DNA of 64,000 nucleotides, from positions 1 to 64,000 of the forward strand of contig NZ_PDWQ01000002.1 in NCBI RefSeq assembly GCF_010211745.1, read 5' to 3'. The notes beneath the pieces were generated by a model. The model saw nothing but the letters and a program-made list of their open reading frames with translations, was not told where the DNA came from and did no database searches. Positions within the stretch are counted from its first letter, which is position 1. Each line of letters opens with the position of its first letter. Both the position numbers and the translations under genes were made by a program. Positions 1 through 64,000 of this stretch are shown piece by piece. Origin of the DNA: Pseudoxanthomonas kalamensis DSM 18571. Its GTDB lineage: Bacteria; Pseudomonadota; Gammaproteobacteria; Xanthomonadales; Xanthomonadaceae.

Positions 1-85
1 CACTATTATTGTTGATATAATGCGGCTACCTACCACCTCTATATCTCGCGATGGGTCGGCAGAGTAAGATGGGTATAAGAGACAC
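1..85. other. Residual Illumina Nextera i5 adapter (not genomic)
   Basis: Positions 67-85 match the 19-base Tn5 mosaic end at 17 of 19 bases, and 53-85 match the 33-base Nextera read-1 adapter at 28 of 33. Positions 45-52 (CTCGCGAT) resemble the S502 index CTCTCTAT at 6 of 8, and 16-33 match the P5 start at about 12 of 18. All parts sit in the correct order and spacing without gaps. Mismatches grow with distance from the insert, as expected of a low-quality read-through tail. The window therefore begins at a contig end and no biology should be read from these bases. Confidence 0.95.
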
Positions 86-331
86 CCACCCACCCATCCC
101 GACAAGGATGTTGGCTTTCGTCTTGGCCCCTGACTCATCGGTCGTGGTCAGCGTGCCGCTGGCAGGACTTCCGACCGATACCTGCCAGTTGCCTTTCAGG
201 CGGCCCGTATCGACAGGCGTGCTGTCGATAACTTCGGAAAACAGTGCGAAGGTGATGGCGCGGACGGTCTGGTCAACCGCCTTTTCAGACTTAATAGCCC
301 ACTTGCCTACGTCAACAGCGAAACTGCTCAT
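86..331 (-). CDS. HK97 gp10-like head-tail/tail completion protein, cut by contig end
   Basis: Eighty-two genuine residues remain of a protein resembling the HK97 gp10-like family, small proteins that join the head connector to the tail tube. The N-terminal helix, the segment STPVDTGRLKGNW around residues 38-50 and the following Gly/Thr-rich stretch are typical of the family. The start ATG (331-329) overlaps the stop of the upstream head gene by 4 bp. An apparent C-terminus beginning VSLIP after residue 82 is translated adapter, so the true C-terminal part is missing. The family usually has about 130-150 residues, so roughly half is lost. Confidence 0.75.
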
Positions 332-693
332 CGCGTCGCGTTGGCCTTGTACAGCACCGGCACGCCGGCCGGCGCAACCTCGGTCACGGCCTCAAGCTGC
401 CACACGGAGCCGCTGACCTCGGTCAACTTAGTGGTGGCGTCAGGGGCCCATGACAGGTTCGGCTCGATCAGCGCCTTGCGGTCGCCAGCCTTTACCGTCC
501 CATCCAGATAATCGCCGTCGCGGTACGGCAGGATCGCAGCCTTGCAGGTCTGCGACTGCACCGTATCCGGGGATACCGTCCCGGTCGCCGGGTCGTATCC
601 GCCCGGAACAACGCGCGACAGGGTGACCGTCTGGCCGAACGTGTCCAGCAGCGCGGCGGCAGTCGCTGCGCTGGCCGGATAATCGAATGCCAT
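328..693 (-). CDS. Putative head-closure / head-tail joining protein
   Basis: A 121-residue protein lies in the head-completion block between the DnaT-like connector gene and the gp10-like gene. I recognise no firm family. Size, position and a beta-rich composition with segments such as GQTVTLSRVVPGGYDP fit the small head-closure proteins (SPP1 gp16 or HK97 gp7 type). It starts two bases after the preceding gene ends and overlaps the next by 4 bp, so it is translated within the late operon. The function is inferred mainly from synteny. Confidence 0.6.
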   Translation of the reverse strand: MAFDYPASAATAAALLDTFGQTVTLSRVVPGGYDPATGTVSPDTVQSQTCKAAILPYRDGDYLDGTVKAGDRKALIEPNLSWAPDATTKLTEVSGSVWQLEAVTEVAPAGVPVLYKANATR

Positions 694-695
694 TG

Positions 696-1205
696 TCAGG
701 CCCGAGTTACGCTCAGCGCGTACAGACCACGACGCGCAAGGTAATCTGCGAACTGCACCTGCGACGGACGATCCGGCGCGGCGCGCATCAGCTTCCCGCT
801 GTTCTCGACGGTCGCGTACTCGACTTCCAGTACGTCCACTTTTTCTTTTGTCACCGCGCCCTTGCGGGCCTCCGGCGGGTCTATGTCGTCAGCGTGGATT
901 TCAGCCGCAAGCGCCATCTGGCCGTACAGGATCGGGGCCGGAATGTAGTCGTCCGCCAGAATTTCGCCATCGACGGCGACGCCAGTACGCGGCCACGCCA
1001 TCGACTGTGATGCCCCACCCTTCCGGCTGCCCTTCCAGTCCAAGCCGTTCATGGCCTCAGCAGCGCGCCTCAGCAAGACTTCCTGCTCGGATTCAGTTGC
1101 CGGGATCGTCCAGCCGTAGGCGGCTGCCCGGTCGGCCAGTTCGGCGGCAGTGGCGTAGCTGTCGGCCCCGGTTACGCCGGTTCCGTCCTCAATGGTCAGT
1201 GCCAC
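696..1205 (-). CDS. DnaT-like (DnaT_2) phage head-tail connector-type protein
   Basis: A 169-residue protein of the family called putative DnaT-like ssDNA-binding protein, which in phages sits where the head-tail adaptor is encoded. Diagnostic features are the N-terminus ALTIEDGTGVTGADSY, the tryptophan segment LDWKGSR near residue 60, the MAWPRTGV segment and the IPAPI helix. The GTG start at 1205 is preferred because AGGAGG lies five bases upstream; a longer reading frame to 1271 lacks such a site. It overlaps the preceding gene by 17 bp. A connector role is inferred from position, since the name DnaT-like reflects distant similarity only. Confidence 0.72.
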   Translation of the reverse strand: MALTIEDGTGVTGADSYATAAELADRAAAYGWTIPATESEQEVLLRRAAEAMNGLDWKGSRKGGASQSMAWPRTGVAVDGEILADDYIPAPILYGQMALAAEIHADDIDPPEARKGAVTKEKVDVLEVEYATVENSGKLMRAAPDRPSQVQFADYLARRGLYALSVTRA

Positions 1206-2073
1206 GCTTGCGCCTCCTATTCTTGGCGGGCCGGTCAGGCTGCGCCCGCACGGCGGGCATTGCAACCCCAATACCGGGGATCAGGTGATTCAGTACAAAA
1301 TCTACGCACTGGCCGCTACGCATTTCATCGAGCGTCCACTGGCCGTAGGCAATGCGTGCGCACAATGCGCGCAGCGCGGCTCGGCTCGGTAGCGCCGGCC
1401 CGGAAAGCTCGCCCCAGCAAGCCCTGTCCGGAAGATCAGCAACCGCCGGAACCCCCGCGATCATCGCCTCAAGTCCGCCAGTGCTGCAAAGCGTGTACAC
1501 GACGCTCGCCGCCGATAGCGCATCGGCCAGCGGCCCGACTGACTGGTCGGCATCAACCTTCACGCCGGGGCTGTGCGGGTGCGGCCGGAATACAGCGCCA
1601 TGCTCATCGCACTTGGACTGCGCCCACGCAGCCATCCCGCATTCGGTGTACCCATGCGACGGATCGCCTACATGCTGGCCCAAGACAAGCGGTCTGCCGC
1701 CAGCCTTGGCCGGCATGAGCTTGACCCCAAGTGCGTCGAATCTGTCGCCAGGGCATTCGAAGCTAGGGATGCGGTTCAGCCCGCCTAGCCCTACCTGCCA
1801 ATGTCCTGTTTCCCACGTATCGACACCTGACACCCGATCAAGGTAGCCGTAGTCGATTACCACAACTTGGATGCCGGCCTCCGTATAGTCTCGGCAGACC
1901 TGCCCGCCCTTGTCGCGGACCCCGGAAACGACAACAACTTCGAACTGCTCTACCTGGCCTTGCCCGTAATCTGATACTGACCGCCAGTGCGGACGATGCC
2001 CTAAAGCCAAGAGGCCGGAGCGAAATGCCCCGGCCTCAAGGTTGTCACTGCGGGCGTATACCCCTACCCGCAT
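1189..2073 (-). CDS. GT-B-like glycosyltransferase / capsule-biosynthesis-like protein in head module
   Basis: A 294-residue protein with a Rossmann-like N-terminus (MRVGVYARSD, then EVVVVSGV and IQVVVIDYG strands). Its C-terminal half resembles GT-B enzymes of the capsule-export type: FRPHPHSPG near residue 165, then SAASVVYTLCSTGGLEAMIAGV, in which a Ser-Thr-Gly-Gly-Leu-Glu-Ala run precedes a conserved helix. The last 20 residues are strongly basic (AKNRRRKRGTDH). The ATG overlaps the capsid stop by one base, so it is expressed with the capsid. Such a gene is unexpected between capsid and connector genes. Modification of virion or host glycan is an inference, and catalytic activity is unproven. 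Confidence 0.5.
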   Translation of the reverse strand: MRVGVYARSDNLEAGAFRSGLLALGHRPHWRSVSDYGQGQVEQFEVVVVSGVRDKGGQVCRDYTEAGIQVVVIDYGYLDRVSGVDTWETGHWQVGLGGLNRIPSFECPGDRFDALGVKLMPAKAGGRPLVLGQHVGDPSHGYTECGMAAWAQSKCDEHGAVFRPHPHSPGVKVDADQSVGPLADALSAASVVYTLCSTGGLEAMIAGVPAVADLPDRACWGELSGPALPSRAALRALCARIAYGQWTLDEMRSGQCVDFVLNHLIPGIGVAMPAVRAQPDRPAKNRRRKRGTDH

Positions 2074-3065
2074 TAGCGCGACTGGATCACCACGCCGGCC
2101 AGGTCCTTGTGGGACGTGAATACCTTGTCCCAATAGTCGCTGGTGCCGAGCGCCGAGTCAGACGGGTTCTTGCCGCCGTTGCTGACATCCCAGGTGAAGC
2201 CCTTGATGCCGACGTTGTAGGCGAACTCGCCCTGCATGCGGATCAGGAGTTGTTCCAGTCCGGTGACTTCCTGAATCACTACATGCTCTTCCTCGGTGTC
2301 CTCCACTCGCAGCGCGTCGGCGCTCAGGCCAAGCGTGAAGTAGTCGGTCACCGCAGCAGTTCCAGAACCGGTCGTTACCGCAAGCGCGTCCGAATCGGTG
2401 ACGATGATCGGACGATTCAGGGTCAGCGGAGACGCCGCCACAACCGCCGTGTTCGCAACCACGTCGCCGTTGTTGCTCGGGGCGATCTGGTACTGCAACA
2501 GGTCAAACGCGACCTTGGAGTGCATCACCCAAGCGTCGATCCGCGAGGCGGCATCGCCGTACAAGGCGAGACCGGACACAAGCGAAGTGGTCGCCATCGT
2601 TCCATTGGTCGGGACGGTGAACTTGTTGGCAGCGTTGCCACTGAGCGCGGCGCGGCCGGCGCGGATGGCGTTGTTCAGCATGTCCGCCAGTACGTCCTTG
2701 GCGACCTGCTCACCGGCAGCGACGCGGATAGCGTCCTGCGACAATCCGGGCTTCAAGAACGCCGAACGGGTCCATTCCACCGGGCCGATCTTGCGATTCA
2801 GCTTGATGGCGGCGTACTCGTCCTGCGACAGCTTGATGCCGGACGCGATGGCGACGCTGGTCTGATCCTGGCGAGAAACGAGGCCGCCCGCGTTCTTGAA
2901 GAACGCAGCATAATCGTAGTCACCGGGCTTGCGGTTGCTGGTCAGGCGAATGGTGCCGTTGCTGCCAGCGTTGAACTTGTCAACCGCCTGCGCAATAACT
3001 TCGCTGTAGCCGCTCTGGAAGAACGGGTCGCGGAACTTGGTATCAGTGGGGAGAGTGGTAGCCAT
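2073..3065 (-). CDS. Major capsid protein (gp13-like family)
   Basis: A 330-residue coat protein recognised from its position after the scaffold gene and from features typical of gp13-like major capsid proteins. These are an N-terminal arm (TKFRDPFFQSGYSEVIAQ), a region with VEWTRSAFLKPGLSQ, a long helix with DVLADMLNNAIRAGRAAL near residues 125-145, and the C-terminal segment IKGFTWDVSNGG followed by WDKV. The start has GAGG eight bases upstream. It lies 11 bp after the scaffold gene and shares one base with the following glycosyltransferase-like gene. Confidence 0.85.
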   Translation of the reverse strand: MATTLPTDTKFRDPFFQSGYSEVIAQAVDKFNAGSNGTIRLTSNRKPGDYDYAAFFKNAGGLVSRQDQTSVAIASGIKLSQDEYAAIKLNRKIGPVEWTRSAFLKPGLSQDAIRVAAGEQVAKDVLADMLNNAIRAGRAALSGNAANKFTVPTNGTMATTSLVSGLALYGDAASRIDAWVMHSKVAFDLLQYQIAPSNNGDVVANTAVVAASPLTLNRPIIVTDSDALAVTTGSGTAAVTDYFTLGLSADALRVEDTEEEHVVIQEVTGLEQLLIRMQGEFAYNVGIKGFTWDVSNGGKNPSDSALGTSDYWDKVFTSHKDLAGVVIQSR

Positions 3066-3076
3066 TTCTTTAACCT

Positions 3077-3712
3077 CTAGTCAGGTAATTTCATGAAGGC
3101 GTCCTGACCATGCTTGGAGACGTATTCCGCCTTCTGGACATGACTCATGGACGACCGCTTGAGTTGTTCGCCGCCGCCGCCACCCTGTGAACCGGGTGCG
3201 CCGCCGCCGCTTGCACCGTTAATGACGAAGTGCTTGCCCTCGTCAGTCCCGGCCCATTCCGTGATGAAGTCGCCCAGCGCCTTGTCGCCGGCCTTGACCA
3301 CCTGCGTACCGTTGTCGTCCGCAACCGATACCGCGCCGCCGAGCAGCGCTTTGACTGCTTTCAGGTGTACGGGATTGGTCACGCCGGCCTTGGTCAGCGC
3401 TTCGGTAAGAGCCGTGTCGGCTAGGGATTTTCGATATGCCGCATCAGTTTCTGCCGCCTGCTTGGTGGCATCCTCCGCAGCCTTGGTCGCCTTGGATAGC
3501 GCTTTGGTTGCATCAGCGAGCTTCGCTTTCAGGTCGTCTCGCTCTGACTCGACTTTTTCAAGGTCGGCCGGATCGATTTCCGTTTGTTTGCGGAGCTTCT
3601 TCACCTCGCCAAGCAGTTCGTCACGCTTGGCAAGCAGGGGGGCAGTAGCTTTCTGTACGGCAGCATCAATCGCCGCCTGCACCTCAGGCGCAGTCAGGTC
3701 AACGTCAGTCAC
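3077..3712 (-). CDS. Capsid scaffolding protein
   Basis: A 211-residue acidic, Ala/Lys-rich protein with a long predicted coiled coil (about residues 20-105, containing VESERDDLKAKLADATKAL). A globular middle follows (LTEALTKAGVTNPVHLKAVKALL), then a Gly-rich linker (GGGAPGSQGGGGGEQLKR) and a short C-terminal helix likely to bind the coat protein. This architecture, immediately before the capsid gene, is that of scaffold proteins. The start is GTG at 3712, with AGAGGA nine bases upstream. A 132-bp gap separates it from the previous gene and may hold a promoter or attenuator. Confidence 0.8.
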   Translation of the reverse strand: MTDVDLTAPEVQAAIDAAVQKATAPLLAKRDELLGEVKKLRKQTEIDPADLEKVESERDDLKAKLADATKALSKATKAAEDATKQAAETDAAYRKSLADTALTEALTKAGVTNPVHLKAVKALLGGAVSVADDNGTQVVKAGDKALGDFITEWAGTDEGKHFVINGASGGGAPGSQGGGGGEQLKRSSMSHVQKAEYVSKHGQDAFMKLPD

Positions 3713-3835
3713 GGATAATGTCCTCTGGACGGGTTACGGCCGCAGGCCAAAAGAATGGGCCGCCACTGGCGACCCTGCTTGCTCGCCCCGGCACGACCGG
3801 GCACGCGCGATGCTGGTAACGATGTCGAATAATCC

Positions 3836-3854
3836 GGGGGAGCTTCAATCCCCC
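3836..3854 (-). terminator. Hairpin at 3' end of minor head gene (copy 1 of a repeated element)
   Basis: A 6-bp G/C stem (GGGGGA with TCCCCC) closes a 7-base loop and contains the stop codon of the minor head gene (3845-3847). A 19-base element identical except for one loop base recurs at 11720-11738 after the Q-like gene. No U-tract follows here, so it may be an attenuator or mRNA-stability hairpin rather than a full terminator. It sits ahead of the highly expressed scaffold and capsid genes. Confidence 0.45.
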
Positions 3855-4906
3855 AACCCGGCCCGCTTGAACGCCTTAGGTTCCAGCCGCCTCATTTCCT
3901 CCAGCGTCAGCGGTTGCCAACGTCGGTCAAGCTGCAATTCGGCGAATCGCTTGGACGACAGCCCGCCGTCCCGCAGCAGCTTTCCTCGGGTCGGACCGAT
4001 TACCTCATCCTGAAATGCGGCCGGCTGGCGCTTGAGCCAGTCGTAGTAGGTCGTCCCGGCATCTACCGGGCCATCCATGCTCGAACGCTTGGCCCCTTTC
4101 GTCAGCGCCTTCCACTCGTCTTTCAGGACCGGGGTTGTGCTGGATCGGCAATTGACGTGAGCCGGCGGCAGCGGCCCATTTCCGAACTGGAAGATACGGC
4201 CGTCCAGCGCCCTGCATGTGTCGCTGGTGCGCTGGTCAAGCGTGGCGGACCACATATACCCGGCCAGGATGTCGGCATTGTCGGCGTAGGTCTCATGCCG
4301 CGCCGAGGCGCTAACATGAGCAACCGCCGTCCGTACCACGGCTTCGGTTTTGCGTGCAGATATCGCCAGTACGCCATCGGCGTACCCCGCCGCTTTCGTG
4401 CCGCGTACCGCCTGCACGATCTGCGCCGTGGTCTGCCCCTCGGCCACACCGAGACGGATAGCCCCGGCGACACGCTCACGCTCAGCCTGCGACCATTCGC
4501 CGATGAACCCGGCCAGCAACTTCCCTTTGCCGGCCGCCAGCGGCTGGGAACTGGCCGCTGTCCACAACTGACCTGCGGTCGGCACATTGGCCCGATACCC
4601 ATGCTCGGCCAGCATCCCGCCGACAAACTCGCCCTCATAGGCTGCCAGCGCCCGCAGGTCGTCGTCCAGCGCCCCGGTGTACTTCGACAGGGTTGCCGCC
4701 AGTACGCCATCCACCTCGCGCAACATGGCCTCCATGCGAGCATGTTCAATGGCCGTCAGTCCGCCGCGCGTCAGTATCTCGCGCAGCCTGCGATCGATCT
4801 CGCGCAGGAACGGGGCGAACTTGCGGACCTGGCCGGATTTCAGGCGCTCGATATAGACCGCATGCCGGGTCAGGTCGTCGGCAAAGGCGAGATTGGCCTG
4901 TGCCAT
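3845..4906 (-). CDS. Minor head protein, SPP1 gp7 / Mu gpF-like
   Basis: A 353-residue protein of the phage head morphogenesis family. The diagnostic C-terminal motif lies near residues 215-260: WSATLDQRTSDTCRALDG followed by PLPPAHVNCRS, with conserved Asp/Cys and His-x-Asn-Cys-Arg. The N-terminal two thirds is helical. Members bind the portal and are present in a few copies inside proheads. It starts one base inside the portal stop codon (TAATG), so the two are coupled. Its last codons lie in the repeated hairpin. Confidence 0.85.
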   Translation of the reverse strand: MAQANLAFADDLTRHAVYIERLKSGQVRKFAPFLREIDRRLREILTRGGLTAIEHARMEAMLREVDGVLAATLSKYTGALDDDLRALAAYEGEFVGGMLAEHGYRANVPTAGQLWTAASSQPLAAGKGKLLAGFIGEWSQAERERVAGAIRLGVAEGQTTAQIVQAVRGTKAAGYADGVLAISARKTEAVVRTAVAHVSASARHETYADNADILAGYMWSATLDQRTSDTCRALDGRIFQFGNGPLPPAHVNCRSSTTPVLKDEWKALTKGAKRSSMDGPVDAGTTYYDWLKRQPAAFQDEVIGPTRGKLLRDGGLSSKRFAELQLDRRWQPLTLEEMRRLEPKAFKRAGLGD

Positions 4907-6348
4907 TACTCAGCCTGCGCAGGGTCGACACCCGGCTCAATCGGATCAAGCTCGACCCCGCCGCCCTGCGTCTCAAGCTCGTCGCGGATGTCGTCATCCG
5001 ACTTGTCAGCCGCGATCAGCCCGATAGCGCGGCAGTACGTCCAGAAATCGGATTCCGGCAGCTTGCCAGACTGCACCGCCGCCAGAGCCTGCCCCATCTG
5101 CTGCGCGTCGAACTGCACGCCGGAGAACTCGGTCCCGATGGTGAAGTCAAGATTCTCGGGTGTCGCCGCTACGCCAGCGAACTGTGCCACCCAACCAAGG
5201 GCGGTCCGGTAGGCGTCGCTCACGTTGTCGCAGACGATGGACAGGATGCTGTTGCTGGATTTGTCGTTCGCTGCGGCCTCGGTGGCGGTACGGTTGGCCT
5301 CGCCGGGGGCGATCAGCTTTGCCCCAAGCATCCCCATCAGATCGACTTTGTGCTGCATTTCCTCTGACAACCCGGATACCGCCTGAGCCTGCAACAGCCC
5401 CGCCTGCCCGCCGGACGGAACCGGAAGAATGCTCCGGCTGCCGACGTACACACCGGACTTCTGCATTTCTTCGGCCCAATCCGCATCCGCGCCGCTAACC
5501 CAATACATCGCCTGCCCCGCGAAGAACAGTGATTCCTCATGGTCGGCGCTGTTGTTCAGGTGCGCAATGTTCAGGGTCGCAAGGTCATACAGCGGCGGCT
5601 GATCCGGAAGCACGTCGTTATTCGTGGCTCCGATGAAGGTGAACGGGATTTCCGACCACGGCTTACTGCCCTTGATGACTGGCCGCCTTTTCTCTACGAC
5701 AACCCAGCCGCCGCTGTTAGACTCCTGCCATACCTCCTGCACATACACGCCTCCGTCCATGCGCAGCACCCGATACTGCGTCTTGCTGCTTACCTCAAAA
5801 TCGCTCCATTCCTCGTATGACTCACGCAGCACGACGAGCGTCAGCATGTTACGTGCGCCCATCTTCTCGGTGCGCCAGTTCATGATTGAGTTTGCGTCGT
5901 ACAGGGAAATTGTCGGCCGCACGCCCATACGCTCGGCATCGATGGCGACCATTTCACCGTCTGACTTCGGGTAATCCACTAGCAGGCCGGATCGCCCGGT
6001 CTGCAAGACATTGGATACCGTGGACTGCGACTGATTGATGATCCCGACGCCGGAACCGTCAACGTCGCTCTTTAGGAAATCCAATCCTGACGGACACTTG
6101 ACCTCTGGTGATTTCCCGAACGCGATACCGATCATTGCCGACAGCGTGCGCCCGGTGGCATTTGTGTATACCGCCCGCCGCCTGCGCTGATCGTTCCGAG
6201 TTGTGTTCTCAGGCGACAGGTCGGTCGGATTCACTTGGATGATGTAGTCGGATGTCTTGACCGCATCTGACCCTGAGACGGCATCTTGCACGAGTTTCCA
6301 CTGCGCACGCTTATCTTTAGCCTCGGGACGGATAAATTCAACGCTCAT
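4906..6348 (-). CDS. Portal protein (DUF4055 family)
   Basis: A 480-residue protein matching the DUF4055 family, annotated as the portal, the dodecameric ring through which DNA enters the head. Recognisable segments are the N-terminal YTNATGRTLSAMIGIAFGKSP, the QTGRSGLLVDYP motif near residue 117, WRPVIKGSKPW-like and IPFTFIGATNND segments, and LGAKLIAPGEANRTATEA near residue 340. It overlaps the large terminase stop by 4 bp and the gp7-like gene by 1 bp, the classical terminase-portal-minor head order. Confidence 0.85.
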   Translation of the reverse strand: MSVEFIRPEAKDKRAQWKLVQDAVSGSDAVKTSDYIIQVNPTDLSPENTTRNDQRRRRAVYTNATGRTLSAMIGIAFGKSPEVKCPSGLDFLKSDVDGSGVGIINQSQSTVSNVLQTGRSGLLVDYPKSDGEMVAIDAERMGVRPTISLYDANSIMNWRTEKMGARNMLTLVVLRESYEEWSDFEVSSKTQYRVLRMDGGVYVQEVWQESNSGGWVVVEKRRPVIKGSKPWSEIPFTFIGATNNDVLPDQPPLYDLATLNIAHLNNSADHEESLFFAGQAMYWVSGADADWAEEMQKSGVYVGSRSILPVPSGGQAGLLQAQAVSGLSEEMQHKVDLMGMLGAKLIAPGEANRTATEAAANDKSSNSILSIVCDNVSDAYRTALGWVAQFAGVAATPENLDFTIGTEFSGVQFDAQQMGQALAAVQSGKLPESDFWTYCRAIGLIAADKSDDDIRDELETQGGGVELDPIEPGVDPAQAE

Positions 6349-7589
6349 GCGGCAAATCCAATTTTGATTGCGGTGGCGGGTTTCTTGATGGGGTATCGGT
6401 AGGCAATGAAGTACCCGGCGGCGTCGATCACATGATCCAGCCCGCCCGACTTGTCAGGCTCGCCGTGCTTGTCGTAAGCCTGCTTTTCCAGTGACTCGAC
6501 CAAATCGGGGCACCCCTCTGGATTCACCCGGTAGCGCCTTGCGCCGTCCGAGCAAATCATCTTGTTGACTGACAGCACACGGTCTTTCACACGCGGGTTC
6601 GACGGATTCACGCGGACGCCGAATCCGGCCTTTCGCAAGATCGCCAAGTCAGACTCACTCGCGTTGTTGCTCTTGCGACTCGCTCCGCTGGCGTCCGGAT
6701 ACACGATGATCTTGTGCCCCTCATGCTCTCGGCTCAGCAACGCAGCCATTGCTGGCGTATCAAGCACTCCGGTATGCTCGACGACCGCATGCGGATCGTC
6801 TCCGCGCAGTACGTGGATAACCGCCGACATTTTGCCTACGTTGAAGTCCATCCCGACGTGCAGCGCCTCGCCTTCCTTGATGCGCTCAGCACTCGCATTT
6901 GCCGCCCGGTCGAACTCCGGATACACGGACCCGGCCACGAGGTTGACGAACTCTCCATCCAAGTAGGCGGCCAACAACTGCGGCGGGTACGTGGTCCGCA
7001 GGCTGTCGATGTACCCGGTCGGAAGATTGGCCGCATTGCTCATCGTCCCGGCCTTGATGATTCGATATCCGGACTCGGCCCGACGAACCCATCGGTCGTA
7101 GACGAATCGAAATCCCTCAGGGGTCGTCGCAACGCCTACAGTATTAAGACTTCCGTCCGGCTTTTTCTGCCGGTTGCGCGCAATGATCTTGTTCCATGCA
7201 TGCGCTGCCTTTTCCTCAGGCAGCGTATCCAACTCATCGACAATGCTGTCTGCCACCTCGTAGCCGATGATCCGCTCCGGCGCATCCATCGTCCGGAAGA
7301 TGATCGATCCCGCTCCCTCGACATTGATGATCTTGTCGTTCTTGTTCTGTTTGTACCCAAGCCCCCATGACTCCAGCGTTTCCATGACGCGCGGCCACGC
7401 AATCGTCGTTACAAGGTCATACGTCGGAAGGTAGTACGCAACCGACTGGATCGGGTACTGCAATTTCAGCGTCAGCAGGCGGAGAATCGCCGCGTGCGTC
7501 TTGCCTGCGCCGAAACCCGCCACCATCGCCGGAAACTGGTCCGTCGCAGTGACGAACTCGTACTGCGGGCCAGTCAACTCGACACGCAC
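6345..7589 (-). CDS. terL: Terminase large subunit
   Basis: A 414-residue ATPase/nuclease that pumps and cuts phage DNA. The Walker A-like motif GFGAGKTH lies at residues 25-32 and Walker B SIVDELDT near 115. The C-terminal RNase H-like nuclease carries acidic residues in GMDFNVGK, VYPDASG and GLDHVIDAAGY. The start is GTG at 7589, two bases after the TerS-like stop. It is complete. Packaging type (cos or pac) cannot be told from sequence alone. Confidence 0.92.
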   Translation of the reverse strand: MRVELTGPQYEFVTATDQFPAMVAGFGAGKTHAAILRLLTLKLQYPIQSVAYYLPTYDLVTTIAWPRVMETLESWGLGYKQNKNDKIINVEGAGSIIFRTMDAPERIIGYEVADSIVDELDTLPEEKAAHAWNKIIARNRQKKPDGSLNTVGVATTPEGFRFVYDRWVRRAESGYRIIKAGTMSNAANLPTGYIDSLRTTYPPQLLAAYLDGEFVNLVAGSVYPEFDRAANASAERIKEGEALHVGMDFNVGKMSAVIHVLRGDDPHAVVEHTGVLDTPAMAALLSREHEGHKIIVYPDASGASRKSNNASESDLAILRKAGFGVRVNPSNPRVKDRVLSVNKMICSDGARRYRVNPEGCPDLVESLEKQAYDKHGEPDKSGGLDHVIDAAGYFIAYRYPIKKPATAIKIGFAA

Positions 7590-7591
7590 GA

Positions 7592-7897
7592 TCAGTCCTC
7601 GCGCTCGGGAGCCTCCGCAGCGCGGACAATCTGGATCACTGGAAGTCCTGCGCCTTCGACCTTGGCGTCAACGAACTCAGTAGGCTTTCCCCATCCTCGA
7701 TCAAGTAGCGCCTGCGAGCAGGCGACGCGCACCTGCCACTCCGGCGCGGTTAATCCATCAGCAAGGGTCTGGATCGCCTCCGCCGTGTGCAGTCGCGCCA
7801 ACTGCGCAGCCGTCTCCCCATTCGGCCCAACGCGAGGCGAACGCCCCCCAGGATTCCCGGACTTACCCTTCTGGAACGTGGTGCTGCTCTTTGCCAC
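7592..7897 (-). CDS. Putative small terminase / DUF5681-like DNA-binding protein
   Basis: A 101-residue protein with the N-terminal signature FQKGKSGNPGGRSPRVG of DUF5681-type proteins, often encoded just before terL. A helical segment follows (ARLHTAEAIQTLADGLTAPEWQVRVACSQALLDRGWGKP), resembling HEAT-like or small terminase helices. The GTG start at 7897 is favoured by a GGAG eight bases upstream; a longer frame to 7966 has no support. Position makes it the best small-terminase candidate, but the family link to TerS is an inference. Confidence 0.6.
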   Translation of the reverse strand: MAKSSTTFQKGKSGNPGGRSPRVGPNGETAAQLARLHTAEAIQTLADGLTAPEWQVRVACSQALLDRGWGKPTEFVDAKVEGAGLPVIQIVRAAEAPERED

Positions 7898-7898
7898 G

Positions 7899-8015
7899 TT
7901 AGCGCTCCAGCACTCCCAAAGCGCGATCCGCCCAACGGGCGGGGGTTGCAGCGCCTGGTGTTTCAAGCAGCAGCTTGTGCAGCTTGGCGATAACCCAGAT
8001 CAGGATGGCTTTCAT
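7899..8015 (-). CDS. Small 38-residue protein coupled to Rz
   Basis: A short frame of 38 codons begins with an ATG overlapping the Rz stop as ATGA and ends one base before the GTG of the TerS-like gene. The N-terminus MKAILIWVIAKLHKLLLE is a plausible amphipathic or membrane helix, and the tail ends ARWADRALGVLER. No family is recognised. Exact overlap on one side and near-abutment on the other make translation likely in this tightly coupled operon. Confidence 0.45.
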   Translation of the reverse strand: MKAILIWVIAKLHKLLLETPGAATPARWADRALGVLER

Positions 8016-8467
8016 CGGTTCACCTCGTAGGCTTGTATTAGGGCTTCGATTCGGGCGTCGCAGGCGGCACCGACTCCAATAGCATCCGAGACAAGCTCTG
8101 CTCCGCGTTCAACGGCTGGGTCAGGCTCGGCGGCAGCGGCGGTATCACCGGACAGACGGGCGGTGTGGAGCGCTGCGACTTCGTGGCGCAGCCGGAGATT
8201 GCCTGCACGCAAAGCAGCAGCAACACTTTCAGCGCGGGCTTGCGCATCTTGTTTTTCCTTCTCGTATTGTTCGGCGACGGCGTTTAGCTCTGCTGATCTA
8301 GAGCGCTCGGATTCAAGGGCGTCTTGTAGGGAGATAACCTTTGCCTCGGCAGCGTCGGCGCGATTATTGGCCTCAGTTGCGCTGGTTTTCTGGCGTCCAT
8401 GATCACAGGACACGACGCCGAAACAGACTGCAAGAGCCGCGAAGCAGGCCAGCAGGATTCTGGTCAT
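8012..8467 (-). CDS. Rz-like inner-membrane spanin
   Basis: A 151-residue protein with an N-terminal membrane anchor (RILLACFAALAVCFGVV) and a long periplasmic coiled coil (ATEANNRADAAEAKVISL onward to residue 100), the layout of i-spanins. The C-terminus ends DARIEALIQAYEVNR. The ATG at 8467 overlaps the endolysin stop by 4 bp. The o-spanin candidate is nested within it in another frame. Together they are expected to fuse inner and outer membranes at the last step of lysis. Confidence 0.8.
   Translation of the reverse strand: MTRILLACFAALAVCFGVVSCDHGRQKTSATEANNRADAAEAKVISLQDALESERSRSAELNAVAEQYEKEKQDAQARAESVAAALRAGNLRLRHEVAALHTARLSGDTAAAAEPDPAVERGAELVSDAIGVGAACDARIEALIQAYEVNR
8038..8247 (-). 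CDS. Rz1-like outer-membrane spanin lipoprotein (nested in Rz)
   Basis: A 69-residue lipoprotein precursor fully embedded in the Rz gene in another frame. It has a signal peptide (KPALKVLLLLCVQAISG) ending in the lipobox ISGC, so Cys20 should be lipidated. The mature part is proline-rich (PPVCPVIPPLPPSL), as in Rz1 proteins. Nested Rz/Rz1 organisation is known from lambda-like phages and supports both calls. Confidence 0.8.
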   Translation of the reverse strand: MRKPALKVLLLLCVQAISGCATKSQRSTPPVCPVIPPLPPSLTQPLNAEQSLSRMLLESVPPATPESKP

Positions 8468-9009
8468 TGAACGTCCCTCAAGCACAACTTCCGCTCATCA
8501 AGGCGGCGGTTGAAAAGACCTCGCACAAACTTCCCTCCCGCGCTGCTCCATACAGGCTTTCCGGCAGCGTTGCGGGGGATGCGCTCACAGGCCGTCTCGT
8601 AATCCCCGCGCCTTGCGTACTGCGCAGCAACGCTTCCGCAGGTCTTGTTTACGCCGAAATTCCATGCGTGCGACGAGAGCGCATCAAACACCGACTGTGG
8701 CGGTGTGCGGCCAAGACAGTTAATCAGCGGAAGCTGTACATGCTTCACCATCGCAGCCCTTTCCTCGGCCTCGCATTGCTCGTCAGTCCAAACATCGCCA
8801 ACGATGATCGGGGTGTCGGTCACATGCTTTGTAAGTCCGTCGCACACGGTCGGCAGTCCACCCGCCAGTCTGTCGGCATAGACTGTTAACCCCCGAGTCC
8901 CGCCGCTCTCCCACTTTTGGACGAACCCCATCAGGACAGCAGACGCTAGGACAACCCCGGCCACCGTGCCGCCTACAACGGTCTTTGTCCCCACCTGACC
9001 TCGGCTCAT
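8464..9009 (-). CDS. SAR-type GH24 endolysin (phage lysozyme)
   Basis: A 181-residue glycoside hydrolase family 24 muramidase. Residues 12-30 (VGGTVAGVVLASAVLMGFV) form a weakly hydrophobic Gly/Ala-rich signal-arrest-release segment, so export probably uses Sec and activation follows membrane release. The active-site region is WESGG...YADRLAGGLPTVCDGLT, giving Glu34, Asp46 and Thr54. The Glu-Asp spacing is a few residues longer than in T4 lysozyme. The C-terminal HAWNFGV helix fits the family. It overlaps the holin gene and Rz by 4 bp each. Confidence 0.88.
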   Translation of the reverse strand: MSRGQVGTKTVVGGTVAGVVLASAVLMGFVQKWESGGTRGLTVYADRLAGGLPTVCDGLTKHVTDTPIIVGDVWTDEQCEAEERAAMVKHVQLPLINCLGRTPPQSVFDALSSHAWNFGVNKTCGSVAAQYARRGDYETACERIPRNAAGKPVWSSAGGKFVRGLFNRRLDERKLCLRDVQ

Positions 9010-9239
9010 TGGTCGTCCTGCAAATCCCGCAATTGCGCCTTGTGCAACTCCGACTTGCGAACGTCATCACGGTGCTTGTAAATCCAGTTGACCGCCAAGC
9101 CGACGATGGCGACGAATGCACCAGTGAATGTCATCACGTCGCTGGCAGTGAGCCCGCCGATTACTGCGGCAGCACTCCCTCCGAACGTAGCTTTATTTGC
9201 GATGGCGGCTATCGTCGCCTCGGCAGCCTGATCCTTCAC
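9006..9239 (-). CDS. Holin
   Basis: A 77-residue protein with hydrophobic segments around residues 19-31 and 36-52 (DVMTFTGAFVAIVGLAVNWIY) and a charged C-terminal tail (KHRDDVRKSELHKAQLRDLQDDQ). Size, tail and position directly before the endolysin match small class II holins. It is expected to time lysis by disrupting the inner membrane, which with a SAR endolysin triggers release and refolding of the enzyme. Confidence 0.75.
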   Translation of the reverse strand: MKDQAAEATIAAIANKATFGGSAAAVIGGLTASDVMTFTGAFVAIVGLAVNWIYKHRDDVRKSELHKAQLRDLQDDQ

Positions 9240-9248
9240 TTCCGGTCC

Positions 9249-9461
9249 TCAGTGCAATGGGCCGGATTCCCGGCGTTCCTCGATATGCGCGAGCGTCTGC
9301 CGCGCGATGTCCACAAGGGCGAGCAAATCCTCGGCCGCTACCCCGACCTGATACCCGCCCGCTTGCGTCTTGTAGATGACAAAAACCTCGGCGACATCGC
9401 CGTCGCAGGCTGCGTCGTGCAGTTCCTCGATGATGTCGTCGGTTAGCTCGCGGATGTTCAT
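9249..9461 (-). CDS. Hypothetical protein, 70 residues
   Basis: A small acidic protein (MNIRELTDDIIEELHDAACDGD at the start) with no family I recognise. It lies between the HslV-like gene, whose stop it overlaps by 4 bp, and the holin, nine bases downstream. Helix-rich composition suggests a compact soluble protein. Membership in the late operon is clear from spacing; the role is unknown. Confidence 0.6.
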   Translation of the reverse strand: MNIRELTDDIIEELHDAACDGDVAEVFVIYKTQAGGYQVGVAAEDLLALVDIARQTLAHIEERRESGPLH

Positions 9462-9865
9462 GGGGTTACCGAGTCAATGCCTCCGCCGGTCTCCGGGTCG
9501 AACTGCGCGGCGATCTTGACCGCTGTCTTTGCGTCCGACCCCATCGCAAGTGCACCAATCGCAAACTGGGCACCTGAACCGATTACGGCGAATGGCTCGC
9601 GGATGCGAACCTCGCGCAAGTACGGCCAGGTCAGCCAAAAAGCCTCGTCTCCGCGGATCACGATGAACTCGCTATCCTCCGACTCAGGAAGGGCCGGCTT
9701 GTCCTTACCTTCCTGCATCCATGCCGCTACCTCGATCAACTGGTGCATCGTCCCCGCGCCGGCCAGATAGCCGTTCGGGATCGGAAATATCTTGCAGGTC
9801 GTCATGTACCCCGCCATCTGACGATCAGCGGCAAGGGTTTTGCCATCCCACACGATTGTGGTCAC
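9458..9865 (-). CDS. Proteasome beta / HslV-like Ntn-hydrolase
   Basis: A 135-residue protein beginning (Met)TTIVWDGKTLAADRQMAG. This matches the mature N-terminus of HslV and proteasome beta subunits: a Thr next to the initiator for the nucleophile, a following Asp (AADRQ) and a lysine 10 residues later (TCKIFPI), corresponding to catalytic Thr1, Asp17 and Lys33. A GAGTMHQ turn and a short C-terminal Gly/Ala region (IGSGAQFAIGALAMG) are also family-like. The GTG at 9865 overlaps the phosphoesterase stop. No HslU-like ATPase is seen in the window. Phage homologues exist; substrates are unknown. Confidence 0.7.
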   Translation of the reverse strand: MTTIVWDGKTLAADRQMAGYMTTCKIFPIPNGYLAGAGTMHQLIEVAAWMQEGKDKPALPESEDSEFIVIRGDEAFWLTWPYLREVRIREPFAVIGSGAQFAIGALAMGSDAKTAVKIAAQFDPETGGGIDSVTP

Positions 9866-11004
9866 GCCGCCTCCGCGAACATTTCCGCATTGACGCGGCT
9901 GCGGCCAACCTCCCCATGCTTGGCGTGGTACACGATGGCCTGCATCGGGCGCGCAGATCGCCATCCGCCATTGGTGGCGTAGGCATCCCGCGCCGCCAGT
10001 GTCCCGAAGCTCTCTACCGTCACGCCTGCAAACTCTCTGCGGCTTTCGTGATGGACGTGGCCCATCAGCCAATGCCTGTGATCTGACTCGCCCCAATCCT
10101 TCGCGCGGTCGGCGGCCATGACCCCCGGCAGCTTGTCAGGCTTGCAGGTGTGTCCGTGATGGACCCCGAGCAATACCCGCCCGAATTTGTAATACGCGAA
10201 TACAGCCGGCGAACTGTCTACCGTTACCCTTGGCTCGCGTTCGTAGGCGACTGACAGCACTCGCGCGAGCCAAAGCCCGCCCGTCTCATCGTGATTGCCG
10301 GGGACGCAGATCACATGCACGTGCTTGTGTTTCTCCAGCGCCGACTCGATGCACTGGCGCATGGTCGTGACAGCCACATCAACTACGCGGGCATAGCGTC
10401 CGTCCGCATCGAGCATGTGGCCACTGCGAGGCGTCTTTGCCTCCATCGAGTCAAAGTGCAGCGCGTCGCCCAGGTTGATGACCAGCCCGGTTTCGCTTGC
10501 CGGGGCGGCGGCGACCAGTGCCGACATCGCGTCGCAATGCACCTGCCGGGCGATATCCAAATTCCAATCCTCGCCAGTCTCATCCGGCCAAGACAACATG
10601 CCAAAGTGCGGATCGCCGATTGGATACACCGTCAGCAGGTCGTCGCGGAATACGCCCTTTGCCTTCCTCGGCTTGACCCTCGGCAGGTCTGCCGCCATCG
10701 CATCGATTGCCGCGACCATCGCAGCATGACGCGCCTCGGCGTCGGCTGTGGTCTTGACCCATTGAGCCGCAACGGAGCCGTCCTCCCGGTACAGCGTGGA
10801 CGTGCCCTTGACGTTGAAGCCCGGTGCCGTCGGGTGAACCATGTCGCTTTCGTGCGCCACGCCCTTCGCTGCCGCGATAATGCGGTCGGCCCACTGCTGC
10901 TCAAGCTCTGGCATGACGTTGAACGTCCTCTTGCAGTCGTGGCATGCGCCTCGACCGCTGCCCTTCTTGTACGTGTGTGTGCTTCCGCACTTGGGACACT
11001 GCAT
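9862..11004 (-). CDS. Metallophosphoesterase with N-terminal zinc ribbon
   Basis: A 380-residue protein with two parts. Residues 1-28 form a zinc ribbon with two Cys pairs (CPKCG and CHDCKRTF). Residues about 120-340 form a calcineurin-like phosphoesterase with all metal motifs: GDPHFGM, GDALHFD, GNHDE, HHGHT and GHVHHES. Family members act on phosphodiesters or phosphomonoesters, including nucleic acid ends. The ATG at 11004 overlaps the previous stop as TGATG. A role in DNA end processing is plausible from the ribbon but not demonstrated. Confidence 0.75.
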   Translation of the reverse strand: MQCPKCGSTHTYKKGSGRGACHDCKRTFNVMPELEQQWADRIIAAAKGVAHESDMVHPTAPGFNVKGTSTLYREDGSVAAQWVKTTADAEARHAAMVAAIDAMAADLPRVKPRKAKGVFRDDLLTVYPIGDPHFGMLSWPDETGEDWNLDIARQVHCDAMSALVAAAPASETGLVINLGDALHFDSMEAKTPRSGHMLDADGRYARVVDVAVTTMRQCIESALEKHKHVHVICVPGNHDETGGLWLARVLSVAYEREPRVTVDSSPAVFAYYKFGRVLLGVHHGHTCKPDKLPGVMAADRAKDWGESDHRHWLMGHVHHESRREFAGVTVESFGTLAARDAYATNGGWRSARPMQAIVYHAKHGEVGRSRVNAEMFAEAA

Positions 11005-11384
11005 CAGTCGCCCGTGTCCTGTCGGACACGTATCCCGGTGATTCGGCCGGCTGTACCCACGGCGACAAAATCCGATTCGTCCACATGCACCAGTGCCGCC
11101 TCGATTTCCTTCTGCAAAAGCGCCAGCGCACGCCACGCCACCTTGGCAGAATGACGCACGCCATCGGTATCGACGGTCCCGCGCTGCATAAGGTGTCGCA
11201 TCAGCGCATCAGCCTCGTCGCCCGACTTGCTGCGGTCCCAATGAAGCGGCTGGCCTGGATTGTGCTGCTCGTTACCAATCGCGGATAACTCTGCTACGGC
11301 GGCCAAAGCATTTGGGAAATAATCCAAGCAGCCGGTCGCCAGCGGAATCAACTTTCTGGCCGCCGCGTCTGTCGGAAGTGTCAT
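11004..11384 (-). CDS. DUF5664 / MazZ-like dATP/dGTP diphosphohydrolase-type protein
   Basis: A 126-residue protein carrying the DUF5664 signature: RKLIPLATGCLDYFPNALAAVAELS, then IGNEQHNPGQPLHWDRSKS and DEADALMRHL. Family members include MazZ of cyanophage S-2L, which hydrolyses dATP and dGTP in diaminopurine-DNA phages. No PurZ or DatZ homologue is visible here, so a Z-genome is not implied and a general nucleotide-pool role is more cautious. It is the first gene after the leader region and overlaps the phosphoesterase by one base. The ATG at 11384 fits the family N-terminus. Confidence 0.7.
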   Translation of the reverse strand: MTLPTDAAARKLIPLATGCLDYFPNALAAVAELSAIGNEQHNPGQPLHWDRSKSGDEADALMRHLMQRGTVDTDGVRHSAKVAWRALALLQKEIEAALVHVDESDFVAVGTAGRITGIRVRQDTGD

Positions 11385-11710
11385 GTGAACTCTGGTCGTT
11401 GATGTAGGTTTCAGCAGCCCCGCAGCGCTACGGGGCACGTCCGGGTTCCCAAGGTTTACTCGGGGATCAGTGCGGGATTCCGCTCCCCCCTCGTCCCGAC
11501 CTCGCCAGCAGGAGCTACCCACCGGCCGGATTCGACGCTTGCTGAAATAGGAACCCCCCATGGTGCGCCGGTCTGACGAGAGGCGTGGGGGGTGTTGTTA
11601 TCGACCTTCGTGGATCAGTCCGAAGGGCCGCTGTTACTACCTTTCGGCCTAGCAGCGGTCTTGGAGTTGCACGAGCAGTTACCCATCTCGCGCGTTGTAG
11701 CGACGATCAT
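11385..11710 (-). other. Structured non-coding leader between Q-like gene and late genes
   Basis: No convincing gene lies in this 326-bp stretch. It holds a near-perfect dyad around 11418-11437 (CCCCGCAGCGCTACGGGG) and a long-range hairpin in which the C-run near 11552-11559 (ACCCCCCATG) pairs with the G-run near 11584-11594 (GCGTGGGGGG). Such a leader between a Q-type gene and the late operon is where lambdoid phages keep the late promoter, qut site and tR' terminator. I see no strong sigma70 promoter by eye, so this role is inferred from position. Confidence 0.4.
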
Positions 11711-11739
11711 CCAAAAACTGGGGGAGCATCAATCCCCCG
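11711..11739 (-). terminator. Rho-independent terminator after Q-like gene (copy 2 of hairpin)
   Basis: A GGGGGA/TCCCCC stem with a 7-base loop (11720-11738) starts two bases beyond the stop at 11741-11743. In transcript sense it is followed by AGUUUUUGG, a fair U-tract. The 19-base hairpin is the same as that at 3836-3854 apart from one loop base. It would stop early leftward transcription before the late genes unless antitermination occurs. Confidence 0.6.
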
Positions 11740-11740
11740 A

Positions 11741-12436
11741 TCAGGCTGCATCCCGCAACGCTGCCGACAGGTGCCGCGCGGCTTCCTGCTCGGCGTCCCC
11801 AAATTCGCGGATCATCCACTCGTACATGGGCCGCCACACCACGCGGTAGGTCGCCTTGTCCCGCCCGATGGCCGCTGCACGCTTACGGTCGGAGATTGCC
11901 AGCGTTCCGCGTCCGCCACAGGTCGGACAGGTAACGACAAGCTCGCCCGCCCGGAGTTGTCCGCGACCCTTGCAGTCCGGGCACTGATTCGGATGGGCCA
12001 ACTCGTCGATGACAGCCTTGGACATCGCCGGCAGCATTTCGAACGCCGACACCGGCCAGCACCTGGCCTTGATCGCCTCGACCTTGGCCTCGGCCGCCGC
12101 AAGCTCTCGCAGCAGCCCAGCGCCCGGATTGTTTGCCCAGCCGGCGCAGGCGTGGAGCATGCCCCGGTGGATTCGCGCCTCGGATAGCTCCTTGGCTTGC
12201 CGCGCAATCTCCGGCTGTACGTGCATGTACACAGCGTCCCTGAGCTTGTGGGAGCGCCTTGCGGCCCCGTCCGGCCACCAGCAGGCCTCCAGTACCTCAC
12301 GGCCCAGGCCCGCCGGCACAAACGCCAGCGCGGCGGCAATGTCCTGATTCGACAGCGCCCCGACCCCGCCCCGGCCAACGTCGTAGCGGATCGTCGTCGG
12401 GTTCAGGCGTGCGAGTAGTTCGCGTGGGTTAGTCAT
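11741..12436 (-). CDS. Putative Q-like late antiterminator with DnaJ-type zinc finger
   Basis: A 231-residue protein with a DnaJ-like zinc-binding pair near residues 150-178: CPDCKGRGQL and TCPTCGGRGTL. The basic C-terminus (SDRKRAAAIGRDKATYRVVWRPMYEWMI) resembles the DNA-binding end of some Q proteins. It lies last in the early leftward operon, before a terminator and a structured leader, exactly where Q sits in lambdoid phages. The start has GGAGGGGAG upstream. The antitermination role is inferred from position and zinc-finger type; I could not align it to a specific Q. Confidence 0.5.
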   Translation of the reverse strand: MTNPRELLARLNPTTIRYDVGRGGVGALSNQDIAAALAFVPAGLGREVLEACWWPDGAARRSHKLRDAVYMHVQPEIARQAKELSEARIHRGMLHACAGWANNPGAGLLRELAAAEAKVEAIKARCWPVSAFEMLPAMSKAVIDELAHPNQCPDCKGRGQLRAGELVVTCPTCGGRGTLAISDRKRAAAIGRDKATYRVVWRPMYEWMIREFGDAEQEAARHLSAALRDAA

Positions 12437-12602
12437 GGCGTACTCCCCTCCCGGCGGCAACCGCCCGGTGCGCGAAAGCCAGAAATTCCAGTGGCGACCT
12501 GACCGCAAACCGTGCCAGCGCCATGTAAGCCGACCGCACTCCAGACCAGCGCCCCAATCCGAACGCCGCACCCACTGCTGCCGCCAAAAGAATCTCGTTC
12601 AT
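12429..12602 (-). CDS. Small 57-residue protein, coupled
   Basis: A frame of 57 codons starts with an ATG overlapping the VRR-NUC stop as ATGA and overlaps the start of the Q-like gene by 8 bp. The N-terminus MNEILLAAAVGAAFGLGRWSG is a possible membrane-inserting helix, and the tail is basic. No family is recognised. Overlap at both ends supports real translation. Confidence 0.45.
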   Translation of the reverse strand: MNEILLAAAVGAAFGLGRWSGVRSAYMALARFAVRSPLEFLAFAHRAVAAGRGVRHD

Positions 12603-13069
12603 GTCGATACCCTCTTGATTCGCCCTGTGCGGGCCTGTGAGGCCCGCCCCTGTGTTCCGCTACCCTCGCCGCACTCGAACGGAGGACGACCCGCGCAGAG
12701 CGACTGGTGCGGCTCCTGCCCCATGTAGTCCACGACAGAAGCCCATGCCGCCTCCCAGCCGTGGCAAACGGCCGTCGCCCATCCCGCGCTGGTCAGGTGC
12801 GCCAGCCATTCGTGCTGTTCCCGGCTGACCCGCCCGCCGTGCAGGCGCTTGAGTTCGAGGGCCAGCCCCACGAACGGGCCGCGTGGCACGGGCAACAGGT
12901 AATCGGGCACGCCGGGGCGGACGCCCTCTGCCTTGAGCTGGGCGGCCACGCGCTTGTTGCGCAGCCCCCCATTCGGCACCGCATGGAGCCATCGAAGGTC
13001 GGGCCAGCGATCCTCCGCCCCGCGCACGGCTCGCATGAACACCACCGCTTCGGTGTGTTCTGAGGTCAT
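12599..13069 (-). CDS. VRR-NUC domain nuclease
   Basis: A 156-residue protein of the VRR-NUC family (PD-(D/E)XK superfamily; phage stand-alone members and FAN1 relatives), proposed to process branched DNA. Recognisable motifs are an early Glu helix (HTEAVVFMRAV), WLHAVPNGGLRN, the active-site VRPGVPDYLLPV with GLALELKR (Asp, then Glu-x-Lys) and SREQHEWLAHLTSAGW. The C-terminal 40 residues are low-complexity. Both ends overlap neighbours by 4 bp. It belongs with the replication genes. Confidence 0.85.
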   Translation of the reverse strand: MTSEHTEAVVFMRAVRGAEDRWPDLRWLHAVPNGGLRNKRVAAQLKAEGVRPGVPDYLLPVPRGPFVGLALELKRLHGGRVSREQHEWLAHLTSAGWATAVCHGWEAAWASVVDYMGQEPHQSLCAGRPPFECGEGSGTQGRASQARTGRIKRVST

Positions 13070-13503
13070 GGCGTCACCATACTGAGGCTGTCAAATCCGT
13101 ATGGAGCCCTCACAGCAGGGTTATCCACAGGCGGCGACCTGTCGGGAACGACCTGTCGGCCCTTACGGGTATAGGAACCGACAGGTGAGTCAGACCCGTC
13201 CGTAACCGGCCGACAATCGGGGGAAAGCGCCACAAAAGCGCGCTTTTCCCCATCGACATGTCGGCTTTCGGGGGCCCGACATGTTGCCGACAGGTAATCC
13301 GACAGGTTAACCACTTGAAAATCAATCATTTGCGTTGACGTGTCGGATTCTCCAGAATTTCCGACAGGTGATCCGACATGTAGCCGGATTGACCCACCTG
13401 GAAGTGAATCCGAGGCCCGGATTGGACGCTCAGGAGGAGTGCGGAAAGGCGCTTTCTGCCGAAAATCGAACCGACAGGTCGAGTTGTCTTTAAAATCAAT
13501 CAT
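13066..13503 (-). CDS. Repeat-containing small protein carrying the iteron cluster
   Basis: A 145-codon frame joined to the primase/helicase by an ATGA overlap and to VRR-NUC by another, so it is probably translated. Its sequence is low in recognisable folds and internally repetitive. MIDF occurs at residues 1 and 59, and PVGN/PVGS turns echo the C-terminus of the upstream primase (PVGSYSEKP). The DNA contains most of the 13 iterons. It may exist mainly as a coding-compatible origin region, as the lambda origin lies inside gene O. No function can be assigned from the protein. Confidence 0.45.
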   Translation of the reverse strand: MIDFKDNSTCRFDFRQKAPFRTPPERPIRASDSLPGGSIRLHVGSPVGNSGESDTSTQMIDFQVVNLSDYLSATCRAPESRHVDGEKRAFVALSPDCRPVTDGSDSPVGSYTRKGRQVVPDRSPPVDNPAVRAPYGFDSLSMVTP

Positions 13504-13545
13504 TTATAGTCACCTGTCGGTTTTTCAGAATAGGAACCGACAGGT
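13137..13545. repeat. Cluster of 13 iterons (CCGACAGGT), candidate replication origin
   Basis: The 9-mer CCGACAGGT or its complement occurs exactly nine times (13137, 13151, 13178, 13287, 13299, 13361, 13471, 13512, 13537) and four more times with one mismatch (13256, 13276, 13338, 13373). Several form facing pairs about 10-20 bp apart. A further exact copy lies at 13883 inside the primase gene. Longer direct repeats are a 16-mer at 13171 and 13530 and a 14-mer at 13318 and 13492. Location beside the primase/helicase gene suggests an origin. Alternative roles are regulator-binding sites or RNA hairpins. Confidence 0.65.
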
Positions 13546-15731
13546 CGATTCCTCCACGGAGCCGACGAGTCGTCCCACGGACGAGTAGCGCCAGCCGGCC
13601 TGAACACGTCAGTCAGGCCGTTGACACGCGGGATTTGCTCGGTAGATCGGACCAGATCGCCGGACTCGACGGCCGCAGCGAGACGGCTCTTGGCCCAATC
13701 GGCACCGAACCCGCACCGGTTCGATACCTTTCGGACGGTCGCGTACTCCTTGGCCTCACACAGCTCGACCACCGCCCGGATGACCAGGCGCACATTCGCT
13801 TGCTCTTTCTCCAGCTTCCGTTCTGCCGCCGCGTCCGCCTTGGCCCCCTGGAGCGACTTATGGACAGACCGCCACGATTTACCCGACAGGTCGGCCGGAG
13901 TGTTTATCTCTACCGCGCGGGGGCCATAGGGGTCCACGTCATCCCAGCGGAAGAACAGTGGCACCGGCTCGGCCGACTTGGAGGACGACAGGCATGCCAG
14001 CAGGGTCACCCGGTCCTTTTCGCCGGGGGCTACCAGTGATCGCAGGACTTCGCGGCTGTCGGCCTCGGGGAACGGGTCGAAGGCCGACCCCAAGTTAACG
14101 GCCAGAAGGGTCTGGCGAGCGTTGTTGACCAGCGCGGTGCCGCCACGGAAGGCCGACTCTGACAGGTCAAGCGTCGGAAGGGCCTTGGCCGCCTCCTGGC
14201 TTGTGTGGTGCGTCAGTACGACGGCCACGCCGGTGACCTTGGCAACGTGCTTGAGGGCCGAGACCAGCACGCGCAGGCCTACGTTGTCCTCCTCGGCGTC
14301 CGAAAGCGTGCTGGCCGTCTCGAAGATGGCCAGCCCAAGCGGACACTCGCGGGCCATCAAGCGCCGGATCGTGTCGATCAGGGCCGCCAGAATTGGGCCG
14401 CGCACGGGTTGCCGGCCTTCCAGCCGCACAATCTCGCGCCAGCCGGCAAGCAGCTCGCCGTGAAGGTCGGGGACGATGATATTGGACTGTAGTCGGGCGG
14501 CGTCGTCCGCCGGAAGGCGAGAGCGTTGGGCCTGCACCTTTCGGGCGTACTGGGCGCGGTCGTCCTCGGCCGAGTAAATCATCACGCTACCGACTTCGAC
14601 CGGAGCCATGCCGCCCAGCGCCCAGCCAAGCGCGAAGTGTTTGGCAATGGCCGTGATCACGGTCGTCTTGCCCTCGCGTCCGGGGGCGGCAAGCACGGTA
14701 ACCTCGCCAGCCGGGAACAAGCCGCGCTTTCCGTCCGGTGCCATGAAGGCGTGCGGGTGCGGGATGGCAGCGGCGTCGAACTCAGCATCGGTGAACGGAG
14801 TCGCGGCCTCATCCAGTGCGGAACCGATGCTGGCGACAATGGCGGTCGGCTGCGTGGGGGGCGCACTGGAGGATGGGACCACTCCGGACAGTGGATTCAG
14901 CCAACCGTGCCGGCTGGCCGCCGCGAACACGGCCTGATAGCCGGTATGGTCGGCCGTGAAGCTGTCCCACACACGGGCCGCGTCGGCCGGATCGTACTTG
15001 TCGGACTGCTGCGACCACTCGACCCACAGGGCGCGTCCGCGTTCTCCAAGTTTCTTGAGCCGTTGACCGTTGGCAACCCATAGGTCGCGATCATCCGCCC
15101 GCATGGAAGCCAGGGCACTGCGCAGATCGGCCGCAGTGCGAGGGTCCATGTACTCGGTTACGTTGTCCGGAGTCGGGGCTGCGTTCGGGGCGTGGCGTGG
15201 CGCTAGAGTCCTGGTCACGTAGTCGTGCAGGTCGATGGGTTCGCCAAGCCCTGCGCCCTCGCCCGTGACTGTGAAGAACCGGCCGGCGCTGTATGCCTCT
15301 ATTCCTGATCCGTTGGAGCCAAGGGCTGGAAATGGGCGGCCATACCCGATTGCATGGAGGCCGTTTCCTGACGGACTGGACTCGGTGTAACCGGGCAGTC
15401 CGTCGTCGGCCAACAGGGCAAGCTCAGGACGGCTTGGCAGGTCATCCAAGTCGATCCCCTGCCAATGGCCCCCGGTTCCGTCGGGCCCAAGGGCAAACCC
15501 GAGTCCTGTGTATTGCCCTGATGCCAAGGCATCGCAGGCGTCCACAAATGAGGCGAGTTGCGCAATGTCGGCAGCGTCGTCCAGTCGCCCGTGCCGGGGC
15601 TTGCCGTTGGCGTAGAACGGAACCTTCCGGGGCTTCTTGTCAGGGACGGGAATGCTTCGCCATACCAGCCAGCGACGCGCATCACGCATCGATTCGGGGA
15701 GGGTGTCGGCGTCGAGTTCGGCCGTGATCAC
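13500..15731 (-). CDS. Primase-helicase (AEP-like N-terminus, RepA/AAA_25 helicase)
   Basis: A 743-residue replication protein. The N-terminal third looks like a phage prim-pol-type domain (RRWLVWRSIP, then WQGIDLDDLPS with the metal-binding Asp pair, SSPSGNGLHAIGYG and AGRFFTVTG). The central part is a RecA-fold helicase of the RepA type with Walker A AAPGREGKTT near residue 350, Walker B-like LGLAIFETA and the VVLTHHTS sensor. A C-terminal helical DNA-binding region follows (VRKVSNRCGFGADWAKSRL). It is the first large gene after the CII-like regulator and probably unwinds and primes at the adjacent iteron cluster. Confidence 0.82.
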   Translation of the reverse strand: MITAELDADTLPESMRDARRWLVWRSIPVPDKKPRKVPFYANGKPRHGRLDDAADIAQLASFVDACDALASGQYTGLGFALGPDGTGGHWQGIDLDDLPSRPELALLADDGLPGYTESSPSGNGLHAIGYGRPFPALGSNGSGIEAYSAGRFFTVTGEGAGLGEPIDLHDYVTRTLAPRHAPNAAPTPDNVTEYMDPRTAADLRSALASMRADDRDLWVANGQRLKKLGERGRALWVEWSQQSDKYDPADAARVWDSFTADHTGYQAVFAAASRHGWLNPLSGVVPSSSAPPTQPTAIVASIGSALDEAATPFTDAEFDAAAIPHPHAFMAPDGKRGLFPAGEVTVLAAPGREGKTTVITAIAKHFALGWALGGMAPVEVGSVMIYSAEDDRAQYARKVQAQRSRLPADDAARLQSNIIVPDLHGELLAGWREIVRLEGRQPVRGPILAALIDTIRRLMARECPLGLAIFETASTLSDAEEDNVGLRVLVSALKHVAKVTGVAVVLTHHTSQEAAKALPTLDLSESAFRGGTALVNNARQTLLAVNLGSAFDPFPEADSREVLRSLVAPGEKDRVTLLACLSSSKSAEPVPLFFRWDDVDPYGPRAVEINTPADLSGKSWRSVHKSLQGAKADAAAERKLEKEQANVRLVIRAVVELCEAKEYATVRKVSNRCGFGADWAKSRLAAAVESGDLVRSTEQIPRVNGLTDVFRPAGATRPWDDSSAPWRNRPVGSYSEKPTGDYK

Positions 15732-16111
15732 GACGCAGCAATCGCCATCCGCTTCTGAAGGACTTCCAGCGCCTTCACGGCCGACACGAACTCTCGCTGA
15801 AGCTGGGCCGCCTCGTCCTCCGGGTTCAGGGGCTGCGGCTCGGTGTAGCCGGCGTCACGCGCCTCGTAGTGGGCCAGGATGTGAACCCCCGACTGCCGCG
15901 CGGTGCGCCGGATCAGGCGCAACTCGCCCAGGTCCAGCTTTTCCCGCTTGTCGGTGTTGAGGCAGGCGGCCAGCTTGCGGCCGGCATCGTCTGCCGGCAT
16001 GGCTGGCCAGAGCATGTTCCCCACCTGCTTGAAGCCACCAAGTGCCGTCACGCAGTCGCGGATGGCGTCCTCGTAAGTGTCGTAAAACAAAGGGATTTGT
16101 GCGCTTGTCAC
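15728..16111 (-). CDS. CII-like phage regulatory protein
   Basis: A 127-residue protein resembling the CP76/CII-type regulator family. It has an N-terminal helix-turn-helix region (EDAIRDCVTALGGFKQVGNMLWPAM), then LNTDKREKLDLGELRLIRRTARQ, the typical Lys/Arg-Glu-Lys-Leu segment, and a C-terminal helix (AAQLQREFVSAVKALEVLQKRM) likely for oligomerisation. GTG at 16111 is the most plausible start although its ribosome site is weak. It is the second leftward gene after Cro, where lambda has cII. Its stop overlaps the primase start. Confidence 0.6.
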   Translation of the reverse strand: MTSAQIPLFYDTYEDAIRDCVTALGGFKQVGNMLWPAMPADDAGRKLAACLNTDKREKLDLGELRLIRRTARQSGVHILAHYEARDAGYTEPQPLNPEDEAAQLQREFVSAVKALEVLQKRMAIAAS

Positions 16112-16196
16112 TCTCGTTACCCCTGCGGGGGACGGCGTGGGACAACCGTCCGGATGTACAAAAAAAGCCCGCCCAACAGGACGAGCTGCTATGTGT

Positions 16197-16412
16197 TCAA
16201 CCCCAAATATCAGGCCGCAAAGACGCTTTCCGCACGCGGTATCGCCGCCCCCATGTCGCTGTCTCAACCTCGATTGCTTGAGCAAGCTCGGGAGACGGGC
16301 GCTTTCCTCGCCACCCCTGCCCCAACTGCCACAGATAGTCAGGGCTACGTTTCAGACGACGCGCCAATTCGGAGCGCCGACTGGTGTCTGACACGAAAGT
16401 TTCCAGGTCCAT
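16197..16412 (-). CDS. Cro-like HTH repressor
   Basis: A 71-residue basic protein with a helix-turn-helix of the YdaS/Cro type (TSRRSELARRLKRSPDYLWQLGQGWRGKRPSPELAQAIE). It is divergent from the repressor across a region with three operators. The ATG at 16412 has no Shine-Dalgarno sequence and lies two bases after the start predicted from the promoter at 16421-16450, so translation may be leaderless. It is expected to shift the switch to lytic growth. Confidence 0.75.
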   Translation of the reverse strand: MDLETFVSDTSRRSELARRLKRSPDYLWQLGQGWRGKRPSPELAQAIEVETATWGRRYRVRKASLRPDIWG

Positions 16413-16420
16413 GACGGATA

Positions 16421-16450
16421 AGTCTATCCGTAAGGTAGACGTCCTTGCAA
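16421..16450 (-). promoter_or_regulatory. Leftward early promoter (PR-equivalent) for cro
   Basis: On the minus strand TTGCAA (16450-16445) and TAGACT (16426-16421) are spaced 18 bases apart. Operator O1 fills the spacer and -10 box, so a bound repressor would block it. Predicted initiation falls at about 16414, adjacent to the cro ATG. Confidence 0.55.
16422..16440. promoter_or_regulatory. Operator O1 of the switch region
   Basis: Inverted repeat GTCTATC-CGTAA-GGTAGAC with 7-bp arms and a 5-bp spacer, one mismatch from perfect. The left arm and spacing are the same as in the operators at 18236 and 26006. It overlaps the cro promoter. Confidence 0.65.
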
Positions 16451-16457
16451 GGCCCAT

Positions 16458-16476
16458 GTGTCCCCAAGAGGTAGAC
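16458..16476. promoter_or_regulatory. Operator O2 of the switch region
   Basis: GTGTCCC-CAAGA-GGTAGAC, with one consensus half-site and one diverged half-site in the same 7-5-7 arrangement. Its centre lies 36 bp from O1 and 37 bp from O3. Confidence 0.5.
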
Positions 16477-16494
16477 CACACCTATCGAGGGCAC

Positions 16495-16513
16495 GCCTAC
16501 CATTTGGGTATGC
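16495..16513. promoter_or_regulatory. Operator O3, overlapping the repressor start codon
   Basis: GCCTACC-ATTTG-GGTATGC keeps the 7-5-7 layout. It covers the ATG at 16510-16512, so binding would shut off repressor synthesis, as OR3 does in lambda. Confidence 0.5.
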
Positions 16514-17094
16514 GTCCAATCACTGACATCCGGCGCGCCCGACTCCGGCAACTGATTGATGAGTTGTTTGATGGAAATCAGGCCGCGTTCGCCGAGTCAA
16601 TCGGCAAATCAAGGGCTTATGTTGGCTTCTGGCTGGCGGACCCAGCCAAGCCGCACGCAAAACAGATCAGCCACGCAACAGCGCGCGAGGTAGAGGCCAA
16701 GGCGATGAAGCCGGCCGGCTGGCTGGATGTCGATGAGGCGGCGTCGCAGTCGGTGATACCCGACCCGGCGATTCTTGGAATCGCGCTTACATCGGTGGAC
16801 AAGGTTGCCCGAGATCGGTTGATACGCATAGAGGGGCAGATGGGCGTATTGGCTCCGGTCGTGATGTATGCATATGCGTTAGCCATGCGAACCTTCGCAG
16901 GCAAGTTGCCGGTCAGAGGTACGGTGAGGGGCGATAAAGCGCTGGACGATTTCGACAGGAAGGTCGCCGAGAACTTGGGGGAAGGCATTGAGAGCGGATC
17001 ACTCGGACCACTTGAGTACGTTGCTGGAAGAAGCAAAAAAGGCCCTATCCAAGGCAAGGCCAAGAGCAAGGCGGCTGGGCGTGGTCGAACCTGA
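16510..17094 (+). CDS. Phage repressor (CI-equivalent) without LexA-type peptidase domain
   Basis: A 194-residue protein with an N-terminal helix-turn-helix (RRARLRQLIDELFDGNQAAFAESIGKSRAYVGFWL). A helical C-terminus follows with VARDRLIRIEGQMGVLAPVVMYAYALAM and a basic tail (SKKGPIQGKAKSKAAGRGRT). The Ser-Lys dyad and cleavage site of S24/LexA-type repressors are absent, so induction may not use RecA-driven self-cleavage. ATG 16510 is chosen over in-frame starts from 16384 upstream because these would run through the operators. No clear ribosome site is present. It faces cro and precedes two envelope-protein genes. Confidence 0.7.
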   Translation: MRPITDIRRARLRQLIDELFDGNQAAFAESIGKSRAYVGFWLADPAKPHAKQISHATAREVEAKAMKPAGWLDVDEAASQSVIPDPAILGIALTSVDKVARDRLIRIEGQMGVLAPVVMYAYALAMRTFAGKLPVRGTVRGDKALDDFDRKVAENLGEGIESGSLGPLEYVAGRSKKGPIQGKAKSKAAGRGRT

Positions 17095-17173
17095 CGGGAT
17101 CAGGATTGTGATTGACGAATCCGGCGGGCGGGAGCAACGCCAGTTTCGGAACTTAGACCAATTAGGGGACTGA
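16988..17173 (+). CDS. Small hypothetical protein overlapping repressor end
   Basis: A 61-codon frame starts with TTG after a G-rich GGGGGAAGG site and overlaps the last 107 bases of the repressor gene in another frame. An alternative GTG at 17081 would give 30 residues. The C-terminal part (EPDGIRIVIDESGGREQRQF) looks like ordinary protein. It ends one base before the next gene starts. No family is recognised, and translation is uncertain. Confidence 0.4.
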   Translation: MRADHSDHLSTLLEEAKKALSKARPRARRLGVVEPDGIRIVIDESGGREQRQFRNLDQLGD

Positions 17174-17174
17174 T

Positions 17175-17525
17175 ATGAAGATGGCACTGATCGCGCTCCT
17201 TTCTTTGGTAGCGGCGTCGGCGCTTGCCGCTGACGGGTACAAAGTCGCTGGGAGACAAGGCGCTATGGTGTTTGTGTCCGTAGATAAGTCCCAAAAGGAC
17301 AACGAGGACGTTTACAGGATTGCGGTCGCAGAATCCTGCGCCGGGAGAGCAATATGCAACGTCCATTTTTGGGTAGGCCAAGCCGCAAGTAGGTTGCCAA
17401 TGACCGACGCGCAGGTGAACTCAAAGGTCGTCACTTGGCAGCAGAATTTGAATACCGGCCTGCGCCGATGGGTTGTCAATTGCAAGACGACCGATGTATT
17501 TAAGGGTGACCGCGAGTGCGGATAG
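17175..17525 (+). CDS. Secreted/periplasmic protein, candidate lysogenic-conversion gene
   Basis: A 116-residue precursor with a clear Sec signal peptide (MKMALIALLSLVAASALAADG, cleavage expected after ALA). The mature domain of about 97 residues has three to four cysteines, suitable for disulphides (SCAGRAIC and VNCKTTDVFKGDREC). No family is recognised. It follows the repressor in the same direction without a terminator between them, so it should be expressed in the lysogen and act in the periplasm or cell surface. Confidence 0.7.
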   Translation: MKMALIALLSLVAASALAADGYKVAGRQGAMVFVSVDKSQKDNEDVYRIAVAESCAGRAICNVHFWVGQAASRLPMTDAQVNSKVVTWQQNLNTGLRRWVVNCKTTDVFKGDRECG

Positions 17526-17560
17526 CTTGGCGCGCATCCAAAATTGAAACAGGGGGAGTA

Positions 17561-18148
17561 GTGAAGAGGATTGCTTTGATCGGGGTAATGACGGCTGTAG
17601 CCGCCTGCGCATCTACGCCTCCGCCCATGAGCAGAAGTGACTGGGAGGATATCCACGTTCGTCAGTACGAAGGGGTAACCGCCAGAGAAGTTCAAGACGC
17701 GGCCGAGAAGGTATTGCGGCTCGCCGACCATGATTTTTCGTTCCAGTATCCAGACGGAAGGCTGATTGCCAGCAGAAACTGGACGGTGTTCGCTGTGATC
17801 GCCATCACTGGCGGGAAAGATCATTGGACTGTGGAGACGAGTGAGTCAAATGGGGTCACGCGGGTAACTACGACGATAACGCGAGAGTCATCTACGACAA
17901 CTGCCGCGCCAGTTGTTGGTGGATCAGGGGTCGCGCCTGTTGTCGGGTCCACACCTGGCGCGCTGATAACGCAGGGCGCTCCATACCAGCTTTTCTGGGA
18001 GCGGCTTGAGTACACCATTGGGAAGAGGGACGTATGGACGACGTGCGACCAGTTCAAGGGTCGGATTAAGGACTCCACGAGAGCAAGAGACCGGGGGCAG
18101 ATAGATGCTTTATGCGGGATAACCGCAGATGACGTGTACCCACAGTAA
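17561..18148 (+). CDS. Lipoprotein, candidate lysogenic-conversion gene
   Basis: A 195-residue lipoprotein precursor. The signal KRIALIGVMTAVAAC ends in lipobox VAAC, followed by Ser/Thr/Pro. The mature part has a beta-rich core (EDIHVRQYEGVTAREVQDAAEKVL, WTVETSESNGVTRVTTTI) and two cysteines near the C-terminus (WTTCDQFKG, DALCGI). The GTG at 17561 follows AGGGGGAG. It ends the repressor-linked block, which is closed by a terminator. Superinfection exclusion or surface change is an inference from location. Confidence 0.7.
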   Translation: MKRIALIGVMTAVAACASTPPPMSRSDWEDIHVRQYEGVTAREVQDAAEKVLRLADHDFSFQYPDGRLIASRNWTVFAVIAITGGKDHWTVETSESNGVTRVTTTITRESSTTTAAPVVGGSGVAPVVGSTPGALITQGAPYQLFWERLEYTIGKRDVWTTCDQFKGRIKDSTRARDRGQIDALCGITADDVYPQ

Positions 18149-18175
18149 TCCAACGACTCCGAATAGCCGTATCTA

Positions 18176-18200
18176 AAGCCCGCTCCGGCGGGCTTTTTCT
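18176..18200 (+). terminator. Rho-independent terminator after repressor-linked genes
   Basis: Stem AGCCCGC/GCGGGCT with loop TCCG, followed by TTTTTCTTT. It separates the lysogen-expressed block from the next promoter at 18229. Confidence 0.85.
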
Positions 18201-18228
18201 TTGCCTGAAACTTTTTTCCACTGGCCTA

Positions 18229-18257
18229 TTGACAAGTCTATCTTTTGGATAGACACT
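18229..18257 (+). promoter_or_regulatory. Rightward early promoter with embedded repressor operator (copy A)
   Basis: A consensus TTGACA at 18229-18234 and a weak GACACT at 18252-18257 are spaced 17 bases apart. The spacer contains the perfect inverted repeat GTCTATC-TTTTG-GATAGAC (18236-18254), matching O1 in arm and spacing. Positions 18229-18266 are identical to 25999-26036. It should drive the recombination block and be silent in the lysogen. Confidence 0.7.
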
Positions 18258-18298
18258 TACTCCCAAGCCCGCACACACCGGGCACGGGAGACAGACAA

Positions 18299-18496
18299 AT
18301 GGCACAGGTAGTCCAGATCATGCCGTTCCAGTCAGCGGTCAAGCAAGGCCGCCGGATCGGGGTCACGGACAAGGCAGCGGTACGCGACGTACTGGCCGCA
18401 CAGCGCAAGGGTGAGACCGGCGAGACCGTCGCCAGCACCTACCGGCATATCGCTTGGGGGCTGGTGATGAATGGCGGGCGCGGGGGTGCGGCATGA
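18299..18496 (+). CDS. Hypothetical early protein, 65 residues
   Basis: A basic protein (VKQGRRIGVTDKAAVRDVLAAQRKG) with a helix-turn-helix-like centre but no assignable family. The ATG at 18299 has GGGAG eight bases upstream. It is the first gene after early promoter copy A and overlaps the repeat-protein start by 4 bp. Confidence 0.6.
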   Translation: MAQVVQIMPFQSAVKQGRRIGVTDKAAVRDVLAAQRKGETGETVASTYRHIAWGLVMNGGRGGAA

Positions 18497-19635
18497 CCAG
18501 CAAGAAGACGCAGGCCCCGGAAGAGACCATCACCTCCTACAAGGGCTTCACAAAGGACTTCACCTGCATGGGCGGCTCAGAGCCTTTCCAGTACGCAGTT
18601 GACGAGACCTACGAGCATGTAGGAGTGGTTTTAGCCTGCCGCTCGGGCTTCCACGCCTGCGAATACCCTCTCGATGTTTTCGGCTACTACCCGCCCGGTA
18701 TCCTGAGTCGGTACGCCGAAGTCGAGCAGTCTGGCGACATTTCGCGGCATGAGTCAGACAGCAAAGTCGCCAGCAGGAAGATCAAGATCGGGGCCGAGGT
18801 TGGTATCCCCGGCATCATCAAGGCCGCCATCGAATACACCACATCTCGGTGCAACCCCGTAAGGGCCAAGCATTCCACAGGGGACCAGTCGGCCAGTAGC
18901 GCCACGGGGTACCAGTCGGCCAGTAGCGCCACAGGGGACCAGTCGGCCAGTAGCGCCACGGGGTACCGGTCGGCCAGTAGCGCCACGGGGGACCAGTCGG
19001 CCAGTAGCGCCACGGGGTACCGGTCGGCCAGTAGCGCCACGGGGGGCCGGTCGGCCAGTAGCGCCACGGGGTACCGGTCGGCCAGTAGCGCCACGGGGGG
19101 CCAGTCGGCCAGTAGCGCCACGGGGTACCGGTCGGCCAGTAGCGCCACAGGGGACCAGTCGGCCAGTAGCGCCACGGGGTACCAGTCGGCCAGTAGCGCC
19201 ACAGGGGACCAGTCGGCCAGTAGCGCCACGGGGTACCAGTCGGCCAGTAGCGCCACGGGGGGCCAGTCGGCCAGTAGCGCCACGGGGGACCAGTCGGCCA
19301 GTAGCGCCACGGGGGACCAGTCGGCCAGTAGCGCCACGGGGTACCGGTCGGCCAGTAGCGCCACAGGGGACCAGTCGGCCAGCTTGTCTACAGGCTCACA
19401 TTCATCGAGCCAGATCACTCCGAACAAATATGGAGAGAGTATGGCCGCGTCCGCCATTGCGGTTGGCTATGCAGGCAAGGCCCGCGCGCCAATGGGTAGC
19501 GCGATCTATCTGGCAGAGCGAGATGACAGCGGCGAGTTCCTGGCCGTGTTCGCCAGCCGGGTCGGCGACAACGGGATCAAGCCGGATACCTGGTACACGC
19601 TCAAGGATGGCAAGCCGGTGGCGGTGTCCGAATGA
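18493..19635 (+). CDS. DUF7666-type protein with 19 nonapeptide repeats
   Basis: A 380-residue protein in three parts. Residues 1-128 match phage proteins I recall as DUF7666 (SYKGFTKDFTCMGGSEPFQY, CRSGFHACEYPLDVFGYYPP, SRYAEVEQSGDISRHES). Residues 129-299 are nineteen tandem copies of T-G-[D/Y/G]-[Q/R]-S-A-S-S-A. The C-terminal 80 residues (GKARAPMGSAIYLAERDDSGEFLAVFASRV, PDTWYTLKDGKPV) look like a small beta domain. The repeats resemble ice-nucleation or YadA-head beta-solenoids. It has no signal peptide. Function is unknown; it starts inside the preceding gene's stop. Confidence 0.75.
   Translation: MTSKKTQAPEETITSYKGFTKDFTCMGGSEPFQYAVDETYEHVGVVLACRSGFHACEYPLDVFGYYPPGILSRYAEVEQSGDISRHESDSKVASRKIKIGAEVGIPGIIKAAIEYTTSRCNPVRAKHSTGDQSASSATGYQSASSATGDQSASSATGYRSASSATGDQSASSATGYRSASSATGGRSASSATGYRSASSATGGQSASSATGYRSASSATGDQSASSATGYQSASSATGDQSASSATGYQSASSATGGQSASSATGDQSASSATGDQSASSATGYRSASSATGDQSASLSTGSHSSSQITPNKYGESMAASAIAVGYAGKARAPMGSAIYLAERDDSGEFLAVFASRVGDNGIKPDTWYTLKDGKPVAVSE
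18877..19389 (+). repeat. Nineteen tandem 27-bp coding repeats
   Basis: Nineteen units of 27 bp begin with ACA or ACG. Almost all differences fall in three codons: Thr (ACA/ACG), the third codon (GAC, TAC or GGC) and the fourth (CAG or CGG). The other codons are nearly invariant even at silent positions, which points to recent expansion by slippage or unequal exchange. Copy number is likely to vary and to be hard to assemble with short reads. Confidence 0.95.
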
Positions 19636-19997
19636 CCCTTCTATCCCGCAAAGACCCCTATGCACCGGGAAACCGGGTTCTTGCCCACGGCGAGGCGGCG
19701 ACGATCCTGCGCAATCTGGCCGATGGCGTCCACATGATCCACACGGACTACGGCCGGATGCGGATCGCGGACGACAAGGACATCAAGCCGATGCCTCGCC
19801 GCCGGGTCCCGGTCAGCCTGCGGATCACTCGCGCATGGTTTCGGCTGCGGTACTGGCCTGACCTGTATCCAGCCGTGGTGATGTTTCTGTGGGGCGTGGC
19901 GATTGCACTGGCCGTCGCGCTAGCCCCCTACATGTGGGCGCACGCGCAGACCGTGTACGACTTCGGCGTGTTCACGCACTCGGCGGTGAGGGGATGA
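19632..19997 (+). CDS. Hypothetical membrane protein
   Basis: A 121-residue protein with a soluble basic N-terminus (MPRRRVPVSLRITRAWF) and one strong membrane helix near residues 80-104 (AVVMFLWGVAIALAVALAPYMW). It overlaps the repeat-protein gene and the next gene by 4 bp each. No family is recognised. Co-translation with the repeat protein suggests a possible functional link. Confidence 0.6.
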   Translation: MTLLSRKDPYAPGNRVLAHGEAATILRNLADGVHMIHTDYGRMRIADDKDIKPMPRRRVPVSLRITRAWFRLRYWPDLYPAVVMFLWGVAIALAVALAPYMWAHAQTVYDFGVFTHSAVRG

Positions 19998-20209
19998 CCG
20001 CCCTCGCCCACCTGTCAATCGTCCACTGCCCGCCGCGCCGAATGGTGCCGCAGGTGCCGACAAACCGGGAGCGCATTCAGGCGTACCGGGCGCTATCGCC
20101 GGTAGAGCTTGGCAATGGCTTCGATTGGGGGTGGCGCAAGCGGCACGAATACGAACTGTCCGAAATGATGGACGGCCGCGAACGACAAGCAACCGGGGAG
20201 GAACTATGA
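19994..20209 (+). CDS. Hypothetical protein, 71 residues
   Basis: A small soluble protein with central NRERIQAYRALSPVELGNGFDWGWRKRHEYELSEMM and an acidic end. No family is recognised. Its ATG and stop each overlap neighbouring genes as ATGA, placing it in the early recombination operon. Confidence 0.55.
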   Translation: MTALAHLSIVHCPPRRMVPQVPTNRERIQAYRALSPVELGNGFDWGWRKRHEYELSEMMDGRERQATGEEL

Positions 20210-20604
20210 ACTTCGACGAAAAGGCCGCGCTGTACGAGCAGCGCAAGCAAGAACTGAACATTGCGCAGACGCGATTGAATGAGGCGCATGAAGCGCTACT
20301 CGCGGATTGTGTCAGCCGCAATGAAGGAAGCGCAACGACGACCGGGAGCAACTACAAGGTCACGGTCACCTACGGTATGAATCGAACGGTTGACCAGGCC
20401 GCACTCAATGCTTTGTGGGAGCGGTTACCGGAAGGGGCGAGGCGCGTGTTCCCGGTTAAGCATGGCATCGACACGAAGGAACTGCGCTACTGGCAATCGA
20501 GCGAACCGGACACCTACGCGCTGATTGCGCAGGCGATAACTGCCAAGCCGAGTAAGCCGAGCGTGAAGGTGGAGCGCATTGAAACTGCGGCGAATGCCGC
20601 TTAA
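20206..20604 (+). CDS. Hypothetical protein preceding Sak4-like ATPase
   Basis: A 132-residue protein with a predicted N-terminal coiled coil (FDEKAALYEQRKQELNIAQTRLNEAHEALL), a beta segment (SNYKVTVTYGMNRTVDQAALNAL) and a C-terminal Lys-rich strand (KPSVKVERIET). Proteins of this size and layout commonly precede sak4 in recombination modules (DUF7173-like from memory). It lies 11 bp upstream of the ATPase gene. Confidence 0.55.
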   Translation: MNFDEKAALYEQRKQELNIAQTRLNEAHEALLADCVSRNEGSATTTGSNYKVTVTYGMNRTVDQAALNALWERLPEGARRVFPVKHGIDTKELRYWQSSEPDTYALIAQAITAKPSKPSVKVERIETAANAA

Positions 20605-20615
20605 CGGAGAAAATC

Positions 20616-21371
20616 ATGGCAATTTCACTCACTTCAATCTCGCGCACTTCGCGCAACAGCCTCCCGCCGCGCGTGGTGATCCACGGCGATGGCGGAGTCG
20701 GAAAGTCCACGTTCGCCGCCAGTGCGTACAAGTCGATTTTCCTGCCGTTCGAGGATGGCTTGTCTGGCTTGGAGGTTGACGCCTTCCCACGACTGACCGG
20801 ATACCAGGATGCCATCGACGCCATTGCCTCGCTTGCGCAGGGCGAACACGAGTTCGGCACGGTCGTCGTGGATTCGCTGGATTGGCTGGAACCGCTGGTG
20901 TGGGCCGAGGTTGCGAAGGCGCACGGTAAGGACAGCATCGAGGCCATTCCGTATGGAAAGGGATATGTCGAGGCGCTTCCGTTGTGGGCAAAACTTCTCG
21001 ATGGGCTGAACTACCTGCGCGAGAAGCGAGGCATGGCCGTGATCCTGATCGCGCACAGCGAAATCAAGCGATTCGAAGCCCCAGATTCGGAGCCGTTTGA
21101 CCGCTATCAGATCAAGCTACACAAGGGAGCAAATGCACTGGTGCGTGAGTGGGCCGACATCATCGGATGGGCGCACCACGAAACAGCCATCAAGAAGGAA
21201 AACATGGGATTCCAGACCCGAGCCCGTGGCGTGGCAACCGGACGCCGACTACTGCGCGTGGCCGAAACTCCGGCGTGCGTCGCTAAGAACCGCTACTCCC
21301 TGCCCGGTGTGATCCCGCTTGAGTGGGGCGCACTGATGCAAGCAATGCAGCCGCAGCAGCAGGCGGCGTAA
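20616..21371 (+). CDS. Sak4-like RecA-fold ATPase (AAA_24), phage recombinase
   Basis: A 251-residue nucleotide-binding protein. Walker A is HGDGGVGKST near residues 23-32, Walker B FGTVVVDSLDWLE near 80-90, and a RecA-like LREKRGMAVILIAHSEIKRF follows. Sak4 proteins promote single-strand annealing with a phage SSB. The next gene encodes a DUF669 SSB-like protein and then a nuclease, which is the usual recombination set. Confidence 0.82.
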   Translation: MAISLTSISRTSRNSLPPRVVIHGDGGVGKSTFAASAYKSIFLPFEDGLSGLEVDAFPRLTGYQDAIDAIASLAQGEHEFGTVVVDSLDWLEPLVWAEVAKAHGKDSIEAIPYGKGYVEALPLWAKLLDGLNYLREKRGMAVILIAHSEIKRFEAPDSEPFDRYQIKLHKGANALVREWADIIGWAHHETAIKKENMGFQTRARGVATGRRLLRVAETPACVAKNRYSLPGVIPLEWGALMQAMQPQQQAA

Positions 21372-21472
21372 CGACCACGGGGCGGCACCGGCGCTGCCAA
21401 TGACGGTGCAGACGGATTCGACACCCTCGCCCCACCACTTTCAACGAAGCAACCACATAGAGGTAAACAGTA

Positions 21473-21976
21473 ATGGCTAACTTGACCGGCTTTTATGACC
21501 CGAGCGCAGAAATCCCAACCGGGGGCGGGGCATTGCCCGCTGGGTGGTATTTCGCGCAGATCATCGAATCGGAACTCCGAGACAATTACAACAAGGACGG
21601 CGAGGAATACCAATTCACCTACGAAGTCATGGATGGCGACCACAAGGGACGGAAGTTTTGGCACTCCATTGCCCGTAGCGGACCCGATACAAGCCGAATT
21701 GGAAAGGGGCAAGGCGAAATCAATGCCATCACCGCCGCTTGCGGCATCAAAGGCGCTCCCAACGACACCCAGGATTTCCACTACAAACCGCATTGGGTCC
21801 GGCTGTCGTTTGTCGCAGCCGGAACATCATCCAAGTCTGGTAACACCTACCAGAAGGACCGCAACTTTCTGAATGAGTGGAAGCCTGCCAATGATGGCAT
21901 GGCCCCGACTCAGGATTCCCCGCAGCCTGCCACTTCCGCGTCGTCCACCCCGCCGTGGGTCGCTAAGTCGGCCTGA
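21473..21976 (+). CDS. DUF669 single-strand DNA-binding-like protein
   Basis: A 167-residue OB-fold-type protein. Family features are PSAEIPTGGGALPAGWYFAQI, YQFTYEVMDGDHKGRKFWH and QGEINAITAACGI. The C-terminal tail is disordered and Pro/Ser/Thr-rich. DUF669 proteins pair with Sak4-type recombinases as SSB partners. It follows the ATPase gene after 101 bp that hold no gene. Confidence 0.78.
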   Translation: MANLTGFYDPSAEIPTGGGALPAGWYFAQIIESELRDNYNKDGEEYQFTYEVMDGDHKGRKFWHSIARSGPDTSRIGKGQGEINAITAACGIKGAPNDTQDFHYKPHWVRLSFVAAGTSSKSGNTYQKDRNFLNEWKPANDGMAPTQDSPQPATSASSTPPWVAKSA

Positions 21977-22168
21977 TCCAGCCCACGAGTTGCGCGTGTA
22001 TCTCCGAGGGCGGGCCGGCGTCCTGACGCAACAACCGGCCAACTTTCAATGGGGTGAATGCGCAGGCTGATGCGCTGTAGCGGCGCAGGAATAAGCCGCA
22101 TGGGAAACCAGAACGATTCCTGAGCCGGAGATCAGCACCGGCCACCCCACCCAACACCGAGGACACTC

Positions 22169-23254
22169 ATGGCCGCCCTACCGCCGCCACGCTCACAGAC
22201 TGTCGAGGCCATCTATACATGGTGGCAGGGAAAGATGGAGCCGCCGCGCGCCTATCTTGGGGCCAGCGCCATCGGCCGCGAGTGCGATCGGCAACTTTGG
22301 TATGGCTTCCGCTGGGCGACAGGCGGGGAACAGTTTGACGGACGGATGAAGCGGCTTTTCAATCGCGGCCACCGCGAGGAACCCGTGTTCATCGAGGAGT
22401 TGCGGGCCATCGGGTGCACGGTCAAGGACATTGATCCTAGCACCGGGGATCAGTTCCGGTTCAAGGCGGTCGGCGGGCATGTCGGGTGCGGCTTGGACTC
22501 CGTGATTCTCGGCGTTCCGGAGGCGTCAAAGACTTGGCACTTGGGGGAGTACAAGACCCACAACGCAAAGAGCTTTGCGGCGCTTGTGAAGGATGGCGTA
22601 GCAAAGTCGAAGCCCGAGCATTACGCACAGGTGCAGCTTTGCATGAAGCTGTCGGAATTGACGCGGACGCTATACCTTGCCGTCAACAAGGACACCGACG
22701 AACTGCATGCCGAGCGCATTCACTACGACTCCGACTTCGCCGATAGGGTGCTGACGAAGGCCGAGCGGATCGTGTACGCGCCCGAGCCGTTGCCCCGCCT
22801 CTCCGATGACCCAGCATTTTTCAAGTGCAAGTTTTGCCCCGCCTCCCAGGTATGTCACGCATCCGCGCTTCCGCAGGTGTCGTGCCGCACCTGCCTACAC
22901 GCGACGCCAGAGCCGGACGGTGATGGTCGATGGTCGTGCGCGAAGTTCAATTGCGACCTGAGCGTCGATATCCAGAGAGCGTCCGGAGAGCAGTGTCGGT
23001 CGCATCTATACATTCCTGCCCTACTCCACAATTGGGGCGAGGCCGTTGACGCCAGTCAGGAAGATGGCTGGGTTGAGTATCGGGCCACGGATGGCCTTGT
23101 TTTTCGCAACGGACCGTGGGGCGTGACGAGTTTCACCAGCAAGGAGTTGTTCGCTGCGTCGCCGGAGTTGTTGCGCAACGAGCAATTCATGTCTATCAGG
23201 CGAGACACGAACGCAAGGATTGTCGAAGGTTCAGAATGGAAGGATGCAGCCTAA
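22169..23254 (+). CDS. PD-(D/E)XK exonuclease, RecB/Cas4-like, with cysteine cluster
   Basis: A 361-residue nuclease. An early cysteine (GRECDRQLWYGFRW) plus CKFCPASQVC near residues 222-231 form a possible iron-sulphur cluster as in Cas4 and AddB. The active site is VGCGLDSVIL and HLGEYKTH (Asp, then Glu-x-Lys), with YAQVQLCMKL as the QxxxY-type motif. A second Cys/His group (CRTCLH, CAKFNC) follows. It probably supplies resected ends for the Sak4-like recombinase. A 192-bp gap upstream holds no clear gene. Confidence 0.8.
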   Translation: MAALPPPRSQTVEAIYTWWQGKMEPPRAYLGASAIGRECDRQLWYGFRWATGGEQFDGRMKRLFNRGHREEPVFIEELRAIGCTVKDIDPSTGDQFRFKAVGGHVGCGLDSVILGVPEASKTWHLGEYKTHNAKSFAALVKDGVAKSKPEHYAQVQLCMKLSELTRTLYLAVNKDTDELHAERIHYDSDFADRVLTKAERIVYAPEPLPRLSDDPAFFKCKFCPASQVCHASALPQVSCRTCLHATPEPDGDGRWSCAKFNCDLSVDIQRASGEQCRSHLYIPALLHNWGEAVDASQEDGWVEYRATDGLVFRNGPWGVTSFTSKELFAASPELLRNEQFMSIRRDTNARIVEGSEWKDAA

Positions 23255-23535
23255 TGGCACACCACGGATACATGGGAGTAATCGGGAAAACGCCAGTGTC
23301 CAGCATTGCGAACAAGTGCGCCGAGTTCATTTCACGGCCGCGTGCCGTGCCGATGGCGGTATGCGTTGACCCCGCGCTAAGGGTTACGGTCGGGGAATAC
23401 GACGACTCGGTGCCGTCCGATGTGATCGGCGTGTACAACAAGACCATCGGGCGAATGGAGTTGTGGCGTCAGATCGAGGCTGATTTGCGATGCGAATATG
23501 AGCTTCGGATTGGTGGGCTTGGGAGGGTGGCGTGA
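23254..23535 (+). CDS. Hypothetical protein, 93 residues
   Basis: A small protein (MAHHGYMGVIGKTPVSSIANKC at the start; DVIGVYNKTIGRMELWRQIEADL centrally). No family is recognised. ATG 23254 shares its A with the nuclease stop (TAATG), and its own stop overlaps the GIY-YIG gene. Confidence 0.55.
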   Translation: MAHHGYMGVIGKTPVSSIANKCAEFISRPRAVPMAVCVDPALRVTVGEYDDSVPSDVIGVYNKTIGRMELWRQIEADLRCEYELRIGGLGRVA

Positions 23536-24326
23536 TGGCGGCGCGTAGGCGCGGTCTGTACAACGCAATAAGCAGCTATCGGCGAGTATACGACCGATCT
23601 TACATTGAAGATTTAATTTCCAACAGGTCGGAAGCCAACAGCGCACTCTACAACGTTCCAAATTACCTTGTGTTCAGTTGGAAAGAAAGAATGGGTCAGT
23701 GTTTGCAGAGGTACTTTCGCCGGCACCACGACGGGCACTGCACGGTTGGGGCGTGGAATCGGGCAATTGACAAGTACGTGGGAGATTCAGGGATTTTCGG
23801 GCGTGGGAGCGTCATTGCAACTAGGCACATACGTGTAACAGAGGGGACTTACTTCGATGGTTATAGGGACATAACCAGGACAAGGAATCACAGCGAGGAT
23901 TACGAAGATCGCGTAACGATAAGAAATATCGTAGGGAAAAAGCATACGCACACCTACGGCCAAATCCGCGCCCGCATTGCTCGATACCAAAAGTTCCTAG
24001 AGGAACGCGCAAAACGCGACGAGCTTGCCGTCCGGCGCGAAGCAAAAAAAGTATTAAATGCTGCGCAATCCGTTAAGCGATCCCCCGCCCAACTCTACCG
24101 GCACTGGGACAAGGATGGCCGTCTGCTGTACGTCGGGATCGCGTGCAACTTCGTAAATCGTCTGGCGCAACATAGGAACGATTCGGCGTGGTTCCCGCTG
24201 ATTGCAAACGTCACGATCCAGCACTTTGATTCAAGAGAGGAGGCCGCCGCCGCCGAGGTTCACGCGATCCGCACCGAACTCCCGATCTTCAACAGGGCGC
24301 ATAGCGTCATTGATCTGGCAGCCTAA
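23532..24326 (+). CDS. GIY-YIG domain protein with novel N-terminal region
   Basis: A 264-residue protein. The last 75 residues form a GIY-YIG-type nuclease domain: LYRHWDKDGRLLYVGIACNFVNRLAQH (second motif LYVGIA, then Arg in helix) and the downstream catalytic-type Glu in AAAAEVHAIRTELPIFN. Residues 1-150 are Arg/Tyr-rich and unrecognised (SSYRRVYDRSYIEDLISNRS). Base composition is visibly more A/T-rich in the first half than in neighbours, suggesting acquisition. It could be a DNA-processing enzyme or homing-type nuclease. Confidence 0.65.
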   Translation: MMAARRRGLYNAISSYRRVYDRSYIEDLISNRSEANSALYNVPNYLVFSWKERMGQCLQRYFRRHHDGHCTVGAWNRAIDKYVGDSGIFGRGSVIATRHIRVTEGTYFDGYRDITRTRNHSEDYEDRVTIRNIVGKKHTHTYGQIRARIARYQKFLEERAKRDELAVRREAKKVLNAAQSVKRSPAQLYRHWDKDGRLLYVGIACNFVNRLAQHRNDSAWFPLIANVTIQHFDSREEAAAAEVHAIRTELPIFNRAHSVIDLAA

Positions 24327-26002
24327 TGCAACTCCGCCCCTACCAGTCTGCCGCCCTCTCCACCTGCTGGGACTACCTGCGCAACCGCACCGGCAACCCC
24401 GCCATCGTCTTACCGACTGGCGCGGGGAAGAGTCCACTCATGGCGGCCATTGCACGCGATGCCTACCAGAATTGGGGTGGGCGTGTCGGGGTGATCGCGC
24501 ACACCCAGGAATTGGTCGGCCAGAATTTTGACAAATTTCGCAAAGTCGCCCCCGACCTACCTGCCGGAATTTACTCGGCCAGCCTGAACCGCCGCGACCG
24601 ATTCGACCCGATCATGTTCATGCAAATTCAGAGCGTTGCGCACCGGGCAGACGCACTCGGAAAATTCGACCTGTTGCTGATTGACGAGGGGCACCGCATT
24701 CCACTCAAGGGCGAGGGGCGCTATCGCAGATTCATCGAGGGCTGCCGGCGGTGGTCGCCCAATCTTCGCGTCGTGATCCTGACGGCGACCCCGTACCGGT
24801 TGCAGGGTCAAGCCGTCCCGATATGTGGTCCCGACTACATCGCGACCGAAATCGCCTATGAAGCCCGTATCCCCGACCTAATCGCCGATGGCTACCTGTC
24901 TCCACTTATCAGCATTGCGGGCGACAACCCCGACCTTAGTGCCGTCCACCTGAAAGGAGGTGAGTACATCGAGGACGAATTGGCCGACGCCATGATCCGG
25001 CTCGTGGAGCGTACGGCGGACGACCTTGTGCGGCGCGCAGCCGAACGCCGCGCCATCATCGTGTTTTGCGTCAACGTCGCCCATGCCGAGGCTGTACGCG
25101 ATGCGCTGACCCGGCGCGGCGTTGCCACCGGACTCGTCCACGGCGGAACGCCGAAGGGTGAGCGCACCGCACTGCTTGACCAGTTTCAGGACGGCCAATT
25201 GCGTGCGATGGTCAACGTCAATGTGCTGTCTGAGGGATTCGACGCGCCGCATATTGATTGCGTTGTCATGTTGCGCCCTACAAAGTCACCAGGCATGTAC
25301 TACCAGCAAGTCGGGCGGGGATTCCGTATGGCCCCCGGCAAGGCGAATTGCCTGGTGCTGGACTACGCCGGGAACGTGCTGGAGCACGGGCCAGTAGATC
25401 AAATCCGCGTCCGCACGCCACGGCCAGGGAAGGCCGCCGAGGTTCAGGCCGGTAAGGCCAAGCAGTGTCCCGGATGCGAAACTCTGCTGCCATTCGGGAC
25501 ACGAACCTGCCCGGAATGCGGCCACCAGTTCACGCACAGCGCCCCCGACCATTTAGACCGGCCGGTCAATGCGCCCGTGCTATCCAGCGAGCGTGAGCGG
25601 GTTGTGGTATCGCTGCCCGTGTCGTCGGTGAAGTACGAGCGGCACGTTGGCAAGGGCGGGAAGCTGGACAGCATGCGCGCGACCTACCAGTGCGGGCTTC
25701 GCCGGGTGCATGAATGGATCTGCGTCGAGCATGGAGGATTCGCCGGCCGCAAGGCACTGGAATGGTGGATTCGACGCGACCCGGCCGGCGTGCCGCCGCG
25801 TACTGTCGAGGAAGCTCTTGGGCGGGCCTACGGCCTCCCTACTCCCGCCAGGATCACAGTTGACGAGACTGACAAGTATCCGCAGGTGCTTGGGTGCGAA
25901 TGGGATGCCGAGGCCGTCGCGGAACAGCAGGCGACTACGCTGGAAGCCCGCAAGACGCCGGCTTGGCTGGCCGAGGCGATGAGCGGTCTTTCCTCTGCTT
26001 GA
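24326..26002 (+). CDS. SF2 DEAD/DEAH-box helicase
   Basis: A 558-residue superfamily 2 helicase. It has the Q-like start MQLRPYQSAAL, motif I VLPTGAGKS, Ia IAHTQELV, II LIDEGHR, III LTATPYR, IV FCVNVAHA, V NVLSEGFDAPHIDCVVMLRP and VI QQVGRGFR. A zinc ribbon of two Cys pairs follows (CPGCETLL, CPECGHQF), then a C-terminal domain. Relatives are phage replication or restriction-type helicases. The start overlaps the GIY-YIG stop; the end overlaps early promoter copy B. Confidence 0.88.
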   Translation: MQLRPYQSAALSTCWDYLRNRTGNPAIVLPTGAGKSPLMAAIARDAYQNWGGRVGVIAHTQELVGQNFDKFRKVAPDLPAGIYSASLNRRDRFDPIMFMQIQSVAHRADALGKFDLLLIDEGHRIPLKGEGRYRRFIEGCRRWSPNLRVVILTATPYRLQGQAVPICGPDYIATEIAYEARIPDLIADGYLSPLISIAGDNPDLSAVHLKGGEYIEDELADAMIRLVERTADDLVRRAAERRAIIVFCVNVAHAEAVRDALTRRGVATGLVHGGTPKGERTALLDQFQDGQLRAMVNVNVLSEGFDAPHIDCVVMLRPTKSPGMYYQQVGRGFRMAPGKANCLVLDYAGNVLEHGPVDQIRVRTPRPGKAAEVQAGKAKQCPGCETLLPFGTRTCPECGHQFTHSAPDHLDRPVNAPVLSSERERVVVSLPVSSVKYERHVGKGGKLDSMRATYQCGLRRVHEWICVEHGGFAGRKALEWWIRRDPAGVPPRTVEEALGRAYGLPTPARITVDETDKYPQVLGCEWDAEAVAEQQATTLEARKTPAWLAEAMSGLSSA

Positions 26003-26027
26003 CAAGTCTATCTTTTGGATAGACACT
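25999..26027 (+). promoter_or_regulatory. Rightward early promoter with embedded repressor operator (copy B)
   Basis: TTGACA at 25999-26004, GACACT at 26022-26027 and the operator GTCTATC-TTTTG-GATAGAC at 26006-26024 repeat copy A exactly. It overlaps the helicase stop codon and should start the accessory/integration operon. Confidence 0.7.
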
Positions 26028-26054
26028 TACTCCCAACACAACGGAGACCAGCCC

Positions 26055-26447
26055 ATGACCACCGAACACGAAATCCCCGACGCCCTGCCCCGCATTGATC
26101 CGCCGGTTGGGCCTAGTGGCGACAACAAGCCCGTGAACGCGCTGGAGTTGCTGGACAACGCCGCTGAGCAAGTGCGATGCGGGGCCGTCTGCGCCAGCGA
26201 TGCCGAGAAACGGCGTGTCGATGAGGGTATTCGCAAAGCTCGCGACGCCATGAAAGAGCTGATCGAGGCGGCTGGCAAGGCGCAGGACACCAACCGCGAA
26301 GATTATGTGTTGGGCCGCCCCGACGTGTCTGGATTGCCCGAGGCCGAGCGCGCCGTATTCCTGCGCGGCTGGGATGCCGCCTCAGAAGCCGTCTTTCGCA
26401 CCGGCCTCCGCGCCGCCCTCCGCCGCGCGCGAGGGGGTGCGGCATGA
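26055..26447 (+). CDS. Hypothetical acidic protein, 130 residues
   Basis: First gene after promoter copy B. It has a flexible Pro-rich N-terminus and helical remainder (NALELLDNAAEQVRCGAVCASDAEKRRVDEGIRKARDAMKELIEAAG, shortened here by eye to its main helices). The C-terminus is Arg-rich (LRAALRRARGG). No family is recognised. The stop overlaps the next gene by 4 bp. Confidence 0.6.
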   Translation: MTTEHEIPDALPRIDPPVGPSGDNKPVNALELLDNAAEQVRCGAVCASDAEKRRVDEGIRKARDAMKELIEAAGKAQDTNREDYVLGRPDVSGLPEAERAVFLRGWDAASEAVFRTGLRAALRRARGGAA

Positions 26448-26761
26448 GCGCCCAACCGAACGACTACCGCACGAAAGGTCCCGGCGATCTTCCGGGCGAC
26501 CCAAATCATCCGAACAGCCCGGATTACGTGGAGCCGGAATACGGGTATGAGGAGGCGGACGACGATATCGCGGCTGGCCTTGAGGAAGCGGGAGAAGTTT
26601 CCGAGCTTGTGATGGATGTCCGCAACGCGGCGGCTCTGCTTAACTGGATTGCTAACAACGTCGAGTTGCCCGTGTGGGCGCTTCCGGACTTCCGCGCGAT
26701 TGACCGGCAAGCAAGCTCAATCTCTAAACGCGCCGATGAACTTATCGAGAAGTACGCATGA
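26444..26761 (+). CDS. Hypothetical protein, 105 residues
   Basis: The acidic N-terminus is rich in Pro/Asp/Glu (GDPNHPNSPDYVEPEYGYEE). A helical C-terminal half follows (DVRNAAALLNWIANNVELP, IDRQASSISKRADELIEK). No family is recognised. It lies within the rightward accessory operon. Confidence 0.55.
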   Translation: MSAQPNDYRTKGPGDLPGDPNHPNSPDYVEPEYGYEEADDDIAAGLEEAGEVSELVMDVRNAAALLNWIANNVELPVWALPDFRAIDRQASSISKRADELIEKYA

Positions 26762-26776
26762 GCGGAGGAACGAAGA

Positions 26777-26989
26777 ATGATTGACGTGTATATACGCTCG
26801 ATCAACAGCGCAGACTCATTCCGACTAGCGACCCTAAAAAACGCAGCAGAAGTAGACGATCTGCTAATTAACGTCAGGACGCACGGAGTCTACTGCGACG
26901 GCGGCGTTACCATGAAAGTGATTATGCAATACGTGATCGACGAGGAAAACGAAGATGCCTTCGTTGAGTTCATCGCAGGAGAAATGTAA
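26777..26989 (+). CDS. Hypothetical protein, 70 residues
   Basis: A small alpha/beta protein (MIDVYIRSINSADSFRLATL; VTMKVIMQYVIDEENEDAFVEF). No family is recognised. GGAGG lies about ten bases upstream. It overlaps the next ATG by one base. Confidence 0.55.
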   Translation: MIDVYIRSINSADSFRLATLKNAAEVDDLLINVRTHGVYCDGGVTMKVIMQYVIDEENEDAFVEFIAGEM

Positions 26990-27900
26990 TGACCACCATC
27001 CCCGAAGCGGCGGACATTCTTCGAGCGCACAACGAATGGCGGCGTGGTGGAGACGGCCCGCAGACAGACCCGATGCAGCTGGGGATTGCTATTGATGTCG
27101 CGATTGAGGCTCTTTCTGCACCCCTACCTGCCGGCGGGGAGGCGGTGGAGTATATGCCGTTCGGTTACGTTTATCGTGTCACATCTGACACTAGCTCAGA
27201 GCGCGCGTGGAATCTAAACGAAACGGTGTTTTGTTTTGGGGCTGCGCCCGCTAATGGAGTGAAGGGGTCAATCCAGTACCTTAATCTCTACGCCGCCCCT
27301 CAGTCCGCGCCAGAGCCGGACGAAATGTCGCCGGACTTCACTGACACGGCGCGCGCAGCTATTGCGTGGGTTCTCTACCACCACCAAGGCGGAAGCAGCC
27401 CGATAGGACAGCCACTCCGCTTCGCCCTTGGGATGGGCGCGCATGAACAACTCCCTGACTGGCGCATCGCCGAAGCAAAGCGATACGCGGCGTGGGCTGG
27501 CTCCGCCACCGAAAGGTTCCATGCCGCCCCGCAGCCCGCGCCGGCACCGGAGCCTGCTTACGACCGGGAGCTGAGCGCGAGCATGCTGGAAAATCCGCAC
27601 GGTTTCGCGGTTGAGTCGATGCGCGAACAAGCCCGCCTGCTACGTGAAGCCGACAACGCCACCGCACAGGCGCGGACTGTGGTGATGGGTGAGCAGGGCG
27701 GGCCGGATGACGCGATGCTCAATGCGGAGCGGTACGGCTGGCTTCGCGAACACTTCCGTTTTGCGAATGACAGCCTGCATGAGTTGTGGTTTGACGGGTC
27801 TCTTGAACCTAACTGCGGCGGGGTGCCAGCTGATCTTGACCAAGAAATCGACAGGGCCATGCTCGCCGCCGCGCCAGAGCTGGGAGAGTCCAATGCGTGA
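26989..27900 (+). CDS. Mosaic Ea22-like phage protein with APEP linkers
   Basis: A 303-residue protein built of segments joined by Ala/Pro linkers (YAAPQSAPEP near residue 105, HAAPQPAPAPEP near 183). The middle module (YHHQGGSSPIGQPLRFALGMGAH) and the last module (LNAERYGWLREHFRFANDSLHELWFDG) recur singly in other phage early proteins, in the manner of Ea22/Ead-type mosaics. Function is unknown. It overlaps the next gene by 8 bp. Confidence 0.55.
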   Translation: MTTIPEAADILRAHNEWRRGGDGPQTDPMQLGIAIDVAIEALSAPLPAGGEAVEYMPFGYVYRVTSDTSSERAWNLNETVFCFGAAPANGVKGSIQYLNLYAAPQSAPEPDEMSPDFTDTARAAIAWVLYHHQGGSSPIGQPLRFALGMGAHEQLPDWRIAEAKRYAAWAGSATERFHAAPQPAPAPEPAYDRELSASMLENPHGFAVESMREQARLLREADNATAQARTVVMGEQGGPDDAMLNAERYGWLREHFRFANDSLHELWFDGSLEPNCGGVPADLDQEIDRAMLAAAPELGESNA

Positions 27901-28195
27901 CATCAATGGAATGCCCCTCGTGCCCGGATATAACTCAGACAGGATCGATATCACAGCCGGGATGCAGGAGTTGCGTCGGTGCGGATACGAGGCTAACGCA
28001 GAGCGCGACATGGTAATCGAGTATGCGCTGGCACGATGGAAGCGCGGCGAGGAAGAACAAGCGCAACGCGGAGCGATAGACAAGAGCTTCCACGGGATCA
28101 CGCTTACAGCGTGGCTCCGCGTTATTTCCGCCGCGATGGTGGCAGGTGAGACCAACGCCGCGCCAGAGCCGCGCGGTGTGGATGGAATGAAGTGA
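27893..28195 (+). CDS. Hypothetical protein with C-terminal APEP tail
   Basis: A 100-residue, mainly helical protein (MRDINGMPLVPGYNSDRIDI; AERDMVIEYALARWKRGEEEQ). It ends with the linker-like NAAPEPRGVDGMK found also in neighbouring proteins. No family is recognised. It sits between two overlapping genes. Confidence 0.55.
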   Translation: MRDINGMPLVPGYNSDRIDITAGMQELRRCGYEANAERDMVIEYALARWKRGEEEQAQRGAIDKSFHGITLTAWLRVISAAMVAGETNAAPEPRGVDGMK

Positions 28196-28740
28196 CAGAA
28201 GCGACAGACAAGAGAGTGCTGGACCCGTGCTGCGGTACCCGCATGATGTGGTTCCACCGCGCGCACCCGGACGTAGTGTTCGGCGACAAGCGCAGCGAGA
28301 CGATAACTGTCACCGACCGTTCGCATGGAAACGCCAGTGGCCAGCGCGTGCTGCGCGTAGAACCGGACGTGCCGCTGGACTTCCGGGCGCTGCCCTATGC
28401 CGATAGTACGTTCAACCTCGTTGCATTTGATCCACCGCACTTAGTTCGCGCGGGTCCGAAAAGCTGGCTGGCGGCGAAGTACGGAAAGCTAGGAGAGGAC
28501 TGGCGCGATGACCTGCGCCGTGGCTTCGCCGAATGCTTCCGCGTGTTGGCCACCGACGGTGTGCTGGTTTTCAAGTGGAATGAAACCCAAGTCAAGGTGA
28601 CCGAAGTGCTGGCGCTGACTCCAGTCGCGCCACTGTTCGGTCACCCAACAGGCCGCAAAGGTCTGACCCACTGGTTAGTTTTTATGCGCCCCCAATCCCT
28701 AAACCAATCCGCGACTAGCACCACCGAGACAGACCGATGA
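28192..28740 (+). CDS. SAM-dependent methyltransferase-like protein
   Basis: A 182-residue Rossmann methyltransferase-like protein. Motif I-like VLDPCCGTRMMWF is at residues 9-21 and the motif IV-like LVAFDPPHL near 82-90. LATDGVLVFKWNE resembles the post-IV strand. The D-P-P-H motif is typical of amino-methyltransferases acting on DNA or small substrates. The start is GTG at 28192, overlapping the previous stop. No target-recognition domain is seen, so specificity is unknown. Confidence 0.65.
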   Translation: MTEATDKRVLDPCCGTRMMWFHRAHPDVVFGDKRSETITVTDRSHGNASGQRVLRVEPDVPLDFRALPYADSTFNLVAFDPPHLVRAGPKSWLAAKYGKLGEDWRDDLRRGFAECFRVLATDGVLVFKWNETQVKVTEVLALTPVAPLFGHPTGRKGLTHWLVFMRPQSLNQSATSTTETDR

Positions 28741-29072
28741 GCGAACAAATGGAATACCGAGTGACGCTGACCAAATCCGTGACGGTCATGGCCGATGACG
28801 CACTTTCCGCGATCCGAGCCGCCGAAAAGGTTGTTCGCGGCGCGAAGGCGGTGAGCGTGTACTGCGACGAATCCGGCGAGCAGCGGTATGTGATCGAGCG
28901 TTGTGAGGGATGCGACAAGCCAAGGCTCGATGGCGACAACAGCGGCGCACATTGGGAAGACGGCGTGTGGACATGCGGCGATTGCACGGCGCTGGAACCC
29001 GGCGAACGAGTAGCAGGCCGACCATCGCTCAGGGTTGTCGGAAATGCAGCGCCAGAGCCGGGGGTGGGGTGA
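28737..29072 (+). CDS. Hypothetical protein with CxxC pairs
   Basis: A 111-residue protein. A beta/helix N-terminus (MEYRVTLTKSVTVMADDALSAIRAAEKVV) precedes a zinc-ribbon-like pair (CEGCDKPR, CGDC). The C-terminus ends in the shared linker NAAPEPGVG. No family is recognised. It overlaps the methyltransferase-like gene and the following methylase gene. Confidence 0.55.
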   Translation: MSEQMEYRVTLTKSVTVMADDALSAIRAAEKVVRGAKAVSVYCDESGEQRYVIERCEGCDKPRLDGDNSGAHWEDGVWTCGDCTALEPGERVAGRPSLRVVGNAAPEPGVG

Positions 29073-29654
29073 TGCGGGTGTTGGTCGGCTGCGAGCGATC
29101 CAGGGTTGTCGCCCAGGCGTTTGAAGCGCTCGGGCATGAAGTCCTGTCCTGCGACATTGAGCCTGCCCGAAGTGGGGGGGGCGCATTACATGGGGGATAT
29201 TTTCAACGTGATTGACTACCCATTCGACCTCGCCATCTTTCATCCACCATGCACGCACACTGCGGTCAGCGGGGCCAGGCACTTCGCCGAAAAGCGGATG
29301 GACGGACGCCTGTACGCCGGCATGAGTTTCATCATGGCGATTGTTCGCAGGTCGGCACATATTCCTCGCGTCGCTATCGAGCAGCCCGTGTCGATCCTGT
29401 CAACACTGTGGCGCAAGCCAGATCAGATCATCCAGCCGTGGATGTATGGCCACGGTGAGACCAAGGCTACCTGCTTGTGGTTGCGCGGGCTGCCGCCGCT
29501 GATGCCTACAAACGTTGTCGAGGGGCGAGAAAGCCGCATCCACCGCATGCCGCCGTCCGACGACCGAGCCGACAAGCGCAGCGAGACGTACTCAGGGATT
29601 GCGGCGGCGATGGCGCAGCAATGGGGCGATCATCCCTTGGAGGCGGCAGCATGA
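29072..29654 (+). pseudogene. DNA-methylase-like gene broken by frameshift in a G8 tract
   Basis: Frame 1 encodes MRVLVGCERSRVVAQAFEALG and continues to SCDIEPARSGG before losing homology. The following frame continues with HYMGDIFNVIDYPFDL, then AIFHPPCTHTAVSGARHF and a conserved C-terminus. Removing one G from the run at 29174-29181 joins both into a single protein of about 193 residues. The start and HPPCT segment resemble phage C5-methylase-like proteins. The frameshift may be phase variation, decay or a sequencing error. The gene is flanked by exact coupled overlaps on both sides, which argues that it was recently functional. Confidence 0.7.
29174..29181 (+). repeat. G8 homopolymer, candidate phase-variation tract
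   Basis: Eight consecutive G bases lie 102 bp into the methylase-like gene. Eight Gs give the broken frame and seven restore it. Confidence 0.8.
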
Positions 29655-29878
29655 GCGCCAGTGAACCAAACTGCCGAAACCACGAGTGCAAGCTCAAAGA
29701 AATGCAGGCCGAGATTGAGCTGCTGAGGAAGAATGCTGAGCGGTGGCGGGTATTGATTAAATACCGGCAGCTTCGATCGTCAGCCGGATACGTTGTGGTC
29801 GCAATAGACGACAGGTGTACGCCAGGACAGGCTGAAAATGTCGCTGACCGACTGATCGCTGAGGATGGGAGGGAGTGA
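29651..29878 (+). CDS. Hypothetical protein, 75 residues
   Basis: It begins with a coiled-coil-like segment (NHECKLKEMQAEIELLRKN) and ends in a small alpha/beta part (GYVVVAIDDRCTPGQAENVA). No family is recognised. ATG 29651 overlaps the methylase-like stop by 4 bp. Confidence 0.5.
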   Translation: MSASEPNCRNHECKLKEMQAEIELLRKNAERWRVLIKYRQLRSSAGYVVVAIDDRCTPGQAENVADRLIAEDGRE

Positions 29879-30171
29879 TGGAATGCCCGAATTGTGGAGT
29901 AGAACTTTCGACGGAAATTGTCCCGCTTGAGTCAGAGCGAATGACTTTTCGGATGACGTGGGAAGGCGATGCCATCGAAGCCAAGACCGTTGGCGGCGTT
30001 ATCGAAAACACGAGGAAACTGCTGGTATCCGCAGCCAAGGATTCCGGGTGTGGAAACTATGCCGTGATGATGGACGGGATCGACTGGGGCGATAAAGAGG
30101 CGTCGTTCCACTTCCTCCTGATCGCCAAACCGGGGCGATCTGTCCCCATGATTGGAGGCAACGATGGCTAA
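29875..30171 (+). CDS. Hypothetical protein with N-terminal CxxC
   Basis: A 98-residue protein with a single Cys pair at the start (MECPNCGV) and alternating strands (MTFRMTWEGDAIEAKTVGGVI; EASFHFLLIAKPGR). Translation may start at GTG 29875 or ATG 29878. No family is recognised. Confidence 0.55.
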   Translation: MMECPNCGVELSTEIVPLESERMTFRMTWEGDAIEAKTVGGVIENTRKLLVSAAKDSGCGNYAVMMDGIDWGDKEASFHFLLIAKPGRSVPMIGGNDG

Positions 30172-30370
30172 GACCTACGCCGCCGCCCGCAAGGAGCTAC
30201 AGGACCGCACGGGATGGGACATGGCGACGCTCAGGTACGAGCTTGCATTCCAGCAAGCCACCGGCATCCACACTTGGGGAACAGGTCGATGTGGACACCC
30301 GGCGCGCGGATCGGGATTCTGCGCCGACTGCTTGCAGGCGGAGATTGATAGGAGGGCGCGGGGTGATTGA
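30164..30370 (+). CDS. Hypothetical zinc-binding-like protein, 68 residues
   Basis: A helical N-terminus (YAAARKELQDRTGWDMATLRYE) precedes a Cys/His set (GRCGHPARGSGFCADC) that could bind zinc. GGAGG lies six bases upstream of ATG 30164. No family is recognised. It overlaps both neighbours by 8 bp. Confidence 0.55.
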   Translation: MAKTYAAARKELQDRTGWDMATLRYELAFQQATGIHTWGTGRCGHPARGSGFCADCLQAEIDRRARGD

Positions 30371-30566
30371 AGCGTATTTTGTGCTAGCTGCGTGGTTCTA
30401 TGCTACTGACATGATCGCCGGCCACGTTGCTGGAGTTAAGTGCAGGCCAATCGCAGGGATAGGATTAGCTGTGGTTTGGCCTATTTCATTGGCGGTATCG
30501 CTTGTGGCATCCGCTGCACTCGTCCGCGCCTACAGACTCAAGCTGTACGGAGGCGAAGATGGCTGA
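30363..30566 (+). CDS. Small membrane protein, 67 residues
   Basis: A GTG-started protein with two hydrophobic segments (YFVLAAWFYATDMIAGHVAG; IAGIGLAVVWPISLAVSLVA) and a short basic end. Probably an inner-membrane hairpin. No family is recognised. Confidence 0.5.
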   Translation: MIEAYFVLAAWFYATDMIAGHVAGVKCRPIAGIGLAVVWPISLAVSLVASAALVRAYRLKLYGGEDG

Positions 30567-30777
30567 GCTAACTCCGCACGGATTCAAGACAAAGCAGTTG
30601 CTTTGCGAAGTCGTGATAGACGGCGCTATCCGGGTTCTTAATACCAGATCAGGTGAGTGGGTGATGGTTCAACAATCGGGCAAAGGCGTTAAGCAGTGGG
30701 TCACCACTGGAAAATTCTCGCAAGACGCATTGCGCAGTTACCTTAGCCACACCGGAGGCGGAGATGGGCGCGGCTGA
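30559..30777 (+). CDS. Hypothetical protein, 72 residues
   Basis: A basic, beta-rich protein (KQLLCEVVIDGAIRVLNTRSGEWVMVQQ) without a recognised family. It overlaps the membrane-protein gene by 8 bp and the putative excisionase gene by 14 bp. Confidence 0.5.
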   Translation: MAELTPHGFKTKQLLCEVVIDGAIRVLNTRSGEWVMVQQSGKGVKQWVTTGKFSQDALRSYLSHTGGGDGRG

Positions 30778-30994
30778 GCGACTGCCCGGAATTTACACCT
30801 ACGCCGACCTGAAATCCATGTGCAAGCCGGAAGGGAACCCAACCCTTGCAACCGTTGAGCGATGGCTGATCCGGCAGCGCATCCCGTACCACTACGACGG
30901 CAACGGCGGCGTCTGGACGACACCAGAGGCCATCAACTCCGCGCTCGGGATTGGTGGCAAACTGGAGGCCTACCGTCCCGAGGATTTAGCCTGA
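30764..30994 (+). CDS. Putative excisionase (small HTH protein)
   Basis: A 76-residue protein with a helix-turn-helix/winged-helix-like pattern (TYADLKSMCKPEGNPTLATVERWLIRQRIPYHYDGNGGVW). It sits immediately before the integrase, one base apart. Excisionases are typically this size and in this place; the assignment rests on position and fold-like pattern only. Confidence 0.5.
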   Translation: MGAAERLPGIYTYADLKSMCKPEGNPTLATVERWLIRQRIPYHYDGNGGVWTTPEAINSALGIGGKLEAYRPEDLA

Positions 30995-30995
30995 C

Positions 30996-32165
30996 ATGCC
31001 TCGCCCGCGCAAGCACAATCAAACCATTCCCACGCATATCGATCAGACCAAAATCCCGAAGGGCATCTATTGGGATTCCTCTGGAAACGGCCGCTGGTAT
31101 GTGAGAGACGGCGAGCGCGCGATGAAGGTAGCCGGACCCGCTGCCAAACTGTCTGACCTCCACGACATTGTGGAGCAGCGAAAAGGCGGCTCCGCGCGGG
31201 ATACGGTCGGATATTTCATTGAGCGATTCCACGCGAGCGCGAAGTTCGGGAAGCTGTCACCACGGACTCAGAGCGATTACGAACGGCAGGCAAATATCAT
31301 TCGTAGCTACATGACCCCGATGGGGATACCGCTTTCTGCCGTGCTTGCCACGCGTCTGTCGCCAACGTCAATCCAAAGGGTCGTAGATAAACTGGAAGAT
31401 GCGGGCACGCCGACTAAGGCAAATCACCTGCTCCGCTACTTGCGCAGGGTACTGAGCCATGCCGTGCGCCACGAAGGGCTACCATCTAATCCTGCGAAGG
31501 GCGTTGAACAGGCAAAAGAGCGAGCCAGGTCTGGGATGCCATCCCTACATGCGTTTGCCAGAGTCCTGTCCTTCGCCCGCGAACGCAGCCAGAGACAGGC
31601 TCACTCCGCTGGTAGCGTCTCAGCGTATCTCCCCCACCTGATGCTGATAGCTACGGTCTGCCGCCTCCGTGGGATCGAGGTAGTGACCATCACGGAAGCA
31701 CAGGGAACACCAGATGGGATTCGCGCAGTCCGCAGGAAGGGTAGCCGGGACAACGTGACAGCGTGGACGCCCGAGTTATCGGCCGCGTGGAATGAACTGT
31801 TGAGGATTCGCGGCGACGCTTGGGAACGGAATCGAGTCCCCTACCCTCTTCGACCAGAGGATCGACCGATGTTTGTGGCCGAGGCCGGACATGCGCTGAG
31901 GAAGTCGGCTCTGGACACCGCATGGCAGCGGTTGATGGCTATGGCCGTCAAAGAGGGCGTGATTGCAGAGGATGAGCGATTTACCTTGCACGGGCTCAAG
32001 CATCGCGGCATCACTGACAGCGCCGACAAGGCGGCGGGCGGGCACCGGACGGAACGGATGCGGCAGCACTATGACCACGATACGCCGGTCGTGGAACCAT
32101 CGAAAACAACGGAGTTTTCAGGAGTGATTTCAGGAGTAGCGGTAACGATCCCTGTAAGTGACTGA
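30996..32165 (+). CDS. int: Tyrosine integrase
   Basis: A 389-residue site-specific recombinase. An N-terminal arm-binding part and a SAM-like core-binding domain (residues about 60-160, FIERFHASAKFGKLSPRTQSDYERQA) precede the catalytic domain. Catalytic residues appear as Arg in CRLRGIEV, His and the Lys/Arg pair in LHGLKHRGI, His in GGHRTERM and nucleophile Tyr in RQHYDHD. It ends six bases before the tRNA-Lys 3' end, consistent with integration there. Confidence 0.92.
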   Translation: MPRPRKHNQTIPTHIDQTKIPKGIYWDSSGNGRWYVRDGERAMKVAGPAAKLSDLHDIVEQRKGGSARDTVGYFIERFHASAKFGKLSPRTQSDYERQANIIRSYMTPMGIPLSAVLATRLSPTSIQRVVDKLEDAGTPTKANHLLRYLRRVLSHAVRHEGLPSNPAKGVEQAKERARSGMPSLHAFARVLSFARERSQRQAHSAGSVSAYLPHLMLIATVCRLRGIEVVTITEAQGTPDGIRAVRRKGSRDNVTAWTPELSAAWNELLRIRGDAWERNRVPYPLRPEDRPMFVAEAGHALRKSALDTAWQRLMAMAVKEGVIAEDERFTLHGLKHRGITDSADKAAGGHRTERMRQHYDHDTPVVEPSKTTEFSGVISGVAVTIPVSD

Positions 32166-32171
32166 AATACA

Positions 32172-32247
32172 TGGTGGGCCGTGATGGATTCGAACCATCG
32201 ACCAGCGGATTAAAAGTCCGATGCTCTACCGACTGAGCTAACGGCCC
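32172..32247 (-). tRNA. tRNA-Lys(TTT); 3' half is the prophage attachment site
   Basis: A 76-base cloverleaf on the minus strand. The acceptor pair GGGCCGT/ACGGCCC is at its ends, the D-arm GCTCAGTCGGTAGAGC and the anticodon loop CTTTTAA give anticodon TTT, the T-loop is GTTCGAATC, and CCA is encoded at 32174-32172. The integrase end abuts the 3' side, so attR core lies in the tRNA 3' part. The matching attL should be beyond the missing left end. Confidence 0.95.
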
Positions 32248-32269
32248 ACGGGCTGGAAAGCCTTGCAAA

Positions 32270-32294
32270 TCAAACGCCCGGCATTGCGCCGGGC
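32270..32294 (-). terminator. Terminator downstream of queC
   Basis: Stem GCCCGGC/GCCGGGC (32276-32294) with a 5-base loop. In the minus-strand transcript it is followed by GUUUGAUUUG. Confidence 0.65.
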
Positions 32295-32330
32295 ACGTCA
32301 TTCTACCCCAGACCACCGCCACCGGCGAAA

Positions 32331-32996
32331 TCAGGCGTAGTGGGTCGGGTCGGCCACGCCGGCGTCGGCGAAGCCGGCCGCGCGCAGGCGACAGGCATCG
32401 CAGTGCCCACAGGCTAGGCCCTGCGGATCGGCACGGTAACAGGAGACGGTCAGGCCGAAGTCCACGCCCAGGCGCAGGCCTTCGCGGACGATGTCCGCCT
32501 TGCCGAGTTCGATCAGCGGCGCATGGATGCGGATACCCGCCCCTTCCACCCCCGCCTTGGTCGCCAAATTAGCCAGCCGCTCGTAGGCGGCAATGAATTC
32601 CGGGCGGCAGTCGGGATAGCCGGAATAGTCGACTGCATTGACGCCGCAGAAGATGTCGGCCGCGCCCAGCACTTCGGCCCAGCCCAGCGCGATCGACAGC
32701 ATGATCGTGTTGCGTGCCGGCACGTAGGTGACCGGAATTCCGGCACCGCCGGCTTCCGGCACCTCGATATCGTCGGTCAGCGCAGAACCGCCGATCGAGC
32801 GCAGGTCCACATCCACCGTCTTGTGCGCCACCGCACCGAACTGCCCGGCCACCCGTGCGGCGGCATCCAGTTCCGAGGTATGCCGCTGGCCGTAGCGCAC
32901 GCTGAGTGCATGCACGGCGAACCCGCGCTCGCGCGCGATTGCCAGCACCACCGCCGAATCCATGCCCCCGGAGACCAGAACCACTGCATTCTTCAT
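32331..32996 (-). CDS. queC: 7-cyano-7-deazaguanine synthase
   Basis: A 221-residue enzyme that converts 7-carboxy-7-deazaguanine to preQ0 using ATP and ammonia in queuosine biosynthesis. Residues 5-14 hold the PP-loop [10 protein letters not shown]. The C-terminal zinc site is [18 protein letters not shown] with four cysteines. [17 protein letters not shown] is a strong family motif. It lies 53 bp after queE in the same direction, giving two consecutive steps of one pathway. Confidence 0.95.
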
Positions 32997-33049
32997 GGCG
33001 GGAATTGTACGGCCTCGGCAGCGATGCCGCCCGAATCCCGCGGACCGGA

Positions 33050-33733
33050 TCAATGGCCCGGCGCGTCGTCCCACAGCAGCTTGTGCAACTGCATCTGGAA
33101 GCGCACCGGCAGGCGGTCGGTGACGATCCAGTCGGCCAGCATCCGCGGCGGCAATTCCGACTTGCTCGGCGAGAACCACACCATGCAGCGCTCGTGCAGG
33201 CGATGCTCGCGGATCACCTCGCGCGCCCACTCGTAATCGGCGCGACCGCACAGCACGAACTTGACCTGATCGCGCGCGGTCAGGCACGCCAGATTGTCCC
33301 AGCGGTTGCGCTCGACTTCCGCCGACCCCGGCGTCTTGATGTCCAGTACCCGCGACACCCGCGGATCGACGGCGGAAATATCGATCGCCCCGGAGGTTTC
33401 CAGCGAGACCTGGTAGCCGGCATCGCACAGCCGCTGCAGCAGGCCCAGGCAACGCTTCTGCGACAGCGGCTCGCCGCCGGTCACGCAGACATGGCGAACG
33501 TTGTGGCCGGCGATCTCGTCCAGAATGTCGTCGATGGCCCGCCACTGGCCGCCGTGAAAGGCGTAGGCGGTGTCGCAATACTGGCAGCGCAGCGGACAGC
33601 CGGTCAGGCGCACGAATACGGTCGGCCAGCCGACGGCATCGGCCTCTCCCTGCAGGGACAGGAAGATTTCGGTGATCTTCAGTCGCGATTCCGCGGACGG
33701 CGCGGTATCGGTAGCGGCAGCAACGGTATTCAT
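33050..33733 (-). CDS. queE: 7-carboxy-7-deazaguanine synthase (radical SAM)
   Basis: A 227-residue radical-SAM enzyme making 7-carboxy-7-deazaguanine from carboxytetrahydropterin. The cluster motif [10 protein letters not shown] has C-x3-C-x2-[22 protein letters not shown] precedes it, and [11 protein letters not shown] is the SAM-binding GGE-type motif. ATG 33733 gives the usual family length. It ends the cpoB-queE-queC row downstream of the tol-pal cluster. Confidence 0.95.
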
Positions 33734-33785
33734 GACGGCGACACTATGCCGCGATGGACCGCGGCGGGAAAGCGGCCTTGTCCGA

Positions 33786-34589
33786 TCAGCGCAGGCCGGC
33801 CCGGCCGACCTGGATGGCACGCAGGCGGTCGTCGGCGGTGCGGGCGACGTCGCTGCCCGGATAGCGGGCCATGACATCGTTGAGAATGCGCTCGGCCTCG
33901 GCCGTCTTGCCCAGCCCGTAATCGCACAGGCCCAGCTTCAGCAATGCGCCGGCGGCCTTGTCATGGGTGGGATAGCGGTCCAGCAGTGCACCGAACTGTT
34001 GCGAAGCCAATTGATAGTTGCCGGTCACGTAATAGCTTTCGCCCAGCCAGTACAGGGCGTTGGGCGCATAGACCCCACCCGGGTACAGCTCCAGGAAACC
34101 CTGGAACAGCTTGGCCGAGTCGGCGTACTCGCCGGCCTTCAGCGCATCGAAAGCCACGTCGTAGGCGGCGCGCTCGTCGCCGGCCTGGGCCAAGGCGCCG
34201 ACATCGCCATGTACGGTCGGCCGGCTGTCGGCAGGTGCCGGAACCGGATTCGCCGCGGCCTGGTCTCCCTCGGATACCGGTGCCGTTGCTGGCGTCTCGC
34301 CGCCTTCCAGCCGGTTCAGACGGCTGTCCAGGTCCAGGTACTGATCGCGATTACGCTGCTTGAGTTGCTCGTTCTCGTTCTGCAGCTGCTCCAGCATCCC
34401 GCGCAACTGCATCACTTCGCGGCGCAACTGCTCGATCTGGTTGACCAGCTCGGTATTGCCCTGGTCGGCCGCGGCATGCGCTTCCAGCGCCGTGACCCGG
34501 TCGGACAGACTCTGGCGCTGTGCCTGAGCTGGCAGAACCAGGGCGAAGGACAGTACGGCGGCGAAGAAGAATCGAGTCGGGATGCGCAT
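33786..34589 (-). CDS. cpoB: Cell division coordinator CpoB (YbgF)
   Basis: A 267-residue periplasmic protein that links Tol-Pal with peptidoglycan synthesis at the septum. It has a signal peptide (RFFFAAVLSFALVLPAQAQ), an N-terminal trimerising coiled coil (ALEAHAAADQGNTELVNQIEQLRREVMQL shortened; about residues 28-95), a Pro/Ala linker and three TPR repeats from residue 135 (AAYDVAFDALKAGEYADSAKLF; YWLGESYYVTGNYQLA; LKLGLCDYGLGKTAEAERIL). It is last in the tol-pal set. Confidence 0.93.
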   Translation of the reverse strand: MRIPTRFFFAAVLSFALVLPAQAQRQSLSDRVTALEAHAAADQGNTELVNQIEQLRREVMQLRGMLEQLQNENEQLKQRNRDQYLDLDSRLNRLEGGETPATAPVSEGDQAAANPVPAPADSRPTVHGDVGALAQAGDERAAYDVAFDALKAGEYADSAKLFQGFLELYPGGVYAPNALYWLGESYYVTGNYQLASQQFGALLDRYPTHDKAAGALLKLGLCDYGLGKTAEAERILNDVMARYPGSDVARTADDRLRAIQVGRAGLR

Positions 34590-34725
34590 GGAGAATGTCG
34601 TCGTGTTTCAGTTACGGGTGCCGGGTGTCGGGTGTCGGAAACCGGTATTCAGCCTGCATGACCTTACTGTGAGGGGCACGGGAAAGTCTGAACGGCGCCC
34701 CCGTCGCGATCGTGCCGCCGCACAG

Positions 34726-34753
34726 ACGAATGCCCGCTTGCGCGGGCATTCGT
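34726..34753. terminator. Perfect 12-bp hairpin between pal and cpoB
   Basis: ACGAATGCCCGC and its exact complement flank a 4-base loop. No U-tract follows, so it may stabilise the pal message or reduce cpoB expression rather than terminate. Confidence 0.5.
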
Positions 34754-34792
34754 CGGCGTTTCCCGGGCCGGAATCCGGCCGGGTGGCGCGGC

Positions 34793-35311
34793 TTACTTGG
34801 CGGTATAGACGATTTCGACGCGGCGGTTGCGTGCCCAGCAGTCCTCGCTGGACTCGGTGCAGACCGGACGCTCCTCGCCATTGCTGATCGTGTTCAACTG
34901 GCCGGCCGAGCCGCCATTGGCCATCAGCGCGGACGACACCGCGTTGCCGCGACGCTCGCCCAGGCCCAGGTTGTACTCGCGGCTGCCGCGCTCGTCGGCG
35001 TTGCCTTCCAGAGTGATGCGCGAAGACGGGCGATCGCGCAGGTATTTGGCGTGGCAGCCGATGATCGCCTGGAACTCCGGCTTCAGCGCATCCTGATCGA
35101 AATCGAAATAGACCACGCGCTGGCGCAGGCAGGCATCGGTATCGAGGTCTTCGGGACCATACACGCCCGAGGTCACCGGAGCGGTCGGGGTGGTCGGAGC
35201 GGTGACGGTGTCGTCGACCGGCGGAGTTTCCGGCTTGACGTCCTTCTTGCAACCCGCCAGTACGGCGACGGACAGCAGGGAAAGCATGACTACGCGTGCG
35301 CTGGTGTTCAT
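34793..35311 (-). CDS. pal: Peptidoglycan-associated lipoprotein Pal
   Basis: A 172-residue outer-membrane lipoprotein. The signal VVMLSLLSVAVLAGC carries lipobox LAGC. A Thr/Pro-rich linker follows, then the OmpA-like peptidoglycan-binding domain from residue 65 with VYFDFDQDALKPEF, the diaminopimelate-binding ITLEGNADERGSREYN and ARNRRVEI. It anchors the outer membrane and binds TolB. ATG 35311 fits the signal peptide. Confidence 0.95.
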   Translation of the reverse strand: MNTSARVVMLSLLSVAVLAGCKKDVKPETPPVDDTVTAPTTPTAPVTSGVYGPEDLDTDACLRQRVVYFDFDQDALKPEFQAIIGCHAKYLRDRPSSRITLEGNADERGSREYNLGLGERRGNAVSSALMANGGSAGQLNTISNGEERPVCTESSEDCWARNRRVEIVYTAK

Positions 35312-35406
35312 GGAAGAATCCTTCGTCTCGCTTACAGGGTGGGTTTTACGGGGGTTTGCGGGGGATTCTAGCGCGTAATCGGTTACGGCTGCATGCGCCG
35401 GGAGAA

Positions 35407-36726
35407 CTAGCGGGCTTTCCGGTACGGCCCCCATGCCGGTTCGCGGACATCGCCGTTGGCCAGAACCAGCCGCTGGCGGACCCGGCCATCGGCCGAAACC
35501 GCATACAGCACGCTACGGCCACCATCCCGGGCGGCGTACAGCAGCATGCTGGCATTGGGGGCGAAGCTGGGCGACTCGTCCAGCGCACCCGGCGACAGCA
35601 TGCTCCAGCGCGGTGAGCCCAGGCTGCTGTCCATCAGCGCGATCCGGTAGGTATTGCCACTGCCCTGGGCCACGGCGATCTTCTTGCCGTCGTAGGACAC
35701 GCTGGCGGTGGCGTTGTAGCTGCCGTCGAAGGTCACCCGGCTGGCGCTGCCGCCGGCCGACGGAACCTGGTAAATCTGCGGCTTGCCACCACGGTCGGAG
35801 GTGAAATAGATCGTGCCGCCGTCGGCGCTCCAGACCGGCTCGGTGTCGATGCCGAACTGCCGGGTCAACTGGGTCAGCGCCTTGCTGGCCAGATCCATCA
35901 CGTAGATTTCCGGGTTGCCGCTGCGCGACAGCGACAGGGCCAGTTTGCGGCCGTCCGGCGAGAATGTCGGCGCGCTGTTGATACCACGGAAACTGGACAC
36001 CAGTTCGCGCGCACCGGTACCCAGGTCCTGGATGTAGATCGACGAATTGCCGCGCTCGAAGCTGACGTAGGCCAGCCGGCGGCCATCCGGGCTCCAGGCC
36101 GGCGACAGCAGCGGCTCGGCCGAGCGCACGATGGTCTGCGGATTGAAACCATCGGCGTCGGCCACCATCAGCGCGTAGCGCGCGTCACGGCCCAGCCCGG
36201 TCTGGGTGACGTAAGCGATCCGGGTCCAGAACGCGCCGGGCACGCCAAGGATCTTTTCGTAGATGGCATCGGCCATCTGGTGGGCGACATCGCGCATCGC
36301 GTTGGCGCGCGCGGTCATCGCCAGGCCCAGCAGGCGCTCCTGCTTGGCCACGTCGAATAGCTCGTATTCGACCCGGTAGCTGCCCTCGGCGGCATCGACG
36401 ACGCGACCGACCACGATGTAGTCCTGCCGCAACGCCTTCCAGGTCGGGTAATCGATCTCGCCGCCGCGGGTCGGGCGCTCGACCATGCTGGCATCGGCCA
36501 GCGCACGGAACTGGCCGGAGCGCTCCAGATCGGCGCGCACCACCGCGGCCACGTCGGTGCCGGGCATCGCCACCGCGCCCTGGTAGGGCATCGGCACCAC
36601 GGCAATCGGCAGGGCCGAGGCATTACCGCCGACGATGTCGATTTCCAGCCCCTGCTGGGCCATCGCCGCCAGCGGAGCGAGCAGAAGAAGGGCGAATGCG
36701 GCAAGCCGATGCGTCAGTGTCTTCAT
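35407..36726 (-). CDS. tolB: Tol-Pal system protein TolB
   Basis: A 439-residue periplasmic protein: signal peptide (HRLAAFALLLLAPLAAMAQ), an N-terminal alpha/beta domain (LPIAVVPMPYQGAVAMPGTD) that contacts TolA, and a six-bladed beta-propeller with repeated SPDGR/ LAYVSF motifs (WSPDGRRLAYVSFE, FSPDGRKLALSLSRSGNPEIY) that binds Pal. Length is typical. It lies between tolA and pal. Confidence 0.95.
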   Translation of the reverse strand: MKTLTHRLAAFALLLLAPLAAMAQQGLEIDIVGGNASALPIAVVPMPYQGAVAMPGTDVAAVVRADLERSGQFRALADASMVERPTRGGEIDYPTWKALRQDYIVVGRVVDAAEGSYRVEYELFDVAKQERLLGLAMTARANAMRDVAHQMADAIYEKILGVPGAFWTRIAYVTQTGLGRDARYALMVADADGFNPQTIVRSAEPLLSPAWSPDGRRLAYVSFERGNSSIYIQDLGTGARELVSSFRGINSAPTFSPDGRKLALSLSRSGNPEIYVMDLASKALTQLTRQFGIDTEPVWSADGGTIYFTSDRGGKPQIYQVPSAGGSASRVTFDGSYNATASVSYDGKKIAVAQGSGNTYRIALMDSSLGSPRWSMLSPGALDESPSFAPNASMLLYAARDGGRSVLYAVSADGRVRQRLVLANGDVREPAWGPYRKAR

Positions 36727-36808
36727 GGGCGCAGTATCTGGTTCAGGTTCCGGAATGATTCGACAGTGTGCATGCCGACGCTTGCGCTACCGTGAACGGC
36801 GCCGCCAC

Positions 36809-37825
36809 TCAGCGGTCCTGGGCTTCGAAGTTGAGGGTCAGGGTGCGGCTGAACACCGACTCGTAGCCCCGATACGGCAAGGGCTGCGCCTTCAGTACCG
36901 CGCGCTCGACCGAATCGCGACCGGCCGCGTCCATCGCGCAACCGGACTGCACTTCGGCGCTGATCACCTCGCCGCCGGGCAACTGCCTGATGACCACACG
37001 GCAGCGCGTCCCCAGCGGGACCGATTCCGGCCGCACCCACTGCCGCAGCACGGCTTCCTGGATCGCTGCTGCATAGCGCGCACGCAAGCCTTCATCGACG
37101 CCGGCCTGCCCGGCCGGAGCACTGGACTCGGAGCCGTATTGCACCGCATTGGCCGAACTGGCTTGAGCGGCTTGCGCATCGTTGATCTGCCGCAGCTTCT
37201 GTTCGGCCCGCGCCTTTTCGCGGTCGAGCTTGGCGCGCTCGGCACGGATCGCGGCCAGCTTCTTCTGCCGCGCCTCTTCGTCGCGCTTCTTCTGCTCTTC
37301 TTCCTGCTGCTTGGCCAAACGCAGGCGGTTCTCGGCTTCCTGCTGGCGCTGGCGTTCGGTCAAGTCGATCTGCTCCTGCCGGCGCTTGGCCTCCTGCTCC
37401 TTGCGCGCGGTTTCCTGCGCGATGGCGTCGGCGCTGACTTCGTCCTGATCCACCCGGTCCGGCACCGGGATGCGCTCCTGCGCCTGGGTCTGCTGCGGTA
37501 CCGGCGCATCCTGCGGGCGTGGTTCGGGAATCGGCTGCGGTGGTGGCGCGGTGTCCTCTTCGACCGGCTCGGGCTCGACCGGTTCAGGCAATGGCAGCGG
37601 GTCATCACGCAGCGCCCGCCGTACCGCGCGATCCTCGGCCGCGGTAGTGTCCATGGTCGCCTCAATCACCGGCGCGCCGGCCGCGGCCGGATCGTGGTCC
37701 CACTCAATCCGTGCGGCCAGCCACAACAGCAGCGCCAGCAGCAGGTGCACACCGATGGCCAGCGCCAGCGGCCCGCCCAGGCCACCGTCGTCGTATCCGT
37801 TGCGCGGGAGCGTTTCGGCGTGCAT
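36809..37825 (-). CDS. tolA: TolA
   Basis: A 338-residue inner-membrane protein that spans the periplasm. It has one membrane helix (LALAIGVHLLLALLLWLAARI), a long charged Glu/Gln/Arg-rich helix (about residues 110-215, with RKEQEAKRRQEQIDLTERQ) and a C-terminal TonB-like domain (LRQWVRPESVPLGTRCRVVIRQLPGG) with two cysteines. It transmits energy from TolQR to TolB/Pal. It starts 9 bp after tolR. Confidence 0.92.
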   Translation of the reverse strand: MHAETLPRNGYDDGGLGGPLALAIGVHLLLALLLWLAARIEWDHDPAAAGAPVIEATMDTTAAEDRAVRRALRDDPLPLPEPVEPEPVEEDTAPPPQPIPEPRPQDAPVPQQTQAQERIPVPDRVDQDEVSADAIAQETARKEQEAKRRQEQIDLTERQRQQEAENRLRLAKQQEEEQKKRDEEARQKKLAAIRAERAKLDREKARAEQKLRQINDAQAAQASSANAVQYGSESSAPAGQAGVDEGLRARYAAAIQEAVLRQWVRPESVPLGTRCRVVIRQLPGGEVISAEVQSGCAMDAAGRDSVERAVLKAQPLPYRGYESVFSRTLTLNFEAQDR

Positions 37826-37834
37826 GCGACCGCG

Positions 37835-38260
<426 letters not shown>

Positions 38261-38270
38261 CGTCCGCGCC

Positions 38271-39044
38271 CTACTCGCCCGAACCCTGGCGCTGCAGGAT
38301 CGAGCTGAACTCCTCGGCGAAGCTTTCGAAACGCACGCTCAGGCGCTCGACCCGGGTGGTGAAGCGGTTGTAGGCCCACACCGCCGGGATCGCCACGAAC
38401 AGGCCGATGGCGGTGGCAAACAGCGCCTCGGAGATGCCGGGCGCGACCGAGGCGATGCCTGCCTGCTCACCGCTGCTGACCATGTCGTGCATGGTCACCA
38501 TGATCCCGAACACGGTGCCGACTAGGCCGACATACGGCGCGGTGGAACCGATGTTGGCCAGCAGTTCCAGGTTGCGCTCCAGATGATCGACCTCGCGCGT
38601 GTAGGCCACCCGCATCGCGCGCTGCGCGCCTTCCAGCTGCGCCCGCCCGTCCAGGCCGCGCTTGTCGCGCAGGCGGGCAAATTCGCGGAAACCGGCCTCG
38701 AATACCGCTTCCAGCCCGCGCAGTTCGCGGTTGCGGTCCGATGCGGCCGAATACAGCTTGCCGAGGTCGGTACCCGACCAGAACCGGGTCTCGAACTCGT
38801 CCGCACTGCGATTGGCGCGGGCGAAGATGCGCGCCTTGCGGAAGATGATCAGCCAGCTGATCAGCGAACCCAGCAGCAGCAGCAGCACGATCAGCTTGAC
38901 CGGCAGGCTGGCCTTGAGCATCAGGTCGAAATAGTCGATGCCGCCATGCGCAACCTGGGCGGTAGCCTGCGCGGCGGCCTGGCTGACGTCCACCGGCAGC
39001 GCCTCGGTGACGGTGGCAAGCGGGGCCAGGAATGTTGCGATCAT
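38271..39044 (-). CDS. tolQ: TolQ
   Basis: A 257-residue inner-membrane motor protein of the MotA/TolQ/ExbB family. Three membrane helices are seen: SLPVKLIVLLLLLGSLISWLIIF, the segment after LLANIGSTAPYVGLVGTVFGIM, and SEALFATAIGLFVAIPAVWAYN. The Thr/Ala proton-path region lies in the second and third. It is 10 bp upstream of tolR. Confidence 0.95.
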   Translation of the reverse strand: MIATFLAPLATVTEALPVDVSQAAAQATAQVAHGGIDYFDLMLKASLPVKLIVLLLLLGSLISWLIIFRKARIFARANRSADEFETRFWSGTDLGKLYSAASDRNRELRGLEAVFEAGFREFARLRDKRGLDGRAQLEGAQRAMRVAYTREVDHLERNLELLANIGSTAPYVGLVGTVFGIMVTMHDMVSSGEQAGIASVAPGISEALFATAIGLFVAIPAVWAYNRFTTRVERLSVRFESFAEEFSSILQRQGSGE

Positions 39045-39119
39045 CCGTTGGGTCCTCGTGCTGGCAGGCAGCGGTTGTTGTCTCGGGGGAACATGTCGGG
39101 ATTCGTTCCCGGAATCGGT

Positions 39120-39545
39120 TCAGACATCCGCCGCTTCCAGCGACTTGAATGCCTGGTACAACGTGGCAGGCAACGCAACGGGGCTGAAGGCCGAGGCTTT
39201 CAGCGCCGCCACCCGCACCTGCGCCGTCAGCAGCAGCGTCCCGTCGCGCACGATGCGCTGCGCGAACGCAAAGCTGGCGCGCCGGCACTGGCGCAGCTCC
39301 ACTTCGACCTGCAGCAGGTCGTCCAGCCGCGCGGGTTTGAGGAAATCGATCCGCATTTCCCGCACCGCGAACACCAGATCGTGGGACTGGCGCAGAAGTT
39401 CCTGACCGTAGCCATGGGCGCGCAGCCACTCGGTACGGGCGCGCTCAAGGAAGGCCAGGTACTGCGCGTGGTACACCACGCCACCGGCATCGGTATCTTC
39501 CCAGTACACCCTTGTCGGCAGGCTGAACACCGGCGAATCGCTCAT
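39120..39545 (-). CDS. ybgC: Tol-Pal-associated acyl-CoA thioesterase YbgC
   Basis: A 141-residue hot-dog thioesterase. The catalytic region is [29 protein letters not shown] shortened to its core [14 protein letters not shown], in which Asp and Tyr/His are conserved. It precedes tolQ in most gammaproteobacteria and acts on acyl-CoA or acyl-ACP, perhaps in phospholipid metabolism. Its ATG overlaps the ruvB stop by 4 bp. Confidence 0.94.
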
Positions 39546-40582
39546 GCCTCGTCCTGGGTCTCGGCGAACAGGTCGGCGTCGGGATTGCGCGGCTTCAGCC
39601 CCAGATGGCGGTAGGCCTTGTGGCTGGCCATGCGCCCGCGCGCAGTACGGACCAGGAAGCCCTGCTGGATCAGGAACGGCTCGATCACGTCTTCCAGCGT
39701 GCCGCGCTCCTCGGACAGGGCCGCGGCCAGCGATTCCACCCCGACCGGGCCGCCGTCGAAGTTTTCCACGATCAGGTTCAGCAGCCGGCGATCGAGTTCG
39801 TCGAACCCTTCCGGATCGACCTTCAGCATCGCCATCGCCGCATGCGCCACCTCGCGGTCGATGTGGCCGGCGGCCTTGACCTGGGCGTAGTCGCGCACCC
39901 GCCGCAACAGGCGGTTGGCGATCCGCGGGGTGCCGCGCGAACGGCGCGCGATCTCGGCCGCGCCCTCGGGCTGGCAGTCGATGCCGAGGATCCGCGCCGA
40001 ACGCTGCACGATCCGCCCCAGTTCCTCGGCCGAATAGAATTCCAGCCGCTGCACGATGCCGAAGCGGTCGCGCAGCGGCGCGGTCAGCAGGCCGGCGCGG
40101 GTGGTGGCGCCGATCAGGGTGAACGGCGGCAGGTCCAGCTTGATCGAGCGCGCGGCCGGGCCCTCGCCGATCATGATGTCGATCTGGAAGTCTTCCATCG
40201 CCGGGTACAGCACTTCCTCGACCACCGGCGACATGCGGTGGATCTCGTCGATGAACAGCACGTCGTGCGGCTGCAGGTTGGTCAGCAGCGCCGCCAGATC
40301 GCCAGCCTTCTCGATCACTGGTCCCGAGGTCACCCGCAGGCTGACCCCCAGCTCGTTGGCGATGACATGGCTCAGAGTGGTCTTGCCCAGCCCCGGCGGA
40401 CCGAAGATCAGCACATGGTCGAGCGATTCGCCGCGGCGCTTGGCCGCCTCGATGTAGATGCCCAGCTGCTCGCGTACCGGCTGCTGGCCCAGGTAGTCGT
40501 CCAGTCGCTGCGGGCGGATGCTGGCCTCGATGGCCTCGTCCTCGCGGGTGGAACCGGCGGCGATGATGCGCTCTTCGCTCAT
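39542..40582 (-). CDS. ruvB: Holliday junction branch-migration ATPase RuvB
   Basis: A 346-residue AAA+ motor. Walker A is GPPGLGKTT near residues 62-70, Walker [10 protein letters not shown], sensor 1 LIGATTRAG, and the arginine finger lies in PLRDRFGI. The C-terminal winged helix binds DNA ([17 protein letters not shown]). ATG 40582 matches the usual MxxERII start. It is separated from ruvA and ruvC by kup and a luciferase-like gene, as in other xanthomonads. Confidence 0.97.
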
Positions 40583-40626
40583 CCGGCTATGTTCGCATGC
40601 CGCACGCGGCGGCGCACCGGCTACGC

Positions 40627-41652
40627 CTACTGCGTGCCCCGGGCGGCAAAGGCGCGAGCCGCCAGCGCGAACGAATGCCGGCGCGCGGCATGGTCGAAGA
40701 TGTTGGCCGTCAGCATCAGCTCGTCGGGCCGGTGACGGGCGGCGAAAGCGGCGATGCCCTCGGCCACGTCGGCGGCGTCGCCGATCACCGCGCAGGCCAG
40801 CGCCTGCTCCACCATGGCCTTCTCCTGCGGCGTCCAGAACGTCTCGATGTCGTCCAGGGGCGGCGGGATCAGTCCCGGCTGGCCGCGGCGCAGACGCACG
40901 AAACTCTGCTGCTGGGTGGTGAACAGCCGCCTCGCTTCGGCGCCGGTATCGGCGGCGACCACGTTCAGCGCCAGCATCGCGTACGGCTGCTGCAGGCGCG
41001 CGGACGGACGGAAATCGCGCCGGTACAACGCCAGCGCTTCCTCCATCGCCGCCGGGGCGAAATGCGAGGCGAAGGCATAGGGCAGTCCCAGTGCCGCCGC
41101 CAATTGGGCCCCGAACAGGCTGGAGCCCAGGATCCACACTGGCACCTCGATGCCGCCGCCCGGAACCGCCTGCACCGCCTGTCCCGGGCGCACCGGTTCG
41201 AAATAGCGCAGCAGCTCGGTCACGTCGGCCGGAAACGCATCGGCGCTGGCGTAGTAGCGCCGCAGCGCGCGGGCGGTGGGCTGGTCGGTGCCCGGCGCCC
41301 GCCCGAGCCCCAGGTCGATCCGCCCCGGATACAACGACGCCAGCGTGCCGAACTGCTCGGCCACCTGCAGCGGCGCGTGGTTGGGCAGCATGATGCCGCC
41401 GGCACCGACCCGGATACGCGAAGTGCCGCCGGCGATGTGGCCGATCAGCACCGCGGTCGCCGCGCTGGCGATGCCCGGCATGTTGTGGTGCTCGGCCAGC
41501 CAGTAGCGGGTATAGCCCAGCATTTCGGCATGCCGGGCCAGGTCCAGCGTATTGACAAAGGCCTGCGCCGGCGTGCTGCCTTCGCAGACCGGCGCCAGGT
41601 CGAGCAGGGAATACGGGATGCGACAGAGCGCGGATTCGGATGGCGAGTTCAT
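40627..41652 (-). CDS. Luciferase-like flavin monooxygenase (LLM family)
   Basis: A 341-residue TIM-barrel protein of the bacterial luciferase-like class, close to the YhbW/MsnO8 group. Conserved segments are SLLDLAPV at the start, [29 protein letters not shown] shortened to [40 protein letters not shown] and [16 protein letters not shown]. It should use reduced FMN; the substrate is unknown. Confidence 0.85.
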
Positions 41653-41743
41653 GGACAGGAATTCTCCCCCGCCCTGCGCCGTCTGTCGGCCCCCGGCATG
41701 GAATGCTGCGGACCGTCACTGCATCGGCAATGCCCGCGCCGGA

Positions 41744-43675
41744 TCAGATCTCCACCTGCGAACCCAGCTCGACCAGGCGGTTGCCGGGGATGCGGAAGAA
41801 CTGGTTGGCCGGCGCGGCGTTGCGGTGCATCAATGCGAACAGCTTGTCGCGCCAGATCGGCATGCCGCCGCGCGCGCGCGCGACGATGGTTTCGCGGCTG
41901 ACGAAATAGGTGGTGTCCATCGGGTCGAAATAAATGCCGCCCTTGTCGCAGCTGCGCATCAGCGCCTGCGGAATGTCCGGCGTTTCCATGAAGCCGAAAC
42001 GCACCGTGACCCGGTAGAACTCGTCGCCGATCGACTCGATCTTCAGCTGCCTGTTCTTCGGCGCGTATGGCGTGGTCAGCGTCTCGGCGGTCAGGAACAC
42101 ATTGCGCTCGTGCAGTACCTTGTTGTGCTTCAGGTTGTGCATGAAGGCATGCGGGACCACACCGATGTCGCTGGTCAGGAACACCGCCGTACCCGGCACC
42201 CGCACCGGCGGCGCCAGCATCAGCCCGGGGATGAACACGTCCAGGCGGATGCCTTCCTTCTGCACCTCGGTGTGCAGCAGTTCACGTCCGCGGCGCCAGG
42301 TGCGCAGCAGGGTGAACAGGGTCAGGCCGATCGCCAGTGGCACCCAGCCGCCCTGCATGATCTTGGCGCCGTTGGCCACCACGAAGGCCAGCTCGATCAG
42401 GAAGAACACCACGCACAGCGGCAGCACCCACTTGCGCCAGCGCGGCCACAGCGCACGCGCCACCAGCGCCAGCAGCAGGGTGTCGATCAGCATGGTCAGC
42501 GACACCGAGATGCCGTAGGCGGTGGCCAGCGCGGTCGAGGTCTTGAAGGTCAGCACCAGCAGCACCACCATCACCATCAGCGCCCAGTTCACCCCCGGCA
42601 CGTAGATCTGGCCGATGGTGTCCTGCGAGGTGTGCTTGACCCGCATGCGCGGGATATAGCCCAGCTGCATTGCTTGCCGGGTCACCGAGAACGCGCCGGT
42701 GATCACCGCCTGCGAGGCGATCACCGTGGCTGCGGTCGCCAGCGCGATCATCGGCCAGCGCGCCCATTCCGGCACACCGATGTAGAACGGATTCTCGACC
42801 GCGGCCGGGTCTTCCAGCACCAGCGCGCCCTGCCCCAGATAGTTCAGCATCAGCGCCGGCAGCACGAAGAAATACCAGGCGTAGCGAATGGGTTTTGGGC
42901 CGAAATGACCCATGTCGGCATACAGCGCCTCGCCGCCGGTCACCGCCAGCACCACCGCGCCGAGGATGAACAATCCATGCCAGCCGTGTTCGATGAAGAA
43001 GCGGGCTCCCCACCACGGGTTGAACGCCTTCAGCACTTCCGGCGCATGCAGGATGTTGGCCACCCCGATCACCGCCAGCGCCAGGAACCAGACTGCAGTG
43101 ATCGGCCCGAACACCTTGCCGACCTTGGCGGTGCCGAAACGCTGGGTGGCAAACAACCCCACCAGCACCAGCAGCGCCAGCGGCACGATCCAGGCATGCA
43201 AGCTGGGTGCGGCCACCTCGATGCCTTCCAACGCACTGAGTACCGACACCGCCGGGGTCAGCACACCATCGCCGAAGAACAGCGAGGCACCAAAGATGCC
43301 GAGGATGCCCACCGCATAGGCGGACCGGGAGCCGTTTTTCAACGTGCGCTGGGCCAGCGCCATCAATGCCATGATGCCGCCCTCGCCCTCGTTGTCGGCG
43401 CGCATGATGATGGTCACGTACTTCAGCGTCACCGTCAGCATCAGCGCCCAGAACACCAGGGACAACACGCCGAGCACGGTGTCGTGGTTCGCGGTCAGCC
43501 CGTAATGCGGCAGGAAGGCTTCCTTGATGGTGTACAGCGGGCTGGTGCCGATGTCGCCGAACACCACGCCGATGGCGCCGACGATCAGTCCGGCCAGGCC
43601 GATGTTGCCGTGGCCGTGATGGCCGGAAGCGGAGGACGGCTGGCCGTGAAGCGGCGGCTTTTCTGCTGGGGACAT
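41744..43675 (-). CDS. kup: Low-affinity potassium transporter Kup
   Basis: A 643-residue proton-coupled potassium uptake protein. The family start motif [20 protein letters not shown] lies near residues 33-52. About 12 membrane helices follow, including [21 protein letters not shown] and [15 protein letters not shown] cytoplasmic C-terminus of about 190 residues ends [16 protein letters not shown]. The His/Gly-rich N-terminus is slightly longer than in E. coli. ATG 43675 is chosen; longer frames reach into the ruvA side. Confidence 0.95.
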
Positions 43676-43703
43676 GGACGGACGACCGATGACGGATGGG
43701 CGG

Positions 43704-44291
43704 TCAGCGCAACGCCGACTGCAACGCCTTGCGGATGATGGTTTCGGCCGCGTCGCCATCGGCGGCGGCCTGCCGGGCCATGCGCTGCGCCTCGGCCGGC
43801 TTGTAACCCAGCTGCTGCAGCGCGATGGTCGCCTCGGACAAGGGGTCGGCCGGGCCTCCGCCGGCCGGCAGCGTCGCGCCACCGGCCAAGTCGGCCGCAC
43901 GGTCGCGCAGTTCCACCACCATGCGTTCGGCGGTCTTCTTGCCGATGCCGGGGATGCGGGTCAGCGCAGTGACGTCGCCGGCCTGGACCAGGCGGGCGAA
44001 CTCGTCCACCGATACGCCGGACAACACCGCCAACGCGATCTTCGCACCGACCCCGCTGACCTTCTGCACGTCGCGGAACAGCCGGCGCTCGGACTCGCGC
44101 AGGAAGCCGTACAGCGACACGCTGTCTTCCTTCTGCGCATGGTGGGTGAACAGGCAGACCTCGCGGCCAAGTTCCGGGAGGTCGTAGAAGGTGCTCATCG
44201 GCGCCTCCAGTTCATAGCCGACCCCGCCCACGTCCACCACCAGCCACGGCGGTTGCTTGTAGGCCAGCACGCCGCGCAGACGACCGATCAC
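43704..44291 (-). CDS. ruvA: Holliday junction-binding protein RuvA
   Basis: A 195-residue protein. It has an OB-fold N-terminus ([30 protein letters not shown] shortened), two helix-hairpin-helix motifs ([15 protein letters not shown] and [18 protein letters not shown]) and a C-terminal domain that contacts RuvB ([17 protein letters not shown]). The start is GTG 44291, overlapping the ruvC stop by 4 bp. Confidence 0.96.
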
Positions 44292-44809
44292 TTGCGCCCC
44301 CAGGCCTGTCGCGCGTCCACTCCCAGCCGCGCCGCGGTCGCGCGCACGTGCGCGTGGGTGATGGCCACCGCCAGCGCATCGGCCGCGTCGGCCTGCAGCT
44401 TGCCGGCCAGCCCCAGCATCATCGCCACCATGTGCTGCACCTGCTGCTTCTCCGCGCCGCCGCCGCCGACCACGGCCAGCTTGACCTCGCGCGCGGCGTA
44501 TTCGTGCAGCGGCAGGTCGTGCATGACCACCGCCGCCATCGCCGCACCGCGCGCCTGGCCCAGCTTCAGCGCCGAGTCGGGGTTGCGCGACACGAACACC
44601 TTCTCCATCGCGACTTCCTGCGGCTGCCAGGTTTCGATGATTTCGTTCAATCCGCTCACCAGGCGCTTCATCCGCCGGGGAAAATCGCCCTCGCCCAGCA
44701 GTACCAGCGGCGCATGATAGACGCTGCGGGCCTTGCCCGCCGCATCGACGTCGATGATGCCAATGCCAGTCCTCTGCGAACCGGGGTCGATGCCGAGGAT
44801 CCGGGTCAT
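44288..44809 (-). CDS. ruvC: Holliday junction resolvase RuvC
   Basis: A 173-residue endonuclease. The first active-site Asp lies in [16 protein letters not shown], a Glu in [24 protein letters not shown] and the final Asp pair in [14 protein letters not shown]. It resolves junctions handled by RuvAB. It starts 9 bp after yebC and is coupled to ruvA. Confidence 0.96.
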
Positions 44810-44818
44810 GTCGTCCGC

Positions 44819-45565
44819 TTACGCGTACGCGTCGGCACCGAGATCGGCGTTGGAGTAGACGTTCTGGACATCGTCCAAGTCTTCCAGCCAGGCCAGCAGC
44901 TTGGCCACCTGCTGCGCGTTCTCGCCCTCCACGGCCACGTCGTTGTCGGCGCGGTAGGTCACCTCGGCGATGCCCGGCTCCAGCCCGGCGGCCTGCATCG
45001 CCGCCTTGACCGCGCCGAACCCGTCCGGCGCGGTCAGCACGTCGATCGAGCCATCGTCCGGATACACCACCACGTCGTCGGCACCGGCCTCGATCGCGGC
45101 CTCGGTGATCGCCTCCTCGTCGGCGCCGGGGGCGAAGCTCAGCACGCCGAGCCGCTTGAACATGAATGCCACCGAGCCCTCGGTGCCCATGTTGCCGCCG
45201 AACTTGCCGAAGGCATGGCGCACGTCGGCCACGGTGCGTACGCGGTTGTCGGTCAGGCAATCGACGATCACGGCCACTCCTCCGGGCGCATAGCCCTCGT
45301 AGCGGACCTCTTCGTATTCGACCCCTTCCAGCTCGCCGGTGGCCTTCTTCAGCGCGCGCTCGATAGTGTCCTTGGGCATGTTGAAGCCCAGACCCTTGTC
45401 GATCGCCGAGCGCAATGCCGGATTACTTGCCGGATCGCCGCCACCCTTGCGGGCCGCGACCGAGATCTCGCGGATGATCTTGGTGAAAACCTTGCCGCGC
45501 TGCGCGTCGCTGGCGTTCTTGCGTGCTTCGATCGAGGGACCACGGCCCATGGGGTTATCCGGCAA
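44819..45565 (-). CDS. yebC: YebC/PmpR-family protein (translation/transcription regulator)
   Basis: A 248-residue TACO1/YebC-family protein. The family start [29 protein letters not shown] is a slight variant of MAGHSKW. Further motifs are [43 protein letters not shown] and [18 protein letters not shown]. Family members act in ribosome pausing relief or transcription. It precedes ruvC as in most proteobacteria. Confidence 0.94.
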
Positions 45566-45623
45566 ACGGTGTAGCGAAGCGGGGAATTATAACGCTGCCC
45601 CCGATCGGGGGCCGATCTGCCGC

Positions 45624-46241
45624 TCACGGCGGCAGGAAACGGCCCTCGCGCAGGAACTGCCCGGCCTGCGCCGCGACCTGGTCCGAAAACACCAGTCCGG
45701 TGTGGCTGCTGTGGACGATGCAGTGGTCGGCCAGCCCCGGTAGCCGTGTTTCCTCGAGGCCGACGGTGCCGTCGGATACCCCGTCCGGGCGCGCGAACAG
45801 CCGCCCCAGCCCGCGCGCCACGTCGCCGGCGATCATCCCGACCTCGGCGGCCCCGTCCCAGGTCGGCAAGCCGTCCAGCAGCAGCTCGGCGCTGTAGCCC
45901 AGTAGCGGCCGGCTCCAGGCGTGCGCGGCCACGTTGCGCGCGGTGGCGCTGCCGCGCAAGGGCGAGCCCAGGCAGACCACCCGCCGTACCGGCAGTTCCG
46001 GCGCGGCGCGCAGGGCCTGCAAGGCCATCAGTCCGCCCAGGCTATGGCCGACCATGCCTTCGACCGGCTGCCGTCGCAGGCGCTCGACCAGCCGCGGCAA
46101 TGCCTTCCGCGGCCCCTCCAGCACGCTGGCGTATCCGAACGTCGCGACCTCGAAGCCCTGCGCGCGCAATCCCGCCGACAGCCGAAACAGCCACCAGGGC
46201 GCATTCAACAGGCCATGCACGAGCAGTACGCGACGGATCAT
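45624..46241 (-). CDS. Alpha/beta hydrolase, lipase/PGAP1-like
   Basis: A 205-residue hydrolase. It starts RRVLLVHGLLNAPWWLFRLSAGLRAQGF (oxyanion-side HGLL), has the nucleophile elbow GHSLGG near residues 64-69 and a final His in DHCIVHSSHTGLVFS. An Asp in the propeller-side segment TWDGAAEVGMIAGD may complete the triad. ATG 46241 is the natural start. The substrate is unknown; similar proteins are annotated as esterase/lipase-like. Confidence 0.8.
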   Translation of the reverse strand: MIRRVLLVHGLLNAPWWLFRLSAGLRAQGFEVATFGYASVLEGPRKALPRLVERLRRQPVEGMVGHSLGGLMALQALRAAPELPVRRVVCLGSPLRGSATARNVAAHAWSRPLLGYSAELLLDGLPTWDGAAEVGMIAGDVARGLGRLFARPDGVSDGTVGLEETRLPGLADHCIVHSSHTGLVFSDQVAAQAGQFLREGRFLPP

Positions 46242-46260
46242 GCCGCCAGTCTGTCCGGAT

Positions 46261-46782
46261 TCAGCCCGCCGGGCCAGCCGGCCGGCGCAGGATGAACTCG
46301 TCGTCCAGGGTGTTGCCAACCGGGAAGTGGTATTCGCCCGCCTTGGCGAAACCGTAGCGCGCGTAGAACCGCTGCGCACCGAAGTTCTGAGACCACACGC
46401 CCACCCACAGCGTCCGCGGCCCCTCGCGCAGCAGCCAGTCCATCGCCGCGTCCATCAGCTGCGCGCCGAGTCCGGCATTGTGGAATTCGCGCAGCACGTA
46501 CAGGCGCTTCAGTTCGCCGTCGTCCGCCTGCACCTCTGGGTGCGGCAGGCCGCAGGGGCCGGCCGCCGCATGGCCGATGGCCACGCCGTCGTTCTCCAGC
46601 AGCCACATCGCCTTGCGCGGGTCCTGCAGTTCCTCGCGCTGCGCCTCGGGCGCATAGCAGGTGCGCAGGAAGTATTCGAGATCCTCGGGCGGATACAGAT
46701 GGCCGAAAGTCTCGATGAAGGTCGCCGTGGCGATGGCGGACATCGTCCCGGCGTCGTCGGGGGTCGCGCGGCGGATCAGCAT
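46261..46782 (-). CDS. GNAT-family N-acetyltransferase
   Basis: A 173-residue acetyltransferase. The acetyl-CoA binding region is LKRLYVLREFHNAGLGAQLMDAAMDWL shortened; the Q/R-x-x-G-x-G/A site is seen as HNAGLGAQL. RTLWVGVWSQNFGAQRFYARYGF is the C-terminal NxxAxxFYxxxGF motif. The substrate (small amine, peptide or antibiotic) cannot be told. It lies between a hydrolase gene and aspS. Confidence 0.88.
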   Translation of the reverse strand: MLIRRATPDDAGTMSAIATATFIETFGHLYPPEDLEYFLRTCYAPEAQREELQDPRKAMWLLENDGVAIGHAAAGPCGLPHPEVQADDGELKRLYVLREFHNAGLGAQLMDAAMDWLLREGPRTLWVGVWSQNFGAQRFYARYGFAKAGEYHFPVGNTLDDEFILRRPAGPAG

Positions 46783-46873
46783 GGAGCGAGTGGAGAGTGG
46801 CGAGGAGAGAGGAACGAGTGAAGTCAAGAACGCAACGCATGGTGCTTTCCACTCACTCTTCACTCCTCTTCAC
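46783..46873. repeat. Low-complexity GAGTGA/TCACTC inverted tract between GNAT gene and aspS
   Basis: The 5' side is rich in GAGTG/GAGAGG words (46788-46820) and the 3' side in CACTC/CTTCACTC words (46852-46879). They can fold into an imperfect long hairpin. It lies just after the aspS stop and may serve as its transcript end; no clear U-tract is present. Confidence 0.35.
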
Positions 46874-48625
46874 TCACTCCTGCTTTTCCCGTACCCGCAC
46901 GTGCACTTCGGCCAGCTGCACGTCGGGAATCGGCGACGGCGCGCCGGTCATCAGGCATTGCGCGCCGGTGGTCTTCGGGAACGCGATCACGTCACGGATC
47001 GATTCGGTGCCGGCCATCAACGCAGCGATGCGGTCGATGCCGAAGGCGATGCCGCCATGCGGCGGGGCGCCGTATTTCAGCGCATCCAGCAGGAAGCCGA
47101 ACTTCAGCTCGGCCTCTTCGGCGCCGATGCCCAGCAGTTCGAATACCGCGCTCTGCATTTCCGGACGGTGGATACGGATCGAGCCGCCGCCGATCTCGTT
47201 GCCGTTCAGCACCATGTCGTAGCCGCGCGACACCGCAGTCTTCGCATTCGCCTTCAGTTCGGTCACGTCATCGACCGCCGGCGCGGTGAACGGATGATGC
47301 AGGGCCACGTGGCGCTGCGCCTCCTCGTCCCACTCGAACATCGGGAAATCGGTGACCCACAGCGGCTTCCAGCCATCCTGCACGAGGCCGAAGTCCTTGC
47401 CGGCCTTCAGCCGCACCGCGCCCATGAAATCGCTGACCTTGTTGTAGCCGCCGGCGCCGAAGAACACGATGTCGCCGTTGCCGGCGCCGACGTGCTTCAG
47501 CAGCACGCCGAACGCGTCCTCGTCGAAGAACTTCTGGATCGGCGAGCTGACCGCGCCCGCTTCGTCGAGCTTGATGTAGGCCAGCCCCTTTGCGCCGTAC
47601 TTGGCGGCGTGCGCGGCGTATTCGTCGATCTGCTTGCGCGACAGCGACGCACCGCCGGGGATGCGCAGCGCAGCGACGCGACCGTCGGGGTCGTTGGCGG
47701 GGCCAGTGAACACGGCAAACCCGCTGTCCTTCACCAGTTCGGCCACGTCCACGAGTTCCAGATCGATGCGCAGGTCGGGCTTGTCGGAGCCGTAGCGACG
47801 CATCGCCTCGGCCCAAGTCAGGCGCGGGAATTGCGCGTCCAGTTCGACGTCCATCACTTCCTTGAAGATGTCGCGGACCATGCCCTCGACCGTGTCCTGC
47901 ACATCGCGCTCCTGCACGAACGCGAATTCCATGTCGAGCTGGGTGAACTCCAGCTGGCGGTCGGCGCGCAGCGCCTCGTCGCGGAAGCAGCGCGCGATCT
48001 GGTAGTAGCGGTCGAAGCCGGCCACCATCAGGATCTGCTTGAACAGCTGCGGGCTCTGCGGCAAGGCGTAGAACTCGCCGGCGTGCATGCGCGCCGGAAC
48101 CAGGAAGTCGCGCGCGCCTTCCGGCGTGGCCTTGGTCAGGATCGGCGTTTCGATGTCCTGAAAGCCGCGCGCATCCAGCCAGCGACGCAGCGCCTGCACC
48201 AGGCGGATGCGGGTGCGCTGCATGCGCTGCATCTCGGGCCGCCGCAGGTCCAGGTAACGATATTTCAGGCGCGTGTCCTCGCCCGGATTCTCGTGGGCGT
48301 GGAACGGCAGCGGCTCGGCCTTGTTGAGGATCCCGATCCTGGTCGCGATCACCTCGACCTTGCCGGTGCGGATCTTGTCGTTGACCGCATGGCGGGCGCG
48401 CACCGTGCCTTCGACCTGCAACACGTCTTCGTAGCCCAACTGCTCGGCTACCGCGAACACCTCGGCGGCATCCGGTTCCACCGTCACCTGCACGATGCCT
48501 TCGTGGTCGCGCAGGTCGATGAAGCACACGCCGCCCAGGTTGCGGGCAACGTCGGTCCAGCCACACAGGGTGACCGTCTGCCCGATCATCGATTCGTCGA
48601 TCAGGCCGCAATAGTGGGTACGCAT
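46874..48625 (-). CDS. aspS: Aspartyl-tRNA synthetase
   Basis: A 583-residue class IIb synthetase of the bacterial type. It has an N-terminal OB-fold anticodon domain ([26 protein letters not shown] shortened), motif 2 as [18 protein letters not shown] and motif 3 near the C-terminus ([16 protein letters not shown]). The bacterial GAD insertion lies between. ATG 48625 matches the conserved MRTHYCG start. Whether it also charges tRNA-Asn cannot be decided here. Confidence 0.97.
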
Positions 48626-48686
48626 GGAGGCTCCGCGAAATCCGTCCGGTCGCGCCGGAAAGCCGCCTAGTCTAACCGGCAACGGC

Positions 48687-49292
48687 TCAGTCTTCGGCGC
48701 CCCAGGGCGGCAGGGGCGTCGGCAGCGGCCGGGTCAGGTCGAATTCGACCCGGAACAGGCGCCCGTCGGGCCGGCCGAGCTGGTAGGCAAAGGTCTGCCC
48801 CGGCTGCAGCTCTATCGTCCAGGTGTTGCGAAGCGAGGCGGTCAGCCCCTCCCGGCGGAACATCTCCACCGACTCCGCATCGACCGGGAACTCCTGCTTC
48901 GAAGCACTGCCGGGAGTAAGAGTGTCGCCGCCGTACAGGGTCACCGCATCGGGGCTGCCATCGGCATGCCGATGGTCGTGCTTGAGCCTCAAGCCGCTGG
49001 CCGTGCGGCTGAGGACCCAGGTCCGCGAGCGGTCTTCGCCGACGTGGAACGGCACCCGGATCTCGTGCCCGGGCTGTGCACAGCCGCGCACATGCATCAC
49101 CAGCGCCTTGCCTTCGAACGGATCCGGCGTGGCCGAAGCCGGCTGGTTGGCGACGATGCGGCCGCCGTAAGCCTGCCCGCAATGCGCTGCCAGCGCGGCG
49201 AGAAAGGCATCGGCCGGCGCCGGCGGTTCGGAAGTACTGGCGCAACCCGAGGCTGCGAACACCAGCAGCACGGCCGCAAGATGCGCCTTCAT
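48687..49292 (-). CDS. Putative lipoprotein of unknown function
   Basis: A 201-residue precursor. The signal [14 protein letters not shown] carries lipobox ASGC. The mature protein is beta-rich ([56 protein letters not shown] shortened). Family unknown to me, but similar proteins are common in xanthomonads. It sits between aspS and a zinc-ribbon gene. Confidence 0.75.
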
Positions 49293-49323
49293 CGCGCGTT
49301 CCTGCCATCGGCGCGGCACAGAC

Positions 49324-49665
49324 TCACGATGCCGGACTCGACGGCTTGGACTCGGATTTCGCCGCCGGTTTGGCGCTCTCGGCAGGCTTGGCCGCTTCGG
49401 TCTTGCCTGCGGCGGCGTCCAGCTTGGATTCGCCGGACGACCCACCGCTCTCGCCGGCGGCCAGGTTGCGCTTCTTGTCGCCGTCCTTCTTGAAGTCGGT
49501 CTCGTACCAGCCGCTGCCCGCCAGCCGGAACGACGGCGCGGTCACCTGCCGTTTGACCGCCTTCGCCCCGCATTCAGGGCAGGTGTCGGGATCGGGGTCG
49601 GACATCTTCTGCAGGCGGTCGAAACTGTGGCCACAGGCGGCGCACTGGAAGGCATAGATCGGCAT
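49324..49665 (-). CDS. FmdB-family zinc-ribbon regulatory protein
   Basis: A 113-residue protein. The N-terminal ribbon MPIYAFQCAACGHSFDRLQK plus CPECGAKAVKRQ has two Cys pairs, typical of FmdB/CxxC_CxxC_SSSS proteins. SFRLAGSGWYETDF is the conserved continuation. The C-terminal 50 residues are Ala/Lys/Ser-rich and probably disordered. In many gammaproteobacteria this gene directly precedes aspS, as here apart from one lipoprotein gene. Confidence 0.9.
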   Translation of the reverse strand: MPIYAFQCAACGHSFDRLQKMSDPDPDTCPECGAKAVKRQVTAPSFRLAGSGWYETDFKKDGDKKRNLAAGESGGSSGESKLDAAAGKTEAAKPAESAKPAAKSESKPSSPAS

Positions 49666-49690
49666 GGCGTCGGAACGGCGGAAAGGGGGT

Positions 49691-50905
49691 TCAATCGGCA
49701 ATTTTGGGGGCGGCGGCCGCGGAATCAAGCCGGCGCGCGATCACGTCGTCCGGATGCAGCACCCGATCCTCGACCGGTTCGACATCGAACGGCGCCCGGA
49801 ACACCAGCGACGGCAGCAGGGTAGTCAGGGTGGCGTACAGCAGCAAGCCGCCGAACAGCTCCGGCGGGATATGGAAGCGGTCGCGCATGATCCCGGCCAG
49901 CACCAGGGTGAAGATCAGCGTCGGCGCCAGCGCCAGCGATACCCGCAGGCTGTTGCCGCTGCTTTCCTGCCGGAACATCAGCCGCCGCTGCAACCACAGC
50001 ACCGCGATCCGCAGCGGCAGCACCACCGCGGTCAGCGCCAGGCCAATCCCGAGCGCCTTCCAGCTCAGCGCATCCTCGGGCACCCGGGTGCCGGCGTTGA
50101 AGAAATAGAACGGCACGAAGAACGAGGCGAACAGGCGCACCGCATGCAGGTTGGCCTCCGAGGCCAGCAGCGGCATCCGTACCTGCAGCAGGCGCGCGAC
50201 CAGGCCGGCGATGAAGGCGCCGACCAGGTAGTACACGCCCAGCTTGTAGCTGATGTAGGCCGCCACCAGCCCGACCATGACCAGCAGCGAGAATTCCGAG
50301 CCCGGCGCATGCGGCGCCACCCAGCGCCCCAGCGCGACGAACACCAGCGGCAAACCGACCAGCATCGCCAGCATGACCCCGGACGACACCGCCATCTTCG
50401 TCGGGTCGCTGGCCTGCAGCACCACGAACAGCGCCGCCAGCGCCAGCAGCTCGCCGGCGATGGCCTTGCTGGTGACCCAGAAGCGCTCCTGCTCGTCCAG
50501 ACCCAGCCGCGCCAGGGTATCGAGGATGAAGCCGGTGGACGGCGTCAGCAGCGCCAGCGCCAGCAGGCCGGACGCCTGCCAGCCAAGGTCGAAGTAGTGC
50601 CAGGCCAGCCACGACAGGCCGACCAGCACCACGGTGCGGATCGCCAGATGCGCCAACAGCGGTCCCAGCCCCTTGCGCAGGTCGCGCAGCTCGACCTCCA
50701 GGCCGGCGAACAGGAACAGCGAGGAGATGCCCAGCGTCGCCAGCATGCCGATCACCGGATCGTGCGCCCGTTCGTGCCAGACCAGCATCGCCGCCACCCC
50801 GAACAGCAGGCAGGTCAGCGGCGCCGGGATCTTCCAGCGCTGCAGCGCGCGCGGAATGACCAGCAGAGCGAAAATCAGCAGCAGGTAGATCAGTTCGTTG
50901 CTCAT
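49691..50905 (-). CDS. Cation:proton antiporter, CPA-type
   Basis: A 404-residue membrane protein with about 12 helices (SNELIYLLLIFALLVIPRAL at the start). The Na/H exchanger-like pattern includes SSLFLFAGLEVELRDLRK, LLTPSTGFILDTLARLGLDE and SKAIAGELLALAALF. A second half has LVGAFIAGLVARLLQ. No TrkA domain is attached. It is transcribed toward the FmdB gene and divergently from the glucosylglycerol gene, which suggests a shared role in salt stress. Confidence 0.85.
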   Translation of the reverse strand: MSNELIYLLLIFALLVIPRALQRWKIPAPLTCLLFGVAAMLVWHERAHDPVIGMLATLGISSLFLFAGLEVELRDLRKGLGPLLAHLAIRTVVLVGLSWLAWHYFDLGWQASGLLALALLTPSTGFILDTLARLGLDEQERFWVTSKAIAGELLALAALFVVLQASDPTKMAVSSGVMLAMLVGLPLVFVALGRWVAPHAPGSEFSLLVMVGLVAAYISYKLGVYYLVGAFIAGLVARLLQVRMPLLASEANLHAVRLFASFFVPFYFFNAGTRVPEDALSWKALGIGLALTAVVLPLRIAVLWLQRRLMFRQESSGNSLRVSLALAPTLIFTLVLAGIMRDRFHIPPELFGGLLLYATLTTLLPSLVFRAPFDVEPVEDRVLHPDDVIARRLDSAAAAPKIAD

Positions 50906-51019
50906 CGGCGGTGGGGGTCCTCGAAGTCCTGATGGCGCCCGGACAACCACGCCCGCAACGCATTCCCTCCGTGCCACGTTACCACCCCCGCAAAGCCGGC
51001 TCCGCCCATCGCCGGAATT

Positions 51020-51047
51020 TTGTCCAATTCAATCAATATGTTATGAT
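51020..51047 (+). promoter_or_regulatory. Promoter upstream of glucosylglycerol gene
   Basis: TTGTCC at 51020-51025 and TATGAT at 51042-51047 are separated by 16 bases in an A/T-rich island between two divergent genes. Predicted initiation is near 51054, leaving a leader of about 130 bases before the TTG start. Salt control is plausible but not visible. Confidence 0.55.
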
Positions 51048-51187
51048 TCCAAGATAGAACTCCACCGGTGCAACACCGCGCCCCGACGCCGGCGCGAACC
51101 GGTCCCGCCCACCGGGACCGCTCCTGCTTTCCACGGAAGAAGTTTCCAGGCACCGGCACCCGCTCCCGCCCGCTGTCAGGAAGTCCG

Positions 51188-53590
51188 TTGACCCCCAAAA
51201 ACGCTGTCCGCAATTCCCCGTCCCGTCCGTCCGTGGCCCCGCGCCGCACGCCCAGACTGATCCTGGCCACCGATCTCGACGGTACCTTCCTCGCCGGGTC
51301 GGCCGAGGACCGCCACCGCCTGTACCGGCTGGTCGACCAGCACCCCGACATCCACCTGATCTTCATCACCGGACGCGGCCTGGAAGCGGTCATGCCGCTG
51401 CTGACCGACCCGTCGATGCCGCGCCCGGACCATGTGGTCTGCGATGTCGGCGCCACCGTGGTCGACGGCCGCAGCCTGCAGCCGCTGCAGCCGCTGCAAT
51501 CAACCATCGAATCGCGCTGGCCGGGCGAACAGGTCGTGCTCGAGGCGATGCGCGCCTTCCCGCAACTGCAGCGCCAGGACGTGCCGCAGGAGCGCCGCTG
51601 TTCGTACTTCTGCGACCCGGAAACGTTGGGCCCGATCCGCGCGGCGATCGAGCATGTGGCCAGCGCGCTGGGCTGCGACGTGCTGTATTCGGCCGACCGC
51701 TACCTGGACATCCTGCCGCCGGACACCGACAAGGGCCGCACCCTGCGTGCGCTGACCCGGCAACTGGACCTGCCGCGCGAGCGCATCCTGGTCGCCGGCG
51801 ACACCCTGAACGACCTGTCGATGTACATGGCCGGCTTCCACGGCGTCTGCGTCGGCGAATCCGAGCCGGCGCTGATCGAGGCCACCGGCTCGTTGTCCGA
51901 GACCTACCACGCGCAAGCGCCGGGCTGCGGCGGCATCCTCGAGGCCATCGACCACTTCCGTCTGCTCGCCGATGACGACAGCGGCCTGGACACGCCGAGC
52001 CGTCCCGACAAGGGCAAGGCCGAACTGGTGATGGTCTATCACCGGCTGCCGTACGAGGAGGTCGTCGAGGACGGCCAGCGGGTACGCCGGCGTCCGAAAT
52101 CCCCCAACGGCATCATTCCCTCGCTGCTGAGCTTCTTCCACGGCGGCCAGGCCGGCTCGTGGGTGGCGTGGAGCATCGAGGACCCGAAGCAGGGCCCATT
52201 CGAGGTCCATACCGAAGTCGATCCCGAGCACTACCCCACCCTGACCGCGGCGCGGGTGCCGCTGAGCAAGCAGGAAGTGGACATCTTCTACAAGCGTTTC
52301 TCGAAAGAGGCGTTCTGGCCGATGCTGCACGTGTTCTGGGAACGCGCGCGTTTCCGCGAGGACGACTGGCAGGTATTCCTGAAGGTCAACCGCAAGTTCG
52401 CCGAAACCACCGCCGCCGAAGCCGCGCACGGCGCCACCGTGTGGATCCACGACTACAACCTGTGGATGGTGCCGGCGTACCTGCGCGAGATCCGCCCGGA
52501 CCTGAAGATCGCCTTTTTCCACCACACCTATTTCCCCTCCGCCGACGTCTTCAACGTGGTGCCGTGGCGACGCGAGATCATCGGCAGCCTGCTCAGCTGC
52601 GACTACATCGGCTTCCACATCCCGCGCCAGGTCGAAAACTTCGTCGACGTCGTGCGCGGGGTGATGCCGGTCGAGCGGCTGGAAATGCAGAACTGCGCAC
52701 CGCGCTTCGTCACCTACGGCTGCGCGGTCGGGCTGGACACCATGACCACGCGCCTGCGGGTCGGCGATCGCGTGGTCGCGCTGGGCGCGCATCCGGTCGG
52801 TACCGACCTGAAGCGGATCCGCGACGTGCTAGCCAATCCGGACGTGCGCAACAACGTGTACAAACTGCGGCGCGAGATCGGCGCACGCAAGCTGGTGTTG
52901 TCGATCGAGCGGCTGGACTACACCAAGGGCACCCTGGCCAAGCTGGAAGCCTACGAGCGCCTGCTGGAAACCCGGCCGCAGCTGCAGGGCAAGGTCACCC
53001 TGCTGATGGTCTGCGTGCCGGCCGCACGAGAGATGACTGTCTACCGCACCCTGCAGAACCAGATCGAGCAGGCGGTGGGCCGGATCAACGGTCGCTTCTC
53101 GCGGCTGGACTGGACCCCGGTGCGCTTCTTCGCCCAGGCGCTGCCGTTCGAGGACGTGGTCGCGCACTACGCCGCTGCGCAGGTGATGTGGATCACCCCG
53201 CTACGCGACGGCCTGAACCTGGTTGCCAAGGAATTCGTCGCCACCCACGGCATCGAAGGCAGCAGCGGCGCACTGGTGCTGTCCGAATTCGCCGGCGCCG
53301 CCGCCGAGCTGAAGGGCGCGGTGCTGACCAACCCGCACGACCAGGCCGACCTGAGCGCGGCGCTGGAACAGGCGCTGTCGATGCCCGACGACGAAGCCGC
53401 CGGCCGCATGCGCCAGCTGTACGACATCGTCGAATACCACGACATCGACCGCTGGGGCCGCGAGTTCCTGGCCGCGGTGAAACAGGCCGTGCAGCCGGCT
53501 CACCAGAAGGCCAGCACCAGCAGGAAGGTCAGCAAGGCGACCAAGAGCATGCCCAGGCGCAGCGGCAAGGCCGGCAGCGCCGCCGCCTGA
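51188..53590 (+). CDS. ggpPS: Bifunctional glucosylglycerol-phosphate phosphatase/synthase
   Basis: An 800-residue fusion. The N-terminus is a HAD phosphatase of the sucrose-phosphatase type (LILATDLDGTFL, IFITGRGL and VAGDTLNDLSMY with the catalytic and metal Asp residues). The C-terminus is a GT20 synthase (PNGIIPSLLSFF, HDYNLWMVPAYLRE, FFHHTYFPSADVFN, GRINGRFSRLDWTPVRFF, WITPLRDGLNLVAKEF). This order and motif set match GgpPS of Stenotrophomonas and pseudomonads, which make the compatible solute glucosylglycerol, better than OtsA/OtsB. TTG 51188 with AGGAAG upstream is preferred over GTG 51068. The last 91 bp overlap the convergent symporter gene. Confidence 0.88.
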   Translation: MTPKNAVRNSPSRPSVAPRRTPRLILATDLDGTFLAGSAEDRHRLYRLVDQHPDIHLIFITGRGLEAVMPLLTDPSMPRPDHVVCDVGATVVDGRSLQPLQPLQSTIESRWPGEQVVLEAMRAFPQLQRQDVPQERRCSYFCDPETLGPIRAAIEHVASALGCDVLYSADRYLDILPPDTDKGRTLRALTRQLDLPRERILVAGDTLNDLSMYMAGFHGVCVGESEPALIEATGSLSETYHAQAPGCGGILEAIDHFRLLADDDSGLDTPSRPDKGKAELVMVYHRLPYEEVVEDGQRVRRRPKSPNGIIPSLLSFFHGGQAGSWVAWSIEDPKQGPFEVHTEVDPEHYPTLTAARVPLSKQEVDIFYKRFSKEAFWPMLHVFWERARFREDDWQVFLKVNRKFAETTAAEAAHGATVWIHDYNLWMVPAYLREIRPDLKIAFFHHTYFPSADVFNVVPWRREIIGSLLSCDYIGFHIPRQVENFVDVVRGVMPVERLEMQNCAPRFVTYGCAVGLDTMTTRLRVGDRVVALGAHPVGTDLKRIRDVLANPDVRNNVYKLRREIGARKLVLSIERLDYTKGTLAKLEAYERLLETRPQLQGKVTLLMVCVPAAREMTVYRTLQNQIEQAVGRINGRFSRLDWTPVRFFAQALPFEDVVAHYAAAQVMWITPLRDGLNLVAKEFVATHGIEGSSGALVLSEFAGAAAELKGAVLTNPHDQADLSAALEQALSMPDDEAAGRMRQLYDIVEYHDIDRWGREFLAAVKQAVQPAHQKASTSRKVSKATKSMPRRSGKAGSAAA

Positions 53591-55050
53591 GGCGATGCCA
53601 CCGCCGCCAGCTGCTGCGCGTCCGCCGGCCGGCCGCGCAGCAGCTGCCACAGCAGGATGAAGCCGCAGGTGGCGGCGAACAGCACGCCGGCGACGATGCT
53701 GAAATGCAGGTTCGCCCAGCCCAGCTGGGTGGCGGCGAACCAGGCCAGGCTCAGTGCATGCCCACTCAGGGTGCCGAGGAAAGCGGCGTCGGCGCCGATG
53801 CGGCGGTTCCACATCGCCATCACGAATACCGCCACCAGTGGCGGAGTGACATAGGCGAAGGCCTGCTGCAGATAGGCGAACAGGCCGGGGAAATGCTGGA
53901 TCTGCGGCGCCCACAATGCCGCCAGCGCCATCAGCACCAGGGTCAGCACACGTCCAAGCCGGGCCAGCGCGCGGGTATCCATGCCCGGCCGGTGCGGCTG
54001 CACGAAATCGACACTGATCAGGGTCGAAGCCGAGTTCAGCGCCGAATCCACGCTCGACATGATCGCCGCCAGCAGGCCTGCCAGGATCAGTCCGGCCACG
54101 CCGACCGGCGCGTAATGCCGGATCAGCTGGGCAAACACCTCGTCGCCGCGCTGCAGGTCCGGCAGCAGCGCCGCCGCCATCGCTCCCGGCAGCACCATCA
54201 GGAACAACGGCAGCAGCTTCAGCGCTGCCGCGATCAGCGAACCGCCGGCCGCCGCATCGACGCTGCGTGCGCCCAGCAACCGCTGCGACACATACTGGTT
54301 CATCGTCCAGTAGTAGAAGCCCAGGATCGGCAGGCCGATCAGGGTGCCCAGCCACGGCAGTTCGGGATCGTCCAGCGGACGGATCAGCGACAGGTGATCG
54401 TCGGGCACCGCCGCCATCATCCGCGACCAGGAGAAGTCGAACTGCGAGAACACTACCCCGGCCAACAGCGCCGACCCGGCCAGCAACACCACGGTCTGCA
54501 GCGCATCGGTATAGACCACCGCGCGCAGGCCGCCGGCAGCGGTATACAGGCCGGCGAACAACGCGATCGCGACGATGGTCGGGGTCAGCGGCAACTGCGG
54601 AAAGAACACCTGCAACACCAGCGCGCCGGCATACAGGCTGCCGGCGGTGTCCAGCACGATCGCCAGGAACACCGTCACCGCCGACAGGTACTTGCGCATG
54701 CGCGCATCGAAGCGCTTTTCCAGCAACTCCGGCACCGTGGTCAGGCGATCGCGCAGGAACACCGGGATGACGAAACGGGCGGCGAACAGCAGCACCAGCG
54801 CCGCCATCCATTCGTAGTTGGCCACCGCGATGCCCGAGGACCAGGCCGCGCCAGGCAGGCCGATCAGGGTGGTCGAGGAGATGTTGGAAGCGAACAGCGA
54901 CAAGCCAACCATGCCCGCTCCCAGCGAACGCCCGGCCAGGAACAATTCGTCGCTGTCGGGACTGCGTCGCGCCACGCGCACGCAGACCACGATCACAATC
55001 AGCAGATACGCCAGCAGAACGGCGTAGTCGAGCGTGTGCAGCGCTCCCAT
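53500..55050 (-). CDS. Sodium:solute symporter (SSS/SGLT-like)
   Basis: A 516-residue membrane protein with about 13-14 helices. The N-terminus LHTLDYAVLLAYLLIVIVVC precedes the sodium-symporter signature region (SPDSDELFLAGRSLGAGMVGLSLFASNISSTTLIGLPG shortened) and GFYYWTMNQYVSQR. AAIMSSVDSALNSASTLISVD is the sodium-site helix. vSGLT-like sugar symporters are the closest type. It converges on ggpPS, with 3' ends overlapping by 91 bp. Retrieval of leaked glucosylglycerol or sugar uptake is an inference. Confidence 0.87.
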   Translation of the reverse strand: MGALHTLDYAVLLAYLLIVIVVCVRVARRSPDSDELFLAGRSLGAGMVGLSLFASNISSTTLIGLPGAAWSSGIAVANYEWMAALVLLFAARFVIPVFLRDRLTTVPELLEKRFDARMRKYLSAVTVFLAIVLDTAGSLYAGALVLQVFFPQLPLTPTIVAIALFAGLYTAAGGLRAVVYTDALQTVVLLAGSALLAGVVFSQFDFSWSRMMAAVPDDHLSLIRPLDDPELPWLGTLIGLPILGFYYWTMNQYVSQRLLGARSVDAAAGGSLIAAALKLLPLFLMVLPGAMAAALLPDLQRGDEVFAQLIRHYAPVGVAGLILAGLLAAIMSSVDSALNSASTLISVDFVQPHRPGMDTRALARLGRVLTLVLMALAALWAPQIQHFPGLFAYLQQAFAYVTPPLVAVFVMAMWNRRIGADAAFLGTLSGHALSLAWFAATQLGWANLHFSIVAGVLFAATCGFILLWQLLRGRPADAQQLAAVASPQAAALPALPLRLGMLLVALLTFLLVLAFW

Positions 55051-55144
55051 CTTCCTCGTGCAATGCGTGCGGGGGTGTTTTCAGGGAAACACGGATGGCC
55101 ACGCATTACAAATCGACGGTCGCCAGACCGCGACAGCCACACGC

Positions 55145-57007
55145 TCAGGACGCGGCGTCGTACAGCGCAAGCAAGGCTTCTTCGGCTATCTCCAGCTGCG
55201 CGCGCAATTGCGTCTGCTGACGCCCCAGTTCCGCGCCTTGCGAACCGTCGCCGGCAAACACCGCCGGATCGGCCAGCCGCATCTCGACCTCGACCAGTTG
55301 CCGTTCCAGTTCCGCCACCGTCTGCTCGGCCTTGCCCAGCTTGTGCGGGTTGATCCTGGGGCGTTCGGGTTTCGGTGCGGCGACCGGCGTCGCTTCCGCC
55401 TTCGGCATCGCCGGCGCACGCGCCTGCTCGCCCGAGGGACGCGAACGCAACCACGCGGCGTATTCGTCCAGGTCGCCGTCGAACGGCTCGACGATACCGT
55501 CGTGCACGCGCCAGAAACTGTCGCTGACCAGGCCGATCAGGTGGCGGTCGTGCGAGACCAGCACGATCGCGCCATCGAAGTCGCTCAGCGCTTCGGCCAG
55601 CGCCTCGCGCATGTCCAGGTCCAGATGGTTGGTCGGCTCATCCAGCAGCAGCACGTTCGGCTGCTTCCAGGCAATCAGCGCCAGCGCCAGCCGCGCGCGC
55701 TCGCCGCCGGAAAAGCCGTCGATGCTCTCGAAGGCGCGATCGCCGGGGAAATACCACTTGCCGAGGAAGTCGCGGAACGCCTGAGTCGCGGTGTCCGGCG
55801 ACAACTCGCGCAGGTGGTCGATCGGCGAGGTGCCTTCCTTCAACGACTCCACCGTGTGCTGGGCGAAGTAGCCGATCCGCAGGTCCGGGTGCGCGTAACG
55901 CTCGCCGTCGATCAGCGCCAGTTCGCCGACCAGCGACTTGACCAGAGTCGACTTGCCGGCCCCGTTCGGCCCGAGCAGGCCGATGCGGTCACCGGCCTCC
56001 AGCCCGAAGCCGACCCCGGACAGGATGCGGACGTCGTTGCCATAGCCGCAGACACCGTCGTTGATCCGCAACAGCGCATGCGGCAGCTTCGCCGGCGGCG
56101 GGAAATCGATCCGGAACTCGCGTTCGGCGCGCACCGCCTCGGTGCCGGCCAGCTTGGCCAGCCGCTTCATTCGTGATTGCGCCTGCCGCGCCTTGCTGGC
56201 CTTGGCCTTGAAGCGGTCGATGAACTTCTGCAGATGCGCGCGTTCGGCCTGTTCCTTGTCGAAGGCGATCTGCTGCTGGCGCAGGTGCTCGGCGCGCTGG
56301 CGTTCGAATGCGGTGTAGTCGCCGGCGTACAGCTTCGCCCGGCCTTCGTTGAGGTGCAGGGTATGGGTGCACACGCCGTCGAGGAACTCGCGGTCATGCG
56401 AGATCAGCAGCAGGGTACCGGGGTATTTCAGCAGCCACTGCTCCAGCCACAGCACCGCATCCAGGTCCAGGTGGTTGGTCGGCTCGTCCAGCAGCAGCAG
56501 GTCGCTGGGCATCATCAGCGCGCGGGCCAGGTTCAGGCGCACGCGCCAGCCACCGGAAAACTCGCTGACCGCGCGCCGATGGGTCGCGGCCGGAAAGCCC
56601 AGTCCATGCAGCAGGCGGCCGGCGCGGGCCTCGGCGTCGTAGCCGTTCAGTTCGGCCAGCTTCTGATGCGCCTCGGCGACCGCCTCCCAGTCCTCGCGCG
56701 CATTGGCCTCGGCCTCGGCGCGCAGCACGCGGGCGATGGTCTCGTCACCGCCCAGCACGAAATCGATCGCCGCGTCCGGCAGCGACGGGGTTTCCTGCGC
56801 CACGCTGGCGATGCGCAGGCGGTTGGGCACATCGATGTCTCCACGGTCGGCCTCGACCTGACCCTGGATGGCGGCGAACAGGCTGGACTTGCCGGTGCCG
56901 TTGCGCCCAACCACGCCAACCCGCCAGCCCGCATGCAGGGCCAGATCGACCTGGGACAGCAGCAGCCGTTCGCCCCGGCGCAGGGCGAAATTGCGAAAGG
57001 AAATCAT
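55145..57007 (-). CDS. ABC-F family ATPase (YheS/Uup-like)
   Basis: A 620-residue soluble protein with two ABC domains and no membrane part. Domain 1 has GRNGTGKS, SGGWRVRLNLARAL and LLLLDEPTNHLDL. Domain 2 has GPNGAGKS, SGGERARLALALI and VLLLDEPTNHLDL. The inter-domain linker is charged (RQRAEHLRQQQIAFDKEQAER). A C-terminal coiled coil (KLGKAEQTVAELERQLVEVE) is present. Family members act on the ribosome E-site in translation. Confidence 0.93.
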   Translation of the reverse strand: MISFRNFALRRGERLLLSQVDLALHAGWRVGVVGRNGTGKSSLFAAIQGQVEADRGDIDVPNRLRIASVAQETPSLPDAAIDFVLGGDETIARVLRAEAEANAREDWEAVAEAHQKLAELNGYDAEARAGRLLHGLGFPAATHRRAVSEFSGGWRVRLNLARALMMPSDLLLLDEPTNHLDLDAVLWLEQWLLKYPGTLLLISHDREFLDGVCTHTLHLNEGRAKLYAGDYTAFERQRAEHLRQQQIAFDKEQAERAHLQKFIDRFKAKASKARQAQSRMKRLAKLAGTEAVRAEREFRIDFPPPAKLPHALLRINDGVCGYGNDVRILSGVGFGLEAGDRIGLLGPNGAGKSTLVKSLVGELALIDGERYAHPDLRIGYFAQHTVESLKEGTSPIDHLRELSPDTATQAFRDFLGKWYFPGDRAFESIDGFSGGERARLALALIAWKQPNVLLLDEPTNHLDLDMREALAEALSDFDGAIVLVSHDRHLIGLVSDSFWRVHDGIVEPFDGDLDEYAAWLRSRPSGEQARAPAMPKAEATPVAAPKPERPRINPHKLGKAEQTVAELERQLVEVEMRLADPAVFAGDGSQGAELGRQQTQLRAQLEIAEEALLALYDAAS

Positions 57008-57400
57008 GCGGCAATTCTACCGGTTGCCGGCACCCCGCATTGCCTTGCAAGGCGAGCGGACATCAAGGTCATCCACCTTCCGCAGGGCAGCCACCCCTCG
57101 AAGGCGCGGGCGCGGCCCGCCCCCTGCCGAACTGGCTTGCAAGCAATCCGTCGTTGATAGCCGAACCGCATCTGCACATGAGCCCAGACCATTGGGAATG
57201 CATGCGATTGCAGCCGAACATGTCGTCAACGTCGTTCATAAAAATCCGATTGACCACGATGTCATCCCAGTGTAATCAAGGCATGTGCTGCATCGCACAA
57301 AAGTGATTCCACTTGCAACCTTTGCTCCGCCACGCGGTGGAGAGAACGCCCCCTGGCGTGTGACATCGACATAACTACAAACCCCAAGGAAGAGCTTCCA
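57008..57400. other. Intergenic region between divergent ABC-F and TonB-receptor genes
   Basis: A 393-bp stretch without a convincing gene. It holds a candidate promoter for the receptor near 57250-57276, a small dyad near 57330-57345 (CTCCGCCACGCGGTGGAG) in the leader, and an AAGGAAGAG ribosome site before ATG 57401. The left half should contain the ABC-F promoter, which I could not place. Confidence 0.5.
57250..57276 (+). promoter_or_regulatory. Candidate promoter of the TonB-dependent receptor gene
   Basis: TTGACC at 57250-57255 and TGTAAT at 57271-57276 are close to consensus, but the 15-base spacing is short. The predicted leader is about 115 bases. Confidence 0.35.
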
Positions 57401-59779
57401 ATGAAGAACAAACTGTCCCTGCTGTCCATCGCCGTCCTCGGCGCACTGGCCAGCCAGTCGGCGCTTGCCCAAGACAACAGCGCCCCGGCCAACACGCTGG
57501 ATACCCTGATCGTCACCGGTACCCGCGTCGCCGACCGTACCGTGGCCGAGTCGACCGCCCCCATCGACATCATCAGCCCGGAAGTGCTGGAAGGCACCGG
57601 CACCACCGAACTGGCCACCGCGTTGTCGCGTGCGCTGCCATCGTTGAACTTCCCGCGTCCGGCCGTTTCCGACGGCACCGACGCCGTGCGCCCGGCCCAG
57701 TTGCGCGGCCTCTCGCCCGACCATGTGCTGGTGCTGGTCAACGGCAAGCGCTACCACAGCGGCGCCCTGGTCAACGTCAACGGCACCCAGGGCCGCGGTT
57801 CTGCACCGGCCGACCTGAATACCATTCCGATCGCCGCCATTGCCCGCGTCGAAGTGTTGCGCGACGGCGCATCGGCACAGTACGGCTCCGATGCCATCGC
57901 CGGCGTCATCAACATCGTGCTGAAGGGCAGCGAGAGCGGCGGCAGCATCGCCGCGCGCTATGGACAATACAGCGCCGGCGATGGCCAGCAGTACCAGCTG
58001 TCCGCCGATGCCGGTCTGAAACTCGGCGAAGCCGGCAAGATCCACTTCGCCGCGCAGGGCGGCCATCAGGACCAGACCGACCGCGCCCGTCCCTACCTGG
58101 GTTCCAACCCGGGCCCGAATTCGTCCAACCCGCCCGCGGGCGAGGTCTCGCAGCGGCTGGGCGATCCGGAAGTCGACCATGGCTCGTTCGCCTACAACGG
58201 CGAACTGAACCTCACCGACTACCTCACCCTGTATTCGTACGGCATCTATACCAAGCGCGACGTGCTCTCCAACGGTTATTTCCGTGAAGACCTTGATCCG
58301 AACAACATCCAGGAAATCTATCCGAACGGCTTCCTGCCGCAGATCAACAACGTCTCCACCGACTACGACTTCGTGCTGGGTGCCAAGACCTGGACCGATG
58401 GCGGCACCAACATCGACCTCAGCTACACCTACGGTTCCAACGAACTGACCTTCGACATCAAGAACACGCTCAACCGCAGCCTGGGTCCCACCTCGCCGAC
58501 ACGGTTCTTCGCCGGCGCGCTGGAATACAAGCAGCACGTGCTGAACCTGGACTTCAACAAGGCGCTGGAATGGGGTCTGGCCTATCCGGTCACCCTGTCC
58601 TACGGCGTGGAGTGGCGGGGCGAAGAGTTCATCCAGACTCCGGGCGAACCCGATTCCTACGCCAACGGCAGCTTCGGCGGCGCCGCCGGTTCGCAGGTGT
58701 TCCCCGGCTTCCAGCCCGGCTACAGCGGCAATTACGACCGCAACAGCCTGTCGTTCTACGCCGGCCTGGAGGGCAACATCACCGAGAAGTTCGCCCTCGG
58801 TCTGGCCGCCCGTGCCGAGGACTACAGCGACTTCGGCAATACCACCACCGGCAAGATCACCGCGCGTTACGACTTCAGCCCGGCGGTCGCCCTGCGCGGC
58901 ACCGTGTCCACCGGCTTCCATGCGCCGGCGCTGCAACAGCAGAACTTCCAGGCGGTTTCGACCAACTTCATCGACGGCATTCCCTACGACATCGCCACTT
59001 TCCGCGTCGACCATCCGGCGGCGGTCGCCCTGGGCGCCGAACCCCTGAAGCCCGAAGAATCGGTCAACTACAGCCTGGGTCTGGTGCTGCAACCGGCCGA
59101 CGGCCTGTACGTCACCATCGACGCCTACCGCATCGCCGTGGACGACCGCATCACCCTGTCCGCCAACCTGACCAGTACCGCAGTACGCAACTACCTCAAT
59201 GCCAACGGGTTCCCGTCGGTCGGTGGCGGGCGTTATTTCACCAACGCCATCGACACCACCACCGACGGCATCGACATCGTCGGCACCTACAACTGGAAAC
59301 TGGCCAACAGCAGCATCGACCTGACCGCCGGCTACAACTACAACAAGACCACGATCGACCGCGTCGCCGGCAACCCGGCTGCGCTGGAAGCCATCGACCC
59401 CACCGCCGAACGCTTCAGCCGGGTCGAGATCGGTCGCTTCGAGAAGGGCGCCCCGCGCGACAAGCTCTCGCTGGGCGGCACCTGGCATCTGGCCTCGTTC
59501 GACGTTTCGGCCAGCGCGACCCGCTATGGCGAGTTCACGTCGTTCAGCAGCAATCCGGACAACGACCAGACCTTCGGCGCCGAATGGACGCTTGATCTGG
59601 CCGCCACCTACCGGATCAACGGCTGGGAGTTCACCCTGGGCGGCGACAACGTCCTGAACGAATACCCGGACGAACTGATCTACGCCACCTCGAACAACGG
59701 CCAGTTCCCGTACAGCGGCAGCTCGCCGTTCGGTTTCAACGGCGCCTTCATGTACGCCAACATCGGCTACAAGTGGTAA
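57401..59779 (+). CDS. TonB-dependent outer-membrane receptor
   Basis: A 792-residue receptor. A signal peptide (KLSLLSIAVLGALASQSALAQ) is followed by the TonB box DTLIVTGTR near residues 34-42. A plug domain follows (QLRGLSPDHVLVLVNGKRYH, IARVEVLRDGASAQYGSDAIAGVINIV shortened). A 22-strand barrel ends in the aromatic ...NIGYKW. No extra N-terminal signalling domain is present. The substrate (siderophore, sugar or other) is not identifiable. It has its own terminator downstream. Confidence 0.93.
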   Translation: MKNKLSLLSIAVLGALASQSALAQDNSAPANTLDTLIVTGTRVADRTVAESTAPIDIISPEVLEGTGTTELATALSRALPSLNFPRPAVSDGTDAVRPAQLRGLSPDHVLVLVNGKRYHSGALVNVNGTQGRGSAPADLNTIPIAAIARVEVLRDGASAQYGSDAIAGVINIVLKGSESGGSIAARYGQYSAGDGQQYQLSADAGLKLGEAGKIHFAAQGGHQDQTDRARPYLGSNPGPNSSNPPAGEVSQRLGDPEVDHGSFAYNGELNLTDYLTLYSYGIYTKRDVLSNGYFREDLDPNNIQEIYPNGFLPQINNVSTDYDFVLGAKTWTDGGTNIDLSYTYGSNELTFDIKNTLNRSLGPTSPTRFFAGALEYKQHVLNLDFNKALEWGLAYPVTLSYGVEWRGEEFIQTPGEPDSYANGSFGGAAGSQVFPGFQPGYSGNYDRNSLSFYAGLEGNITEKFALGLAARAEDYSDFGNTTTGKITARYDFSPAVALRGTVSTGFHAPALQQQNFQAVSTNFIDGIPYDIATFRVDHPAAVALGAEPLKPEESVNYSLGLVLQPADGLYVTIDAYRIAVDDRITLSANLTSTAVRNYLNANGFPSVGGGRYFTNAIDTTTDGIDIVGTYNWKLANSSIDLTAGYNYNKTTIDRVAGNPAALEAIDPTAERFSRVEIGRFEKGAPRDKLSLGGTWHLASFDVSASATRYGEFTSFSSNPDNDQTFGAEWTLDLAATYRINGWEFTLGGDNVLNEYPDELIYATSNNGQFPYSGSSPFGFNGAFMYANIGYKW

Positions 59780-59802
59780 TCACCGCTGCAACCGGCAAAC
59801 GG

Positions 59803-59829
59803 AAAAGCCCCGCATTGCGGGGCTTTTTC
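59803..59829 (+). terminator. Rho-independent terminator after TonB receptor
   Basis: AAAGCCCCGC/GCGGGGCTTT stem with loop ATT, followed by TTC; it starts 24 bases past the receptor stop. Confidence 0.9.
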
Positions 59830-59921
59830 ATTGCCCCGAACGCGAACGGCAACACATTGCCGCCACCTGCCCCATCGGCGACACTGATCGCATCTTCCGA
59901 GTATCGCTTCCCGACCACCCG

Positions 59922-61604
59922 ATGCATCACGACACCGACCTGATCACCCTGATCGCCGTGGGCCTGGCCCTGGCCTTCGTGCTGGGCACCATTGCGCACA
60001 AGCTGCGACTGTCGCCGCTGGTCGGGTATCTGGTTGCGGGCATCATCACCGGTCCGTACACGCCCGGCTTCATCGCCGACCAGGCATTGGCCACCCAGTT
60101 GTCGGAAATCGGGGTGATGCTGCTGATGTTCGGCGTCGGCCTGCATTTCTCGCTCGACGACCTGCTGGAAGTGAAGGCAATCGCCATCCCCGGCGCCATC
60201 GTGCAGATCACCGTGGCCACCCTGCTCGGCTGGGGCCTGGCCTGGACGATGGGCTGGCCGACGCTGGATGGACTGGTGTTCGGACTGGCCTTGTCGGTTG
60301 CCAGTACCGTGGTGGTCACCCGCGCGCTGGAGGAACGCCGGCAACTGGATACGCTGCGAGGGCGCATCGCCATCGGCTGGCTGATCGTCGAGGATCTGGT
60401 GATGGTGTTGGCGCTGGTGCTGCTGCCGGTACTGGCGCAAGCCGGCCACGGCGAGGCCGGCGAACGCAGTCCGTTGCTGCCCCTGCTCGGCTGGACCCTG
60501 CTCAAGCTGTGCCTGTTCGTGACCTTCATGCTGGTGATCGGCAAGCGCGCGATCCCGTGGACGCTGGAGCGCGTGGCGCGTACCGGCCAGCGCGAACTGT
60601 TCACCCTGTCGGTACTCGGCATCGCGCTGGGCGTGGCGTTCGGCGCGGCCGCCCTGTTCGGGGTGTCGTTCGCGTTGGGCGCGTTCTTCGCCGGCATGCT
60701 GCTCAACGAATCCGAACTGAGCCACAAGGCCGCCGCCGACTCGCTGCCGCTGCGCGATGCTTTCGCCGTGCTGTTCTTCGTCGCCGTCGGCATGCTGTTC
60801 AACCCGGCGATCCTGCTCGAACAGCCCTGGCAGGTGCTCGGCGTGCTGCTGGTAATCTACGGCGGGCAATCGCTGGTCGCGTTCGGCGTCATGCGCCTGT
60901 ACCGGCAACCGATGGACAGCTCGCTGACGGTTGCCGCCAGCCTGTCGCAGATCGGCGAATTCTCGTTCATCCTGGCCGCGCTCGGCCTCGGCCTGGGCAT
61001 CCTGCCGAAAGCCGGGCACGACCTGGTGCTGGCCGGCGCATTGGTGTCGATCATCCTCAACCCGCTGCTGTTCGCCCTGCTCGACCGCCGGCAGTCACGG
61101 CAACTGGCCGAAGCCCCGCAGGAAGCCGAACCCGAACCGCTGCCGGGGCCGTCGCTGGAACTGGAAGGCCATGCCATCGTCATCGGCTACGGCCGCGTCG
61201 GCAGCGAACTGGCCGAGGTACTGCGCGAGCGCGGCGTGCCGGTGCTGATCATCGACGCCGACCGCGACCACGTGCAGCGCGCGCACGAACGCGGCATTCC
61301 GGGCATCCGCGGCAGTGCCGCCGCCGACAAGGTGCTGGCCGAAGCGCATCCGGACAAGGCGACCATCGCGATCCTGGCCATCCCGCAACCGCTGGAGGCC
61401 GGCGAAGCCATCGCCAAGCTGCGCGCCACCAACCCGACCCTGACCCTGCTGGCGCGCGCGCACAGCGACGCCGAGGTCCGGCACCTGCTGGAACACGGCG
61501 CCGACGGCGCGGTGATGGCCGAGCGCGAACTGGCGCATTCGCTGGCCGAGATGGTGCTGTCCACCCCACCCTACCGCGCCCTGCGCCGCACGATCCCCGC
61601 ATGA
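59922..61604 (+). CDS. ybaL: KefB/YbaL-type monovalent cation:proton antiporter
   Basis: A 560-residue CPA2 transporter. The N-terminal 380 residues hold about 12 helices with LRLSPLVGYLVAGIITGP, GVMLLMFGVGLHFSLDDLL and SQIGEFSFILAALGLGLG. The C-terminus is a TrkA-N/RCK domain (HAIVIGYGRVGSELAEVLRERGVPVLIIDAD shortened; GxGxxG dinucleotide site). YbaL and KefB share this layout; the symbol is tentative. The stop overlaps the deaminase-like gene by 4 bp. Confidence 0.88.
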   Translation: MHHDTDLITLIAVGLALAFVLGTIAHKLRLSPLVGYLVAGIITGPYTPGFIADQALATQLSEIGVMLLMFGVGLHFSLDDLLEVKAIAIPGAIVQITVATLLGWGLAWTMGWPTLDGLVFGLALSVASTVVVTRALEERRQLDTLRGRIAIGWLIVEDLVMVLALVLLPVLAQAGHGEAGERSPLLPLLGWTLLKLCLFVTFMLVIGKRAIPWTLERVARTGQRELFTLSVLGIALGVAFGAAALFGVSFALGAFFAGMLLNESELSHKAAADSLPLRDAFAVLFFVAVGMLFNPAILLEQPWQVLGVLLVIYGGQSLVAFGVMRLYRQPMDSSLTVAASLSQIGEFSFILAALGLGLGILPKAGHDLVLAGALVSIILNPLLFALLDRRQSRQLAEAPQEAEPEPLPGPSLELEGHAIVIGYGRVGSELAEVLRERGVPVLIIDADRDHVQRAHERGIPGIRGSAAADKVLAEAHPDKATIAILAIPQPLEAGEAIAKLRATNPTLTLLARAHSDAEVRHLLEHGADGAVMAERELAHSLAEMVLSTPPYRALRRTIPA

Positions 61605-62185
61605 TGGAAAGCTCTTCGCCACTGCCGCTGCCCGCCCGGGTGCAACTACTACTGCCCGAGTGGATGCAGCACTTCCCCGACCCACACACCGTCTGCGCCA
61701 GCGACGAGGACAAGGTCGCGCTGGCCATCGAACTGTCGCGGCGCAATGTCGACGCCGGCAGCGGCGGGCCGTTCGGCGCCATCGTGTTCGACGCCGAAGG
61801 CCGCATCGTCGCCGCCGGCGTCAACCGGGTGATGCCGCAGCACACCTCGCTGGCGCATGCCGAGAACATCGCCTTCATGCTGGCCCAGCAACGCCTGCAC
61901 AGCGCGCGCATCAACGCCGCCCTTGCTGCGCCGGTGACGCTGGCCACCTCCTCGCAACCCTGCTGCCAGTGCTATGGCGCGGCGGTCTGGGCCGGCATCG
62001 ACCGCCTGCTGATCGGTGCGCGCGCCGAGGACGTGATGGCGCTGACCCCATTCGACGAAGGCCCGCTGCCCGCCGACTGGATCGGCGAACTGCAGCGGCG
62101 CGGGATTCAGGTCGTGCGCGACCTGCACCGCCAGGCCGCCTGCGAGGTGCTGCGCGCCTACGGCGAAAGCGGCCCGCGGTATTGA
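61601..62185 (+). CDS. Cytidine/guanine deaminase-family protein
   Basis: A 194-residue zinc deaminase fold. The zinc site is HAENIAF (His plus catalytic Glu) and SSQPCCQCYGAAVW (PCxxC). GGPFGAIVFDAEGRIVAAGVNRV is the family start. An extended N-terminus of about 30 residues precedes it. Guanine deaminase or tRNA-type activity cannot be separated by motif alone. ATG 61601 overlaps the antiporter stop; 61604 is a second possible start. Confidence 0.85.
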   Translation: MMESSSPLPLPARVQLLLPEWMQHFPDPHTVCASDEDKVALAIELSRRNVDAGSGGPFGAIVFDAEGRIVAAGVNRVMPQHTSLAHAENIAFMLAQQRLHSARINAALAAPVTLATSSQPCCQCYGAAVWAGIDRLLIGARAEDVMALTPFDEGPLPADWIGELQRRGIQVVRDLHRQAACEVLRAYGESGPRY

Positions 62186-62239
62186 GGCCTTCGCGCGGGA
62201 ACACGGCTGCCCTCGTCCGCCATCGGCCCTGCCGCGGTC

Positions 62240-63334
62240 ATGGATAATGCGCGCACGATGACCACGATCCGCGCCGATTCCGCTCCGCCTGCCGGCATCG
62301 GCCTGCTTGGCTACTGCCGTCCCGGTTTCGAGCCGGAACTGGCCGCCGAACTGGGCGAACGCGCCGCCGCAGCCGGAATCGCCGGCTATGCACGCGCCAA
62401 CCGCAACGACGGTTTCGTCGTCTACGCCAGCGACGATCCCGCCCTGGCTGCGGCCCTGCCCTGGCGCGAGCTGGTGTTCGCCCGGCAGAAACTGACCCTG
62501 CTGGCCGAACTGCGCGGACTGGACCCGAAGGACCGCATCGCGCCGATGCTGTCCGCCCTGCATGGACACGCACCGTTTGGCGAGCTGTGCGTGGAGCACC
62601 CCGATTCCGACGCCGGCAAGCCGCTGGCCGGGCTGGCACGCAGCTTCGGCAATGCGCTGCGGCCGGCGCTGCGCAAGGCCGGCCTGCTCAGCGCGCGCGA
62701 CAACCCGCACATCCCGCGCCTGCACGTGTGCTTCATCGCCGGCGACCATGCCTTGCTCGCCGAGGCCGACACCCGCAACAGCGCGCCGTGGCCGCAGGGC
62801 ATCCCGCGACTGAAGCTGCTGGCCGACGCACCGTCGCGTTCGGCGCTGAAGCTGGAGGAAGCGCTGCTGGTCCTGCTCGACGACGACCAGCGCGAGGCTT
62901 TGCTGCAGCCGGGCATGCGCGCGGCCGACCTTGGCGCCGCACCGGGCGGCTGGACCTGGGTGCTGACCCGCCACCACCTGCGCGTGACCAGCATCGACAA
63001 CGGCCCGCTGCGCCCGCACGTGCTGGACACCGGCCTGGTCGAGCACCTGCGCGCCGACGGTTTCCACTGGCAACCGCCGCAGCCGCTGGACTGGATGGTC
63101 TGCGACATGGTCGAACAGCCGCGCCGGGTCGCCGAACGCATGGCCACCTGGCTGCGCGAAGGCTGGTGTCGGCACGCCATCTTCAACCTCAAGCTGCCGA
63201 TGAAGAAGCGCTGGGACGAAACCCGGCTGTGCCTGGAGCTGTTCGAAGCGCAATCCGCGCGCCCGTTGCAGGTCCGCGCCAGGCAGCTTTACCACGACCG
63301 CGAAGAAATCACCGTGTTCGCGACCTGCGCATGA
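62240..63334 (+). CDS. rlmM: 23S rRNA (cytidine-2498 2'-O) methyltransferase RlmM
   Basis: A 364-residue enzyme. It has an N-terminal THUMP-like domain (GLLGYCRPGFEPELAAELGERA), then a Rossmann methyltransferase with motif I MRAADLGAAPGGWTWVL near residue 230 and VCDMVEQPRRVAERM. The catalytic lysine region is FNLKLPMKKRW. It methylates C2498 of 23S rRNA. The start could be ATG 62240 or 62258. Confidence 0.94.
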   Translation: MDNARTMTTIRADSAPPAGIGLLGYCRPGFEPELAAELGERAAAAGIAGYARANRNDGFVVYASDDPALAAALPWRELVFARQKLTLLAELRGLDPKDRIAPMLSALHGHAPFGELCVEHPDSDAGKPLAGLARSFGNALRPALRKAGLLSARDNPHIPRLHVCFIAGDHALLAEADTRNSAPWPQGIPRLKLLADAPSRSALKLEEALLVLLDDDQREALLQPGMRAADLGAAPGGWTWVLTRHHLRVTSIDNGPLRPHVLDTGLVEHLRADGFHWQPPQPLDWMVCDMVEQPRRVAERMATWLREGWCRHAIFNLKLPMKKRWDETRLCLELFEAQSARPLQVRARQLYHDREEITVFATCA

Positions 63335-63348
63335 AGAAGGAGTCCACC

Positions 63349-63687
63349 ATGGCCGCCAGCTGGCTCACCATCGCCGCGCCCTACGTGCCGGAAATCATCC
63401 GCCTGGCCAAACCGCTGTTCACCCGCAAGCCGCCGCAGGTGGACGAATCGCAGCAGCAACGGCTGGAACTGATCGAAAGCCAGATCGCCGAACTGCAGTC
63501 CGCGGCCACCACCAATGCCGATTCGATCAGCAAGCTGGCCAGCGACATGCAGAAGACGCTGGAAATCCTGCAGGTCGGCGCCGAGCGGGCCGAGCAGCAG
63601 GTGCGTGGCGCGCAGGCGCTGGCCTGGGTTGCCGTCACTGCCGCGGTGCTGGCGTTCGCGCTGGCGGCTTATGCATTGGCGAGTTGA
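63349..63687 (+). CDS. Small membrane-anchored coiled-coil protein
   Basis: A 112-residue protein. Central residues about 40-85 form a coiled coil (QQQRLELIESQIAELQSA; SISKLASDMQKTLEILQVG) and the C-terminus is one membrane helix (ALAWVAVTAAVLAFALAAYAL). ATG 63349 has AGAAGGAG six bases upstream, so it is preferred to the overlapping ATG 63331. No family is recognised. It lies 14 bases after rlmM. Confidence 0.7.
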   Translation: MAASWLTIAAPYVPEIIRLAKPLFTRKPPQVDESQQQRLELIESQIAELQSAATTNADSISKLASDMQKTLEILQVGAERAEQQVRGAQALAWVAVTAAVLAFALAAYALAS

Positions 63688-63734
63688 GACCGGACGACTT
63701 CCGGACAGTTTGAACCGGCGGGCCGGGGCCCGCC

Positions 63735-64000
63735 CTACGCGGTGCGGCCGACGAACTCGACGTGCGCGATCCAGCCACGGGTGCGGCGTTGCAACCGCGT
63801 GGCCACGTCCTCGTCGCCGAAATTCGCCGTCGTCATCTTCAATCGCGAGCGGTCGATGCCTTCCAGCGCGTTGACGCTGACCACCGCATAGGTGCTGCCG
63901 TCGATCTCGGAGCTGACCACCGGCACCACGCCGCAACGGCGGCAGACATGGAAACGCGCGGTGCCGGTGCCGAAGGCGTATTCCTGGTGCGCACCGGCAT
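63735..64000 (-). CDS. GFA-family (formaldehyde-activating enzyme-like) protein, N-terminus outside window
   Basis: The C-terminal 87 residues of a protein of the GFA/CENP-V zinc family. YAFGTGTARFHVCRRCGVVP is the typical second zinc pair (CxxC with Gly), and MTTANFGDEDVATRL follows. The frame is open through the window edge at 64000. True glutathione-formaldehyde activity is rare in such short proteins, so function is left open. Confidence 0.8.
   Translation of the reverse strand, partial: AGAHQEYAFGTGTARFHVCRRCGVVPVVSSEIDGSTYAVVSVNALEGIDRSRLKMTTANFGDEDVATRLQRRTRGWIAHVEFVGRTA

Follow-up and report, generated by a model that had tools for sequence, protein, structure and literature searches.

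The window, that is, the whole 64-kb stretch of Pseudoxanthomonas kalamensis DNA that was analysed, contains the early region of a prophage, which extends beyond contig position 1; in it a repressor gene and a Cro-like gene are divergently transcribed. The repressor, P0001 (16510..17094, + strand, 194 aa), carries an N-terminal helix-turn-helix and matches the repressor family phrog_12107 (E 5.4e-10). The Cro-like P0002 (16197..16412, - strand, 71 aa) opens the leftward replication run and matches phrog_35 (E 3.3e-6), a repressor family that is matched by P0001 as well; its match to YdaS falls below the Pfam cut-off. After cro, the leftward run continues at 13500..16123 (- strand) with a phrog_24214 gene (15728-16123) and a primase/helicase gene (13500-15731), and a Q-like antiterminator gene lies at 11741..12436 (- strand; phrog_127, E 1.2e-22). 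Rightward, P0001 is followed by two small + strand genes (17175-17525 and 17561-18148) that by eye look signal-peptide- or lipoprotein-like, a function that may be presumed from this resemblance; PHROGs returned nothing better than E 0.05 for them and Pfam nothing. An intrinsic terminator with a 9-pair stem and a T tail (18175..18196, + strand) separates this lysogeny run from the recombination run, and a comparable stem and T run is seen by eye at the same position in two relatives, L127 and L116.

Beyond the terminator lies the promoter unit P1 (18229..18266, + strand), which extends from a TTGACA to the approximate transcription start and precedes the recombination run (18299..26002, + strand). 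Its five assigned genes, all on the + strand, are Sak4-like (20616-21371), SSB-like (21473-21976), Cas4-type exonuclease (22169-23254), GIY-YIG (23532-24326) and, as the last gene of the run, a helicase (24326-26002), whose stop codon TGA sits inside the TTGACA of a second promoter unit, P2 (25999..26036, + strand). Downstream of P2 is an accessory and integration block (26055..32165, + strand) with methyltransferase-like genes at 28192-28740 and 29106-29654 (+ strand), a weak excisionase match at 30764-30994 (+ strand, E 0.067) and an integrase gene at 30996-32165 (+ strand) that adjoins tRNA-Lys. A preliminary description of this DNA had placed perfect palindromes within two identical 38-bp promoters at 18229 and 25999, and this is borne out: 18229-18266 and 25999-26036 agree at 38/38 positions and their flanks differ. 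In the 3.03-Mb genome, the first 31 bases of the unit are found at these two places and, with <=3 mismatches allowed, at no other. The -10 element of both copies is poor (GACACT, by eye), a consensus promoter scan lists neither of them, and the exact promoter pattern has 0 occurrences in viral_contigs.

Five candidate operators are found in this region. Operator 1 (16422..16440, GTCTATC-CGTAA-GGTAGAC) lies 9 bp 5' of the cro start codon, operator 2 (16458..16476, GTGTCCC-CAAGA-GGTAGAC) has a degenerate left half, and operator 3 (16495..16513, GCCTACC-ATTTG-GGTATGC) overlaps the repressor start codon, with spacings of 36 and 37 bp from 16422 to 16458 and from 16458 to 16495. Operators 4 and 5 (18236-18254 and 26006-26024), held within P1 and P2, respectively, are both GTCTATC-TTTTG-GATAGAC, a perfect palindrome. 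When a matrix built from three sites of L116 was run over the 64-kb window, the five sites took ranks 1, 2, 3, 4 and 6; the search pattern that had yielded the L116 sites came from the window itself and from other relatives. With this matrix 16422 (rank 1), 18236 and 26006 score 21-22, where the best scores in 20 random sequences of 64 kb reach 14.8. The sites at 16458 (rank 4, score 14.2) and 16495 (rank 6, score 9.6) individually do not exceed noise, falling inside the range of those random top scores, and are the sole further high scores within the 110 bp that surround the start of the repressor. On these scores, equal strength of the five sites is rejected. Over the window, the operator-matrix scan that had been suggested recovers the five sites by rank, with two of them within noise, and the earlier picture of three sites 36-37 bp apart between cro and the repressor stands as to position, which is conserved in L127 and L116, and must be amended as to palindromes, which are unequal and, at 16458 and 16495, degenerate.

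Pattern searches give a similar picture. For GTCTATC-N5-GATAGAC at <=3 mismatches, the window contains four hits versus 0.90 expected, a number reached by 2/100 shuffles; three of them are 16422, 18236 and 26006, and the fourth, at 52900, is unrelated. The sites 16458 and 16495, with 4 and 5 mismatches by hand count, are missed at this threshold. In the whole genome, GTCTAYC-N5-GRTAGAC has 3 exact sites, all within the early region described, and none with 1 mismatch; with 2 mismatches there are 8, versus 14 for a reversed control pattern at <=2, so that the 2-mismatch hits are at noise level. Outside the early region of this window, the L116 matrix likewise returned only noise-level matches, and the term 'phage-wide' previously applied to the regulon was therefore an overstatement. 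By the same ranking, no operator above noise lies beside the Q-like gene in the window. A candidate operator 5' of a Q gene in L116 and L127 was withdrawn, as no homologue of the Q-like protein of the window was detected there; the sites concerned (L116 7416 and L127 3716) are at or just past a VRR-NUC gene.

The arrangement is conserved in relatives that share the backbone. In L127, whose repressor is 50% identical to P0001, and in L116, the three-site layout between cro and the repressor is kept, with one site on the repressor start codon, and P0002 is conserved along with the sites (76% identity in L127, 59% in L116). Operator 1 is kept in both; the right half of operator 2, GGTAGACCAC, has the same letters in both, its left half being poor there as well; and the left half and ATG overlap of operator 3 are retained. 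Both also carry, after the terminator, a recombination promoter orthologous to P1 with an operator and a TTGACA. Three further backbone relatives, L115, L121 and L155, in which no homologue of either P0001 or P0002 was detected, carry other palindromes at both the cro-side and the recombination-promoter places (ATGCG-N4-CGCAT, GGTTACA-N3-TGTAACC and CGTAAC-N5-GTTACG, respectively), each motif being missing, at the threshold applied, from the other six loci. These motifs were discovered by viewing both places together. The L115 motif occurs 4 times in its exact form versus 0.07 expected and is within chance at <=1 mismatch (5 found, 2.34 expected), and that of L130 is within chance (4 found, mean 1.27, largest 5). 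Sites and repressor are thus replaced jointly, and the one backbone with four operator types (the fifth, that of L130, being within chance) offers a natural experiment on immunity change, in which a distant early promoter can stay controlled only if distant operators change along with the repressor.

A related footprint is found near repressor homologues more widely. Of 22 upstream regions, 13 contain exact TANC-N5-GNTA sites, 19 in total; 12 alternative spacers give 0-6 apiece, and the maximum among 200 shuffles is 4. The pattern was chosen after inspecting those same regions, which are not independent. At one mismatch, spacer 5 gives 56, and spacers 0, 6, 7 and 8 give 48, 45, 36 and 39, also above shuffles. 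This set keeps L024 despite a misplaced start; it leaves out L013, L023 and L029, where the match is not N-terminal, the near duplicates L008, L012, L019 and L021, and 80 IMG/VR loci. L014 is the window's own copy, and L032 and L033 gave no BLAST match.

The repressor itself was described as lacking the S24 peptidase domain, and this is confirmed, as Pfam finds no S24 match in P0001 and the genome's lone S24 gene lies on contig C105. S24 is present in 10/10 longer homologues, which were picked by length (214-256 aa), with L018, L021, L026, L034 and short ones left out. By phmmer, the solved structure nearest to P0001 is PDB 5d50 (Rep of SPC32H), with E 3.3e-5 over residues 1-78, where the match ends, and 5d50 is also its top fold match (E 2.9e-5). 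As to the middle dimerisation and C-terminal tetramerisation domains of Rep of this type, the model of P0001 has a pTM of 0.46 and its 183-column fold match to 5d50 an rmsd of 17.4. Searched alone, P0001 matched four stretches in viral_contigs, with 0 relatives, and 1/297 family genomes, its own. Since the repressor is without S24, RecA-assisted self-cleavage is probably not the route of release, and derepression would probably proceed via an antirepressor or another signal; Bro-N and ANT antirepressor families were not found in the genome.

From these sequence comparisons, the five sites are very probably operators of the repressor encoded at 16510-17094, which would repress early promoters by occlusion. 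P0001 is expected to bind as a dimer or higher oligomer and, once bound, would occlude the leftward cro/replication promoter and cover its own start region, resulting in negative autoregulation via operator 3. At P1 and P2, where the operator would fill the space from -35 to -10, bound P0001 would sterically block both promoters, P2 presumably serving the accessory and integration block as its own, repressed promoter. The layout kept in L127 and L116, together with the other palindromes where the repressor differs, supports the view that the cro/replication unit and the recombination unit are directly repressed, two of the three early operons previously claimed. As to the genes past 25999, the one thing that points to repression is the identical copy, and separate operon status was not borne out: a scan lists no + strand terminator-like site in 23097-26300, and 25999 may therefore be a promoter internal to a single long run.

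The Cro-like P0002 may, although we consider this doubtful, be the main ligand of some, chiefly the weaker, sites, or share sites with P0001 with opposite preferences. Both proteins match phrog_35, and in L116 and L127 P0002 and the sites are conserved together, which fits such a role, and in phage lambda two proteins share sites with opposite preferences; the TANC-N5-GNTA footprint across homologues, however, appears to follow P0001, and the proposal is more an addition to the repressor reading than a replacement. That a host regulator binds the sites, their conservation reflecting host control of the prophage, has nothing specific in its favour and is very improbable, as the motif is absent from the remaining host genome at 0-1 mismatches and differs where the repressor differs in three backbone relatives.

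For P2, we tentatively suggest that it may be a recent paste of P1, a minimal promoter-operator cassette running exactly from -35 to ~+1 and wiring a gene block into immunity, on a backbone that may swap the repressor, the cro-side operators and those of the distant recombination promoter together, so that the distant operator would follow the repressor across immunity types. It is also conceivable, if rather doubtful, that the 25999 copy is a neutral recent duplication, P1 read-through alone driving the accessory and integration genes. No + strand terminator-like site is listed from 23097 to P2, the copy, being identical to P1, may be too young for much selection, and a counterpart is lacking in four testable relatives: an operator follows the helicase in 0/4 loci reaching 1.8-3.7 kb past it and having their own proposed operator (L121, L125, L130, L155; L122, L124 and L129 also extend past it and are outside this count), and the P2 step is therefore drawn from this window only. 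Against neutrality, the copy extends from TTGACA to ~+1, has differing flanks and stands just before a new gene run, borders that chance duplication would presumably seldom produce.

In lambda immunity, the repressor and Cro share the OR sites, and OL serves the recombination/integration promoter; binding there is cooperative, and looping joins the operator sets. The window resembles this in its divergent repressor/Cro pair with three operators between, in the separate operator set that, judged from sequence, stands at the promoter of recombination and integration genes, and in the Q-like gene in its replication run. It differs in that two identical single-operator promoters stand in for OL and in that P0001, unlike CI, has no S24, so that cI-type cleavage is not expected. 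The P0001 system offers an operator class and a predicted five-site circuit for a CI-type DNA-binding domain joined to an S24-less tail. Another likeness is to Cluster A mycobacteriophages, where one repressor has several sites across the genome (PMC9283540); their stoperators are asymmetric, numerous and also stop elongation, whereas the window sites are few (five), palindromic and at promoters.

The closest likeness is to SPC32H and the epsilon15/phiV10 group (Uetakevirus). The N-terminal DNA-binding domain of P0001 is homologous to that of Rep of Salmonella phage SPC32H, which, according to the available text, binds palindromic sites as a tetramer (PMC9638917), whereas the C-terminal half is not alignable with confidence to SPC32H-type Rep. 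The group shares a repressor gene that points away from a small cro-like gene, three sites of the same class lying between the two, a TTGACA promoter with an operator followed by a recombination run, and dispersed palindromes with a 5-bp spacer. Its operator, TTACC-N5-GGTAA, has a different half-site, and the window sites are fewer: at <=1 mismatch, phiV10 has 14 sites and Tyrion 15, which lie also near structural, lysis and integrase genes. In four epsilon15-group phages, the small divergent gene has only 20-24% identity to P0002, and phiV10 has a Bro-N gene, where none was found in the window's genome. In ZX5, overexpression of a phiV10-type repressor is reported to lower endolysin transcripts by 99.99% and holin transcripts by 99.97% (PMC9782041), the one paper on a repressor of this kind among the open-access matches listed, and one whose available text does not map operators. 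The epsilon15 record annotates seven repressor sites, 7/7 being TTACC-N5-GGTAA, which rules out that the operator class is new to the group. A repressor with dispersed operators is thus a known way of working, to which the window appears to add a further case, with an exactly copied promoter.

All five 7-5-7 palindromes in the preliminary description are present, at 16422, 16458, 16495, 18236 and 26006, and its two identical promoters are borne out by a 38-bp repeat (18229-18266 and 25999-26036, here P1 and P2) that contains the identical sites 18236 and 26006. Within this repeat a TTGACA is followed 17 bp further by GACACT, so that, judged by eye, the operator occupies the spacer and extends into the -10 element; the TTGACA of P2 contains the helicase stop codon, and a promoter consensus scan listed neither unit. 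The proposed scan of the full phage with an operator matrix was run as a pattern search over all contigs, where GTCTAYC-N5-GRTAGAC gave three exact sites, all in the window, and none at one mismatch, while the matches at two mismatches (8 genome-wide) fell below the 14 of a reversed control pattern.

The strength of the sites was scored with a matrix based on three sites in the related locus L116, themselves located with a pattern drawn from the window and other relatives, and compared with the highest scores in 20 random sequences of 64 kb. In the window, 16422 ranked first, 26006 and 18236 tied for second and third, 16458 fourth and 16495 sixth. The three good sites scored 21-22, and because 16458 (14.2) and 16495 (9.6) lie within reach of random maxima of up to 14.8, these two are not genome-wide significant; they are the sole other high scorers within 110 bp around the repressor start. 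In the relatives L127 and L116, as in the window, the right half of the middle site is good (GGTAGACCAC) and its left half poor, and the third site overlaps the repressor start codon in both as well; the positions and defects of these weak sites recur in the two relatives.

Both proteins of the window have counterparts in L127 (IMGVR_UViG_3300025571_000027), where identity is 50% over 184 columns for the repressor and 76% for the Cro-like protein, and in L116 (IMGVR_UViG_3300028479_000005), where it is 49% over 86 aa for the repressor and 59% for the Cro-like protein. Both have cro/repressor sites, a terminator-like stem and a TTGACA with operator ahead of the next run. With two or fewer mismatches to the pattern of the window allowed, L127 has six sites, L116 five and the window four, so the circuit exists in larger versions than the one here; the additional sites include one overlapping TTGACA itself and one at or just past the VRR-NUC gene (L116 7416, L127 3716). 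Operator-like sites at L116 9562-9580 and L127 2851-2869, the latter directly ahead of gene 2189-2821, overlap a TTGAC motif that faces leftward, the late direction.

The repressor P0001 (16510-17094) matches phage repressor families, and its residues 1-78 match Rep of Salmonella phage SPC32H (PDB 5d50) in a sequence search; 5d50 is also the top fold match of its predicted model (mean pLDDT 78.6, pTM 0.46, three sequences). Passages in PMC9638917 and PMC9986798 describe SPC32H Rep (structure: Kim et al. 2016) as binding DNA as a tetramer, which the antirepressor Ant breaks. Pfam finds no S24 domain in P0001, as previously proposed, nor in the L127 and L116 repressors, and finds one in 10 of 10 P0001 homologues of 214-256 aa, picked for length. 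In 13 of 22 upstream regions, exact TANC-N5-GNTA gave 19 sites (other spacers 0-6, shuffles at most 4); weight is placed on these exact counts, because the pattern was selected after viewing the regions, 5 of which are epsilon15-type, and because spacers 0, 6, 7 and 8 likewise exceed the shuffles once one mismatch is allowed.

Four loci share common backbone genes with the window (in L115, Sak4 is 82%, primase 71% and helicase 68% identical) and have other palindromes, and none gave a match to P0001 or to the Cro-like protein P0002. In L115/L125, ATGCG-N4-CGCAT occurs twice by cro/repressor and twice at the recombination promoter; in L121, GGTTACA-N3-TGTAACC occurs once at each place; in L155, CGTAAC-N5-GTTACG occurs three times and twice, respectively; and in L130, a TATGCG-N3-CGCGTA-like motif occurs twice, once, and once elsewhere, all places being judged by eye from ORF lists. 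Compared with 40 random sequences of equal composition, the counts were 4 vs 0.07, 2 vs 0.00 and 5 vs 0.03 for the first three, with motifs chosen by viewing both places together, a choice that favours a shared motif; L130 gives no evidence, since its 4 sites compare with 1.27 at random (largest 5). At the threshold applied, none of the first three motifs turned up in the six loci other than its own. We read these patterns to mean that the operator at the distant recombination promoter would be swapped along with the repressor. An operator after the helicase was found in 0 of the 4 loci within 1.8-3.7 kb beyond that gene, so P2 is known only from the window. At the contig end of L115 (1-1130), small genes just past the helicase are surrounded by repeats that by eye look like integron attC sites.

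The prophage extends from the edge of contig C84 (516,800 bases; host genome 3.03 Mb, 160 contigs), where the window begins, to an integrase gene (30996-32165), its left end lying outside the window. A tRNA-Lys gene on the opposite strand (32172-32247) has its 3' end seven bases from the integrase gene. Leftward, the order is Cro-like gene (16197-16412), a small phrog_24214 gene, primase/helicase, VRR-NUC gene, Q-like gene and, farther on, the large terminase, as far as which genes were identified; rightward, two small genes separate the repressor from a terminator (18175-18196), beyond which lie a recombination run, up to 26002, and an accessory/integration block. A DUF7666 gene (18493-19635), a piece of a similar gene being found also in locus L124, contains a 27-bp tandem repeat of 18.8 copies (18875-19382) that encodes a repeated 9-residue unit. 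A GIY-YIG gene (23532-24326) sits between exonuclease and helicase, an interval that may be an insertion hotspot, because 5 of the 9 backbone loci with both genes matched have gaps of 1.4-2.7 kb there.

From the observed sequence, position and conservation of the sites, we infer how P0001 would bind and regulate. In a lysogen it would hold the cro/replication promoter, limit its own synthesis through the third site (16495) and block P1 and P2. Upon release, the units would fire together, with Cro and replication genes expressed leftward and recombination genes rightward, accessory, excision and integration genes being served by P2 or by transcription continuing from P1, and Q would thereafter open the late genes. 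Among candidate releasers of the repressor, searches of the whole genome turned up no gene of the Bro-N or ANT families, and the lone S24 gene of the genome is on contig C105.

This type of circuit is already known from the epsilon15 group, where the operator is TTACC-N5-GGTAA. Phage phiV10 has 8 exact copies and none at the other spacer lengths between 0 and 10, and at up to one mismatch 12 of 14 sites are intergenic, in a genome with 6.5% intergenic DNA; the epsilon15 record annotates seven repressor sites, all seven of this form, and leaves the cro-repressor ones unmarked. ZX5 and phiV10 have identical repressors, and overexpression of this protein in ZX5 is reported to lower the endolysin transcript by 99.99% and holin by 99.97%, with no free phage found; operator binding is offered there as speculation, and the passages concerned map no operators (PMC9782041). 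Operator pairs spaced by 62-63 bp, as at 31953/32015 and 35070/35132 in L004 and similarly in L005, L006, L007, L162 and L163, may indicate that the repressor binds with a fixed geometry in these phages. In Tyrion (L005), a 25-bp stretch beside two operators (34204-34228 and 35374-35398; 96% identical, same orientation) lies once ahead of the recombination run and once between cro and the replication genes, and may be another instance of promoter-unit copying. The member in the window differs from the epsilon15 group in its half-site and its C-terminal half, has fewer sites, and carries one promoter in duplicate.
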